A stretch of DNA of 64,000 bases, taken from the NCBI GenBank assembly GCA_964023275.1, contig OZ029920.1:5064014-5128013 (forward strand), in the 5' to 3' direction. Of the stretch, positions 1 to 64,000 are shown one piece after another; within the stretch, counting starts at the first letter, position 1, and the number at the start of each line of letters is the position of its first letter. Both the position numbers and the translations under genes were made by a program. Source of the DNA: Norana najaformis (lineage: Eukaryota > Annelida > Clitellata > Crassiclitellata > Hormogastridae). The notes under the pieces were generated by a model, which had not been told where the DNA came from, searched no databases, and saw nothing but the letters and a program-made list of their open reading frames with translations.

Positions 1-7
1 CTTTCAG

Positions 8-100
8 AAGTATCAGTTCAAACAGGTTGATCTCATTGAATATAGAGGATTCCTCAAGTTTGTTTTGAACCGTGCTAAATCGAATAATTCGATTAATTGA
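8..100 (+). CDS. terminal exon of an unidentified gene (possible EF-hand C-terminus), partial
   Basis: An open frame enters from the left edge and stops at TGA 98-100. A ctttcag at 1-7 could be a splice acceptor, placing the exon start at 8. The 30 residues end in a short Asn/Ser-rich tail. The core DLIEYRGFLKFV fits the second half of an EF-hand loop plus exiting helix (G-x-I-x-x-x-E-F), with Asp in place of the loop Gly and Gly in place of the final Glu. If it is an EF-hand, it would bind calcium poorly. The fragment is too short to name the protein; the rest of the gene lies outside the window. The codon pattern looks protein-like, but real coding status is not proven. Confidence 0.35.
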   Translation, partial: KYQFKQVDLIEYRGFLKFVLNRAKSNNSIN

Positions 101-1280
101 ACATGATCTCGCTTGGAAGATTCCTGTGATTTGTTGTATGTAACAACGTGAGAGAACGGCAGCTTCTATTCGATATAGTATTGTCACTAGATCAAGCGAA
201 GGTCGCGATCTCCAATAACGACAAGACCAGCACTTACAGGAAAGCAAAACAGAAATCAAACAGTTGATTCTGATCAACCAAACCAGTTCAAAATTCAGTG
301 AAACTGAAGCAAAGCAAAGTAGTCTAACAAAGTGAAGAATATCAGAGAGCTTTTGGAGATTTTTCTGGGAGTTCTACAATGATAAGCATGGCGTTACGAT
401 GTTTTTATTAACGACGTTTTGTAGCTGACACGCAAAAAAGCGAATCAAAATACAGCAAGTGCCGAAAATGTATCTGACAGTGGCGTATATAGCTATCCTT
501 CCGAGGGCCCTTTTGCAAACTGAACTTTGGCTATTTTTCTTTAAGTACATGAGCAACCGGGCCTTGGCCCCTTGGGGGCACAGGGGGCCCCTGGTCTCGT
601 GGGCCCTTGTGCTTTGCACAACCTGCACAATCTATTGCTACGCCACTGGTATCTGATAAGTCTATACTGTGTCGAGACGGTAGTAGTATAGAATTAATAT
701 ATTTGAATATATATTTAATCTTTTCCTAACGTTGAATCCACTCAAATCAAGCGTCTTCAACTCATCCAGAGCTGTCACGAGGATATCCAAGCATAGACCA
801 CATCACTCCTGTTTTAGAATCACTGCCTTGGCTGAAAATACCCCCATATATTCAATTCAAAGTTCTTTCACTAAGTACAACTCTTCGATACTCATGATTC
901 GTGACTGCATTGGGTTCTGTTCGATGGTTCGTGATTTTCGGGTTGCAATTCTGCAGTTGTGCTTAGAAGCGACATCGATTGACTTCTTGTGCATTACGAT
1001 AGCAGCGCTGTATAAATCTCCGGAATAGCTTAGGTTATAGATGATACTTTCCTAACCCACTAAACCTCATATATTCTGCACCATTTAATCATCCCGTTCT
1101 ACACCATCGTTCTCTTTTCCCACGCTTGGCCATTCCCTACTCACCTTTAGTTCTGTAACCGATCAACATCCCATATTTCACCTCAACAATGGAACAATAT
1201 CTCACATGAATTTTGCAAATTTCCCGTTCCTCCTTCCCTTATAAAATCTGCGGATATTCTAAAATGTTCATGCATAGCTT
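101..1280. other. gene-free stretch, probable 3' flank
   Basis: I see no supported gene. The AT-rich stretch contains a G/C-rich patch at about 555-615 (runs of GGGCC and GGGGGC) and short unrelated open frames without splice or homology support. Part of it may be the 3' UTR of the gene ending at 100. Confidence 0.5.
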
Positions 1281-1289
1281 TTGTGAGCA

Positions 1290-1455
1290 ATGGCCACGCA
1301 TGCGCGCTTTTGACTGTGTAACTTGTTACCATGCCTCCAAATTGTCAACATCCGCAACGCATGTGCAGTTCGATTATGTAACCTATTACAAGCCCGGACT
1401 CGTTTTCAACCGTCACGCATGTGTGCGTGTTCGATTGCATGGTCCGTTGCAATTG
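1290..1455 (+). repeat. three imperfect repeats of about 62 bp
   Basis: The phrase CACGCATG(C/T)G, followed by a TTCGATT- or TTTGACT-like word and a g-t-aac-t-ttac-like word, occurs three times, starting near 1295, 1359 and 1420. The copies are diverged and show no convincing coding content. Confidence 0.5.
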
Positions 1456-1734
1456 TAATATAACGACAAGAAATTTGAAGAATAATCGTTACCTTGTGAG
1501 AAACTAACCAGGGGCGAACTCTACGCAAACCTAAAATGTCCGGTATTGAATGTCATTAACAGCAGAAGTTTATCAATAAGCAAACCGCACTCATATACGC
1601 AGCCCAACCAACGCATCTTCCACCTAAAGATCAGTTGGTTGGGCATTCGACGTCAAAGGCCCTTCTGCTAAGGCTGCTACGTTTACATTTTACATTTACT
1701 CTTTTTTGCTAAGCATACACAATGGATTGTTTCT

Positions 1735-1935
1735 AGGTTAAAGTCAACGTCAAGGCCCCGCTAAGAGTGATAATATCGGTTTGCGTCCCGGTCGTGACTT
1801 ATTTCAGAGATTTGGTTCTCGGGCTAGCACAGTCCGTTTATTCACAGTTTATTCATTTAAAGATGATTAGGGTCTAGGCCATTCGGTCGCTATACAAAAC
1901 CGTAATATTTGCATTTGCATTTACTTGATTGTTTT
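1735..1935 (+). repeat. tRNA-like SINE, family with CATTTA tail (5' part degraded)
   Basis: The tRNA-like phrase GTCCCGGTCGTG is followed by TTATTTCAGAGATTT, CTCGGGCTAGCAC and a 3' end CGGTCGCTATACAAAA that runs into GCATTTGCATTTAC. The same module recurs at about 22340, 24225, 39895 and, reversed, 56735. This copy lacks the middle GGCGTGGCGCCCATT section. Confidence 0.7.
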
Positions 1936-2454
1936 GTGGTTCCTTAGTATCCTTGCTTATCGGCGCCTTTGACGCGCTATAATTTACCTCCCCACTGCAA
2001 CTGTTGCAGCCGGCAATGCCTTGGCACTCTTGCTGAAAAATTAGATCCTCGCGTGGAAGCATGCTACGAAAGCGGTTGCTTCCTCATCAATGCTGCATGA
2101 ATTATGTTCAAATCGTTCCAAAGAGACCTGTACTCATTACTAGCATTATCATCGTCATCACCACCAGTGAAGTATCCCTTTCATGAGCGTAGCCGTTTCT
2201 TCCCGTTTTTGGCTCATCTCCAGGTTACGTGTGGCACGAAATTTAGTGGGTGAAGGTCTGTGTCAATTGGTTGGGTCCATGCGTGACTGGTCCGTCTGGG
2301 CGGTCTCTTAAAGCTCTTCTGTGGCTGGATATTAAGACCTCCCTTTCGAGGTCCTGTCTGCCATCGTAACGGGCAGAGTGGTCAGTCATCCAGAGTTTAC
2401 TTGTGTCAGTCAACTCCGAAATTAACGTACTGTATGGGGATTTGTCAAAGCACG

Positions 2455-2700
2455 CAACATAGACGATCGTAATCGTAATCGTAAGATCGAGATTTCTACA
2501 GCGCCCAACGAAAAACAAGCCGCGGGGACCAGTTTCTTCACAGGCGTTCAGTCAAAGAAACATCAATAGGCAGGAAAGGTTCGGTTCCAGGTCAAGATCC
2601 AAGAGTTAGGCAGGTAGACAGTCAGATGACAATAGCGGATGGTGATTCGGATTAGAACGAAGCTAAGGGGAAACGAAAAAAACAGGATAGGAATTGTGAC
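2455..2700 (-). repeat. CR1/L2-like LINE 3' end with GATTAC tail
   Basis: Read on the minus strand, this ends in GGGCGCTGTAGAAATCTCGA and then GATTAC repeats. Upstream of that is the decayed end of a reverse-transcriptase reading frame ending around the word for TTTGACTGA. At least ten copies occur in the window, for example at 13540, 22795, 37775, 39625, 47985, 52845, 58705 and 59170. Confidence 0.75.
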
Positions 2701-3560
2701 AGATGAGAAACTAGTTTGACTAAGGCCAGTTTCTGCTCAGCAGCTGATCAGTTGATAACTTTATGCTAGCTGACTTGAATACCGTTGCCTACGTTTCGTA
2801 AATTGTAGTTAATATGCCCAACATTTCGGAAGCAGAAACAGTGGTACAACAGCCGAATGGTTCTGTTCAAACTGACCAGCAGTCAAAGAAAACTGAGTAC
2901 CGAAATATATCATACTCGAAATTCGTTATTTATGCTGTTAAGATATTCTTAATTTGAATCATTTTTCTTTCATGGAGCTTTCTATAGTGAGTCGAAACAT
3001 AAGAGATGTTTCAGTGTATATAATTTATAGCTGAGATGACCAGGGACACAGAGAAACAGAAATCTAGAAATATCTTACGGGATGACAGTCCAGTACGCTA
3101 AATAATAGACTACGACGCACACGGCTGAATAATTGTTTGACAATTGAAAGACATACGCAGATATTTCAGGCTCCCTGCCAAAGCTGGGTAATTCCATTTA
3201 ATCTTTTGTCATGCAAACCGAACAGAAGGGGTCATAGATCAGCCACACCGTTGCTTTATTAGTAAACTAGAGCACGTCGTGTCTACGCAACGAGACCTGT
3301 TTACATAACTCGACACCCATATGGGTATACCAAGGCCTCTATTTCCATATCCAATCCAATACGCTGCTAAAGGAGTTTATTGCAGCGAATCTATACAGAT
3401 ATCAGCGGCAGAAACGGAGCACAGAAATTTCGCTTGATGTAATGTACTTCTGTAGCGCATCTATCCAACGAATATATTGGATAAATCAAACACGCGATTT
3501 AGCATATACAGCATCTCTTACGCTTTGGGGAAACCGATAACCAAGGTATCAAGAACGTTT
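2700..3560 (+). repeat. duplicated upstream block, copy A
   Basis: This block matches 8095-8800 (copy B) over its length, including GAGAAACTAG, TTTATGCTGTTAAGATA, CAGATATTTCAGGCT and AGCGGCAGA. A weaker match exists at 13900-14340 (copy C). Where copy B has the TATA-like TATATAAATA, copy A reads TATACAGATAT, so its TATA box looks lost. A short open frame from ATG 2815 may be a relic exon. Confidence 0.75.
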
Positions 3561-3584
3561 TAGATCAGATAAAGTATCTCATAT

Positions 3585-3820
3585 TTTTAGGCCTTGAGCC
3601 GGTAATGGACGAATCCCAAGGTCCTGGACACGGGGGCCGGTGCATCGCAGGACTTGCCGTTTACTTCCCAGCTTACGTTACAATGATTATTGACAGAGGC
3701 ACGGTATGCACAAACAACTTGGTCGTTACACGGAGTCGAACCCACAGCCGCATGATCATGGACCATATACGTTACCGATAGACTACCGTGCCGCTCACTG
3801 ATGAGCAGATGCCAGGGTGT
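3585..3820. repeat. dispersed repeat with CTTGCCGTTTACTTCCCAGC core
   Basis: The segment from about 3590, including CCGGTAATGGACGAATC and ACTTGCCGTTTACTTCCCAGC-like words, recurs at 10388-10530 and 21895-21995. The right part has a tRNA-like B-box word on the minus strand (GGTTCGACTCC), so this may be a SINE. Confidence 0.6.
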
Positions 3821-3922
3821 TAAACTGCCAGCCAACTAATATAGGTTTTGTTTTGTACTCCATAATTTATCCAATTAGGCTACCGTTTGATTTTTTCTAC
3901 ATTGCTTTGCACATCAGCTCAG

Positions 3923-3998
3923 ATGTCGATTCATCAAGAAACTAACGCAACTAACAAGCGAGAGATTTCCGAAGAATCCGACCAGCAAGGGAGAAAGA
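3923..3998 (+). CDS. orphan first exon, copy A of the protease-like gene array
   Basis: ATG at 3923 opens 25 codons followed by a phase-1 donor, A|GTGAGA. The peptide is closely related to exon 1 of the gene at 9097: it shares the start MS.IH.ET, the core KR.ISE.SDQQ and the end KSE or ESE, and has the same donor position and phase. The next ~5 kb holds only repeats and no later exon of the family. It is therefore either a truncated duplicate or an alternative first exon that could splice to the acceptor at 9992, since the phases agree. The upstream TATA box appears mutated compared with copy B, which favours decay. Confidence 0.55.
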
Positions 3999-4039
3999 GT
4001 GAGAAAAACATTATAAGCTTGGGAATTCTTTGCCAAGTT

Positions 4040-4290
4040 CTATTCATTTGGTCAGTTCTGAGATGTCATTAAGGTCTAACCTAAAGACACATATCTCTTT
4101 CAACTCGCTTACTGACCGTAGCCTGGTTTCTGGTTTCTCTGACCCATCGGAATTCGACCCGGCTTCTCCAACGTTACATGATTTTTGACTGCTATTTTGA
4201 CTTGCTTGGAGACCATCGATTGATGCCTTGAGCATTATGATAACGGCACTATAGAAGTCATTAGATTAGATAGATTAGATTAGAAACTAC
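4040..4290 (+). repeat. CR1/L2-like LINE 3' end with ATTAG tail
   Basis: The copy contains the ORF end (TCTAACCTAAAGACACAT), then GACCATCGATTGATGCCTT, ATAACGGCACTATAGAAGTC and (ATTAG)n. Copies recur at 10600, 16060, 22195, 26180, 32515 and 44035, and reversed at 43500. Confidence 0.75.
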
Positions 4291-4619
4291 CTGCAGCCTA
4301 CCACCGATGGCTAGCGCAAGCTGCGCTCCTGTAGGGCAGTAAGAGGCGCTATTCTGCTACACTAAATTATTCTCTGTCTTCTGTGGTCTGTTTTATGAGC
4401 CCACGTGGGATACCGTAGAAGATATAATTATATAATTATATAAACAAGATGTCGTTAAAAACTTTATACCTTATGATGATATGTGACACAGGGTAAGCCT
4501 ATGTAGGACGCGATGCTGTTCCTATCGTTAATGGAAATACTCGAATTGATATATGTTGATTGCATTGTTTAAATAATGACACAAGGGCGTGCACATTCCC
4601 ACAGATGCAAAATACGATG

Positions 4620-4836
4620 CTATGCTTCATCATCATCATCATCATCATGATCCATGGGCCAAGAGCCCGTAGGTGTCCACTGCATGCATTGTCACTTGCA
4701 TGCATTGTCTCCACAGTTCCCGATCTTGTGCTGTTCTTATCAAGGCGTGCAAGTCTTGCTTACACCAATCCCTTATATCATCTGTCCACTCCCTATTAGG
4801 TCTTCCTCGTCTCCCATTTCCGTCCATAATTCCCAT
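4620..4836 (-). mobile_element. 3' fragment of an RTE-like LINE
   Basis: The minus-strand frame ends with a Gly-Arg-Pro-rich segment (RRGRPNREW) followed by W-x-D-x-I and TAQDRELWR, the usual C-terminus of RTE-type LINE reverse transcriptases. The frame stops just before an ATG-repeat tail at 4628-4650. The same C-terminal layout is seen in the much longer element at 34-37 kb. Confidence 0.7.
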
Positions 4837-4849
4837 CAGGGCTTACACC

Positions 4850-5740
4850 GTGGCAAACAGAATCCGGGGTTTGTGCTCCTGATAACACCACCTATCCCTC
4901 GACAGGCATATTGGGACAGGCCACTGATCGGAAAGGCTGCTCTAAATCTAATTATTTCACTTAAAGGCACGTGCGATCAAGCACGAATAAAAGCCGTCTC
5001 CGGCCCGCATGCTAGCGATTGGCCATATGCACTTCCCATAACAGCATGCGGCCTGAGGCTCGAGCATGAGGCCATTAGAATAGCCGTCGGCCTGCGCCTC
5101 GGAATAGCAATATGCGAGCCACACACTTGTGCCTGCGGCACCTTGGTTACCGCACAAGGCTCCCACGGGCTCTCTTGTGCCCTGGGCCCTGGTAGAATTG
5201 CCAGGCACGGTGTCCTTAACGATCTCATATGCCGCTGTCTTTCTAAGGCCGGTTTTCCAGCCATCAAGGAACCACCGGGCCTGTCTCGAACTGACGGCAA
5301 GAAACCCGATGGCCTCACACTGATTCCTTGGCCTGATATGGGACGCCACGGTTATTGACACCCTTGTCGCCTCCTATCTATCAACAACTGCAGTAACAGC
5401 TGGCGCAGCGGCGGAGATGGCAGCTGCCGGGAAGAACTTGAAATACAATTCCCTCCTCGATTCACATGATTTTATCTTCTTGGCCTTTGAAACCCTTGGC
5501 CCCAAAAATAGCACCGGCTTATCCTTCATCTCTGATTTGGGCCGTTGTCTATCTCGCATTTCCGGAGACGCGAGAGAATCTAGCTGTCTTTTTCAACGGC
5601 TCTCAATCAAAATTCAACGTTTCAACGCCGTCGCCTTTCGCAGTATCTTCTCTCTCCCAGAGCCGGATGAGACGTGGCGTTGCAGATGCTCGTTACTGTC
5701 TCCGGACTAATTATTTCACCACCTGAGGGATTATACCTAC
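4850..5740 (+). pseudogene. degraded retroelement polyprotein C-terminus
   Basis: The frame 4850-5358 carries the words HASDWPYALPITACGLRL, VGLRLG, CEPHTCACG, HGLSC and KKPDGLTLIPW. These are recurrent in the C-terminal region of invertebrate retroelement polyproteins. A stop and a frame change follow at about 5358. The sequence resumes in other frames at 5417-5710 with IFLAFETLGPKN and FQRLSIKIQRFNAV, again typical of this region. The piece is broken and no reverse transcriptase core is visible. I cannot assign the clade. Confidence 0.7.
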
Positions 5741-7110
5741 CTCGGGTAAAAAATAATAATAGTAATAGCGAAAATTATAATTTGGGTTGTTTTTTACAGT
5801 ATCAGCAGAAAATATATTTACAACTTGTGTTATTATTTCATTACGATTGCACATTTTCTGTTGTTGAACCAGTTAACGACTTCAATAAACATCAATTAAT
5901 AATGACGCAGTTTTATACCTATCACACATGCATATTAATCATAGACTATGATATGGTCGATTCTTTTAGACTAGCGCAGTGTTGAACTCATCTATTAGGC
6001 GTTGAATGCTTTCGGTCCCTAAGTCAGTGATGATTCTGAATAAATTTGTCTTTAACGCATCTGTCCTTAGAGTTGATCTAATCTATTTTTTAAAATTCAT
6101 AGCGTCACTGTAATAATACTCAAGGCTTCAGTTGATGGTCGCTGCTAAGCAAGATCGTTGTGCAAGCCAAATTCCATGGTGAGTCCGATCTCACTGCTTT
6201 TATATAACAGTTTTTATTTCATGTGCTAGCTGAACATGCAGACTAATCTGTATAGGTCAGGTGCACTGCAGGCAGGTAAACCCATGCATGTGTCAATTAC
6301 AACTATAATTTTCACATGGGTGGGTGTGCTTGGGTAATCAGAATGCTTCTGATTACCCAGTTGGCCGGTCTGGTAATAATTGTAATTTGAAATTTGTATA
6401 GCGCCTCTTCAAGATAAACTTATCTGCGCTAACGATGTTAAATGTCATTAAGAACGGAACATTCGTCCACAAGTAAACATTGGTCAGAATACTAGAAGCA
6501 TCACCAGTGGCAAGCTCGCGCACACACGCAAAGCCCAACCAACAGGTTCCCAACTAGAGTTGAATGATGACTGCATGTTCGGAGTTTCTGAAGCACGTAG
6601 CAACGAGGATAAGGAGCGACCATGGGCGATGTGATTCGCCGCCGCCAATGACTCACGGTTGTCCCATCATTAAACAGTCTCTCGTAGATGGAAGACGTTG
6701 CGGCGAGCGGAGATTAATCGAACCATCGGATATGCGTCGGACAGGTTTCGCCGCCCGTCTTTCGGTAGATAGCTGGACCATTCCGTAGTTGACAGTCGGA
6801 GCCGGTCCGAAGACTCTCTTCGTCCTTCTTCACCGAATCCGAGATTTTCCAGAGTTGACGGCGTGCGTGGGTCTGTAGGTCTGAGACTAGACTGTCAAGC
6901 TTGAATCCTGTCCCCCCCTCGGTGGGTGGACAAGTCCATTCACGGAAGGTCATGATGATAAACAACGAAACATCTGAAACGCAATAATTCCGTTTTGGAA
7001 ACGAAAAATAATTCCATCGCGCCAACTCGGCAACAGAAGAAAACCAAACTGCTAAAATTACCGAGGTGTTACGTTTAGACAAAATAATCCGTCAAAATGA
7101 ACACGTAGAT
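5741..7110. other. gene-free stretch with faint repeats
   Basis: There is no supported gene. A block at about 6300-6560 (antisense AACATTTAAC with GCCCAACCAAC) shares words with 1540-1620, 18030-18080 and 46560-46760 and is probably an old dispersed repeat. The open frames here have no recognisable content. Confidence 0.45.
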
Positions 7111-7119
7111 ATCCAACGA

Positions 7120-7560
7120 TCAGTATGGGAGCGGACATGCGCAGAACCAAATGGTGGGGGTACATTTTCTGGTGGAGCATAATGTTGCCATTTTCAATGT
7201 CAATGATATCTGAAAGAAACTCCCAGAAAGCCCAAGCAGATTTGGCAGATTCCAGAAAAAGTCTAGAACAAAGGCTCTACACTTCAGACAGAAACTTGCC
7301 AAAGAACTAACCAGAGGTTTCAGATGTGCTCGGCAACTTACAACGTGGGCACACTCCTCACCCAACAAGAGAGGTCACATCTTGGTCAAACATGTGGATT
7401 GCTGCCATACTTGCATCTTATGTTCAGGGAATAAGATCAAGACCCCTAGGGGCTGCCCCAAGAAGACTAAGTATGAATGTGAATCATGAGAGTTGCTTTG
7501 GGCAGAGTTGGATGCTTCCAAATTTTACCACGAGCAAAATGAGATAGTGGTTCCATGAAC
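7120..7560 (+). pseudogene. piggyBac-like transposase C-terminal remnant
   Basis: Across frameshifts the plus strand reads RTKWWGYIFWW, then RQKLAKELTRGF, then a Cys-rich segment with C..C spacing, NKIKTPRGCPKKTKYECESC and a few more residues. The order hydrophobic WW segment, Arg/Lys-Leu helix and Cys-rich end agrees with the C-terminus of piggyBac-type DNA transposases. Frames are broken and flanking terminal repeats were not found. Confidence 0.5.
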
Positions 7561-8090
7561 CAGTGCTGAGTAAATAAATAATTGCATGTGGGGTATAAGA
7601 AAGGTAAACAGTATAGCACATCAAAACGACTGTTCAATTGTTCATTCAAAATTGTCCTCCTAGTACACTTCACTCCAGTCTGCTGAGGAAAAGGAATCGA
7701 TCCAGTAAGGTTTATCCATCTTCTAGGTCATCATCCACCGTCGATCCAGCATTCTCAAGCAATCGTCAAATTGACACTTTTCAGAGTCACCAAATATTTG
7801 AAAAGGAAACGTCGGCCTGATTGCATCTCTCTTTGCCTTTTGTTGTCCTGTGATTTTGTTTCTGTTTTGCCGTGTCGCAGTGCTTTTAATATTGTGGTAG
7901 CATTCCTAAATTTTCCTGGTAGAAATCTAGAAATCTAGGAAATCCGGAAATTTTCCCGGGTTTGTCTTTCAGTTTAGACCCATAATTATAGTCAGTTGAG
8001 ACTGGATTGAAAGTTTCGTTTCTCGTCAGAAGATGGCCAGTTGATTACATTGTTAACTAATTGCAAGTGGGTTGGTCAGTGTATATAACA
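7561..8090. other. gene-free stretch
   Basis: I see no gene, tRNA or clear repeat. A short run with AAATCTAGAAATCTAGGAAATCC at about 7923 is a local direct repeat. Confidence 0.4.
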
Positions 8091-8094
8091 CAGA

Positions 8095-8800
8095 GGAGAA
8101 ACTAGATTGACTAACGCAGTTTCTGCTCAGCCGTTGATCAGTTGATAAGTCGATACGAGCTGACTTGCATATCGTTGCGTATGTTTTGCGAATTCCAGTT
8201 AATATGTCATACAAGTTGAAAGCAGGAAGTGTTGAACAGCCGATGAAGGATTCTGCTGGCCAGCAGTCAAAGTAAAGCGAGCACCGAAAAATACCATACA
8301 TGAAATTCTTTATTTATGCTGTTAAGATAATATTTATTTGAAAGCTTTTTCTTTAAACATGAAACTTTCAATAGTCAGTCGAAGCTGAAGATAATGTCAG
8401 TATAGTTATTTTATAGCTGAGATCGCCGGGTACACAAAGGACCAACAATCTAGAAAAATCGTTCATCCTGGGCAGGGATTGGAACTCCTAACTTCTATGT
8501 TAACAGTCCATAGCGCTAAGAAATAGACTACGAAGCACACGGCTGCATAACTGATTAATGACTGTAATACACAGATATTTCAGGCTGCTTTGCAAAGGCT
8601 GGGTAATTCCATGAAAAAAGCGGGTCATAGGTCAGTCGCGCCATTGATTTTTTATTGAACTAAAGCAGGTAGTGTTTAGCAACAAGGTTTGTTTACTTAA
8701 ATCCGGATCCATGTGGGTATACTTAGGCTATATAAATACCAGCGGCAGATACGGAGAAGAGACATTTCGCTTGATTCAACGCACTTCTGTAATTTATTTT
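8095..8800 (+). repeat. duplicated upstream block, copy B (promoter region)
   Basis: This is the counterpart of 2700-3560. It lies upstream of the complete gene at 9097 and keeps a good TATA box. The match continues, with insertions, into exon 1. Confidence 0.75.
8729..8738 (+). promoter_or_regulatory. TATA box of the protease-like gene 1
   Basis: TATATAAATA lies about 360 bp before the ATG at 9097, within the duplicated block. The aligned site in copy A is TATACAGATAT. Transcription would start near 8760, giving a long 5' UTR or an unseen 5' non-coding intron. Confidence 0.5.
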
Positions 8801-9096
8801 TTTATTTAAAGCATTTGTCACGCGCGCAATGTCAGTAGACCTGAATTTGAGGCGCGGAATACATGATTTATGACTTATATTTATAATGCATGATTTATGC
8901 AAATATTTTTGAATAAATCAGACATGCGATTCAACTTACAGAGCATGTTTAACGTTCCGGGAAACTGTCGAACAGATGCATGCCTGGTTTTTAAATTGCA
9001 AGCCGACTAAGCATGAAAAAATCGGTTTTGCGTTGTTGCCTGTAATTTATCCAATTATACTTTTATTCTTCTACATTACTTTGCATATCAGATAAG

Positions 9097-12000
9097 ATGT
9101 CGTCGATTCATCCAGAAACTTACGCAGCTAAGAAGCGGAAGATTTCCGAAGGATCCGACCAGCAAGAGAGAGAAAGTGAGCAAAACATCGTAGGCCTACT
9201 TTTAATTCTAAATTTAAGACTTTCAGGAATTGACTGTTTGAAACTATAAGAATCCGTAGATAACTATATGCCAAAGAATGACAAACACAACATAGAGATT
9301 TCTATGAGTTGTGCGTAATCGCTTTCAACGAGTATGAGTTGTACATAATCTCTTTCTATGAAGTTTCTGAGTTTTACATAATCGCTCTTGAACGCAAGGA
9401 GCGAAACGTACATTCTAACCACTTCTTGTTTGGCTTTCTGTAGTTCAGCTGTATGGCGCTGAGAATAAGGCATGTCAGCAAGTGCTACGCTCAATGCTCC
9501 ATCTTTATGCATATTGACGTTCCTACCAGTGCTCCACCTTGGTGCATTTCGATCTGTCTCTGTATCAATAATTCGGAAATAGCAGACCGTGAGACCGAAA
9601 GAGGGCTTCGGGAGATAAGCAATATGAGATTTAAATCCTGACCTAAACGACATAACAAAACCAGCGAAGTGGACAGAAGTGGGCAGCGAATTCCAGAGCC
9701 TTCGGTCAGCGTAAGAGAAAACCAGGAAATCAGTACTGTTTTGGTTTAGGGCACCTAAAAGGCTAGAACATCCAATGTGTGAGTGCAGTTTATGATCACG
9801 ACGGGTAGGCAAAGACAAAATATAAGTTGGCTGGCTAAAGCTTATTACTTCATAAAGTACATGTATGAGACAAGTTTTAAATTGGATTCTTTGTTCTACA
9901 GGAAGCGAGTGTAATGATTGCTGCATGTGGACGATGTTTTGGAATTTTCGTATTTTCCTATGTAATCAATTATAATTTGATTTTTCTATAGGTATTAACG
10001 GTGCAAATAAAAGCTTTGACAAAATTAAGAATGATTGCGAAAATAACGCACAGACTGATGACGTCTTTTCCCCTGTACAGACAATCGCCATTTTCAGTCA
10101 GTTGCGAACCTTCATGTAAGTAGCAAACGCGTTTTCTAACTGCGTAGTGTTACTATATGCACAGGTAAAGTAACAGAATGGTGCAGCGCATTTATATAGA
10201 GCGTCTAGAGAGCCTCTAAAAAGTTATTAAAGAGCGATATACAAATGTAAATGGTTCGTTGAATTCACCGACTGCTAATAATGGGGAACTGCTTCAAGGT
10301 CGAAAGGACTTAGTGGTTTAAAAGTAAGTGAAATATCCCATATCCTTCAAGTGAGACGTAGGAGAGGCGTCCATTTTCTTTTCTTAAGGCTCTTCAGCCG
10401 GCAATGGACGAATCGCAAGGTCCTGGATATGGGGCCAGTGCATCGTAGGACTTGCCGTTTACTTCCCAGCTTACGCCGGTATCAAATTATACTGCTAGGT
10501 GACAGAGGCAAGGTGTGCGCAAACAACTTGCCCAGGAGTCTATCCCGCTACCGCTACAAAAATATTAGTTACATATGTCAAAGTACCATTTTAACTAATT
10601 TTCACTTGAAGCGACCATCGATTGATGCCTGGTGTAATATGATAACGGCACTATAGAAGTCATTAGATTAGACGAGGTTTATCTACGCGTGGATGCTTTG
10701 TATTAAACAGATTCGATGGACTGAAGATTACGAACTGCATCTTCAGAAGCGACCACGTCGAAATTTGTTTCCTCTTAGACGACAGTTGTGTCTACAACAA
10801 AGACGAACTGAGACAACAGTTGGCCGAGCATCTGAAGATCAAATCGGAGTTGCTCAAGCTGACAAAACTTCGTGCAAGACCCACCTACAAAGACACGTCT
10901 TTGAGACCAGGAGAATCTGCAACCATCCTGCAGCCACAAAAAGCAACTGTCGGAGCTTTTGTTGAAGTTGAGGGTAAACCAATATTCACACAATATACAA
11001 TCGGTTGAAGTTGGTGGAATTTCTCAGATATATTCTAGAATGACCGCTTTCAGAGGTTTCAACACGAACGAAATTCTGAATAGTGTTGACACTAATGCAT
11101 GTTATTCTGTCTTCTTTCGCTCGTTTTATATATGTATATTATATATATATTATAAATATATATATGTAACGCTGTTCATAGACAAATCACAAGTGGCACA
11201 AGACAATAAAAAGGGCAATCAATGTCTGGAGAAAACTATATATCTTGCTGAAATACGTATTATATCCATGCCTTACTGTGTTGCTAATTAGCTAGTTCGC
11301 AAAAATTGTCCGTGGTGAAGGCCGGTTGAAGACAAGACAAGATTGGCTAGGTGGTCGTTACAATTTATATTAACGATCATTAGATCTCCTTCTTCAACTT
11401 CTTTTGTTTCCAGTTGAATATTGCATTAAATTGAAAATTGCATGCTCAATATTCGAAGCCCAGAAGTGGGACACGTTGCTAACTCCACATTGCACTGGTG
11501 AACACATGCGTTTTTCTGAGGCTAGGCCTAGGTTTAGGACAGTTGTGAGATGGCGTGGTTGCAGTTGTTGTGCCCCTCGTATTTGGATTCGTTTACCACA
11601 AAAGGCCCGACTTTCCAACTCGCTGTCTACATTTAGATCACTTGTAAAGTACCCACTATGTCATTCTGGTACATGTTTGCTTAACTATGTCTTGGCTTTT
11701 CACGAACATCATCCACGCCTCAGATTCAGATTTACTGACTTTGCGCGTGTTATAAATGCTTTTAATAAATAAATAGTCTACCCTGAATTGTGAAGTCCTC
11801 TTAGTTGCAGCTCATACTGTCTTTTTAAATTGAATTTAATTATGGTAAATTCACCTGAAAGATGGTGTTATCGAATGCGAAGGTACTTGAGATTAAGGAA
11901 ACAGAGGTCTTAAGACTAAGGAAACAGAGGGGGATTCTCGTGAAGATCTAACCCAAATTCATAATGCGGTTTAAAACCAGGGAAAGGGACGCACGCGCTC

Positions 12001-12591
12001 ATGAGTGGTCACGGAAAAGCTCCGGGCAATGTGCTGCTCTATTCGAATGGTGATCGACTCGGAGTGGTCAATGTCTCTTTGCATCTACCACTTCAACCTA
12101 CCACCAACAACAAGTGGTGCAACTACAGCGACGTGGCTTTGGCTCGCCTTGAGAATCAGGAGCGCTATTTTGCTGAAGTACTCGACGATAACCAAGTTCC
12201 GTTGGGGTTGATGGAGCAGCCGAAAGAAGCTACGAATAACTTGAGGGTCAGATGTTTTACAAGGGATGGAAGAAGAGGTATAATTGACAGCACATCCTAC
12301 AATATTCCTGATTCCACCTACAATATATACTTTAGACTGATATCCGTGATCAGTGAAGACGGAGGACCTATGCACAAAAAGGGCGAAAGTGGGATTCTGA
12401 TTGTAACCGATAATCCTGTCGATGGAAGAGTCGATGCCGTGGGAATTCTGGTTCTCCTGGAGAAGATGCGTGAAGATAATGAGGAGCAGACAGTGAGATT
12501 TACAAGCCTCGCTGTTCCACTTCTGTCAAATTTCGATGCCCTTCGCGACCATCCCTACTGCAATGGCGCTGCAGTTAAATTTCTCTCATGA
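9097..12591 (+). CDS. trypsin-fold (PA clan) protease-like protein 1, four exons
   Basis: Exons: 9097-9175, 9992-10115, 10711-10973, 11981-12591. Donors are A|GTGAGC, AT|GTAAGT and G|GTAAAC; acceptors are CTATAG, AAACAG and ACCAG. All joins keep frame and give 358 residues. There is no signal peptide or membrane segment; a basic KKRK lies at residues 12-15. Residues 68-125 form a small domain also present in the paralogue (G.(K/E)IT.C.F), which I do not recognise. The C-terminal domain has His166 in ALMSGHGK, Asp206 in YSDVALARLE and Ser292 in KGESGIL, then AVGILVLLE. The His-Asp and Asp-Ser gaps (40 and 86) fit chymotrypsin (45 and 93), and DVALARL matches the classic D-I-A-L-L segment. An active intracellular serine protease or a binding-only relative are both possible. 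AATAAA follows at 12827. Confidence 0.82.
9264..9926 (-). pseudogene. LINE reverse transcriptase C-terminus inside intron 1 of protease-like gene 1
   Basis: The minus-strand frame contains SLPVEQRIQFKTCLI followed, after a gap, by DRRLWNSLPTSV and SFRSGFKSHI. These are hallmarks of the C-terminus of CR1/L2/Jockey-like reverse transcriptases (LPV..RI.FK, LWNSLP, F.S.LK). The last part runs into a three-fold small repeat (9300-9400) and no longer reads as LINE. Confidence 0.7.
9300..9400 (-). repeat. three imperfect repeats of about 33 bp
   Basis: The word GAGTTGTACATAATC, with small changes, followed by a CTTTC/CTCTT stretch occurs three times in tandem. On the minus strand it yields DYVKL, DYVQL and DYAQL-type peptides, probably by chance of repetition. 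Confidence 0.5.
10388..10530. repeat. dispersed repeat, second copy of the 3585 family
   Basis: This segment matches 3590-3710 through GGACGAATCCCAAGGTCCTG-like and ACTTGCCGTTTACTTCCCAG words. It lies in intron 2 of the protease-like gene 1. Confidence 0.6.
10595..10675 (+). repeat. LINE 3' end with ATTAG tail (short copy)
   Basis: GCGACCATCGATTGATGCCT is followed by ATAACGGCACTATAGAAGTC and a short ATTAG tail, just upstream of exon 3 of the protease-like gene 1. Confidence 0.65.
11404..11772 (+). pseudogene. LINE reverse transcriptase C-terminus inside intron 3 of protease-like gene 1
   Basis: The frame includes RIWIRLPQKARLSNSLSTFR and SLVKYPL, matching the (L/I)W..LP plus SL.TFKS.LK pattern at the end of CR1/L2-like reverse transcriptases. 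The upstream part is not recognisable. Confidence 0.6.
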
Positions 12592-12826
12592 TGTTTACAT
12601 CAGGTTCAAACTTTTAAAAGATGTCTTTGTACAATCAGTTTGACTTTCTCGAGTATTTTCTATCGTGGTTATACTACTGAAATTCATTCATTTGAAGACA
12701 TGCATATTTATTGCAATTATCAGTGTACACATTTGCTATCGTACTGATTCTATTTCGCTTTGTCTGACTTTTTAACGCGTTCTATTGTGAAATTTTACGC
12801 TTCTTAGTTTGTCATATATATTACTG

Positions 12827-12832
12827 AATAAA
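12827..12832 (+). terminator. polyadenylation signal AATAAA of protease-like gene 1
   Basis: AATAAA lies 236 bp after the stop codon at 12591, on the coding strand. Confidence 0.55.
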
Positions 12833-13019
12833 TGTAATTATCATTTCGTATGTCTCGCTTGTTATTATGAGCTGCGCCATTTTGCAGGGCATTTCTTGTT
12901 CTCTTTCATCCATTGCTGCACTAACCATTGGCCATGCGTTTGTTTTGGTAAAATTAACCGCAAACAGGAAAAACATGGGAAGTGATTATTATTATTTCTA
13001 CATCTATAAAACACCACTA

Positions 13020-13235
13020 TCTTAAGATTAAGCATCAGTCGATGGCGCTGAGCAACTGTGGATGAAAGACTTGTTCAATATCCCTGCCCAGTAACCGTCT
13101 AAGGGCAGGCTCGAACCAGTACTCTCTGCGTTACAAGTCGCACGCTCTAACCAATGGGCTACCGTGAGTTACACACAAGCCGAGCGCTCTAACTAATCGG
13201 CTACCGTTACCCACTAAGTTAGACAACCCTAGGAT
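13020..13235 (-). repeat. tRNA-like SINE with two tandem heads
   Basis: On the minus strand the head reads CGGTAGCCGATTAGTTAGAG (A-box-like) and is present twice. The copy next to the body has the B-box-like GGTTCGAGCC and continues to GCTCAGCGCCATCGACTGAT. Related copies are at 28055 (-), 33213 (+), 49505 (+, five heads) and 60590 (-). Confidence 0.75.
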
Positions 13236-13539
13236 TGGACCAACAATACCCAAAAACCATTCGCCGTGAAGTTTGTCACAACACGCGGAATTAACAAATC
13301 GCTCGACTTCAGTAATGGACTTCAACAACAACAATTAGTCTTACAATTCTTCGTATTTATTGAGCGTCTTGATCACTTGTGCTTAGAAATTTCTACTTTA
13401 CTATTGAGTGTACGAATAATTACCTCTATCCGTCGTAGAGCCCGAGTTATATTTTGAGTGCAGCGGAAACATTTTGGTACAAATAAAACAGAGAAAAACA
13501 AGCCCCGCGGGTTACACAGGGTACACAGAGATATTTCAC

Positions 13540-13805
13540 TTGAAACTAAAACACTCCTCTTCGAAAGATCCTATACTAATTTCTTTTCTTCCCTTTATCA
13601 ATCTTGCCGCTCCAATTCCAAACACCATCCACCGTAGTTGTCTGACTGTCTGCATGCCTGACCCTTGGATCTCTTGGTTCTGAAACCGAACCTTTCTTGC
13701 CTATCAATTTTGTTTTGACTGAGCGCCTGTGAATAGGATGGTTTCCGCGACTTAGCTTTCGTTTGGCGCTGTAGAAATCTCGAGTTACGATTACGATTAC
13801 CTTAT
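13540..13805 (+). repeat. CR1/L2-like LINE 3' end with GATTAC tail
   Basis: The full 3' end is visible: TTTTGACTGAGCGCCTGTGA, then TTTGGCGCTGTAGAAATCTC and ACGATTACGATTAC. This is one of the best-preserved copies of the family. Confidence 0.8.
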
Positions 13806-13899
13806 AGGAGAAAAAAATAGCGGTCCCTATTTAACTAAGTGAAACAGCCATGGGTATGAAGTGCTAACAACTTTATTTTCCTAGCCGCTGTATTAAGGA

Positions 13900-14345
13900 C
13901 AGGTGACTGACTAATCATCTTCCTCGCCGTCTGATCATTCCACCGACAATGCATGTCTAGTATTTTCAACACTGTACTTGCACGCAATCATAATTTTTAC
14001 AGCTGAGTTCGCTAGGAGGCGGAATAGAAACATAATTTCGATATAGCTTTCTCCTATGGCCGGGATTTGAACCTCCAACCTCTGTATTGACAGTCAAACA
14101 CTGTAATGTACACTGATAAATGCCTAGGTAGATTATTAACTTAAACGTACAGGCAAATGTTTCAGCCTCTCTTAGTTCAATTTCCAGCTAATGTTATGGT
14201 ATATGAGGATAGCAGGCTAGAGGTCGATCGTGCTTTGGATTTGTTATTAAATGTAGGCAGGGATTAGTCAACGCAACGAGACACACATGTAGGTTGGCAT
14301 TACTTAGCTTGCCACTTGCAGATTCATGCAAGAGGGAGATAGTTC
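13900..14345 (+). repeat. duplicated upstream block, copy C (diverged)
   Basis: Ordered matches to copies A and B: GCTGAG(T/A)TCGC, a GGGATTTGAACCTCCAACCT-like word, a TTTCAGCCTC(T)C word, then CAACGCAACGAGAC. The copy lies upstream of the second protease-like gene, as expected from tandem gene duplication. Confidence 0.55.
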
Positions 14346-15240
14346 AGCCGGTGCAATGCACCAGTTACTTAGTAAATCAATAAGTAAGTAGGTAAAATAG
14401 TTAGTTAATTATTTAATTGTCGTGTATGTTTAACATACATTCTTCAATTTACAAAATTATATCTATATTTGTTATTTACTTTTTCGTGACAGGAAATACT
14501 TTCTAAACGGCATTGCGTGTTGACAGAAATGTTCTGCACTACAAAAATACATCTGTGTGATTATAAATGTACAGATGGTAAATATATTTACTATGTTGAA
14601 TCAGAAACTATACTGAATGCCTGAAACGTTATCCGTATGGAAGTAACAAAATTTCAGACAGAAGAAAATACACTAAACTTGATCATGGCTTCAGATGATC
14701 TGTAATCGAAATTTCACATAAATCCACGTCGCATTCCTTCACTGCCCTGGTTACAGGGACGAGAGCACTTAGGATCTGGCCATAGTGAATTTCTGTAAAA
14801 ATACGCTGATGCAAAAGTCATAGATATGCGAATATTTTTAGTTCAGTTCATGTACTGTCGATGCTTTTAACCAGTTTATTTGATATCGGTATGAAACTAC
14901 GGAGTCGTATATATCAAAGTACGATTCATGTTGTCTGTATACTGCATATATCTTTATATATACTTAGGAGGCCTAACTGAAATTGTGATTCACCGATGTT
15001 ACCCACTGCTACATAGTTTAAAATAGTAGCTACGCTAACTAAATGTATAGTTTAATGTGCTGCCTGTTTGCAAAATTGAGATGTTGTTAAAGTGGGGAAT
15101 TAAAAAAATCGATAATTCATCGGGATATTGCCTAATATGAAACGTGTGGTCGATGTCAACGACCCTGGCACCCATAAGATGTTGTTAAACACTGAAACTC
15201 TAAAAATATTAAATGTAAAATGTGCACTTTTTTATTGCAG
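14346..15240. other. gene-free AT-rich stretch
   Basis: There is no supported gene or clear repeat except short TATATA runs. The frame at 15128 has no recognisable content. Confidence 0.4.
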
Positions 15241-15244
15241 ATCC

Positions 15245-15600
15245 ATATCTCACACTGCGCCTGCCTCTGGAACGATCTCCCAACTGAATCCTACAAATTC
15301 TCCGTTCTTCTATTTCTCCTGTCGTTGTCCAAGCATCACTTGCCGTCCTCTATCAGTCATTAGGCTTTCTATTCAAAACTTTCCATTTCTCTCACCCTAA
15401 ACACAATCCACCGAAACAGGTTCTCTGTCACCAACTGTGTCTCCTGCATGGCCGTGGTCTCCCTGCAATCGTGTCTTCACTTTTCTGTAGAACTCTTTGA
15501 CTTAAAGAAACGCTCGTGAATAGCGTAGTACTCTACGGTTAGATTTTAAGTAGTGGTTTAGGAATTCTGGAGATTACGATTACTACTGCGATTTTATTAT
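15245..15600 (+). repeat. diverged LINE 3' end, GATTAC-tail family
   Basis: The layout matches the copy at 13540, with the LINE ORF end, GCTCGTGAATAGC and TGGAGATTACGATTACTACT, but it is more diverged. Confidence 0.5.
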
Positions 15601-15647
15601 CTAATATTAATTCGGTATCAATGAAATTTTAGAGCTTTGCTACCAAC

Positions 15648-18600
15648 ATGGAGCAAGAAGCGATAGCTGCACATCAACTGAAAGTGAGTCCTAGCTCATG
15701 TACCGAACTCCACAGTTTAAGAATCAATTTTTAAGGCTTCAGAGATTCAGCTGAGAAACAAAATGTAATATTTCTGCCTTTAGAAAATATCAAAGTCCAA
15801 ATTCTGTGTTTGTTGGCAATTGTGCAAAGGAGGTTTCATATAAATAGTAATAAAAAGAAATGCTATTATTACCTTGCTAGTTGCGTTGTTAAACACAAAA
15901 CATAATCTTAGTGTCTAGTTAATGTCAGTTCACTTTTGTAGGCCTTCCAGCCATACCTGTTAGCGAAGTCACCAGTTGACTCTGTGATGCGTACGTTGCT
16001 TCCCGAACGCGACTTACAATGTGAACATTAGATCGCCTTGAAATAGGAGCCTTCTCGGGCTTCCTTGGGCTCTCGGACCTTCCCGGTAAGTGGTCCAAAA
16101 CTTTGGAATTCACTGCCCGTTTCAATTCGTTCTGTCCAATCATTGATGTCATTCAGGTCTAAACGAAAGACGCATGTCTTCCAAGTTGCTTTTATACCGT
16201 AGCCTGACTTCTGGTTTCTCTGACCCATCGGAAATCGACCCACTTTCTCCCACGGTTTATGATTTTGATTGCGATTTTGAATTGAAGCGACCATCGACAG
16301 ATGCCTTAGGTATTATGATAACGGAGCTGTAAAAGTCCTTAGATTAGATTAGATTATATTAGATTAGAATATAACAGATTAGATTAGATTAATTAGAGAA
16401 TGAAACTGACCAAGGCATCTTTACATTCGGAAGTTGACAGTCGACTCTCGTAGTTTGCAATAACGATGTTTATTAGTCACTGAACTGCTGTAACTAAAAG
16501 AATCTGCAGTAAGTTTTCGAGACGTTCTAAATATAGACAATCCTCTTAATTGCATTATAAGAAAAACGTAAGTGAAATGTTAAACACGTACGGCTGTCAG
16601 TATCATTCTTTCGATCATAAATTAGACAATGGAATAAGTACAAAAACGTTTGAATTGAAAATAATATAATCGTAAAAATGTTAAAATTTGCAGGGAGAAG
16701 TTACGAAGAAAGAGCAGAAAGAAGAAATCGAAAACGAGAGATTGAGATAAGAGAATATGTCTTCTTAATCAAGTAAGACTATTCGCAATTGTATTTAATT
16801 GGTCCATTCGTAATTTTCCAATCAAGCAAGAGCTAAAGCGACCTAAATAGTCCACCTGTTCATTAATCAATCGGGAGGAATCGTTCTGTTGCAAAAGGTA
16901 GTGCACATACAGTGAGCTAATGCGAAAAATTGATAAGCCTAATCCGGTGACGACTATGTAGCGTATTTTGCGTAACCAACTATGCAGCTATCAACAGTGA
17001 TGTAGTACCTCTTTCAGAACACACAAGAGGTTCTCCAGACATGACAACACAGGACTACTGCTGATGCTGCTACTACTGATTCATAAGACAACTACTACTA
17101 GTACTCCCACTACTGCTACTACTACGACAACTACTACTATAACGGTTGATGCCACTACTGCTACTACCACTGCTGCTGCTACTACTATTACTACTCCTGC
17201 TTCTACTGCTACTGCTACTGCGACTACTAGCACCTCCATTACTCCAACACCCCATGACAATTTTCATTACCCCTAACAGCATGACATTATATTTTGAGCA
17301 TTTTGTTACGCCCGAAGGACTAGAAATCAATGAGGCACGAACAGTTAATGCGTTTCGCTCGTATTACGATCTGAACATTTTCTCGATGGCATCAATTTAA
17401 TACTTGATCAACTGTTAGATGTACTTTTGTATTTTAATCTTCAATTGGCAGTCAACCTGGAGTGGAAATAACTCACTGCAACTTTGGGGAAACTCAAGTG
17501 GAGGTCTGGTACGTAGCAAAAGAGACCGATGGTGAAAACATCGAGGAGGATCTGCGTAAGGAAATCGAACCACATGTCAACCCGTACACACTGAAACTTG
17601 TAAAGAAAGCTGGTCCAAGTACACTTCGCCAGGACAGAGTACTAGTTTGAAGAGGGCAGACAGCTGCATTGGCGCCTACGTAACCTTAACAGGTACAGTA
17701 GCATACTTCACATAGCAGCCGTAATGTTGGCCTTATTCGGCCTTCCATCAGATAGCTTTCTATGTTACTATATCTTAATCATTAGGATCTAACATTATGA
17801 GAGCAGTTATGTTGCAAGTACGCGTCTTATTAAAATAAAAACTCTGTATTTACTATACCTCATCATAACGAAAGCATACATTAAACATACTGAGATATAA
17901 TTTTACTATCTCAACTCTGCAAACCTATTATTTATCCTGACTGAGACAGCTTAAATAAATTCGCACAGTATCAACATCATCCTCTCTAATGTCAGAAACA
18001 ACGACACTTATGAAATTACAAGGATCTATAATTGTAATAAGAAATTTATATAGCGCCGATTCATTCATGACAGAGTGGTTGCCACTGGTGCTTCTGACCG
18101 ATTGCGATTCAAATAACAGACATCCTTTGAAATTGACCATTCTTCATTAAGCTATACATGTGAGTCAAAGGACCTGTCGGCTGAGGGTTCATCCAATTTC
18201 CTTTGTCCCGATGTCAGCCAAATGGCCCTTCACCAGGTTGCAGCCCAAAGGCTTTCGTTCAAACCCGATCATTATAATTCGTCAGAGATGTTATCTGGTT
18301 TTCTAGATGCGAAGAGTCGCGAGTCCAAGATGCACGCTCTTGTGGCCGGACATGACAAGATACCCGGATATATTATTTATTTGAATCAGAATCCAAACCA
18401 GAGAATCGGCAAAGTGATGGTGGTAAAAGAAGGTCAAAAAGATAGTACTACTGTTAGTGGTGCGTGGTCAAACGACCGTTCTGGCAGCTATGATGTTGGG
18501 CTGGTCTTGACGGATGAACAGCAACGAGGCAGACATGAAAATTCGGTGACTACGAATCATTTCGGGAGAGTTAACTTAGCCAGAACTACAGCAATGCTTT

Positions 18601-18962
18601 TTCCTGAGGATATGAATGATCATCAGAAAGTAATGCTCTTTAACAACAGCAACACAGAAGGCACAGTACGCTACAACAACTACAACAGTCAAATTCCGCA
18701 AAAGTTCGGAAGGATTGGAATAGTGCAGCAGCAAGGCGAGATGAAGGCAGTTCATGGAGAGAATGAAAGCGGAACGCTGGTCACTGCTTTGCCACATTAC
18801 GCAGAGAATGGGGTAAACCTTGTGAAGGCGGTTGGAATGTTGGTTGGAGTTGAAGAATTTGAAGTACCTGAAAGCATATCACTGGCTGTGTCAACTGGCA
18901 CAAATCTTCAAGCACTGCAAGAAGATAAATATTGTGCAAATCAAGTAATAGAATTTGCGTAA
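15648..18962 (+). CDS. trypsin-fold (PA clan) protease-like protein 2, multi-exon paralogue
   Basis: Solid exons: 16694-16772 (donor AA|GTAAGA, phase 2) and 17452 onwards (in-phase; IT(H/N)C.F matches the paralogue). Its donor may be AGA|GTACTA near 17636. The last exon starts at 18218 (pyrimidine-rich acceptor gatgtcag) or 18186 and ends at TAA 18962. Phases support 18186, the pyrimidine tract supports 18218; unresolved. A first exon at 15648-15687 (12-13 codons) is tentative. The 246 residues from ATG 18222 hold His44 in HALVAGHDKIPG, Asp91 in SYDVGLVLTD and Ser183 in ENESGTLV, then AVGMLVGVE. Gaps of 47 and 92 nearly equal chymotrypsin's. Compared with protein 1, NESG replaces GESG and DVGLVLT replaces DVALARL, so activity may be reduced. 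No signal peptide is visible in the exons found. Confidence 0.75.
16030..16400 (+). repeat. CR1/L2-like LINE 3' end with ATTAG tail
   Basis: The copy shows CCAAAACTTTGGAATTCACT, then GTCATTCAGGTCTAAACGAA, GCGACCATCGACAGATGCCT, ATAACGGAGCTGTAAAAGTC and (ATTAG)n. It is the longest example of this family in the window. Confidence 0.8.
17040..17240 (+). repeat. trinucleotide (ACT/CTG) repeat tract
   Basis: About 200 bp of imperfect ACT, GCT and CCT triplets lie in the intron before exon 17452. Thr-rich and Ser-rich frames over it are artefacts of the repeat. Confidence 0.85.
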
Positions 18963-21890
18963 AAACGCAACATCACGTGACTGGATATTCTATAATAGTT
19001 CGCTCAATTGAGTAAGCACCGTTTGCTCAGATTACCTGACGACTGTTTAATGTGGTCTAATTGAACCCATGGGAGCTCAAATGACATGCCATTTGCATGA
19101 GATGTCATTCCATTCTTCAGACGTTTTAATGCAAAAGCAGATCGAATACATCTTTTAAGCATGAAAAAAAGACAACTGATCATGTATAAATATCAGGTAT
19201 TATTGTAATACTGCAATATTTTGCTGCTTTTGAATTATTTATGAATGCTGCAATTATAGATCCTTTCTTATTGGCATTGAGTATTCTACTGCATATTGTT
19301 ATATGTATCGTGTATATTGTGTGTTTTACTCTTCTTTTTAGTCTTTCTTGGCACACTTTTTCACTCCCACAACAATCCGCTAAATGTTTCAACAAAAAGA
19401 ACATCTTCAATGTAGACTAAACAATGGCCATTATGCATTAATTGATACTCGATATGGTGTTTAGATTTATAGCGGCGAGATAGATAGTGGGAAGAGGAGG
19501 AATGAGGATAGGATTTGCGGAAGGAAGAGTTGCGTGTTCAGTTTTGAGTGAAAGACCTGCGCAGAGATTTCAAGGGGAGAAGTATTGGTGAGTTCGGAGG
19601 ATGGGTAAGCCGAGTGCACCTATTGACATAAATTCACTGCCAACTTTATTGACTCGTGGGTCTTTAAGCTGACTTTATAACGTCTTTACCGTATTTCGAC
19701 CCTAATGAATTTTATGACATTCATGCTTGGATGTTTAGTGTGCATCACATGGTACACAGTTTTATAGTTCTATCATAATGCTTGCACACTTCATCTATAT
19801 CATATTGTATATGTCAAGTCGTATAGGTCCAGCTCCACTTCCGAAAGAAAATACTCAAGAAAGTTTGTGAGATTTTGATCAGTTATTGCTTATTGTAGCC
19901 TTTGTCGAACAATTTTTATAAGTTAATAGTTTTTGCAATTTTAAAATATTCTTGGAAATTATTTTTCACAGCGTTAAGTGTGTAAATTTCATATCACTAA
20001 GCGATCTATATTGCAAATAGGATTTACTTCGGATGTTAGATCTGTCAGTTTTTATAAGAATTTGTTACAGACGATCTGGTAATACTTTGAAGTTACTTGA
20101 GACACTTGCTCAACAAAGTGATTTATTCGATATTATACTTGGAACAACAATTTTTTTAAATTTTGATTGAGTGAATTAATTGATTTTAGGCCTAACACTT
20201 GAATTGCTTCTTGTGCAGATATTAAATTAAAATTATTAGAAATAGCACGAAAATGTTATATTGATTCCTTGTCTTTTCCAGTATTTGAATCTCATCTTCA
20301 GACTGAACTCTTTAAACTTAGTTTCCTTTTTCCTAGCCTTACCGTTCTGTATGTATGAATCCATGTCACCGAATCAAGATGGAGAGACCAGAAAGGAATG
20401 GGGTAAGATGTCTGGACTCCGAAAGTGGGACTTTAGCTTTGAGTGAAGTTATTAGGAGTGATGGATAAAAGGGCTTGATGTTGCTAATGTTGGATGATAG
20501 ATAGGTGAGATGGTGGGAGTGTTGCAGCAGAGGATTTGTAAAATCAATGAGGGATATTGGTTCCAAAGGTTCTAGTTAGGTGTAACAATGGGACAAGTCA
20601 GTGAGCTCTGTCTCACATTCTGAGGTTGTTAATGTAATTAGTGATGAAGATATCAAGTTAAGCAAAAGGCCTATCTACGAACTACTCACTTGTCCATCCT
20701 CCAGCATTGCATCAGTTCAATGGCTGGTGCTCTGGGTAGTTTAAATTCAATGGCTGGTGCTCCAGGCCAGAGGGCCGGGAGCCATGACGCCAAAGGCGCC
20801 AATGCTCACACAAGTTTTGGCTCTGTGACTTCGCATACTCACACAGCAATTCTGTCAACTGAGATATCTACCTATGTCACTGAACAAACACTAATACTAT
20901 AAAAAATATGTACAATGATATATACTGTGATATTACGTCACAAATTAAATTTATCCACCTTAGGTCTGTACCTGACTGAGGTTGGCTCGCACAACTTTTA
21001 AAAACTTCCCGGGCCAATCCTCCAGGCCATCTATTTTCAATGAGCGGTACTCTGAGCAAGGTCTTTGAAAAACTAAGAGGCTTAAGGATTTTACGTTTGA
21101 GGAAACCTGCCTCAGTTTCACTGCATCAAACACCTTCACTGTGAATAGGGTTTTCCTAGGATTCGTTTCAACGACCAAAGTTCTTTAAACTCGCATACCG
21201 GTTCAAAATTGAATGACACAAAACTGTTGCACTTAACAGAGAAACATTATGTCCGTTAACGCTAGAAAGCAACACACAATAATAAAATGAAATTAATACT
21301 GTAGATATGAAACTCTATACAGTGTGAAGTTCATACGAAGCATATACTTTAAGTATTCATACTGCCTTGGCTTGCGATTACGATGCCTCCGGGTCTGCGT
21401 CTAGGGACGATCCGTGGACCTTTTGTCAACGCTAGAACACTTCCATTTCTCAGAAGCTGAGCTGGAAGTGCTTCTGAGTGAATATCTTGAAGAGACGTTG
21501 TACATTTACTGAATGAAAGCATGATATGTGTGAACGAAGCTATTCTTTATCTGCTAATGAAAGTACGGTGGCAAATTGCTAATGCATTTATTTTTGCATA
21601 CATGGTTCCAATCTTGAACTGCGAACTAAAGCTTTTCGAAGGTGTGCTGAATAATAGCTTCAGACTTAGTAAAGGTAGGCCTACACAAGACAACACACCT
21701 GTTAACACCCTCTGCAGATGCTAATCAGAGGTGTTATGTCAAGGTCGACGGCTAAGGAACATAATATCGGGGTAATGTGCTATATATCAACATATTACCC
21801 TCGTACTGTATTCATACATTGGCTGTCCAAAAACTAAGCAAAGCAAAGCTTCCATGTCCTTAGTGGAACGTATACGGGAATGCGCTCATT
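18963..21890. other. gene-free stretch
   Basis: No gene could be supported. A fragment at about 19480-19600 matches the upstream part of the GATTAC-tail LINE family (minus strand, AGTTTTGAGTGAAAGACCTG). A minus-strand frame at 20960-21178 has protein-like composition (NVKSLSLLVFQRP) but I do not recognise it. Confidence 0.4.
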
Positions 21891-21894
21891 TCCG

Positions 21895-21995
21895 CTCTTA
21901 GACCCTTGAACCGGCAAAGGACGAATCCCAAAGCCCTAAACGCGTGGCCAGTGCTTCACAGGGTTTGCCGTCTACTTCACAGCTTACACCTTAAA
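21895..21995. repeat. dispersed repeat, third copy of the 3585 family
   Basis: CCGGCAAAGGACGAATCCCA and TTGCCGTCTACTTCACAGC match the copies at 3590 and 10388. Confidence 0.6.
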
Positions 21996-22194
21996 GTAAG
22001 TAGGCCTAAAGCTCCCATGTCACATACTGGAATGTTGGGTAAAGCGCTAGTTCCTCCTCATTTCTTATAATTTAATAAGGTATTAGAAATGACTCAAGCG
22101 CCCCTGACGCTGCTCATTGCTCATAAATCAAAACCAAGGAATATTGCACTCTATTATCGGACACATGACTCTGGCTGTACCTTTTACCAGGATC

Positions 22195-22600
22195 GTTTGA
22201 GCATACCTGGCTCGTTCTCGGTGGCTGATCCAAAGAGTTGGAATTAATTCACTGCCCAGTTCTGTTCGTTTTATCACTTCTCTAACATCATTCAAGTCTG
22301 AACTTAAGACACTTCTGTTCGAAACATGCCTAGTTAGCTACAGCGGTAAGCGCGTACGCCAAGGAGCCTTTGTGCGTTAGGATCCCAGGTTCGCGTCCCG
22401 GTCGTGGCTTAGTTCAGATATTTAAATCTCGGGCTAGTACGGTCCGTGCACGGGGACCTTAAATGGCGTGGCGCCCATTCAAACGGGCAGCGGTGGTGAA
22501 GGATCTCACCCGGTGAAGTCGTTGCAAAATAAGCAGGGTCGAGGCCATACGGTCGCTATATAAAACCTAAACATTTACGTTTACATTTAACTCGCTTACC
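22195..22600 (+). repeat. LINE ORF end followed by a tRNA-like SINE with CATTTA tail
   Basis: A LINE remnant at 22195-22330 (GAATTAATTCACTGCCCAG, CATTCAAGTCTGAACTTAAG) abuts a nearly complete SINE at 22340-22600. The SINE has GGTTAGCG-like head loss, GGTTCGCGTCCCGGTCGTGG, CTCGGGCTAGTACGGTCCGT, GGCGTGGCGCCCATTCAAA and ends CGGTCGCTATATAAAACC with ACGTTTACATTTA. Confidence 0.75.
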
Positions 22601-22734
22601 CCACCGTAGTCTGACTTCTCGTTTTAAAGACTCAGATGAGGCTAGATCACATTAGAAATTTGCCAAGATACTTCAAGTAGCTGAACAAAAAACCCAGAAG
22701 GAATTGACTAAATTAAGTGTATTTCATTATACTT

Positions 22735-23060
22735 CATCTAATCTAATTTAAACTAATCCAATCCAATCTAATCCAATCTAATCTAATCTACATAGAGTCG
22801 GTTAGATTCATGGAGTCAGGTCTTTTCGCAGTTCGTTCCCCTTCTCTCTCTTCTCGCTCCAATTTCAAACGCCATCCATCGTAGGCGTCCGACTGTCTGA
22901 ATGCCCTGTCTCCTGCATCTTCACCTAGAACTGAACACTTTCTGCCTATCGATATGGTTTTGACTGAACGCCTGTGAATGAGCTGCTTCATCCACGACTT
23001 GACTTTCGTTAGGCGCTGTAGAAATCTCGAAAATAGGATTAGGCCCTACCTTTACGATTG
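22735..23060 (+). repeat. AATCT/AATCC repeat next to a GATTAC-tail LINE 3' end
   Basis: An imperfect (AATCT/AATCC) run at 22735-22792 precedes a LINE 3' end that carries GACTGAACGCCTGTGAATG and TTAGGCGCTGTAGAAATCTC, then TACGATT. Confidence 0.7.
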
Positions 23061-24220
23061 GTGCAGCATAGAACAGGACTAATTTGAGAGCGAAAGTTGT
23101 AAAGGTATGCTATCGACCCCAAAAAAGCAACATCTTGACGATAATAATCATATATTATATCTACTCTGATAGTGTCATTACAGAAGTGTGTTGCTCTGCC
23201 TTTAATGTTAATGAGTCCATGTTTTTCGTAACTGCCCCTAGGCGCGCTGTCGAAGCGTCTATCAGTTCATCTTCGCTGCAGCCCCTAACTGTGATTGGTC
23301 GACGCTGTGAGCCAATCAAATCATATTTCAAAAGTGACTGGAAGACAAAGATAAAAAATACGATGATGATAAAGTCGCACTGAGAGCTATATTTTTTAGC
23401 CAACATCGGCCCCAAGGCTGACCACCAGTTCCACCAGTGGCACAGCCGGATGGGTGTAGCTGCTTGGAGAACGAGTAGGCTGGCTGGTTGGAAAAGCGAT
23501 AGGAGGACAGTGATGGGTAAAACACTTTTGAAAAGTAAAGTGGAAATCATTTTATATGGTATTTAAATACTTCAACAGTTGGTAAAATACTATCTTAAAT
23601 ACTTTTCAGAACTATTTTACCCTGAAGAATTTTATGAGACATGACAACTCCGAATAGCACTATAGGCCTGATTAAGCCCTGAGAGATAGGCCTAGACCTA
23701 TACCAAAAGCTCACAGCCTAGGGGTCTATACAGGCCACAAGCCCACATTTACGTTTATATACGCAAATTTGAGACGCAAGCATAAAGAAGGCTATAGTTA
23801 CGCTTAAAACTTCACGCACTATTTTCTTGCTCTGCCCATGGCTGTTCTAATTGTGTGTATGGCCCTGTCCGACTGATGTGTCGAATCAGGCGGGATTCCT
23901 TGCATCTGTAGGCCTTTACATCTGGCCAATTCTTCAACAGCGGCGCACACTTCCTGCATGACAACCGCAGATAGTATTTTCAGCCAAGTTTAATGTGGCC
24001 GAGCGAGCTGCAAATTACACATGTTAGCGAAATATTGCTAGCCGAGCTGCATAAAATTAGCCTAATAGACTGACTTCCCACTTCTCAATTTGCAAATGGT
24101 TTGGTAAGCTACTTCGTTAAACAATGGAAACTCCTAATACCAGACCTGTGAGTGGTGGGCTAGCAGAACGGGCGCCCATGGAAATCCCCTCTCTCTACGC
24201 AAGCAATCCTGGATCACACC
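23061..24220. other. gene-free stretch
   Basis: I see no supported gene. Short antisense frames at 23161-23550 have no recognisable motif. Confidence 0.4.
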
Positions 24221-24224
24221 CACT

Positions 24225-24470
24225 GGTTAGCGTACGACAAGGCGACTGTGCGTGAGGAATCCGGTTCGCATACCGATCGTGGCTATATTTCTGAGAGTTT
24301 AACTTCGGGCTAGCACGGTTCGTACACGGGGACCTTAAATAGCGTGGCGCCCATTAAATCAGACAACGGGGGTGAAGGATCTCGCCCGTTCATCGACAAA
24401 TGAGCAGGGTCGAGGTCATCGGTGACTAAATGAAATCGTGAATATAGATTTACATTTTGCTTTCGCTCCT
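24225..24470 (+). repeat. tRNA-like SINE with CATTTA tail
   Basis: The tRNA-like GGTTCGCATACCGATCGTGG is followed by CTTCGGGCTAGCACGGTTCG, GCGTGGCGCCCATTAAATC and CAGGGTCGAGGTCATCGGTG. The tail is TAGATTTACATTT. Confidence 0.75.
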
Positions 24471-24599
24471 GGATGATCTCATGAACACTAAAATGATTTT
24501 CATTGTAGCTCCATGTAGTCCCCGCCTTGTTCCCCTCGGGATTCCGACATGGCACCAAAGCTAACCAAATAACCTGGGTTTTGCGGACTTCTCTGATTC

Positions 24600-24695
24600 G
24601 ACTGCTGAATGCACTGGTGAATGTACAGCGCCCTTTTTGACCTCGGTTGTGATACGGCGCTAGGTAAATTGTATTATTATTATTATTATTATGCA
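24600..24695 (+). repeat. SINE-like 3' end with ATT tail
   Basis: TGTACAGCGCCCTTTTTGAC is followed by GATACGGCGCTAGGTAAATT and (ATT)n. A second copy is at 25410-25490 (TTACGGCGCTATAGAAATTG). Confidence 0.7.
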
Positions 24696-24779
24696 AAGGA
24701 ATTCATGAAAGCATGCACACATCACGTTCGCATTCTGGCCTTCGAGAGGGACTTCGAGAGGGAGTTATAAAATCTTCTA

Positions 24780-24782
24780 TTA

Positions 24783-24833
<51 letters not shown>

Positions 24834-24834
24834 C
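24780..24834 (+). repeat. (TTA)n microsatellite
   Basis: About 18 near-perfect ATT triplets. Confidence 0.9.
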
Positions 24835-25409
24835 ACGGGTGATTAAGCTTGTCTCCCTGACGCGGATTTTGTGGAGGCTAAGAAATTTCAGAGATTTACA
24901 TTTAGTGGCCTACATTAACATTACAAATTAGTCTATGAAAATCTTACTCCACCAGGTGTGATTTAGTAGTTCAATGTTGACAATGATTCTTATGAATATG
25001 ATTTGGCGTTCACCGATGTGTCACAAATAAATGCAAGATTGCCGCGTGTATAATTTCGTATGGTTGCAGATTCAGATAAATTTTACCTTACAGGTTAGAA
25101 AGTACAACATTTTCTCTGTACAGAACTGTTTTGCTCTTAAATGTAACACCGTACTAATAACGTGGTTGTGGGCGTGTCGAAGCAAGTAGTTAACCGATAT
25201 AACACAAGGATAATGAGAAAACTCTGTACCCTCTAGAACAGTGATCTCAAAGTTTTTCGCCTCGATGACCACTTTACCGTAGGTAAAACACACAGCGGAC
25301 TACCAACGTCCTACGGTCCAGCGATTTTTATCAGAAAAGAACAAATGTGGCCGTCAAATTATCAAATTAAAGTATCGTATGACTGTAGTTAATTTTCTAT
25401 CGTCTCTTG

Positions 25410-25495
25410 AACTTATGTACAGCGCCCTTTTCTTCGGCCTCGGCCGTGTTACGGCGCTATAGAAATTGTCTTATGATTATTATTATTAAAGTAAC
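25410..25495 (+). repeat. SINE-like 3' end with ATT tail, second copy
   Basis: Shares TGTACAGCGCCCTTTT and TACGGCGCTATAGAAATTG with the copy at 24600. Confidence 0.7.
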
Positions 25496-25918
25496 AATGT
25501 TTTAACTACGACACGAACAGTGACGGCACCAAACTCACGGAATAGACATATTATTATAGGAAACAAAGCATGGTGTACTATATCTACCGAACTGCGTACT
25601 GGGAAGTAGGTTGCGGGAATATTGGGTAACTAGCCACCACAAACCATCTGGCTCGCGCTTGCGGACCACCGGTGTTCTATGGACCACACTTTGAGAACCA
25701 CTGGCCAATGAAAAAACTCAGTTGTTATTGAATCAGATCTTTTCGATGTCTTAAGCAGCTAGATGTTACATAGTGCATAAGGATATTATTTACATTTTAT
25801 CTTCATTTTGTTTTTTTAAGATTACAGCTGCATACTTCCATTATCACTAACAGAAATTAGTTTCACCTTTTTTTCCAGAAATTTGTGCTATATTTAGGAA
25901 TTACATGTTGTTTTTAGC

Positions 25919-28900
25919 ATGAATTTGATCAATATGTTCTGGACAGTTGCACTTGTGATGTTAGCATCTTGCGGCTTCCATAAGACATACGGCACAGGTA
26001 GGAAATATTTTGCCTTCGGAGACAATTGGTTGAAGGTTTATCTTTATGTGATGCAAATAAGCAGTTGGTAAGGTGTGTTTGTAGCTGTCTGCCATGATGT
26101 CTTGGTTGTGCGGTGGATATTACCTTTTTCATTCTATTTTCTGCCTGCATTTCTGATTATACCAAAAACTGGAACTGTTCTTGGTGAAGAAGACTGTTTG
26201 GTTGCTAGACCTAAATATTGGAACTCTCTTCCTGGATCTATTTGATCTCCTTGGTCTCTTACGGTATTCTGATCTCAAATTAAAACTTCTCTTTCAGCTG
26301 GCTTATCCATCAGAGGTTGGCTCTTGGTCTTAGTGGACTCACTCCTGGGTATTGACCTGTCAACGACTTGGTTTTGGTATGCCTTCAGTTGATGCCCTAT
26401 GCATTAGACACCAGCATTGTAGAATTTGCTATTTATTATTTAAATAATATTTTATTCCAGTAGTGGGTCTGTTATGGGATATGGGTTAGCATGCTGGACT
26501 ATGAATTTCGTGATTAGCAGTTCTTATCCTTACCAGTACAAAAAGCTATTTCCATATTTATGGGATGATCAAATGCCAAGGGCCATCCACGTAATTTGCT
26601 AAAGTTTCATGTATATCACTGCCTCGTATGGTTAGCTTCTTCTTCTTTATTCCAACAGTAATTTTGATATGCTGGACGAATCCACTTATTTACTCACATC
26701 TAAGATGATGGTTGCCAAAATATTGTAGAGTTGTACAATATGATTGACTTCGATTTTATTTGGACCCCGGATTTGAACCCCAATCAGGAAGGTTAAGTAG
26801 GAAAAGTGAGTGCACCAGAGCACTGTCTTTGAGAGCCATAACAAGAATTGTATTCTAACGAGACCTTGTTGTATCAAACTTGTGTGATAATGAAGCATGT
26901 TAAAATGAGTCTCTGTTAAAGGTACATAATCGATATGATTCACTGAAATGTGGAAGACTTTACTGGCGGTATCTTTATTTGCAGGTACTGAATTGCCAAC
27001 TCCAACTGATGGCACAGCAACTGAAGCACCCAAGCCAAGCAGTAAATTGCCAACTCCAACTAATGGCACAGCAACAGAAGCACCCAAGCCAAAGAGTAAA
27101 TTGCCAACTCCAACTGATGGTACAGCAACTGAAGCACTCGAGCCAGACAGTGAATTGCCAACTCCAACTAATATCACATCAACAGAAGCACCCAAGCCAA
27201 GCAGTAAATTGCCAACTCCAACTAATGGCACAGCAACAGAAGCACCCAAGCCAAGCAGTAAATTGCCAACTCCAACTAATGGCACAGCAACAGAAGCACC
27301 CAAGCCAAAGAGTGAATTGCCAACTCCAACTGATGGTACAGCAACTGAAGTACTCGAGCCAGACAGTGAATTGCCAACTCCAACTAATATCACATCAACA
27401 GAAGCACCCAAGCCAAGCAGTAAATTGCCAACTCCAACTAATGGCACAGCAACAGAAGCACCCAAGCCAAAGAGTGAATTGCCAACTCCAACTCATATAA
27501 CAGCAACAGAAGCACCCAAGCCAAAGAGTGAATTGCCAACTCCAACTGATGGTACAGCAACTGAAGTACTCGAGCCAGACAGTGAATTGCCAACTCCAAC
27601 TAATATCACATCAACAGAAGCACCCAAGCCAAGCAGTAAATTGCCAACTCCAACTAATGGCACAGCAACAGAAGCACCCAAGCCAAAGAGTGAATTGCCA
27701 ACTCCAACTCATATAACAGCAACAGAAGCACCCAAGCCAAAGAGTGAATTGCCAACTCCAACTGATGGCACAGCAACAGAAGCACCCAAGCCAAAGAGTG
27801 AATTGCCAACTCCAACTAATATAACAGCAACAGAAGCACCCAAGCCAGGCAGTAAATTGCCAACTCCAATTAATGATGCAGCAACAGAAGCACCTAGTGC
27901 AGGCAATACCCTGTTAACTACATTTGCTGTGACTGCTAAAATGCCATCCAAGCCAGCCAGTCGGCTGCCAGCCAGTGTCACAGACAAAGCTGCAGGTGCT
28001 TCTTAAATTAATTTAATTTATTATTATGATTATTTCTGCATATTTCAATTATAATTATTTAATGACTAGGCATCAATCAGTGGCACTGAGCAATTGTGAG
28101 TGAAGGTCTTGCTCAAGATCCCTACACTGCGAACATCTTGGGGAGGCTCGAACCCATACTCTCCATGTTACATACCAAGCTTGCTATCCAGTGGGCTACC
28201 ATGCCTCATCAAGGATGGAACCTAGCCAGGTTGACCACAATGTTGCAGACTAACATATGGCTAAAACTTCTGGAGTTTATATGCTTCCAACCAGTTTTGT
28301 TTGATGAATTTTCCTGAGCATTTAGATAAATAAAATTCTAGGCAAAACGGATTTTTAAGATAATGTAATCTGACTTTGGTTGTCATAAAAATCTAGCATT
28401 ATTTTATAGGGGTATTGAATTATTAAGTTTTCAAGTGAAGACTCAAGGGCAGCTCTAGGATCCGAAGTTAGGATGTTCACCAGATAACATTGGACATAGA
28501 GCATAATGAAAAAAATATAGGAAAATGTCGTTGTGCAGGAATAAGAGAGTTTTTGCTTTGCATTGCATCGTCAACAAACCAGACTTAAGCCAATCCAGGT
28601 CGATAAATCTCGACAGCACAATTTTTTGCCTTTCTCTGTGGACTTAATCCTTTGGGTTAACAGGAAGTTATAGTAAAATTATAATTTGTGTAAATTCATT
28701 TTCACAGAGAGTGGTGGCAGAAGCCCAATGGAGTTTCTTACTTATTTTATCGTTGTCGTGGTTACTCTTGCCGTCTGCTATCTTATCTACCATAATCGAC
28801 AGAGGGTGAGTGTAGTAGAAAGCTAATGCAGTACTGGTGAATTTCTGCAGCAGAATAAACTGGTAGGAGATGATCTCCTAATGTAACTTGTATTCTGAGT

Positions 28901-29710
28901 TTAACATGAATTGGATATTTGCTGCCTAAACAATTTATTGAAGATAGAAACATGTAGAAACATGTTCATGGCTTGGCCCAACTTCGGATCAAAGATGGCT
29001 CAAGACAAGGCAAAACAAATTTTTTGTCAGAGTCTCTTGTAAGATTTCATGTGTAATGTCCGGATGCTGCATATTTTTTCACGTTTTTGTAAATTTTGGA
29101 GTTTCGGTTTTCTGTTCTATGACTATGAAAGTTATTTTTCTAGTCTTGTTGACATACATATTTGATCTAGTTATTCCAGATTACACAGTGCATCTGTAAC
29201 GTGCTGTGGTAGATTTCTTTAAAATCCAGTTGCCCTTAAATTTCCACTTACCATTATTTATATGATGCTTCTTTGATTATTTTCCACATCAATATATTGA
29301 GGAGACTGTTCTAATCTTCCACAGCACCAGTATCATGATGCACAAGGTTGCAGTTGATGGTCGCTTCTAAGTGAAAACACATTTTGAAAGTACAGTAGGT
29401 CTTGATACGTAGCAGTGAGTGAGTAGTCGTAGGCAAACACACAATTAATTACATAAAAAAGCAAACAAACAGAGGAAGATGCACAACCACAAAGACAAGC
29501 ATACAGAATGTGTTGAATCTCGTGGACTGTATAATTTTGTTTAATGAATTAATTTCATTTATTATAATTAATTTTATGTTGCAGTTAAAGGATATTAAGA
29601 ATCGTCTTCGTGTATTTTCAAAGAAACGGAACAAAGGAAAAGCATATGAACCACTCCCAGTCGTTGTCAACGAGCATGAGTTGGAGCAGTTCAGAACCTA
29701 CATTTACTGA
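25919..29710 (+). CDS. TGN38/TGN46-like type I membrane protein with Thr/Pro repeat stalk, four exons
   Basis: Exons: 25919-25997, 26985-27995, 28708-28805, 29585-29710. Joins are phase 1, 1 and 0, with donors CAG|GTAGGA, CAG|GTGCTT and AGG|GTGAGT; total 437 residues. Exon 1 is a signal peptide (FWTVALVMLASC core). Exon 2 encodes about 17 tandem 18-residue units of the form (K/E)LPTPTNGTATEAPKPxS, rich in O-glycosylation sites, with an N-G-T or N-I-T sequon in many units. Exon 3 gives one transmembrane helix (about 373-391) followed by YHNRQR. Exon 4 gives a basic cytosolic tail with YEPLP at 417-421 and an aromatic end, TYIY. The stalk, the helix ending in YHN plus basic residues, and the Tyr-x-x-Leu tail signal match the known plan of TGN38/TGN46 (TGOLN2), which cycles between trans-Golgi and plasma membrane. 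Homology is inferred from layout and short motifs, so the name is not certain. Confidence 0.85.
26165..26460 (+). repeat. LINE reverse transcriptase end and 3' tail, in intron 1 of the TGN-like gene
   Basis: The plus strand reads RPKYWNSLPGSI (the usual LWNSLP word), then continues to CTTCAGTTGATGCCCTATGC and GCATTGTAGAATTTGC, a diverged form of the ATTAG-tail family. Confidence 0.55.
26990..27900 (+). repeat. 54-bp coding minisatellite
   Basis: About 17 head-to-tail units of 54 bp, with higher-order structure: the variant order VLEPDS, NITSTE, NGTATE, HITATE repeats as a block. It accounts for the long shadow frames on both strands here. Confidence 0.9.
28055..28210 (-). repeat. tRNA-like SINE (single head)
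   Basis: The minus strand contains GGTAGCCCACTGGATAGCAA and GGGTTCGAGCCTCCCC, then TGCTCAGTGCCACTGATTGA. It lies in intron 2 of the TGN-like gene. Confidence 0.7.
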
Positions 29711-30189
29711 GTTTCTCGTTGTGTTCTAACCAATACGACTGTGATTGCTTTTTTACCTAAAAAACCATTTCTTTAAATTCCTACAAAAAAAAGCGTATTT
29801 ATACACTCCTAGGACTGTCGTCGAGGAAATCTCCAGTTCAGAAAAATACTGACATTACTCGTTCATTTGCATGATGATCTGTGTACACAACTTCAAATCA
29901 GGACACCAAGGGACATGTTTAACTATTTGTTGAAGACCATCAGAAGAGAAAAGAAAATGAAAATATTTAGAGAGTGAAACTCTGCTGAATGACTTACATG
30001 TTGATAGCTAACACAACTAGGAACATAAATATACAACAACCTTATTTTGACCCATCTTATGCCTACATGCTTTCCGAATGCATTTGTCACAAATTTACTG
30101 TGCCAACTTTGTGATAGTTTTCATGTGCATGGTCATATATACTTATCTAGGTAACTTATGTGCATACATCCAGTATTTCCTCTATGCCA

Positions 30190-30400
30190 CATTCTGGAAC
30201 AGGCTGCTAAGTAATCATTAGGTTTCTGAAACCTAATGACTACCTGCAACATGAAATTGTGTCCTTTCTCTGCCTCTATTTTTCTGAGGTTTAAGACCAT
30301 TCTATTCAATTCTCTTCAATTGTGATCTTGTGTTGTCAGGTCAAGAGCACCTCTGAGGAGTTTTCTTGGAGAGGTGCTATATAAATGGGCGTTTATGATA
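30190..30400 (+). repeat. LINE-like 3' end ending AGGTGCTATATAAATG
   Basis: The text TTCTGGAACAGGCTGCTAAG, then TTTAAGACCATTCTATTCAA and a GAGAGGTGCTATATAAATGG end, follows the same order as the other LINE ends here. Confidence 0.5.
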
Positions 30401-30454
30401 CATATCTGTGAACATTCTGGGATAGTTGAGTACCCCTGTTTTCGGAAAGTGTAT

Positions 30455-30630
30455 GTCTGTGCAGTTTGTTGTATTTTGAAAATTCTGCGCAGTATGTTGT
30501 ATTTTGACAATTCTGCGCAGTATGTTGTATTTTGACAATTCTGTGCAGTATGTTGTATTTTGAAAATTCTGCACAGTATGTTGTATTTTGACAATTCTGT
30601 GCAGTATGTTGTGTTTTGAAAATTCTTCAT
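30455..30630 (+). repeat. 28-30 bp minisatellite, six units
   Basis: Six units of CAGTATGTTGTATTTTGA(C/A)A plus ATTCTG(C/T)G lie in tandem in the probable 3' UTR of the TGN-like gene. The two antisense frames over it are artefacts. Confidence 0.9.
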
Positions 30631-30838
30631 TTCTGATCTGTTTTGAAGTAGCAAGTAGGGTGTGTGTAACATTCCTGTTTGATGCTTTTAACATCTATGC
30701 AAGTATTGTATCAACTGTTGTGCCTCAAAATGTTGTTAAATTTGTTGTGCAAGAATCATGAAGCTGTGCTTGGAGATAAGCTCCAGTTGCAGTTGAACTG
30801 AATTTATTTGTAAATTTTGATACTGTTTTGCCTTTGAA

Positions 30839-30844
30839 AATAAA
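30839..30844 (+). terminator. polyadenylation signal AATAAA, candidate end of the TGN-like transcript
   Basis: AATAAA lies 1.1 kb after the stop codon at 29710. Nearer weak signals cannot be excluded. Confidence 0.4.
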
Positions 30845-31364
30845 ACGATTGTATTTTGATGCAGTGCTGTCTGTAATTATCACAACATGGGTAAGTGTGT
30901 GCCAAGTATCTACACATTCGCCTATCTCTCAAATAAATAGGTATCTTCGATATTTATATTTTGCTTCTATATTGAATTTATGGATATCAAAGATATCCTT
31001 GTAAGATCTGTATATTTGGTATCATCCAGATTATTTGTGGAATTTTTCACTTATAAGTTTGTTCGAATTTTGGAGTACTCTGATTTTTCTGTAATGAAAC
31101 TTAATGTCCTTGCATAATCTTGCTTTACAGAGTTGCATAAATACACTGGAACAATCGTTATTTTTATGCTGCCTTTGGGAGCCACATGGAATACAGCTTT
31201 GTAACAAGCTTGCTCAATAATGGGCTGAGAGATTAACTTTGATCAAGTCCGTAGCTGCATTAACTTGGTTTCCCTTTCCTGTGTAAGTCTTTTGCTGAAG
31301 TTGTGTCATAAACGTTAATTCAGATGTGACTTCTTTTAATAATAATCGGCTGACATTATTATTT

Positions 31365-31590
31365 GAAACCTAATGACTACTTTTCAATATGCAGTTTTTA
31401 TTTTTTTATCTTTTTAATTTCGTTTTTATTTTTTTAATTAAGCATTTTTAATTGTTGAGCAGAACTTTGGCTTGAAACCTAATGACTGCTTTTCAATATG
31501 CAATTTTTTATTTTTTTATATTTTTTATTTTGTTTTTATTCTTTTATTTAAGCATTTTTAATTGTTAAGCTGAACTCTTGGTGGATTTGC
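31365..31590 (+). repeat. tandem duplication of about 107 bp
   Basis: Two adjacent units begin GAAACCTAATGACT(A/G)CTTTT and end AAGCATTTTTAATTGTT(G/A)AG, with a T-rich middle. A further fragment of the same start is at about 30225. Confidence 0.8.
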
Positions 31591-31599
31591 TTGAAACTG

Positions 31600-33200
31600 A
31601 GTAAATACCTTTTAATATGCAATAATTGAAGAGTTCTGACATTAAGGAGCATTTTGGCCTTGAAATCTGTGTGTGAATAATTGTTTTCTAATAAAAGTAT
31701 TTATATTTATTAATTCAGGGGGATTATTATATTAATTAATTATGATGCCTTAAGTAATGATATTGAAATCTGTAATTAGCCTGGCTTGGCTTAGATAAGT
31801 TTGTTTATAATATTATAATACTGTTACTGATTGCTGTTAAATTCTGTATTGGAGATGTAGAAACAGTTGGAGCTATATCAACATGAAATCCATAAGATAC
31901 CGATCCAATTTATGCATTAATTTTGGAAAACTTTCAGTGAAGAGATGAAAGTTCGTTAATGACTTCTATTTATCTTTGATTACAGTATATTGTGAGTTTG
32001 GTGTCGTGCTGGTTCAATTATTTGACATTTAAAACATGAATTTCATAAGTATGTCTTCACAAAACCATGTTGAAGATGCACTTTGACTGTGATTTTCGTT
32101 GTAAACCCTGGCCTCTTAGTGATTCAGAATTGTTTATCTCAAGGATCTCATTTGTTAGTGATATGGGTTTTATTCATCTTGGGTCCTGTAAAGGTACATA
32201 TTCACATTCTTCAAATGTCTCTGAACTCTTGGATCTTGACTTGTATCTGATAGATTATGACTATGGACTGCTGTTCTACTTTGAAATGGTGATCAAAGTG
32301 TGCTGTATGTGTTTACGTAAAGCAGTAGCGACTCCAGGATTGCTTGCTTGGGGGGTATGGGGAGTTCCTTAGGGTAGCCACCCGACTGCTATAACAAAAT
32401 CCGCCACTGTTGTAATGGCATTACAGTATTGCCAAGATTGGATTGTTCAAAAGTACATTTTGAATCTCCCATTGGTAGGCACAAGTAGACCTCTTTTCCG
32501 ACAGAATAAGGTATTTTTCGAGTGACCATCGATTGATGCCTTGTGCATTATGGTAACAGCGCTACAGAAGTTGTTAGATTAGATCAGATGTACAAATGTT
32601 CTGTTAATTACATTATTGCTTCTGCACTGACAAGTTAGGTGATCGGTCAGGTGTTGTTCGCCTTTCATGTAAAGCATGTGGATTCAAGACTTCCAAGAAA
32701 CATTTACTATGTAGGGAACTTGATCAGATTCTCAGTATGTGTGCAGTTTATTGATATTTGTCAATAGTACAGCCACTATGTAAGTATCTGAAGTAAAGAG
32801 TAAGTTTCTGTGTCAGTGTTGACTGCTTTGATGTAAATTTTCAGTGCCTTGTAGCAATTATTGCTCTGGTTTTCAAGATAACTGCATTTTTCTACAGTTA
32901 TTAATTTCGACGGACATACGTGATGTTAACAGATGCATTGCTTACTTTGTATATTGGATTTAGATCTTTGTGCATGGACTGCAACTTGATAATTTTGATT
33001 GCTTGTTTTGTTTTTTCAAAACCTTGTGATAGAATTGCAGTGAATTGACGGATGTTTTACCAACAGCTTTTTGAAATGATATAAAGATTTTTTCAGCTTG
33101 AATCGGACAGTTAAAGCATACAAAACTCTCTCAATGAACAAATAATTTTCGAATCTTTTCAATATGTAAATTTATGTTGTATGAATTGGGAATAGTTATG
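31600..33200. other. gene-free AT-rich stretch
   Basis: No supported gene. The frame at 32067-32372 has no recognisable domain. An ATTAG-tail LINE end lies at 32515-32590. Confidence 0.4.
32515..32590 (+). repeat. LINE 3' end with ATTAG tail (short copy)
   Basis: GAGTGACCATCGATTGATGC is followed by GGTAACAGCGCTACAGAAGT and TTAGATTAGAT. Confidence 0.65.
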
Positions 33201-33212
33201 AGTAAGTAAGTA

Positions 33213-33415
33213 AGTAGGCACAGTAGCCAACTGGATAGAGCACTTGGCTTGTAACGCGAAGAGTAAGGGCTTGAGCCTCCTTCCATGAGGTTACAGTGTA
33301 GGAACCCTGAGAACAAATGCTTCACTCACAATTGCTCAGCGCCTTCGACTGATAATAAGTCATTCGACAGTGGTGCTTAATAAATGCTAACAAATAAAAT
33401 TATGTCTAAATTTGT
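33213..33415 (+). repeat. tRNA-like SINE (single head)
   Basis: CAGTAGCCAACTGGATAGAG, CTTGAGCCTCCTTCCATGAG, TTGCTCAGCGCCTTCGACTG and a GCTTAATAAATGC end. It is the clearest full-length copy of this family. Confidence 0.75.
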
Positions 33416-34065
33416 TGCATTTTGTGCCGCCAGGGCCATAAACATTAACTTTAGTCATACCGTTGATGCCCTGTATCATGTTTGATCTAATTTGCTGGAC
33501 GTGGTGACATCTAAGTATCGCACCTCATAGCACAATTAGTGCTGCAAGATCAACAGGATATTTTAATCTAGGTCTTAGTACTCTACTACAGTGCATACTT
33601 TCAGAAAGAGGATGATGCTAATGCGGCCTACGGGGTGAAAGGAGTCAAAAGTAGATGACGTTTTGCAGACTTACTTTACAGATGACCCCATAGTTGGTAG
33701 CTTAAAGCATAATTCAGTTCCATTAATAATGAGTTTAACGGGGAGTCCCTTGTCATCAGTTTTTGAAATTTTAGTTATACGTGAAAATAATTATTATTTG
33801 CTTATGAATAATTTTTTAAAACTTGCTGTAAAATGCAAAAGTTTAGTAAGCAATACAAAGTCTTAGTGCGTTAATATTTTTAATTAAAGTTATGCATGAA
33901 TATAATTTATTAACTGCTCATAAATAATTTAAAAACATTGTAGAAATGTAAAGTTTACCAAGCAGTAAAAAGTCTATCGCGAGCTAGTTGCTTAGTCAAC
34001 GCTCAAAACCAAGTCATAAATAAAATTTCACAAGTTTCTTCTCTTGTAGTGTCCACTTCACCTTG

Positions 34066-35880
34066 TCACCTTGTGCTGTCAGCTCTTTGAGCTCTAGCGA
34101 CCGTCATGATCAATCTTCTCCATTTCTTTCTTTCCAATGTCGCGTCCCTTAGTTGTGCCAAGTTCATTCCAGTTGCTTCGTGTATCTTGTCCATCCATTT
34201 TTTCCTTGGTCTCCCTTGTTTTCTCTTTCCCTCTCCACAAGCCAGCATCATTTCTTTTTCCAATCCATCTGATCTCATAACATGTCCAAAGAACCTCAGC
34301 TTTGATTTTAGCACTGTTTGTTGTAACGTCTCATCTTGCTCAATTCCAATCGCCTTGCGTACCCATTCATTAGTCCTTTTCTCCGTCCATGATGTTCTCA
34401 GCATCTTCCTCCATATCCACATTTCACAAGCATTGATTTTTTTCTCTATTTTCTTGGTCATTGTCCACGTCTCACTGCCGTATGTTACTGTTGGTATAAT
34501 CAAGGCCCTCACCAATCTTTTTTTCGTGTCTGTGCTCACATGTTTGTCTTTCCATATTTTTTCTAGTCCATTCATTGCGGCTTTTCCAATCGCCACCCTT
34601 CGGTTTATTTCCATATCGCACTTTCCTTCTCTTTCTACTACTGATCCCAAGAATGTAAAGCTTGTTACCGTCTCTAATTCCTCTCCATCCACCATAAAAC
34701 TGCCCTCCTCAGCTGTTGTCATGATCTTCGTTTTCTTTATATTGAAGTATAGTCCTGCTTTCTCGCTCTCTCTCTTCAGCCTTCTTATCAGTTCTACCAG
34801 ATCTGTTTTTTTACCTGCTAATAGTGTTGTGTCATCTGCGTATCTCAGATTATTCAGTGTTCTTCCCGCTATCTTTACTCCCTCTTTTGCTCCATCCATT
34901 TCCGCCATCCTCATTATCCTTTCTGCATATAGGTTAAATAGGAATGGGGACAGAATGCATCCCTGCCTCACTCCTTTCTTTATTTTGATTCTTTCAGTAT
35001 CTCCAAATTCAGTTCTTATTACCGCAGTCTGTTCTTCGTACAATCTCTTAAGAAGTTGTATCAAGTGCCTTGGTATTCCCATTTCTATTAAGGTTTTCCA
35101 CATCAACTCATGATCAATGCAATCGAATGCCTTACTATAGTCAATGAAGCATATGTATAATTTTTGTCCATACTCCTTTTGTCTCTCCATTATCCACCGC
35201 ATGTTGGCGATATGATCACGAGTTCCGCGGGATTTCCTAAATCCTGCTTGGTTATCTGGAAGCTCCCTCTCTATTATGTTCTCCATTCTTTTATGTATTA
35301 TTTTAAGTAGTATTTTACTTATGTGCGATATCATTGCTATGGTCCTGTAGTTTTCACACTCTCTCGCATCTCCTTTTTTGAATATAGGGATAAAGATTGA
35401 GCTCTTCCAATCCTCTGGCCATTTTCCGGTTGTCCATATGATATTGCACATTTTTGTTATTGTCTTTGTCATTGCGCCATCTCCTGCTTTTACCATTTCT
35501 ATGGGTATCCCATCCAGACCCGGTGCTTTATTGTCCTTCAGTTGTCTAATTGCCCATTCCACCTCTGCTTCCAAAACGTCCGGTTCCTTTTCATGTTCTG
35601 ATGTATCGATTCGTTCTTTCATTACTCTCCTATCTTCACTGTACAGCTCCTCTGTGTATTCTTTCCATCTGTTCTTCATTTCCTCTTCGTCTGCGATTAT
35701 GTGTCCATCCCTTGACCTCATTGATCCCATTCTTGGTGTGAATTTTCTCGTTATTTCCCTCACTTTTGAAAACATTTCTTTAGTTCTTCCTTTCTTTCCC
35801 TCTTCCTCCATTTCCTTGCACATTGCATTTAGATGTTTTTCTTTGTCTATACGTGCTTGCTTTTGGAATGCTCTATTCAT
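34066..35880 (-). CDS. LINE reverse transcriptase domain and C-terminus
   Basis: A 604-residue frame. It begins in the linker (FQKQARIDKEKHLNAMCKE) and contains the finger/palm blocks APGLDGIPIEM, CENYRTIAMISH, AGFRKSRGTRDH, the catalytic FIDYSKAFDCIDH, GVRQGCILSPFLFNLY and LRYADDTTLLAG (YADD with both aspartates), then the thumb FLGSVVE. It ends with the Arg-Pro-rich KQGRPRKKWMD and W-RR end typical of RTE elements. It lacks an RNase H domain. Frame is offset by one from the endonuclease frame at about 35873-35880. The enzyme copies LINE RNA into target DNA. Confidence 0.95.
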   Translation of the reverse strand: MNRAFQKQARIDKEKHLNAMCKEMEEEGKKGRTKEMFSKVREITRKFTPRMGSMRSRDGHIIADEEEMKNRWKEYTEELYSEDRRVMKERIDTSEHEKEPDVLEAEVEWAIRQLKDNKAPGLDGIPIEMVKAGDGAMTKTITKMCNIIWTTGKWPEDWKSSIFIPIFKKGDARECENYRTIAMISHISKILLKIIHKRMENIIERELPDNQAGFRKSRGTRDHIANMRWIMERQKEYGQKLYICFIDYSKAFDCIDHELMWKTLIEMGIPRHLIQLLKRLYEEQTAVIRTEFGDTERIKIKKGVRQGCILSPFLFNLYAERIMRMAEMDGAKEGVKIAGRTLNNLRYADDTTLLAGKKTDLVELIRRLKRESEKAGLYFNIKKTKIMTTAEEGSFMVDGEELETVTSFTFLGSVVEREGKCDMEINRRVAIGKAAMNGLEKIWKDKHVSTDTKKRLVRALIIPTVTYGSETWTMTKKIEKKINACEMWIWRKMLRTSWTEKRTNEWVRKAIGIEQDETLQQTVLKSKLRFFGHVMRSDGLEKEMMLACGEGKRKQGRPRKKWMDKIHEATGMNLAQLRDATLERKKWRRLIMTVARAQRADSTR

Positions 35881-37030
35881 TTCTCGTACCTTGTTTTTGT
35901 CTCCTTCTTTTTTTTGCCTCCTTTCTTTCTACAGCTATGTTGATAGCATCCTTCGAGAGCCACAGAGTTGTTGTGACTTTCTTTTTCTTCGGAATGTGTT
36001 TCTCAGCAGTTTCTAGTATTATTCCCTTCACCTTCTCCCACAGGTGGTTCGTGTCCTCATCTATCATCGTCTCGTCCCTCTCTAATATTTCAAACCTATT
36101 CCTTATTTCCGTTCTGTATTCCGGTGTAATTCCTTTGCAGTCATACGTGTTCAGTCTTTCTCCTTTTTTCAATTTCTTCAATTTCGTTTGCACTGTTGCC
36201 ACTAATAATTCATGATCAGTTCCACAATCCGCGCCTGGTCTCGTTCTTACATCCCTTATCGTGCTTTTCCATCTTTTGTTTATCAGTATGTAATCTATCT
36301 GATTCCGATGTTTCCCATCTGGTGACGTCCAAGTGTACAGTCTTCTTTTTGGCTGTTCAAACCATGTATTCATTATTCCCAAGTTGTTCCCATCGCAAAA
36401 CTCTACTAATCTTTCTCCTGCCTCATTTTGTTCTCCTAGTCCATGACCTCCAATCGTGTCCCCTGCTCCTCCGACGTACTTTCCCACCTTCGCATTGAAG
36501 TCACCAATGACCATTATTACATCTCCCTTAGGGATTCTATCTATTGTACTTTGCAGCTCAGTGTAGAACTTTTCATGCTCTTCTTCTTTTGCTATCGATG
36601 TTGGTGCGTACACCTGTACAATTGTTATGTGAACCTTCCTTCCCCGAAATCTTACGCTCAGTATTCTGTCACTCACCGTGTCATATCCCATTATTGCATT
36701 TGCACTTGTCTGATCACACATGATTGCCACCCCATTTCTTCCTTTTTCCTCCTGCCCTGACATTATTATCTTATAGCCATTCCAATTAAAATGTCCTTGT
36801 CCTTTCCACCTTGTCTCGCTTAATCCCATGACTGATTTTTTGAGTCGCTTCATCTCTCTCTGTATGACATCCATCTTTCCACTCTGCATACTACGCACAT
36901 TCCACGTGCCTATCTTCATCTTCTTCTTGCAGCTCAGGTTGAGTCTGCTTTCTGGTGCGATCCGCCTCTGGACGTCCTTTCGGCTTTGGTCCCGTTGCTT
37001 CATTAGACCGGATTGCTCTTGACTCTCCAT
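35873..37030 (-). CDS. LINE apurinic-type endonuclease domain
   Basis: The frame contains MKIGTWNVRSMQSGKMD (N-terminal TWNVR), GLSETRWKG (catalytic Glu), VQVYAPT, MVIGDFNAKVG (GDFN), YTWTSPDG plus QIDYILINKRW, and GTDHELLVATV (SDH-type His). These are the conserved APE-endonuclease blocks, which nick target DNA to prime reverse transcription. It stops just at the start of the reverse transcriptase frame; the two were probably one open frame and a single indel separates them. Confidence 0.93.
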   Translation of the reverse strand: MESQEQSGLMKQRDQSRKDVQRRIAPESRLNLSCKKKMKIGTWNVRSMQSGKMDVIQREMKRLKKSVMGLSETRWKGQGHFNWNGYKIIMSGQEEKGRNGVAIMCDQTSANAIMGYDTVSDRILSVRFRGRKVHITIVQVYAPTSIAKEEEHEKFYTELQSTIDRIPKGDVIMVIGDFNAKVGKYVGGAGDTIGGHGLGEQNEAGERLVEFCDGNNLGIMNTWFEQPKRRLYTWTSPDGKHRNQIDYILINKRWKSTIRDVRTRPGADCGTDHELLVATVQTKLKKLKKGERLNTYDCKGITPEYRTEIRNRFEILERDETMIDEDTNHLWEKVKGIILETAEKHIPKKKKVTTTLWLSKDAINIAVERKEAKKRRRQKQGTRNE

Positions 37031-37340
37031 CTCGCTCTTTCCCAGTAGCTGTTAAGTCGCTCTCCGGCCTGGGAGTCTCACCATCTGCGACTATTTTTTT
37101 GCATGAATTGTCTTGTCTCATGACGGTTTTCTTGGCACTTTCACAGGGGTGGTTTGCCATTGCCTTCCCCTGGTTTTGCCTGCCGTGCCCGTTCGTTCCC
37201 CTTCCCATAGTGGAAAGGGTACTAACAGTCTGCACCACGTGAAGGTGGGCACGGAGGACTTTGATTCATCAGCCCAGGTCGGTTCCAAGTCTACGATCAA
37301 AGGATACGTCGGTCGGGTCTCCTCCCTGTTTTACTATAGA

Positions 37341-37770
37341 CAAGCTATAGTGACTGATGAACCTTAGCAGAACTAACAGTCCACTTAACAGTCTTAATAC
37401 CGCCATAACTTCGACTCTCCGTAGACTGCCATCCTGCCCCACGTATAATCAGTTACGCAAGTAAGTGGGACCTGCACACAACTTAGTCCCGACAGTCTCA
37501 ATGCATTAATATCGCTTCAAAACGTGGTTTGCACCTTTTGTACATTCTTCCACCAGCTGCTTTTTCGATAACATTCTTGCCATTAGATGTCTTGCAGTGA
37601 AAAGATTAACTGCCAGTAGAACACACTATAGGCCTATCCTTATCTTTAAAATTTGGAAAATCGCTCAGTAGGTCGACCCCTCTGAAATAAACCCCCACCA
37701 GAATTACGACAGTTAGGTCCCTATCTGATTCATCCTACGAACTCGGCAACACTTCACCCCTTGCAATCTA
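37341..37770. other. gene-free stretch
   Basis: I see no gene or clear repeat between the LINE 5' end and the next LINE fragment. Confidence 0.4.
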
Positions 37771-37774
37771 TCCG

Positions 37775-37995
37775 CAGGTCTTTAACTGAAAACACTCCTC
37801 TTCCACAATTCCTGTCCTAAACCCTCCTCCCTTTATCTGCCTTACCGCTTCAGTTTATTCTAAACACCATCCATCCGGCTGCCAGACCCTTTCCACCTAT
37901 CGATTTTTTTGGCTGAGCGCCTGTGAATAAACTGGTTTTAGCGACTTGGCTTTCTTTGGGCGCTGTAGAAATCTCAAGTTTGCGATTGCGGCTAA
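37775..37995 (+). repeat. CR1/L2-like LINE 3' end, GATTAC-tail family
   Basis: Includes TTGGCTGAGCGCCTGTGAAT and GGGCGCTGTAGAAATCTCAA, then TTGCGATTGCG. It lies in the 3' flank of the minus-strand TRIM-Kelch gene. Confidence 0.75.
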
Positions 37996-38038
37996 TAATG
38001 GTTACTCTATACAGGAGTGGCTATCGACAGCTGTAGAA

Positions 38039-41000
38039 CTACACGCTATTTGTATTAGCTACCATACCATAGGCATACACTAGGGCTGATTTGGGGAGTT
38101 TTGCGGCAGTTTTCCATGAAGCAACTTCGTCCTTGAACACATTCAAAACTCTAACGTACTTCAGCTCATCACTGCAAATCCAAGTACCTTCATCACCAAT
38201 AGATGACCCGCCACCGAATACAAAGATTCGCTCATTCTGCAGAATCAAACCAAAGTAGCTGACATCCGTTTTAAATTGGTTTCTTTCTACCCAGATTCCC
38301 GCTTCAATGTTGAAGATAAAACATGTGTGTTGGCCCATTAGGATGGCGTGTTTCCCGCAAACCACTGCGCGCATAAGTCGAGAAGGACGGGGCATGCGTG
38401 TCGACAAGATGTTGACGGATTTAGTAAGCGTGTTGTAAACCTGAACGCAATCCAGATCTCTGTCCTCTTCAGTCATTCCACCAAAGACGAAGATGGAATC
38501 CATGTACGCAACAGAAGCTGCGACTTTTACACCGTGTTTCAAATTCCCAACTGGGTTACATTCATTTCTCGAAACACTGAATGCTTCAATGCTTTTCAGT
38601 GTCGTTTTTCTTTCGGGAGAACACGGACAACCGCCGATAATGAACAGCTGTTCACCTACAAACTCCGCGCAATGCCACACCCTATCCTGAAGCATTGATC
38701 CACATTTCGTCCAAGTGGAACACAAGCTATACTTCCAGATTTCTCTGTAACTGTCTCCAATTCCGGTGACGAACACCGTATCGCAGTAGACGGCCGCTGC
38801 ACATCCAACGGTCATTTTAGTCGGTATTTCTTGCAGAGACGAAATCTCGTGAGGCGGATTCAGACTTATTTTCAAGACGTCGTTCGTTATAGTTGATCCA
38901 TGGCTTGCGCCCAATCCATTCACGATGAGATAATTATTCTCTTGTAGAACTGCTTCTGTTACACATATAAAATAACAGAACATAACATGACACGGGTTTC
39001 ATGTGGTTCAGGAGAGATTTATCTGTGTTAGAATCATTGCAAATCACCGGGAATGCTCAATGGCCAATCCTTCCCAGCATCATCTTCTATGACATATACA
39101 CGAAGACAATACCATTCCACGCGTCTGCAACTCGTTCTTTAGCTCAGTCTTAGTAAAGGCCTCTAGTAAATATAGACTACACTATATCGTCATGAGTGTC
39201 GCATAATTAGCCTATCTGATATTGGACAAATGACATTAAAATATAATTTCGTATAACATAAAATTTGTCATTTTTTCTTATTGCCAAGTCAAAAGAAATA
39301 GCCTATTGTTTTAAGCAGAAAAACACGCTGAAAATCGATTACCACTGAGGAAGCATTACTTTGATGCACAAAGTAATTCAATAAGCAGCAGTACAAATAA
39401 AAACAAACTAGTAAATACTAACTAGTATGTCATATTATTGCTGTGTATTAGACTACTATTACTGAGATTGCTATTCATACGTGGCAGTTAGAATTACGTG
39501 TAGCATACTATGGCCTATACAATTCAGGCAATGGGTGACACTAAGAACTGAACCAACTTGTAGTTAACTATAACCACTTCCGGCAACTTCGCCATATTTC
39601 TTCAGTACCTGTTTCAATTAGTAATCGTAAACTCGAGATTTCTACGGCGCCCAACGAAAACTAAGTCGTTTGAACCAGCTTATGCACAGGCTCTGAGTCA
39701 AAACAAAATAGATAGGTAAGAAGGGTTCGGCTATACCGAGTCCTTAAACCTCTATCCTAGATTTAATCAATATAAGCCTATCCCAGCGATGACTCTAGAA
39801 ATCTCAGCATATGCATCAGTTGAAAAGTTTATTTTTTCTATTATAAGAAGTGGAAATGAACTCAAAAGAATGTTCATATCGAAACGAATCGAGGTTACGG
39901 TTTGCGACCTGATCGTGGCTTATTTCAGAGATTTGAATCTCGGGCTAGCACGATCCGTACACAGAGACCTTAAATGGCGTGGCGCCCATTCAAACGGGCA
40001 GAGGTGTGAAGGATCTCACCCGATAAATTCATTGCCAAATGAGCATGGTCGAGGCCATACGGTCGCTGTAGAAAAACATGTACATTTACATTTAGACCTA
40101 CCTTTGAGTTCTCCAACGATGTTTTTGTTGCGTCTCTTCAGAACGTCTGTGATATTGAAAAGGGTGAAGGAAATATCAAATGACCGGCGTGGACTCATAA
40201 CAAAAGTCTCGTGCGCTTCCTCTAACTCTTCAGCTCTCTGAAGCAATTCGTCTTTTCTTCGGCAAACGTCGATAGCAGATTCCTTTGATCGGAGTTCATC
40301 GCAGTATCTTCCGAAGGCCTGAAGCACCGTTTTACGCCAGTCCAGCTCATCCTTTTCGGTTTGCAGCTTCTTCAAATGTTCACTTTTTATTGATGCCAAC
40401 GACTCTAATAAAATTCTGGTGTGCCTGTCTATTAGCGTTTTCAGCTTCTTGTTTTCCAGAAGAATTTCTTTCTCTATCCTATCTATTTTCTCAAGAAAAT
40501 CCTCTTTCTTTTCCGTATTATTTTTCTTCCTTAACAATTCAGCAACGAATCTTTTCATTTTGGTAACGTTTCTACTATTGATCTGATAAAACTCTTCTTC
40601 AACTTTATTTACATCTTTCCAATTGTGTGATTTGTGACTTTCATACAAGCATGTAACGCAGATCACTTGCTTGCAATCCGCACAGTAGACATCCAAGAGC
40701 TTTTCGCGATGAATTTCGCAGTTCATACGTGGAATGGTCGCTCTTACTTCTGTCACACCTACTTCACTGACAGTATCTACAACTCGCTGATCCTTAGAAC
40801 TGTATCCTTTGACGCAACCATCGCAAGGATTAAGCTTACCTTTGCATTCAAAACAATGAGTCTTCATGCTTGCATTGTTGGCACCAGTGTCCACATTAGC
40901 TTCACCAGAAACAGGTGATAGGCTCTGGTCAAATGCATTTGTCACTTCTATTAAATTTTCCATAGTTAAATTTTTCTGTAACCCTTGGAATCCGTTGTCT

Positions 41001-41206
41001 GGAATTGTGAACTCCTGTCTGCAAAGAGGACAAGGCATTTGGACACCGGGCTTCTTGTTGGTCTTCTTTGCAGTCTTTTGCAGGCAACCGGAGCAGAATG
41101 TATGTACGCATGGCAGCATTCTTGGATCAGTCAACGTTTGGAAGCAAATACTACACATCGCAATGTCGTACAACTGCTTCAAAGCGAGGCTGTTATCTGC
41201 AGCCAT
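38039..41206 (-). CDS. TRIM-type RING/B-box/coiled-coil protein fused to a Kelch propeller, two exons
   Basis: Minus strand. Exon 1 is 41206-40102 (donor AAAG|GTAGGT), exon 2 is 38955-38039 (acceptor GTGTAACAG); the phase-1 join gives 673 residues. The ATG at 41206 follows AAAAAA and is preferred; nothing upstream in frame starts with ATG. The RING is C3HC4 (Cys18, 21, 33, His35, Cys38, 41, 59, 62). A degenerate B-box 1 (Cys118, 121, 128, 131) and a B-box 2 (Cys163, His166, Cys175, 178, 183, 186, His191, 194) follow, then a coiled coil (about 200-345). Exon 2 carries six Kelch-like blades with LFIIGG, IFVFGGM, AILMGQ and IFVFGGG. The expected role is a ubiquitin E3 ligase that recruits substrate through the propeller. 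Human TRIM proteins use SPRY, NHL, filamin or PHD ends, so a Kelch end is unusual. The intron carries two repeats. Confidence 0.87.
38996..39615. other. intron of the TRIM-Kelch gene, no further features
   Basis: AT-rich sequence without recognisable repeats or alternative exons. Confidence 0.4.
39625..39755 (-). repeat. LINE 3' end with GATTAC tail (truncated)
   Basis: AATCGTAAACTCGAGATTTC, TACGGCGCCCAACGAAAAC and AGGCTCTGAGTCAAAACAAA match the family. It lies inside the intron of the TRIM-Kelch gene. Confidence 0.75.
39895..40095 (+). repeat. tRNA-like SINE with CATTTA tail, six bases past the TRIM exon donor
   Basis: CGACCTGATCGTGGCTTATT, CTCGGGCTAGCACGATCCGT, GGCGTGGCGCCCATTCAAAC and CGGTCGCTGTAGAAAAACAT, then ACATTTACATTTAG. 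The SINE tail nearly touches the TRIM exon 1 donor at 40101, so the exon 1 frame, if unspliced, reads into it. Confidence 0.8.
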
Positions 41207-41229
41207 TTTTTTCTTCAGGTAGACCAAAC

Positions 41230-41925
41230 AGTCGACTGCTTTGTAGTTCAGTAGTAGTCACTTGCAGCTAAAATTCTTCTGGTATATCGAACACTCTACT
41301 GCTTAATTTCCAACAATAGTTGCTTGTGGCTAAGATAAAGTAATAGTATAGATACCAAAGTACCTGGACCTAAGTTTTCTTGTTCACCATTGTAAACGGA
41401 TTTTACTTGCACAGTCTTCGTCCGTTGTTGCTATACTGTTATCTTTTAGTATTTCCAAAACAAAATTATCAGCAACTTTCCCGTTATCTACTTCTTTGCT
41501 TTCACTTTCAAATCTGGATTACAAAGAAAACTGTAAAAATCGGCCTCTAAGCTTACTCATCTTACATAAACATTTTATTATTCCGTTCTTACGTTGTCTG
41601 CCCGTGTTGCACAAAAAATAATTAGAATTAGACCTATTGTCATACTAGACTGGTTATTATAGGTATATTGTTTACGAGTTTCATCTTCTATTATTACTTC
41701 AACTCTGTCATGTGCCTGCCGATTAAGCATTATGATACTGGTCCCTTGCCAGATATTGTGAGGTAACGATTATACCTGTTAAAATCACACGAAACCGTTG
41801 CATTCGTTCGATGTCTAAACCTACAACGATCAAACTTAGTGAATCAAATCAAATTAGGCTTTCACTTTAAGATGATAAAGGCTACTGTTAACTCTATTAT
41901 TAGAAATAATGAGCCTATCGTCTAA
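41230..41925. other. upstream flank of the TRIM-Kelch gene
   Basis: No supported gene. No clear TATA box on the minus strand. Confidence 0.4.
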
Positions 41926-42054
41926 GAAATTTGACAAGTGGAGACATAAATATTGACGTGATGTTAAAATTGGGCAAGTTTAAATCAGGCTACCGACAAT
42001 GGTCATGGGATGCTTATTCCGTTCAGTTATATCCCAACCAGCACATCCATGCTG

Positions 42055-42300
42055 GGCCAGTGTTGAGCAATGTCGATCCAAGGTTGGCCCAACGTAGGTG
42101 TGCTGGCTATGAAGCAGTTGCAAATGTGCATGGCAAAGGAGACCGACAAAAAGCCCGGTGTCCAAATGCCTTGTCCTCTTTGCAGACAGGAGTTCTCAAT
42201 TCCAGACAACGGATTCCAAGGGTTACAGAAAAATTTAACTATGGAAAATTTAGAAGTAACAAATGCATTTGACCATAGCCAATCGCCTGCTTATGATTTA
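42055..42300 (+). pseudogene. inverted partial copy of the TRIM RING exon
   Basis: The plus-strand frame reads KKPGVQMPCPLCRQEFSIPD, NGFQGLQKNLTMENLEVTN and AFDHSQSP. It differs little from TRIM residues 51-98, but one codon (Ile86) is deleted. The part before KKPG is scrambled and the first RING half is lost. The copy is opposite in orientation to the gene about 1 kb away. A fusion transcript would fold into double-stranded RNA. Confidence 0.8.
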
Positions 42301-42359
42301 TGACTCATTTCAACTCTATAACAACCATTGGTAATAAAAATGTTACTCTAGATACTTTT

Positions 42360-42600
42360 GCATGATCCTTCTGTTGGAATTGTGAAATCTCTTCTGCAGA
42401 CCGGACAAGGCATTTCCTCTTCGGGTTTCTTTGTTGACTTTCTATCGTTTCTAAAAAGCACCAGAAACAGAATGCGTGGCAGTAGTCTTTGATCTTTGAC
42501 CTTGGATCTTAAACCTCTGACGACCGATGCAACATCGAGTCATGTGGCTCAGCTGTTGCATAGCGTTGTTTTTATCGAAGCCATCTCGCTTCGCAGGATA
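42360..42600 (-). pseudogene. second, older broken copy of the TRIM RING exon
   Basis: The minus strand reads EEEMPCPVCRRDFTIPTEG, and, in a shifted frame further upstream, KDQRLLPRILF where the gene has TDPRMLPCVHTF. It is more diverged than the inverted copy and frameshifted, with a stop upstream. Confidence 0.6.
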
Positions 42601-43480
42601 TGTAGCTTCCAACAACGTTTGCAAAACTACGAGGCTGAAATTAACGAAGGTTTAACAGTGGTTGTCCCTGTTTCTATAACATTTGTGGTCCATACATTTT
42701 GCTGTAAGTTTATTCTCGCAATGCATATAAAGTTTGACTTTTTAAAGTTTTCATAATACTGCATCGTTTTCTATTGACAATGTGCTACTTTTTCAATGAT
42801 TTATATGCATTTTTTCTGTAAAGTGTGCGTGTTCGTCTCGCGCTAATAAAGATTACTTACTTCCTTATTATAGAGCACGCCTAGGACAACATGGCTGCGT
42901 TCAGACGACGTTTAATCAAGTGAAAATTCTATTTATATGTAAAACAGACAAAAATCTAGAGATGTTCTTGTAACAATTAATTTTTCTGTGACTGCTGTGT
43001 AAATATAACTAGAGCCCTTCTGCTAGACTCTGCTAGACCTTTCAGCTCACGTCAAGATCTCTTTTAGTCCTTGTAGAATCCCTTTACGTATATATATACA
43101 TATAGTATAATTCTCGAAACAATATATATATATACAGAGGTCTATAGGTGTAGGCCTATAGTTTTTGTCGTGTCGTATCTGACAAATAGGAAACTGTTTA
43201 CCGTTACCATATATCTTGACAATGGTTTCTTTGTCTCCTGATTGAAAGCAGACTGGTATCTTTCTCTCACTGTATGCATATAGGCCTATGTATGTGTGTA
43301 TGTGTGTATGTATATATGTATGTATGTATGTTTATATATGTGTGTATGTATGTATGCTTGTATGTATGTATGTATGTATGCATTTATGTAGGCATATGCA
43401 TGTAGGCATATGTATATAGACACAATATTTAGTTCCTAACATAAAGCAGAATCGTTCTGTTATGACAAAAAATTTTGGTT
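42601..43480. other. gene-free stretch with TATA and GTAT runs
   Basis: No gene. Short palindromic TATATA runs at 43085-43135 and a (GTAT)n tract at 43291-43395. Confidence 0.5.
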
Positions 43481-43499
43481 GTTCAAGTGAAATCGTAAT

Positions 43500-43925
43500 C
43501 AAAGACCATAATGCTTTGAAGAAGCCGGGTCGAATTCCAGTGAGAGAAACCAGAAGTCAGGCTACGAGGTGTAAGCGAGTTGAAAGAAACGAGTCTTAAG
43601 TTCAGACCCGAACGACATCAAAGAACTGAAAGAATGATCTGAACTGGGCAGTGAATTCCAAAGCTCTGGACTATATACTGAGAACGCCCGAGAACTGAAC
43701 GCTGTTCTGGAACCAGGTACCTCAAAACTAACAATGTCCATTGATCGAGTGCAATATCTTTTAGTGTGAATGGAGATGAGAGCACTGGAACGCAGGTAGC
43801 TCGGCTGATTTAGATGCGATACTTTGCGATCAGTTTGCCAGATGGTTAGCGTGTTGGACTGTTTACCTGGAGGTTGGGGATTCAAATCTCCGCCAGGGAA
43901 GAAAGATATGTCAAGATTACGCTCC
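43500..43925 (-). pseudogene. LINE reverse transcriptase C-terminus, interrupted
   Basis: The minus strand reads VPGSRTAFSSRAFSVYSPEL, then WNSLPSSDHSFSSL and FGSELKTRFFQLAYTS, the usual CR1/L2-like end (LWNSLP plus F.S.LKT). The upstream half has a different sequence (GGDLNPQPPGKQSNTLTIWQ), a tRNA-like SINE head inserted into the LINE. Confidence 0.7.
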
Positions 43926-44034
43926 ATTTTCGCCCTCTAGCGAACTCAGCTTTCACACGAGTACACCGACCGTACAGTGTGCAGTGTACCGTATACACCA
44001 CAGCTTAAGTTCTGGTCCTTTGACTTAGCGGGTG

Positions 44035-44165
44035 TCGAACAGTCGTCTCCAACGGATCACAAGTTTTGACTACAGTTTCACTTGAAGCGACCATCTGTTG
44101 ATGCTGTGCGCAATAAAGAAACGGCGCTATATAATTCATTATTTTAGATAAGATAAGATCAGTCA
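44035..44165 (+). repeat. LINE 3' end, ATTAG-tail family (tail decayed)
   Basis: TTCACTTGAAGCGACCATCT, GTTGATGCTGTGCGCAATAA and ACGGCGCTATATAATTCATT, then AGATAAGATAAGAT. Confidence 0.65.
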
Positions 44166-44169
44166 ATGA

Positions 44170-45420
44170 GGGAGATGACTGGGCAACCATCGTCCTCATC
44201 GGAGTTAGTTCGGGGGGTGTTCTTCTTCCCCTTTCCAGATTTAGCCAGTGACCAGTTGATTAACATGCTCTGCAGAGAACAATGAGCGAAGCTCATATCG
44301 TAATTTGAGTCAGCTAAATGAATTAAGAATTAGGACACCTCCACTTCATCTGTTGTGAGCGCTGCCTATTCAAATGCATGCCTGAATGACTGGATTTTAA
44401 AAACGGTATTGGAAAGAAGTTGTCTCGAATGTTTAATACAACACACAGAAGCTTTTCAGCCCGGCTTAGACCGCCAAAGGTTGCCGTATTTTCTTAACCT
44501 TGCTCTATCGTTTGCTTTAAGGTTAGGCGTACATATGGCAATGCGCAAGTAGGCCTGAGTCAATTATCATTGCTTTCTTCGAGTGTCTTCGCGTCTGTGT
44601 TCTATTTGCGCTGCGGATTACGAAACCTATCACCCCTATCCAGGTGAAAATTTGAACTCGTCTATTGTCATTCAAATTTTCCTGCGAAAGATGGCCTCTT
44701 GAAGTTCCAATACGCTCACGGCTCGCTCACTCCCCCACGGCAAGGTGCACGCTCGGCTCACCCCTCGAATTCCGCTGTACGTTTCTTTCGCCTGCCTTTG
44801 GGAGCTCAGGATTCCTCAGTAATTGCCTTGCGTATCACAAAGGTGACAGCTCCCCACTGCCGGTTACGCATGGGTGACTGTCGAAGCCCCCGGACCCATC
44901 TCGGTAGCGATGTAAGACGCAGTTCGCGCCTGACTGCTTCACAAGGTGGGTTGACTAGTGGACCTTATCATTCGGCAGCGCAATGTCTCAGCCGACTGAG
45001 TTTGCTACCACGGCAGCACCGACAACGGGGCTATCTCGAGATGACAAAGGTAAGCGGACGACTTCGATAAACCTATGATGGATCGGATGTTTACCAAGCC
45101 ATCACGGTTCCTTGGTTCCAGCGGTTGACCGTTCAACCGTTCAACCATGACCTAGACCGATTCTATTCAAGAATCGACACCCAGTAGTTTACTGTAGACA
45201 GTGATCGGGTTTGGTTTAGGATGGGTGCCTAAGGTCACAACAGCGAAATTTCACTTGAACTGCAGGACGATTTCTGGGTCTGAATTGTTCAAAATCAGTT
45301 TCTAATGCTTAGTTCTGTACGAACTTCTAGATCACAATTCACAAGGTTAACAAGAGGAAAGTTGTTAATAACCACTTCTTGGTAAGTAATTTCTAGCATA
45401 TAGTATGCATGTAGATATGG
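44170..45420. other. gene-free stretch, GC-richer at 44690-45060
   Basis: The open frame 44699-45070 is Arg/Ser/Leu-rich and I do not recognise it. It has no splice or homology support, so it is not called a gene. Confidence 0.4.
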
Positions 45421-45434
45421 ATAGAACAGAACAA

Positions 45435-45870
45435 TATGCTTATAGCGGAGGATCCAGACATTGTATTATCTGGTCATAGGAAGATTTCTTTATATAGAGA
45501 AAGGATTCCAAACATTGTAGCATCTGGCTTTATGAAGATCTGCCTATAGCGAAGGGATCCCAAACATCGTATTATCTGGCCACAGGAAGACCTCTTAAGA
45601 GCGAAAGGATTCCACATTGCATGTATGACCAGGTTTAGGAAGATCTAGCTTTAGGAAGATCTGCCTATAGCGAGAGAATTCCAATATTATATTATCTGGT
45701 TACTGTTTTAAAGACAACTAAAAGAAGGCAGATTTGGGGGATTCCAAACATTGTGTATATCTGGCTATTGACATAATGTCTTTTATGACATCTAATAGAA
45801 GGAAGAGTTGTTTCAAGAGAATGCATTCTAGACACTGTATTTATCTGGCTATTTGCATAACGTCTTTAAT
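45435..45870 (+). repeat. seven diverged tandem repeats of 50-85 bp
   Basis: Each unit has a core such as GATTCCAAACATTGTATTAT or TATCTGG, usually followed by AGGAAGAT(C/T)T and a TATAGCGA-like word. Starts are near 45450, 45506, 45557, 45615, 45677, 45740 and 45820. Confidence 0.75.
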
Positions 45871-45959
45871 GACCTCTTAAAGTAGTTTGGCAGAAAGAGA
45901 AGTTCATGCATTTGTAAACGCATTCTGAGCGTTGAAGAGACTATAAAATTGCAGCCTTT

Positions 45960-46060
45960 GACTAAATCTTGTTTTAAGTGAAGTGCATCTTCCAATCTTC
46001 AATCTTGGTTCTTTTTAAAGTAGATGTCCTAAGGGGCGCTGTATAAATAATTTCTTACAT
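45960..46060 (+). repeat. LINE-like 3' end ending GGGGCGCTGTATAAATAA
   Basis: Its end shares the GGCGCTnTAnAAAT word with the other repeats in this window. Confidence 0.5.
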
Positions 46061-46099
46061 TACACTGCTCACGAAATGAACAATTGGAACAATCTTTGC

Positions 46100-47280
46100 A
46101 ATCTACTATTTGCTTTTGCTGAATACCATCTTCGAAGATTTCGGACCTTTTCAATAGCTTTGATAGCTTCTTTGAAGGTGCTATATGAATTTTAAAGTCA
46201 TATAATTGCATTTGCATTGCATTGAATTGTTTTACATTACAAGCGAAGTAAGGTATTTCTTTAACATGAAGTAATAGAGTGTGCGTCATAATGTAAAGTA
46301 AGATATCGAGTCGTATTACGTCGAACATCCGAGCTTTGTTGTAAGGATTGAAAAACGATTTTTAAGGACGTAAAGGGCCGTTCATGAAGGACGTCGGCAA
46401 ACAGCGGGAGGGGTCACTCGATGCGGACAATTGTTCTGAATCAAACTTGATGATAACTGTACCTGATCTGATATGATCTGATTCAGTTTTATCTGGTCTG
46501 AACTGAACGTTTGGTTTTTCGAAGTAGCGCTTCAGAATTTTCTAGTTCGCGATTACGATTGTCACCGGTAATAACGTCGGTTTAAGAGAAACTAATCTAA
46601 GGCGCTGACTATGTTGGCCTAAACGATGTTAAATGTTATTATGAACAGTAAGTTCACCAGTTAGCCAGCTGTGCTCGGATAATTAGAAGTCACCAATGGT
46701 AGGCTCTCGCCCACACGTGGAGCTCAACCAACGGATTCCCACCCAGAATTATTGATAGTTGAGATCATGTTAAGAGTTCATGACAAACGTGCCATGGTAA
46801 ACGATGGCGATTAAACTAAAGATTTTGATCTCAGTGTTATCATAATACACAAGGCACCATTACATTAATAATAGTGTACTCTCAGGCGCTGTCTTATGAA
46901 GGTCCATTAATTGCTGCTTTATTTAGGCCTACCCTACGATACAAATACCCCTTGGTCTATGTGATAGCGATGAAGCTTTTGCCCCTCAACATCCCGGATT
47001 AGTTGCTCAGGGTAGGTCAGGTGTTCCTTTCTAAAAATTGCCAATTACTGCCAGGTTTTGAAACGACGAAGTGCCTGCTGGACAATTTTAAAACGAATTG
47101 CTGTTGGTGTTTATTAAGATATGTTGGACGATGAAAGCTGTAATGGCCACAGTATCTATAAATCTTTTCATATCTTCTACGCAGCACAGTTGCTTTAATG
47201 ACAGGCGAAGTAATAACTGCATGAAAAACGCTCATACATACTGTACATGCGTCGATACTTGCATGCGTATACATGTATAC
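46100..47280. other. gene-free stretch
   Basis: No supported gene. An old repeat at 46590-46760 (AACGATGTTAAATGTTATTA with AGCTCAACCAACGG) recurs at 6300-6560. Confidence 0.4.
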
Positions 47281-47281
47281 T

Positions 47282-47285
<4 letters not shown>

Positions 47286-47351
<66 letters not shown>
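47286..47351. repeat. (AT)n microsatellite
   Basis: About 33 perfect AT dinucleotides. Any reading frame across it is an artefact. Confidence 0.95.
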
Positions 47352-47355
<4 letters not shown>

Positions 47356-47984
47356 ATTGCAATTATTAACTTCTTAAAAGCTTGTCAAACTTTTCAATAA
47401 TACACACCTGTAGCCCTCACAGTGGACATTGATTCAACCAGACATTTTGAAACGTAAGAGTCGTTTTAAAATGAACAGTACAGATATACATCATTTTCCC
47501 AAGACGACCACTTTCTTGCCCGTAGTGTAATAAACTACCCATAACAACAACGTCCATGCTAGTCTTTTCTTTGCAGGGGAATGGATGTGATATATAGGCC
47601 TCGTGCAGAGGGAGTTTATTTGTAGTTATTTTATTAACGTTTTCTTCCGAATTGATGTCACATGAAAAGCTGAAGCAAAAAAGCTCTAAAGTGCTTCATG
47701 TATGCGGGCTCCGCAATAAATCTGTTTTATGATGATGTTCTTGTGTAACTCGGAGATGTGTTCTTGATGCGGCGATGATCTACGCCAGTTGATCAATACA
47801 AGATCTGACGTTTTTATTTCCTTTCTTTGTATTTACGTTCTACTCCTAATGCAATTTGACAAGTCGATCACAGACAAGCAACACCCTGTGGTGTAACTTT
47901 CCAATACACCTCAAGGTCCTTAACTAGGAAAGACACCAATTTCAAATCGCAGAAGCCCCAGGCTCATATTTGCAAAAGAGGATC

Positions 47985-48195
47985 GTAATCGTAAATGTAA
48001 ACTCTAAAATCTGTAAAGCGCAACTTTTAAGCTAAGCGCAGGGAATCATAATTCACGAGCGCTGCGTCAAAGCAGAGGGGTTGTCCAAAGATGCCATAAG
48101 AAGATCAAATTCCGGTTGCCAAAAGACCAGAGGGAAGGAGACAGGAGCTGTTACGAAGAGTTGTGTTTAAGTTGAGGGATATGCAAGGCGACGGA
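47985..48195 (-). repeat. LINE 3' end with GATTAC-type tail, minus
   Basis: GATCGTAATCGTAAATGTAA, ACTCTAAAATCTGTAAAGCG and GCGCTGCGTCAAAGCAGAGG match the copy at 49990. Confidence 0.6.
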
Positions 48196-48620
48196 TTGCA
48201 TGGATCAGAAAAAGATTTCTTGAAGAGGTGGATGGAACCTCAGTTTTGGCTGGAAAGTCTTAACAGTGATGAACGGAATGACTTGAGGTATTGATGTCTG
48301 CTAACCTCGAGATTATTACTTCTAAGAGAGTCTTAAAGTCTTTACATAGGTGAGGCCTAAATGTTCTAATACACTGAAAGTGTTCTAATCAACTAAAAAT
48401 ATTCTAATACAATAAAAATGTTGTAATAAACTGAAAACGTTCTATTTTACCACTATTCTGGTATCTAAAAATGTTTTAATGAACTGAAAATGTTCTAAAA
48501 GAACTGAAATGTTGAATCAAAAGATGAAGTGATGCTTTGTGATGAAACTTTGACTGTAGATTTCAGTGCTTCATATTTTGGTAAGGGCAAGAAACGAACT
48601 GGCTTTTTACCTCTTAATTA

Positions 48621-48698
48621 TTCGGTCGGTCGGTCGGTCGGTAAGCCAATCAGTCAGTCAGTCAGTCAGTCACAGTCAGTCAGTCAGTCAGTCAGTGG
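48621..48698 (+). repeat. (CGGT)n then (CAGT)n microsatellites
   Basis: Five CGGT units, a short spacer (AAGCCAAT) and eleven CAGT units with one CA interruption. Confidence 0.9.
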
Positions 48699-49499
48699 AC
48701 TTGCGATGTCTGGGATATATTACAACACCCACATTCGAAAGGTTTGAGAAGAAGAGGGCGGAGCGATCGAAGTTGACATAAGTGACGTCATGTTTTCTTC
48801 GCGTTTCCTTTATTAGTCTTCGCCCATTCTACGAATTCACACTACCTGCCATCTCTCGTTCTTTGTCTGTCTGTATATAACTGTCTGTCTTCGTCTTTGT
48901 CCGTCTCTGTCTCTCCTTCTCTTTCTGTCTCTTTCTCTCTACATTACGGCCATTGGAAGGTCCTAAAACTCTATTACTTCATGTTTCAGTGTTGCAAGTT
49001 TCTTGTAAATGTCCGATGCGATGTTATGTATTACTGTAACGCATCCTATTGTAAAGTAAATATCAATTATTTTAACTGCCACACAATCCAATTTAATCTA
49101 AAGATTTATACAGAGACATTATCATACATTATCAGTCATGGTGGGTAAGCAAGTTAAAAAGGTTAACACCGGTTCTTGGATAGTTAAACAGAAGGTTCCG
49201 GGTTCGGTTTCGGTGTCGGGTCAGATCTGGTAGGAAGCGGTCCATGGGAATTCTTTTGCGAAAGCTTTCTGAAGTCATCGAGGCATCGATAACACAAACA
49301 CACTCGATGTTACTCATGCAGAACTCTGTGAAATTGGGCTCAGACACCTGGACGCTAGCGGCTCGTATTACGCTTTTGAGAATTGAGAAAACCTGCGGCA
49401 TTTTTCTACGCTTGCCTTTTCTTCTTTATTGTTATTTTCTATACTGAATTCTGTTTATAGTCGTCTAAATAAATCTTTTCATGTAACCTACTCGCATGC

Positions 49500-49862
49500 G
49501 GTTTAGTGCACGGTGCGGGGCACTGCAGCCGATTGGATAGAGCGCTCGGCATGTATGTAGGTCACGGTAGCCGATTGGATAGAGTGCTTGGCTTGTATGT
49601 AGGTCACGGTAGCCGATTTGGTATAGCGCTCGGCTTGTATGTAGGTCACGGTAGCCGATTGGATATAGTGCTCGGCTTGTATGTAGGTCACGGTAGCCTT
49701 TTGGTTGGAGCACTCGGCTTGTAACGCTGAGAGTACGGGTTCGAGCCTCCTTCCCTGAGCTGTGTAGGGACCATAAACAAGTTCTTCACTCAGAACTGCT
49801 CAGCGCCATCGATTGATACTTAGTCATTAAATAGTGGCGCTTAATAAATGTAGAAATAATAA
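49500..49862 (+). repeat. tRNA-like SINE with five tandem heads
   Basis: A 42-43 bp head (GTCACGGTAGCCGATTGGAT then AGAGTGCTTGGCTTGTATG) is repeated in tandem at 49510, 49560, 49602, 49645 and 49687, the first diverged. Only the last is followed by the B-box-like GGTTCGAGCC and the SINE body (CTGCTCAGCGCCATCGATTG, GCTTAATAAATG). Confidence 0.85.
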
Positions 49863-49989
49863 TGTGTACCTCATTTCCCAGTTCAGTGGACTCAGATGAT
49901 CGTAGAATCAAAATAGACACATTTGTAATCTCAAATAAAATGCCTCATTTTGAGGTATCTTCGTACTTAAATGTAAAAAACGCCTTTAG

Positions 49990-50300
49990 GAATCGTAATC
50001 GTAAACTCGAAATTTCTAATACGCTACTCCCTGCGCCAGCTTATTCACGAGCGCTGCGTCAAGTCAGTGGGGTTGTCCAAATTGCCATGTCAAGAACAAG
50101 GTCCGGTTGCCAGAAAACCAGACATACTTTAGATAGACAAACAGAGACGGAGAGAAAGAGACAGAAAGAGAGAAAGAGAGAAGAGAGAGAGAGTGAGAGA
50201 GAGAGAGAGAGAGATAGAGAGAGAAGGGGAGAGGAGCTGTTAGGGTGGTTTGTGTTTGAGCTGAGAGAAGTGTTAAGGCAGGAGGAACCTCTAAACTGCG
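49990..50300 (-). repeat. LINE 3' end (GATTAC tail) with a GA microsatellite inside
   Basis: GAATCGTAATCGTAAACTCG, AAATTTCTAATACGCTACTC and CAAGGTCCGGTTGCC mark the family. An AGAGAG run at about 50144-50232 interrupts it. A Ser/Arg/Glu-rich frame across the run is spurious. Confidence 0.7.
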
Positions 50301-50464
50301 AAGACGAGTTGCACCAGGGCAGCAGTGCCAGGGTGTTACCCGACGAAACTGCTCACCTTCCTCAACGCTACTGGTCCGTCTCAAGCATTCCCACCCCATC
50401 TTCCCCTAAGCACTTACCACAAAGTACCTCTAGCAAGTACTTACAAGCAAGCCATATTTAGGCA

Positions 50465-50935
50465 ACGAGCTTTGCGTGCTACCGAGTGGGCTGCAGCGTA
50501 GGTGCGGTTACCGCTCGCCTGATACCCGGGTAATTGGGCCCAACAGCAACACACCTGGGTAATTTGGCGCACCTGCTGATCGACTAATGAAAAAGTCCCG
50601 AACTCTGGGGTAACGCGGCAGGTTGGCCTCGCCAGCCGAAGCTTGATGTCGCCGATAGAACGTCACTCGGCTTAAGGGGTGAGGGGTACCAAGGGCTGTC
50701 GTGACTGGAAAGCCGTTGGTTGGTGGAGGAGGGCAGTTGTTCAGTCTCCACCCTTGTAAGAAACCCCTGGGATACCATTAAACGCTTCAATGGCCGACTG
50801 AGGGCTGTTAAGATGTCGGGGCCGGGTACACGATAACATCCGGACTTGTTCTAGAATACTACGAAAATTCGTAATTACAGTCTGTAGCAATGTATGGCGC
50901 TACATAAATCCTCTTATACTTATTAATATTAGTAG
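50465..50935 (+). repeat. GC-rich repeat ending TATGGCGCTACATAAATC with AGT tail
   Basis: The G/C-rich body differs from its flanks and ends in TATGGCGCTACATAAATCCT, the same 3' word as the other families, followed by the AGT tail. It is likely a short retroelement but its body is unrecognised. Confidence 0.5.
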
Positions 50936-51082
50936 TAGTAGTGGTAGTGGTGGGGTGGTGGTAGTAATAGTAGTGGTAGTAGTAGTAGTAGTAGCAGCAG
51001 CAGTAGAAGTAATAGTAGTAGCAATGGCAGTAGTAGCAGTAGTGGTAGTAGTGGTAGTAGTAGTAGTAGTAGTAGTAGTTTC
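50928..51082 (+). repeat. (GTA/GTG)n trinucleotide tract
   Basis: About 50 triplets, mostly GTA with GTG, GCA and GAA variants. Confidence 0.9.
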
Positions 51083-51094
51083 ATTATTATTGGT

Positions 51095-52345
51095 GACATC
51101 GAGCGTTAAACGACATCTAGTGGCTTTAAGGGCCGTTGACACCGACCTTACCTTACATGTCATATTTGTCGTTGGTACGTTAGCAATTAGCTGCTGTAGT
51201 TCCTGTTTAAACGACGTTGTTTTATCCAAGTTTCGGATCGGCATCATCCTAACAAGGTAGTGGGGTTGTGGACTAGTGACTGGGGTCCCACAGTTTAATA
51301 ACATGAATTATTAAAGGCCGCTGACGCCGACTTAAGAAAGAATTACGAATTTGGTAAAATGAGGAATACATAACGTCGTTAAAAAGCGATTTAAAGGTGT
51401 TTAAAACAGCGTCATATTTTTATTTGTAGTATCAAGGTTTTACCGACATCTTAACGGCTGTCAGTAGTTTCTATTGTTTAAACTTTAAAGATATATAATG
51501 TCATCAAAGAGCATTGCCGTCGATTGGAAAAAAATTGTACAGTTGTATTCAGCAGGTAACGATTGTAGCAGTAGTTCAAATGTTTAACGACATATTATGG
51601 CATCAAAGGCCGTTGACGTCGCTCTCATCTTTTATCCAGGCTTGGATTGGCAGATTAGTACGACAGTGGCGGAGTTGACTGTTGAACCAGGGTTGAACGT
51701 CGTCGTATGGCATCAAATGTCGTTGACGTCGATTGGAACAACTTTGTAAAGTTTTAACTGTTAAGGATATTAAGTTTTCAATTTTAGCGTACTAAAAGCC
51801 GTTGACGTTGACTTTACCTTACAGTTTTTTGAGGGTGATTACCGATTGAGCGAAAATGTGTTATTTATAGCACAGGATAAAGTGATTTAAAGGTATCTAA
51901 GTGTGTCCTAATATTACTAGTAACATCGAGCGTTAAGCGACATCTAGTGCCTATCAGGGCTGTTGACATTACATGTTGTATATGTCGTTGTGCGTTCGCA
52001 ATTGTCAATTGTGGTTTCAGTGTAACGACTCTGTGTTATAACGAAGATGATTAGTGTCGCTTCCTTTATCGGAGCTTCCTACTGGCGCCACCTAACTGAA
52101 GGTCTAAAAGCTGTTGCCGGGTTGTACGTCGGCCATTGAACGAAAATGAGGAATATGTAACGTCGGGAAAAAGCGATTTAAATGTGTCTAAAACATTGTC
52201 TTTTTTGTAGTGTTAAGTGCTTAACGGCTTTACCTTACGGTTGCCAGGGCTATCGACGTCGAACCTACCTTACTTTACACTTCACTTGGGGCTATGTAAT
52301 AAGCGAATAGGCTTATCCTTTCAATAATACCGTGTCTTATTTATA
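51095..52345 (+). repeat. cluster of degenerate repeats around GGCCGTTGACGTCGA
   Basis: At least nine variants of (A)GGGCCGTTGACGTCGA-(N)-CTTACCTTAC are spaced irregularly between about 51130 and 52265, often preceded by TTAACGACATCTAGTGGC. The full module at 52205-52330 recurs at 55925-56060. No coding potential is visible. The core GTTGACGTCGAC is a near-palindrome. Confidence 0.65.
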
Positions 52346-52844
52346 TGTTGCGACATATTTTCGATGACGATATTGTCATGACTGAACTATTCCCGTGTAT
52401 AACGTGTATACTACAGCGATTCTTGCAACTTCATACTGTACGCAATTCATTGTAATTTGACTCGACGATATAGAATCCTTACGGCAGTTGAACATCTATA
52501 CAACTTGACTGTGACTGAGAATTGTGTGGGAATCGAATAAATGTGAGAAATGGGCAACTACCGGCGTTCAATCCCTGGACTGAGGTTACGATTTCCACGT
52601 AATGAGTAGCGATTCTTCGCAATAACTCCGCAGATGTAATGGCTTTTACGGGTAAAGCCAAGCATAAAAATGTTTACGTATGAGTATTGGCTACTTTGAT
52701 AGAAAGGTTCGAGCTCTCAACTGGCATAAGTAGACGAGGCTTCGTTGGTTAAGTTCTAGGCGTATGCGAGAACCTGCCAGTTAAGACCTTTACCCGCTAT
52801 CCAATCTGACTTCGAGATGTTTCTATAGAAGCGTATTACACATG

Positions 52845-53130
52845 GTAATCGTAATCGTAAGCTCAACATTTCTACAGCGCCCAACGAAAGCCAAGTCGAG
52901 GGGAACCAGCGCTCAATCAAAACAAAATCGACAGGCAAGAAGGCTTTGGTTCCGGGTCAAGATCCAAGAGTCAAGAGTCGGTTCTAGGTCAAGATCCAAA
53001 CAGTCAGACGGCTACGGCGGATGATATTTTGAATTGGAACGGAAAGAAAGATAAGGGGAAGAGGAAGAATCAGGATAGGATTTGTGGAAGAGGAGTGTTT
53101 TCAGTTTTGAGTGAAAGACCTGTGCAAAGA
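52845..53130 (-). repeat. CR1/L2-like LINE 3' end with GATTAC tail, minus
   Basis: GGTAATCGTAATCGTAAGCT, CAACATTTCTACAGCGCCCA, CAAAACAAAATCGACAGGCA and GTTTTGAGTGAAAGACCTGT show a well-preserved copy. Confidence 0.8.
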
Positions 53131-53139
53131 TACACGCGC

Positions 53140-54910
53140 ATACATATGCTACATATAAGCACCACATTCATGTACATTGCTCATAACTACACATATACAA
53201 GTATACGGCCATCGTTTTTAAAAACTTACAGTACTGTAGGCCTTAATGTCTGTTGGTTATTAAACTATTTAGACTAAAGCCCCACATGCTGTCATATTAT
53301 ATCCACAATGCTGAAAAGAAACAGACTTAGACAAGTGCTTCAATGTCTCTTCGTTAAGATACCACGGAATAGCAGTTTACAAAGGACTAAAAGTGCAGTG
53401 AACTTCAAAGCTAAGACCGTAAACCTTTACCAGTACTTAAGTCATCCTGCATAAGTTATGAATCAATAAAGATCAAAGACCGATGCGACGTCATCAAAGG
53501 CAATTTGCCGACAAGCGGTGTCCATAGGTTTGAATTTCTCACTAGATGTACCTCCGTTGTCTTAAGAACTTGAGAGGTCACTTTCGCGTGAAAACAAAGT
53601 GTTTCGATGTATCTTAGCAGAGAACTTGTTCTCTATAGAACTGAAACTCACTTCGAACACAGATGTACAGAAATTCGTATCAAACAGCTTACTGCGTAAT
53701 ATAAAACTTGTGAACAATAGCCGAAGTTTTAACACATAGTTGTGAAAGTAAACAGACAATTTTAAGTGATGTAACCCACTTGTTTGCACGCCTCTGTCTA
53801 GAAACTCGTCAGAATCGCCTTCATGAGCTCGAAGGAGCTTTATCTGTTGATTTTTAAACATGACCATGGCAATCCAACAATATGACACCTTTTATCACCT
53901 CATTGTGATAGTCTTCGTGGGGTTAGTGACCATTTGAAGAACCTGCCATTTTGAGCAACGTGTTTGCCAATGAACGCATTTGTGTAAGTTACTTAGATGT
54001 ATACCGTATCCGTCCACCATCACTCATTCTAGGTCTTCCTCTTCTTTCTACACCATCATCCAGTCTTAGTCTTCCTCTTCTTTTTTACTTTCCATCAGGG
54101 AATCGCTGATGGATACGGTAAACTGAAGGAGGAGGCCCAACAACGTCAGGAATGGTGCCATTGGACGTTCGATCCTCCCCGGGGGAGAGAACTTTGATGA
54201 AGAAGTTAGTTGTATGAGCACAAGAGAGAGAGGCATTAGCCTCGCCCTGTATATTGCAGTTCACAGATATCTGTATCTGGGAGTTCAAAGAGTCATTGCT
54301 ACACCTGTTTAAAAAAGTTCATTATATAAACTTAACAGATGTAAAGGCGACTGAGAAAATATCCTCGGTGTTTCAAGAAATCGCTGAGAAATGATTGATT
54401 GTCAGTTCATTCAAAGGCTGCCTACATTCTTACGTAACACACTGAAACAACACTTGCAACACTTCTTCACACACAATTCGACCGTTCACCTCTAAAAAAT
54501 GTACGATCTATAACATGTATAGCTATATGTCCTGAATAAGTTTATATAGTTAACAACGGACTGTATTTCAGATATGAACAAACCGCGCTGTATAACTTAT
54601 GCAAACAGTATACATACATAAAGTGTAGTAACCCATTGTGTTTAGGTTTTACTTACTAAACATTGTATAAGCTTCTACAAAAAGTAGTTAAAAATTTTAA
54701 CCGTGAATAAATTAAATCCATTGTGCGTGCAGACACAGACGTAAAATGTATTTACGTAAAAGCGTAGGTGGCCTAAATATACCTGGGCTACCTGGGCCTA
54801 CTTAGAACGGGGTCGTGTGAGTGCACACAACTTGTGTGCGTAAGGTTGTAGACTGCGTCTCAGAATTGTCGTGGATTAGCGCGTCATTGTTGAAGTTTGA
54901 AGTGCAAGTA
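53140..54910. other. gene-free stretch
   Basis: I find no supported gene. The minus-strand frame at 54085-54288 (VGPPPSVYRIHQRFPDGK) is not recognised and is flanked by a pair of CTAGGTCTTCCTCTTCTTTC-like repeats (54030 and 54065). Confidence 0.4.
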
Positions 54911-54925
54911 AAACACTCGTCTCTG

Positions 54926-54933
54926 TATATAAG
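54926..54933 (+). promoter_or_regulatory. candidate TATA box nested in an inverted repeat, upstream of the Pax gene
   Basis: TATATAAG lies between GTCTCT (54919-54924) and AGAGAC (54932-54937), so the TATA box sits inside a 19-bp imperfect palindrome, 790 bp upstream of the first Pax exon found. Whether it drives Pax is inference; Pax exon 1 was not found. Confidence 0.3.
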
Positions 54934-55713
54934 AGACGGCATCCTCTCCCTTCGGAAAATCGTCAGTCTATGAAGAGGATCGAATTACGGTCAAACTACG
55001 AAAGGAATTGCTCGCGGGGATAAGTAGCTTCCAGTGATTTCCCAGTTGTCGGTAAAACTGAGGGAGCATGGCGTATCGAAAATGACTGGTGTGATGGACA
55101 GCTGAGATACTGAGCCTTTGTTTGTTTTTAGGCTTAACGTCTAGCGACTTGCTCACGTGTACTTAGCCTGTGTCTGAACTGCGCCCCGACCTTTTCCAAG
55201 CCGCAACATATTGCTCGGGACGTATGCTAGTCGCATTGACAACAAGGATGTGTCGCTGGTTGTATTAGCTCTGATGTAGACACTTGGGCGTCTGTTTCCA
55301 ACGTCTGACTGTACAGACTTCGACTCCACTCACAGACAGTTGTGCGATTCTTTAAACCTTTGTTTCGTCACAAAAAATCCAGAAGTAACTGTTACAACGC
55401 CACTATGTCAGTTGGACTTCGGTGAAGACAGCTTCAGTTTTAATTAACACATGCACATATGTACGGCAGAAATTTCTTGTGAACTACATAGGGTACTCAC
55501 TCAGACTGGACTAAACGAAGCTGCAGAAATTGAAACTGGCAACGCAATCTGTTCCAATTTGTTGAGCTCATAGAATCTGAGCAAAATATCAACTAATCAA
55601 GTGAGCCACCATTTTGGAACTAAGAAAAGAATTCAAGTGACATTTTCGAAAGTCGAATGGTGTAAATGGTGTTGATTTTATTTCGTCTGAATGAGGAATG
55701 GTTCTTTACGCAG

Positions 55714-58700
55714 GTCATGGCGGAGTCAACCAACTGGGAGGGATATTCGTCAACGGACGCCCCCTACCGGACATTGTCCGACAGCGGATCGTGGAGCTGG
55801 CCAATCAAGGTGTACGACCCTGCGATATCTCGCGACAACTCAGGGTCTCACATGGATGCGTCAGTAAGATCCTCGGAAGGTAACAATACTTCGTTGTATT
55901 GTATTGCATTGCGTTCTATAGCATTTGTAATGGTAGTATTAAGTGTTTAACGACAACTTATGGCTACTAGGGCCGTTGGCGTCGACACTACGTTACTTTA
56001 CACTTCATTTGCGGCTATGTAACAAGCGAATAGGCTAATCGTTTTAATGAATGGGTTGAAGTAACGCAGCATATTGTAGCTATACATTTGGGTAAATTTT
56101 CGATGACGCAATCGATATTGCATTGTATTCCCCCTCCCACACTCACACACACATACACACACACACGCATAGTGTACTTCGCGTTCTCACTTCTCATCTA
56201 ACTATACGACAACTAAGCGTCATGATGAAGACAGAAATTAGCTAAGCACTCGAAATCGTGTGCAAAACAAAGGCATAGACTCTTCAATTTAGCACACACA
56301 AGTGTATGTAAGCCTACTTGTACTGTCGATACATACACTCACAGTTCAATGGTTTATTGTCATCGTATGATAGCAAAGAGCGTTGACGACATTTCAGAGA
56401 ATGCATTTAGTATTCAAAGTACCTATTAAAGAGTGTCTGGATTAATTTAAAAAATGTAATCATTTCTTGTATAAAACAACTAGAAAATAATTAAAATTAA
56501 ACCATCATATATTGATATATACAGAATTACAAACTACTTACTTCTACACTTACGAAGCCAAAGACAAAAGGAAGCTTAGCATTTTAACCGCTTCTCGAGC
56601 TTACTCCACATCAGTCACGGCCTCGTTTTCCAATCCGTCCAGCCGAAAATATCCTTCGAATTTCCCGAATTCTTCATGTCGCTGTGTCACCCAGCGACTG
56701 TCTTTAAACCCTGGATGTAGTAAATGTAAAATGGAAATGTACAAGTTTTTCTATAGCGACCGTATGGCCTCGACCCTGCTCATTTTTCAGTGAATTGATC
56801 GGGTGAGATCCTTCACCACTGCTGCCCACCGGAATGGGCGCCACGCCATTTAATGTCCCCATAAATTAGATTTAACATCACAAATATCTGTAGAACTCAT
56901 GGAAGTTAACCCAGGATCTTAATTTTCTGGTTTTTGGCGACAACGGTTGATTCACTGAGATTTCACTAGCCCCCTTCTCAATTTCACAACAGCCCATCCT
57001 CTATTACCGCAAGCAATGAAGGTTTATTGTCAAGGTAAAAGGTGCACCTCGTAAGATCTTAGTATATTACGCATTTTGTGACACTTGTTCTAAAAGTGCT
57101 CTATCAGATAATGCTCTAACTCATCCTACCATACTTTACTTTACTTTGCCTTGTCTTACGTTGTCTTACGTTACCATTGTGTGGCGTAGGTTTTATGACA
57201 CCGGCTCGATAAAGCCCGGAGTGATTGGAGGTTCGAAGCCGAAGGTAGCGACTGGGGATGTCGTCGAAGCCATAATCGTCCTCAAGCAGGACAGCCCTAC
57301 GATGTTCGCCTGGGAAATCCGCGAGAAACTACTTGCCGACGGCATCTGCAGCCAGGAAACTGTGCCAAGTGTCAGCTCCATCAACAGGTCGGTGAACTAT
57401 TCCTTCCCTCCTTATTTCCTTCCTTCCTTCCGTCCTTTAATCGTTCTTTCTTTCCTTCATTCCATTATATCCTCCTTGCTTCATATCTTTCTTTTCTTCT
57501 ATCTTCATTTTTTCCTTCCTAGCTTCCTTCCTTCCTATCTTTCTTTCATTCTTCTTTTCTTCCTTTCTTCCAATCTTCTTATGTTTCTTCCTTCCTTCCT
57601 ATCTTCCTTCCTTCCTTCCTGTCTTCCTTCGTATCTTCCTTCCTTCTTTCCTGTCTTTCTTCGTATCTTCCTTCCTTCCTTCCTTCCTGTCTTTCTTCGT
57701 ATCTTCCTTCCTTCCTTCCTGTCTTCCTTCGTATCTTCCTTCCTTCCTGTCTTCCTTCCTTCCTATTTTCCTTCCTTCCTTCCTATCTTCCTGCCTTCCT
57801 ATCTTCCTTCCTTCGTATCTTCCTTCCTTCCTATCTTCCTTCTTCCTTCCTATCTTCCTTTCTTCCTATCTTCTTATGTTTCTTCCTTCCTTCCTATCTT
57901 CCTTCCAATCTTCCTTTTTCTTCCTTGCTTTCTTTCTATCTTGCTTCCTACCTATCTCCCTTTCTTCTTTCCTCCACTCCTTTCTTCCTTCCTTCCTATA
58001 TTCCGTCCTTTTCTGTACGTAGGGTAGCATTTTATTCAGATCTATAGGGTTCGACTTAGGGTGAGCTGAAAAAGGTGTTATTTTTCTCTCCAGAATTGTT
58101 CGCAACAAGATGGCTGAGAAGCTGAAACAGGAGCATGTTATGCATATGCATCAGCAGCCGTCTCCTCAGCAGCATCACCAGCAGCATCTTCAGTCTCCTA
58201 ACTACAATCTCAACATGTCGCAGGGCGGCGCTGCTGGTTTCATCGGGACCGGGGGGCAGAACCAACCCGTCGGCTACACCATTGGCAACCTCCTGGCCAT
58301 ACCCCAGAACCCTCAGGCGCCGACGAGAACCCCCCAGAAGGGGCGAGTAAAAGGCACAAAGAGGGCAAACAAGGAAGCTAAGGGTCAGAACGGGGCTGGG
58401 GAATACAGCGAGGAAGATATTGGGGTGGAGAAGAAGGTGGGACAGTTCCCAGGAAGTTATATTCCCGTTAACCAGTTCAACTTACCGTATACTGCTGTGC
58501 CAAACCACATGACCCCCATTAATGGTCAAATGCCAGTTGGGGTTCCATCAGTCGTTGATTACGGTGGAGCTTTCCAGGCGACCAGGAAGACGGAAACTCA
58601 AGAAGCTTGTGCTACTTACACGACTCAGTTCGGTAAGACTTAATCTTGCAGCGCTTATGTAATCTAATCAAATCCAATATGGAAATTTCTATTGCGCCAC

Positions 58701-61700
58701 TGCTTAAGGCATCAATCGTAATCATAAACCCGGGATTTCTACAACGAACGCTAAGTCGAGGGAACCAGATTATTCAAAGGCTCTCGGTCAAAACAAAATC
58801 GATAGGCAAGAATGGTCCGGTTCCAGGTCAAGATCCAAGTGTCAGGCAGACAGGCAGCAGACGACTACTGTGGGTGGTGTTTGGAATTGGATCTGGATGA
58901 TAGATAAGGGGAAGAAGAGGAATCTGGATACGATCAGTCGATTGTAGCTAATAAGCAAAATCAACGTGCATGCCAAAGTCCAGGGAAGTACTGTCGACAG
59001 CCAAGAGAGAAATCCTGAAACGAAATGAGTCCAGAGGGAGATGAGTTTCTAGTCAAGAATTGAAGGCCAACGTAGACTCTGCATATCCGAACGTGTGCTG
59101 GAAAAGAATTCCAGAGAGTTGGGGTACACGTTCACCGTGTCGATTTCATCCATCGTAGGAACTCCATTTCACCCACTGTAATCTCTGCGCAGGTCTTTCA
59201 CTCAAAGGTCTTTCACTCAAAACTGAAAACACTCCTCTTCCACCCATCTTTGTAATCCACCCACTGTAATCTCTGCGCAGATCTTTCACTCAAAATTTAA
59301 ACCCCTCCTTTTCCACATATCCTGTCTTGATTCCTCCTCTTCCATTTATCTATCTTGCCGCTCCATTTCTAAACTCAATCCACCGTAGCCGTCTGACTGC
59401 CTGCCTGCCTGATTCTTGGATAATGACCTGGAACCGAACCGTTCTTGCCTATAAATTTTGTTTTGACTGAGCGATCCGTTTTTTCTATCCGTTACAGGTG
59501 TAACGACAGTTCGATTAATCCCGATTCCTCCACAGGAAACTCAGGCACAGGGACGGGAAGGTGGAAATGCAGGTGGAGTGGGAAGACCAGGAACTGGAAT
59601 TACGGAGCTAGACACGGCGAAGTTCTCTCAGCACGATACGAAGAATTTCTTAACCGAGCGTAAGTACTTGCCACCTTCGTTTTAAGACATAGAAAGCCAT
59701 CAATCGATAAATTAGCTGAATTGTCAGTCTCCGTGTCTGTGCCTCTGTTTCTGTGTCTGTCTGTCTGTCTGTCATTGAAATTCACAATGGCGGTTTTGCA
59801 ATTTATCAATACAACTCGATCATTCGGACAAGGGTAAAATAGCATGCAGTCTGTGTGTATCTGTGTCGTCTGTCTGTCTTTGTCTGTCTGTGTGTGTCTG
59901 TCTGGAATTTAGTCTATCTGTCTGTCTTTCAGTCAGTCAGTCAGTCAGTCAGTCGTCAGTCAGTCAGTCAGTCAGTCAGTCAGTCTGTCTGTCTGTCTGT
60001 CTGTCTGTCTGGATTGACTAACACGCCACAACCTTGGGAAGTCGTTTCGTAGGCAAATTATTATGAACAATTGTCCTAGCTGTAGCCTTGCTTCCTAAAC
60101 TACCCTTAACTGTCGCTTCAGTGAACAACAACAACATGACAGCAACGAACAACCACAACAACATATCGGTTTCCGGTTCGTTGGACGGCGTCACATCCGT
60201 CATGAGCGAGCCCATTGGTGCGCTGAGGGGCGACGGGTTGACTGCCTCCATCAAGAGCAACGATGAGGATGATAAGAAGCTGTTGAGCGCCGGAGTTGTT
60301 CTCCCCCAGTCGCTGCAGTTGCACGCCCCAAGTTCGAACGATCTCGCCGAACTGAAGCCACTCCTTGGAGTCTACTCGTCTCACTCGAACTACTTACCGG
60401 CCTATTATGGCCTATACGACAATGGTAGGCCTTAATTTAGGCTATAAGGCTATGATAGGCATTTAGGCTTTGGTTATTGTAAGCTCGAGATTTCTACAGC
60501 CCCCAATGAGAGCTAAATCTATTGTGTGTTTATGTATGTATGTATGTACGTACGTACGGACGGACGGACGGACGGACATTTAATCTTTACGACCCTTACA
60601 TCCTGGGATGTCACGGGCTCGCTCAACTTGACCATACGATAAAGCATGAAGGCGCCGAGCAGCTGTGAGTGAAGGACTTGCTCAAGGTCCCTAAGCAGAA
60701 ACAGTCTCAGGGGCGGCTCAAATTCGTACTCTACGCGTTTCAAGTCGAGCCCTTTAACAATCGGCTACCATGACCCAGATAACGGCGCTATAGAAATCAT
60801 AAGAGTAGGAACGTCACATGTACAGTATATTGTTTTTGGCTAAACCATCGATCTGTTAGAACAATGGCAATGAAATCGAACAGTCCGCATACTGATGTCG
60901 TCCGATTCCTTTGATTGGCCCTCTGGTTGATGCTATCTAAAAATATCTGTCTAATTAATTGCAGGTGGCGAATGCATTCCTTATGGTTCGACACCTTATG
61001 GACCATACAGCTATGATGCCTCGTGGTCCCGGTGTCAATCAGGTGAACATTCAAGAAACTTCGATTCTGGATAATCTTATTCGCAGGCCCTGAAATCTCG
61101 TGTTTGTATTCTATTATTATTTCTGCATTTATTAGGCGCCACTACTTCATGTCAGAGCCCTATGAGCTATGACATCTGGTCCCATGAGAGGCTGGAAGAG
61201 ACCAGCTGGACGCCCTCACCACAGATGGGCACGAATGGTGGAACGCCTGCTAAATTTCGGACTACACTAGAATAGAATAGAATAGAATAGAAGCTCAGAA
61301 TAGAATAGAAAGAACAGAATAGAAGCTCAGAATAGAATAGAACAGAACGGAATAGAAGCTCAGAATAGAATAGAATAGAATAGAATAGAGACGGCTGGCA
61401 GCGAGTTGTTGAAATGGCCACGTTCCAGAGTGGAGCACTCCGCAAATGACATTGAGATCAGTATTGTTCAAAATCACTATCTTTATCCTAAGTTTAAATT
61501 TTCATTAATATTTCTCTTGAAATTGTCAGTGTGCTTATTTATTCATTGTTTAATTGCAGGGCCATATGGTTACTATGTCAACGGTTCCACGCAGTCAAAC
61601 ACAGTATCTACTGACATCGTTCCATCAACGCAACCATCAGCAGGAATTGAACCCATGTCTACCAGCGCCATCTTCCAACAAACTCCGCAGCAGCCTGGCC

Positions 61701-61723
61701 AAGAAGAGAACGCCGCAGTCTAG
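55714..61723 (+). CDS. Pax2/5/8-like paired-box transcription factor (exon 1 not found), eight exons
   Basis: Exons: 55714-55879, 57190-57387, 58094-58632, 59498-59659, 60122-60424, 60965-61042, 61136-61237, 61560-61723. All junction phases agree (569 residues). The start is missing; the first acceptor (TTTACGCAG) is at the usual Pax position just before HGGVNQLGG. The paired domain is complete: [66 protein letters not shown] and [31 protein letters not shown] and the [10 protein letters not shown] linker favour Pax2/5/8. YTIGNLLAI (58275-58301) is a variant of the octapeptide (YSINGILGI), which recruits Groucho in this family. No partial homeodomain is recognised. A short SYDASW near the C-terminus recalls the Pax2/5/8 SYNDSW stretch. 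It binds DNA in the nucleus. Confidence 0.9.
55925..56060 (+). repeat. copy of the 51-52 kb repeat module within the first Pax intron found
   Basis: Matches 52205-52330: AGTGTTTAACGACAACTTAT, CTAGGGCCGTTGGCGTCGAC, TTACTTTACACTTCATTTG, CGGCTATGTAACAAGCGAAT and AGGCTAATCGTTTTAATGA. Confidence 0.75.
56735..56900 (-). repeat. tRNA-like SINE with CATTTA tail, minus, in a Pax intron
   Basis: GTAAATGTAAAATGGAAATG, TTTTTCTATAGCGACCGTAT, GGCCTCGACCCTGCTCATTT and GGAATGGGCGCCACGCCATT are the reverse of the family's end. Confidence 0.75.
57388..58020 (+). repeat. CTTC-rich pyrimidine tract in the Pax intron between paired-domain exons
   Basis: About 620 bp of imperfect CTTC/CTTT/TATC repeats make up nearly all of the 57388-58093 intron. 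The long plus-strand frame across it (57146-58027) starts as real Pax exon and then reads the repeat. Confidence 0.9.
58705..58930 (-). repeat. LINE 3' end with GATTAC tail, minus, in a Pax intron
   Basis: CAATCGTAATCATAAACCCG, GGATTTCTACAACGAACGCT and AAAATCGATAGGCAAGAATG. Confidence 0.75.
59165..59475 (+). repeat. LINE 3' fragment immediately upstream of a Pax exon
   Basis: It contains a duplicated stretch (CTCTGCGCAGGTCTTTCACT), TGCCTATAAATTTTGTTTTG and ACTGAGCGATCC, and stops about 24 bp before the exon at 59498. The Pax splice branch and pyrimidine tract (59479-59497) are left intact. Confidence 0.75.
59928..60011 (+). repeat. (CAGT)n then (CTGT)n microsatellites
   Basis: About 14 CAGT units with one interruption, then six CTGT units, in a Pax intron. 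Confidence 0.9.
60530..60580 (+). repeat. (TATG)n, (TACG)n, (GACG)n graded tetranucleotide run
   Basis: TATG units pass into TACG and then GACG units, a stepwise change of one repeat into another. Confidence 0.85.
60590..60800 (-). repeat. tRNA-like SINE (single head), minus
   Basis: CATGAAGGCGCCGAGCAGCT, AGTGAAGGACTTGCTCAAGG and GGTAGCCGATTGTTAAAGGG (minus) match the family. Confidence 0.65.
61264..61391 (+). repeat. (GAATA)n pentanucleotide tract with GCTCAGAATA spacers
   Basis: AGAATAGAATAG arrays alternate with AAGCTCAG at three near-regular places, in the intron before the last Pax exon. Confidence 0.9.
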
Positions 61724-62907
61724 GCTGATGAGAGATCATTCACCTGGAAAATTCTCTTAAGATAATTCACTAGCAGTCGATATGTAGACGGTGGTCACGT
61801 GATGGCTTATCTCGCTGATGCAATATTCATCGCCAAACGAGGTGGTCATATTTGTTTCTCAGGGTTACAAAAACGAACATCTGGTCTGCTAAAACGCAGA
61901 AAGGCAGAGTTTTGGGGTACCAGAATTCTGTATCTTGTTAAAAACAGCGTGTCTTTAAAGTTTCGAAACTATAACAAGCAGTTCTTTATTTTTCAATGAT
62001 GGCGTCGGCATCATAATTAGGTTTCATTTTTATGAAGGGGACCTCGGTGAATGCAGGAAGGTTAAACGATATCGGCTGCGAGAAAAGTTCTGTTGTATAA
62101 AATATCTGCTTCTCATTGCTACTGGGTTTGTGGGATACGTAAGGTGTCGTCTTATATAGTAGTTGTTGAAGGTACAGTTTTGGGTTTCAATTTGAAGAAG
62201 ATTCTGCCTGATTATCAGGTAGTAACACGATCACGGCTGGCAAGCTTCGAGATACCATTTCTGAAACAATACGCCAAGATTCAGACCGGGGACCGGGTGG
62301 CTAAGTGTCAGCACATTTTCTCTCTTGCACGTTATGTCTCATCTACTCAGAAAATATGACTTCTTTGATGCTTGTATGTATGCAATGGAACATTTGTTAA
62401 CGCGATTTAGGGAGCTCCCAAAAGCCCTATGAACACAGAGCTCTAAGGGATCCAGCTAAGTGTGCCTTAAAGGTGAGAAGAATGTGTTAAGTTGAGCTGA
62501 ATCAAGGGGAACACTGCTCGTTGCAATGCAAAGAATGCTACCCAAAGTAACACGAGAAAGCACAATAATCTGGTAGCCATGTTTCTAAATAATAATTCCG
62601 AATTCATATATGTTAATTTCTGGATTCATCAGATTAGTGTATGTGTGAGACTCTGAAAGCATAGTGCCACGCATGATTGGAAGCTGTAGAGTGTAGACAA
62701 TTGTCTGTAGGCAGAAACATAACGACTGGGCATCCCAGTGCAGGGCATGTCTGTTCCACTAAAACTAACATCCTGCCTAAAAGTTAAAAGCCACACATTT
62801 TGTAATGTTAAAAACTGTGTTCTTTAAGTTGAATCTTAGATGATGTATTGTTTTGTTAATGCTGTATTTTAATACGATTATATAACTTACGCAATGCAAC
62901 ACCCGTA
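61724..62907 (+). other. Pax 3' UTR
   Basis: Sequence between the stop codon at 61723 and the polyadenylation signal at 62908. Frames at 61799 and 62093 are small and unsupported. Confidence 0.5.
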
Positions 62908-62913
62908 AATAAA
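62908..62913 (+). terminator. polyadenylation signal AATAAA of the Pax gene
   Basis: AATAAA, 1.18 kb after the stop codon. The next 1.1 kb to the window end holds no gene. Confidence 0.5.
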
Positions 62914-64000
62914 ATGCTGTTGCTTACCAATTTGAACTGTTTCCATTTTTACGATGCTGCGATTTTGGAGAAAATGTTTAGGTTTATTTGTAAATATTTT
63001 ACTTAAACAGTCGTTTATTATCTGTTCAAAATGTCTGCCATGACGTAAGGCTTTTGCTCAGTGTCCGGCCATTTTAACAATTACATTAACTTTCGGATGC
63101 TGAAAGTTTCAACAGATTCTACTTTTAACGGAAGCCAAGATTTTGGGGTGTATTACATGTATTGTGATTTCATATGTGTGTAAATAAGGAACTTAGTTAC
63201 ACGTACCTGGTAATACTCTGTAAATAAGTTCAACGACTTAATTACATAATAATTCTTGTAAATAAGTTCGAAGCCTTAATTAATAGACAGTATATTTAGT
63301 CTGTATGTGTGTTATGTGCTTTATAGACCGGTTCCAAAACAGCTGTTTACCCCAGAAGTGCGATTTAATCAGATTTATTGGTATTTCAAATATCTAGCAC
63401 TCTATCCTTACAGTACAGATATTATTTCTGAACTGCTTTCCATAGGACATCGCTAGAAGATTGAAAGTGGCTGTTAAGCAGTGAGGAGATTTTTTGTATC
63501 GAAGCACAAACGTCATCCTGTATGTAAATTCAGTTGAAATTGAATTTACGTTCAACCTTTACATTTTGAATTAGTTAAATCAAAAGGTGCACGAGTCACA
63601 TAATGCTGGACTCTTCATTTTCCATTAACTGAATTATAATTCCTTCATGTCCAGTTGAACTGAGGCTAAACTGGGAGCTCAGCTTGCATTTTAGCATACG
63701 CATTTTTGTCGTCTTGCAGACAAATTGCACACTCTTTGATTTGAATGGCTTTAAGTCGTAGAGAAAGATAAATTGTCTGTAGTTTGCGGTTTATCATTGT
63801 GCACTTGTCAATAGTGAAAACATTGGATTCACATGGGAAAAGACGGAAAATATTTGCGATACAGGAGTTACTGATTATTATTAATGTTGTTTCATTGTTT
63901 AGAATGTCATGTGCTGTTTATTCTAGGTAAAGGACTCATGAATATTATAATCGGAGGAGTTCAAATCTCTTACTTTGTAAATACTTGTCATGTTGTGTTA
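62914..64000. other. gene-free stretch
   Basis: I see nothing beyond AT-rich DNA. Confidence 0.45.

Follow-up and report, generated by a model that had tools for sequence, protein, structure and literature searches.

We describe here two neighbouring genes of Norana najaformis that belong to a small, tandemly expanded family, whose products probably join a basic tail and a β-β-α-β domain to a PA-clan serine endopeptidase domain, with no signal peptide. The best reading of this family is that of FAM111-like intracellular serine proteases. Both genes lie in the window, i.e. the whole stretch of 64,000 nucleotides that was analysed, and all features given below are on its forward strand.

Two genes and their relatives

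Gene 1 is made of four exons separated by GT-AG introns of phases 1, 2 and 1, giving exactly 358 aa. Exon 1 (9097..9175) begins with an ATG, encodes a basic KKRK cluster with no hydrophobic stretch and is closed in phase 1 by a GTGAGC donor; exon 2 (9992..10115) ends in phase 2 with a GTAAGT donor. The small N-terminal domain (G..IT.C.F....VE, ELR, KL.K) is encoded by exon 3 (10711..10973), together with a strand, GAFVEVEG, ahead of the histidine. Exon 4 (11981..12591) carries H166, D206 and S292 (GESG) within a candidate trypsin-fold protease domain, and the stop codon; the triad gaps are 40/86, and the C-terminal end lies 66 residues past S292. The stop-to-stop frame holding exon 4 measures 208, the longest ORF over 50 shuffled windows being 187 aa. 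A six-frame scan of the window found the triad-type pattern twice, once in each gene, and in none of 100 shuffled windows. These boundaries are established by sequence, homology and constraint, and they reproduce the four exons, 358 residues and gaps of an earlier sequence-only reading. A 362-aa draft was dropped in favour of the 358-aa model, as its second exon had no AG start. Scans for hydropathy, cysteine and PIP boxes were run on this draft, which differs from the final model only near the exon 1/2 join. They found no hydrophobic stretch near the N-terminus (maximal 19-residue hydropathy of −0.96 in the first 40 residues), no Cys next to the catalytic His and no PIP-box pattern. Of the earlier claims for gene 1, the absence of a secretion signal is supported by the hydropathy scan, and KKRK near the start is present.

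In gene 2, exon 2 (16694..16772) encodes a basic RRNRKR stretch, and is entered in phase 1 and left in phase 2. Exon 3 (17452..17692) encodes the N-terminal domain and is broken in its reading: the frame of the domain hits a stop at 17648-17650, and the expected next strand, CIGAYVTLT, sits in another frame, so that the break separates the small domain from the protease domain. Exon 4 (18307..18962) encodes a protease-like domain with AGHD, SYDVGL and NESG, and triad gaps of 47/92, motifs and gaps being as previously noted. A tblastn search of the window with gene 1 found no exon 1 beside gene 2; the entry phase of its exon 2 is compatible with exon 1 of gene 1. A candidate first exon of 36 nt in phase 0, located at 15648, was rejected, its phase being incompatible with exon 2. 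Production of a full protease from this copy is improbable, because its frame is broken. Around the candidate nucleophile, gene 2 lacks G-x-S-G: the Gly two residues upstream of the Ser is replaced, giving NESG; B2, a relative of gene 2, reads SESG. Given the broken frame and the N or S in place of Gly in the gene 2 lineage, an active product of this gene is doubtful. The earlier description of two neighbouring genes sharing one architecture is correct in terms of ancestry, although the assembled sequence of gene 2 is interrupted.

Judged from their coding sequences, the two genes are truly related. Smith-Waterman comparison gave z scores of 22.8 for exon 4 and 8.8 for exon 3 (0/2000 shuffles as good in each case), and identity per codon position in exon 4 was.457/.559/.280 over 186 aligned codons. 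Homologues of gene 1 exon 3 were found in gene 2 and at five further loci (L098 to L102). Exon 2 of L099 and L100 is related to that of gene 1, and exon 2 of L098 and L102 to that of gene 2. The relative L098 has an exon 3 that is open throughout, and a related exon 1 with the same donor phase as gene 1, starting with CTG and not ATG. The window also holds, at 3838..4011, a ~80% identical copy of 9018-9188, which spans the upstream flank of gene 1, its exon 1 and the beginning of its first intron, with an open exon (3923-3998) and a phase-1 donor as in gene 1 exon 1; tblastn found no exons 2-4 next to it in the window.

In the 608-Mb genome the family falls into three lineages, with at least 5 copies inside ~97 kb, and at least one single gene and one broken copy on another contig, these copy numbers being lower bounds. 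The proposed expansion by tandem duplication is thereby borne out, five copies being seen in ~97 kb. Six copies were aligned, A1 (gene 1), A2, A3, B1 (gene 2), B2 and C, the broken C2 copy (L102) being absent from every alignment. The three lineages are ~30% identical to each other, and their triad gaps are 40/86, 47/92-93 and 33/83. H, D and S, in that order, are invariant in all six copies, among 31 invariant columns, and GESG is present in A1, A2, A3 and C. With our own Nei-Gojobori script, dN/dS among the six copies was 0.32-0.54 in whole comparisons and 0.27-0.59 by exon (0.34-0.59 for exon 4 within the A lineage). In A1-A3, B1, B2 and C, exons 3 and 4 are separated by a phase-1 GT-AG intron that interrupts the same codon. 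A viral insertion was rejected because the copies share introns.

The small domain and the candidate protease domain

One recognisable small domain is found per gene, exons 1-2 lying outside the structure model. This domain was modelled as β-β-α-β with a pLDDT of 78 and is predicted to be compact; neither Pfam nor PDB gave it a significant match, in keeping with the earlier claim of an unrecognised N-terminal domain common to both genes. The fold matches listed for it were weak, mainly KH, secretion-ring and cation-transporter domains, and no ubiquitin fold was among them. Smith-Waterman comparison with the FAM111A N-terminus or ubiquitin stayed at background (best z 1.3, 237/2000).

Exon 4 matched no family in Pfam or NCBIfam, and no PDB sequence significantly. 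For the six exon 4 sequences, 0 Pfam families, trypsin families included, were reported at E up to 10, a limit despite which the search filters drop most matches above ~0.1; the Trypsin_2 profile PF13365 did not match the family. Pairwise and profile (hhalign) scores against PA-clan proteins were at background. The structure model, with a pLDDT of 33, does not show the double β-barrel implied by the sequence-only reading, and fold searches run with it were uninformative; because no residue reached a pLDDT of 50, the model does not amount to a prediction lacking the barrel. By eye, the elements that follow each anchor (a hairpin, D, S-G, two strands and a helix) come in a PA-clan-like order.

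An anchored alignment test was used to rank the proposed triad among alternative placements, A1, B2 and C representing the lineages in the null tests, with gene 2 (B1), A2 and A3 left out. Against the FAM111A protease domain, the triad ranked within the best 0.7%, 5.4% and 0.009% of placements (A1, B2 and C respectively), and 0/60 nulls did as well. Ranks in this first test against the HtrA profile and FAM111A were 466 and 480 for A1, 2386 and 1034 for A2, and 553 and 3914 for A3 (of 75140), 21571 and 1277 for gene 2 (of 71655), 6855 and 3886 for B2 (of 79980), and 326 and 7 for C (of 81311). The HtrA profile had 80 rows: besides DegS and DegQ, it contained 78 loci out of the 80 that were kept from 589 relatives. 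This first test was biased, because motif residues adjoining the anchors were scored. Four residues on either side of every anchor were then removed from scoring. With this mask, the values against FAM111A were 3.5%, 7.2% and 0.9% (A1, B2 and C), with 0/80 nulls as good; the result held for DegS (1/80 nulls) and failed for DegQ (19/80). FAM111A gave the best anchored score among the three PA proteins tested. The anchored alignments thus support a trypsin fold, best for FAM111A.

Known proteases and alternative explanations

The vertebrate FAM111A and FAM111B proteins (PDB 8s9k, 8s9l) are intracellular and trypsin-like. As in the annelid family, one or more small N-terminal domains precede a C-terminal H-D-S domain, the N-terminus has no hydrophobic stretch, and paralogues are adjacent. 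The triad gaps of FAM111A are 54/102, against 33-47/83-93 in the annelid family, it has two UBLs against one recognisable small domain, and gene 1 (scanned as the 362-aa draft) has no PIP-box pattern, unlike FAM111. The HtrA/Deg proteases (S1C; DegS, DegQ) share the H-D-S order, and G-x-S-G with lineages A and C only. The gaps of DegS, 30/75, are below those of the family, and gene 1 leaves no room for a PDZ domain downstream of its protease domain, which would itself need most of the residues past S292; exon 4 has no Pfam match, and alignment with the HtrA profile scored at background. Chymotrypsin has triad gaps of 45/93, and in this spacing the secreted chymotrypsins (S1A) are comparable to the annelid genes. 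Secreted S1 enzymes have a Cys beside the His; the annelid genes have neither this Cys nor a hydrophobic N-terminus or GDSGGP motif. In bacterial conflict systems, trypsin-like effectors are described with EAD or Death-like domains (PMC8195603), a comparable joining of a trypsin-like domain to a small adaptor domain. No relatives were found in viral and bacterial or archaeal contigs, nor in phages by tblastn, searches that reach only fairly close relatives; PADLOC gave no meaningful match.

Could the family be a true, very diverged FAM111, its small domain a single degenerate ubiquitin-like domain, acting like FAM111A on chromatin or viral proteins? The common order of parts, the non-hydrophobic N-terminus, the tandem genes and the best anchored score all point that way, as does a local hhalign alignment with FAM111A that pairs the catalytic His residues, and likewise the Asp residues, at a background score. 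Yet neither pairwise comparison nor hhalign found significant similarity to the FAM111A protease domain, PF13365 is unmatched, and the small domain stays at background against the FAM111A N-terminus and ubiquitin, with weak listed fold matches and no ubiquitin among them. A published survey moreover reports no FAM111A ortholog with one UBL only, and zero UBLs in the two marine invertebrate orthologs of its tree (PMC9798293). We hold this proposal unlikely. It overlaps with the FAM111-like reading, of which it would be the sharper form.

A second alternative keeps the PA fold, or descent from it, in a pseudoprotease that serves in binding. A second Gly after the Ser is usual in the catalytic motif, and GESGI and NESGT are devoid of it; both aligned B copies carry another residue in place of the Gly two positions ahead of the Ser. 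Relaxed catalysis, however, is not expected to keep H, D and S invariant in 6/6 copies, and the dN/dS values measured for exon 4 within lineage A also argue against it. We hold a pseudoprotease unlikely as well. It is distinctly unlikely that the protein is no protease at all but an unrelated fold, its three motifs retained through descent in one family. This would fit the silence of direct homology tools, the background hhalign scores and the unusable structure model, but not the masked anchored test (with FAM111A and DegS, though not with DegQ), nor the fact that three such divergent lineages retain exactly H, D and S, with gaps between those of DegS and FAM111A.

For the FAM111-like intracellular protease that we prefer, we infer fold, catalysis, location and substrate as follows. 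The gene 1 product would be translated in the cytosol and then probably enter the nucleus. H166 and D206 would activate S292, with the backbone amides of G290 and S292 forming the oxyanion hole, and the enzyme would cut intracellular proteins. The N-terminal domain may be a targeting, dimerisation or regulatory module, as UBLs precede the FAM111A protease domain; FAM111 itself is described as dimerising via a helix with which its protease domain begins (PMC10920703).

Implications for the family

Few S1-family proteases are described as intracellular, and FAM111A ties together replication, virus restriction and human disease (PMC9798293). It is quite unlikely, on present evidence, that the annelid genes form a previously undescribed, tandem-expanded family of intracellular, nuclear-targeted trypsin-fold proteases with a single minimal β-grasp-like domain ahead of the protease. 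If true, this would be a one-domain FAM111 architecture outside vertebrates, and would call for revising the view that dates the adaptor domains to the interval between marine invertebrates and vertebrates; that copies were duplicated and lost would hint at a role in host defence. Such proteins can be missed altogether by the family libraries searched. A duplicating animal family with a FAM111A-like order of parts would provide an outgroup with which to test whether the pairing of adaptor and protease is old or arose twice.

Gene models and copies in the genome

Gene 1 was modelled on the forward strand as four exons (9097-9175, 9992-10115, 10711-10973 and 11981-12591), separated by GT-AG introns of phases 1, 2 and 1. 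It encodes 358 residues, with the proposed catalytic triad at H166, D206 and S292, the same length and triad gaps as in the sequence-only reading. The last exon lies within a stop-to-stop frame of 208 residues, compared to a maximum ORF of 187 in 50 shuffled windows, and the triad pattern occurs twice in the window versus never in 100 shuffled windows. Antisense within intron 1 (9264-9965, minus strand), a 233-aa ORF resembles, by eye, a LINE protein tail.

Exon 4 of gene 2, which carries the candidate protease domain, lies at 18307-18962 on the plus strand. The two genes were clearly related both in exon 4 (z 22.8) and in exon 3, which encodes the small front domain (z 8.8), with 0/2000 shuffles as good in each case; at the exon 2/3 and 3/4 junctions, gene 2 matches gene 1 in phase and position. 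The proposal of two genes of the same architecture stands as far as these homologous exons and matching phases are concerned, but not for an intact gene 2 frame: exon 3 is closed by a stop at 17648-17650, and the strand expected ahead of the His lies in a different frame. In L098, a gene 2 relative elsewhere in the genome (85% identity in exon 4), the same region is open, without any break. An intact copy thus exists, and gene 2 of the window either is damaged or contains an assembly error.

No gene-1-type first exon adjoining gene 2 was found within the window. As the phase of gene 2 exon 2 is compatible with exon 1 of gene 1, gene 2 might share that exon. At 3838-4011, the upstream flank and exon 1 of gene 1 recur in an extra copy; its exon is open and has an intact phase-1 donor, no later exons were found beside it, and it may be an alternative first exon or a remnant.

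Searches of the animal's own genome (608 Mb, 17 contigs) with exon 4 of both genes give copy counts that are lower bounds. On the contig of the window (C8), two copies of gene 1 (78%, C8:4998953 and C8:5060054) and one of gene 2 (85%, C8:4985658) were detected. Another contig, C2, holds a diverged gene (31-33%, C2:271372) and a broken gene-2-like copy in three pieces, with frame changes and one TAG (C2:50822137-50822783; 638-1284 of fetched locus L102, minus strand). At least five copies thus lie on the same strand of C8 within about 97 kb, which directly shows the tandem expansion suggested earlier. Across both contigs, the copies fall into at least three lineages: A comprises the three of gene 1 type (A1 to A3), B those of gene 2 type (B1 and B2 on C8, and the broken copy on C2), and C the single diverged gene. 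In 5/5 fetched loci, as in both genes of the window, a homologous exon for the small domain lies ahead of the protease exon. Between exons 3 and 4, A1-A3, B1, B2 and C all have a GT-AG intron of phase 1 in the same codon; this conservation of position and phase is evolutionary evidence that exons 3 and 4 would belong to one transcript.

Elsewhere in the window, a long CTTCC-type microsatellite comes after a paired-box exon (PF00292, E 1.2e-28) and leaves the frame open (57020-58027). A RING and B-box (TRIM-like) ORF lies near a kelch-repeat ORF (40016-41257 and 38039-38998, both minus strand). A non-LTR retroelement (34066-37051, minus strand) has reverse transcriptase and endonuclease ORFs, 620 and 392 residues open. 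The paired-box exon, the RING/B-box and kelch ORFs and the retroelement point to an animal genome. An ORF at 26939-28006, built from 54-bp tandem repeats that also show a higher period of 216 bp, encodes a T/P/E-rich repeat protein.

Constraint on the family

A six-copy alignment, with gene 2 represented by exon 4 only, contains 31 invariant columns; H, D and S are among them, as is ESG in the motif around the nucleophile. With our own Nei-Gojobori script, the three A pairs gave dN/dS values of 0.39, 0.32 and 0.49 (0.27 to 0.59 by exon), and B1-B2 exon 4 gave 0.54. Synonymous sites are saturated between lineages, so gene 1 and gene 2 go back to an old duplication, and A and B each duplicated again more recently. 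Two positions ahead of the Ser, A1-A3 and C carry Gly, and both B copies N or S; at the equivalent position of FAM111A, Gly539 forms the oxyanion hole with Ser541 (PMC10920703). This is a duplicated gene family under constraint, with H, D, S and the front domain conserved, and gene 1 has no hydrophobic N-terminus, in line with the lack of a secretion signal noted previously.

Support for a trypsin fold

Direct searches were silent. Pfam returned no family match for six exon 4 sequences, and the six-row profile matched no PDB sequence. An AlphaFold2 model from two sequences reached a pLDDT of 33, and fold searches with it were uninformative. Pairwise scores were at or near background (DegS against FAM111A itself gives only z 2.99), as was hhalign against HtrA (7/60 and 6/100 column shuffles equal or better) and FAM111A (46/60 and 81/100). 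Support for the fold comes from how three invariant residues are ordered and spaced, and from an anchored test.

In this test, H, D and S were pinned to a known protease triad, the segments between them aligned, and the score ranked among all allowed placements, with shuffled target segments as null; FAM111A protease domain letters were checked against PDB 8s9k and 8s9l. Against FAM111A, the proposed triad fell in the top 0.7% (A1), 5.4% (B2) and 0.009% (C), with 0/60 nulls as good; against the HtrA proteases DegS and DegQ, 3/60 and 0/60 were. Motif residues next to the anchors bias the ranking towards the chosen triad, so the test was repeated with four flanking residues masked on either side of each anchor. 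The fractions against FAM111A became 3.5%, 7.2% and 0.9% (0/80 nulls as good), and nulls as good numbered 1/80 for DegS and 19/80 for DegQ. As a method control, the true triad of FAM111A ranked second of 82060 against the HtrA profile; gene 2 ranked poorly (21571 of 71655). These results moderately support membership of the candidate domain in the PA clan, and hint that FAM111A may be closer to the family than HtrA.

Proposed place among intracellular proteases

A FAM111 survey (PMC9798293) lists two marine invertebrate relatives without ubiquitin-like domains, and none with a single one. Among the papers listed on FAM111 (including invertebrate, mollusc, gastropod and cnidarian) or on intracellular trypsin-like proteases, no title or abstract opening mentions such a family. 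We provisionally file the family with the intracellular trypsin-fold proteases, a kind already known, and do not assign it to FAM111. Its product would be a cytosolic or nuclear serine endopeptidase, which the front domain may target or gate.
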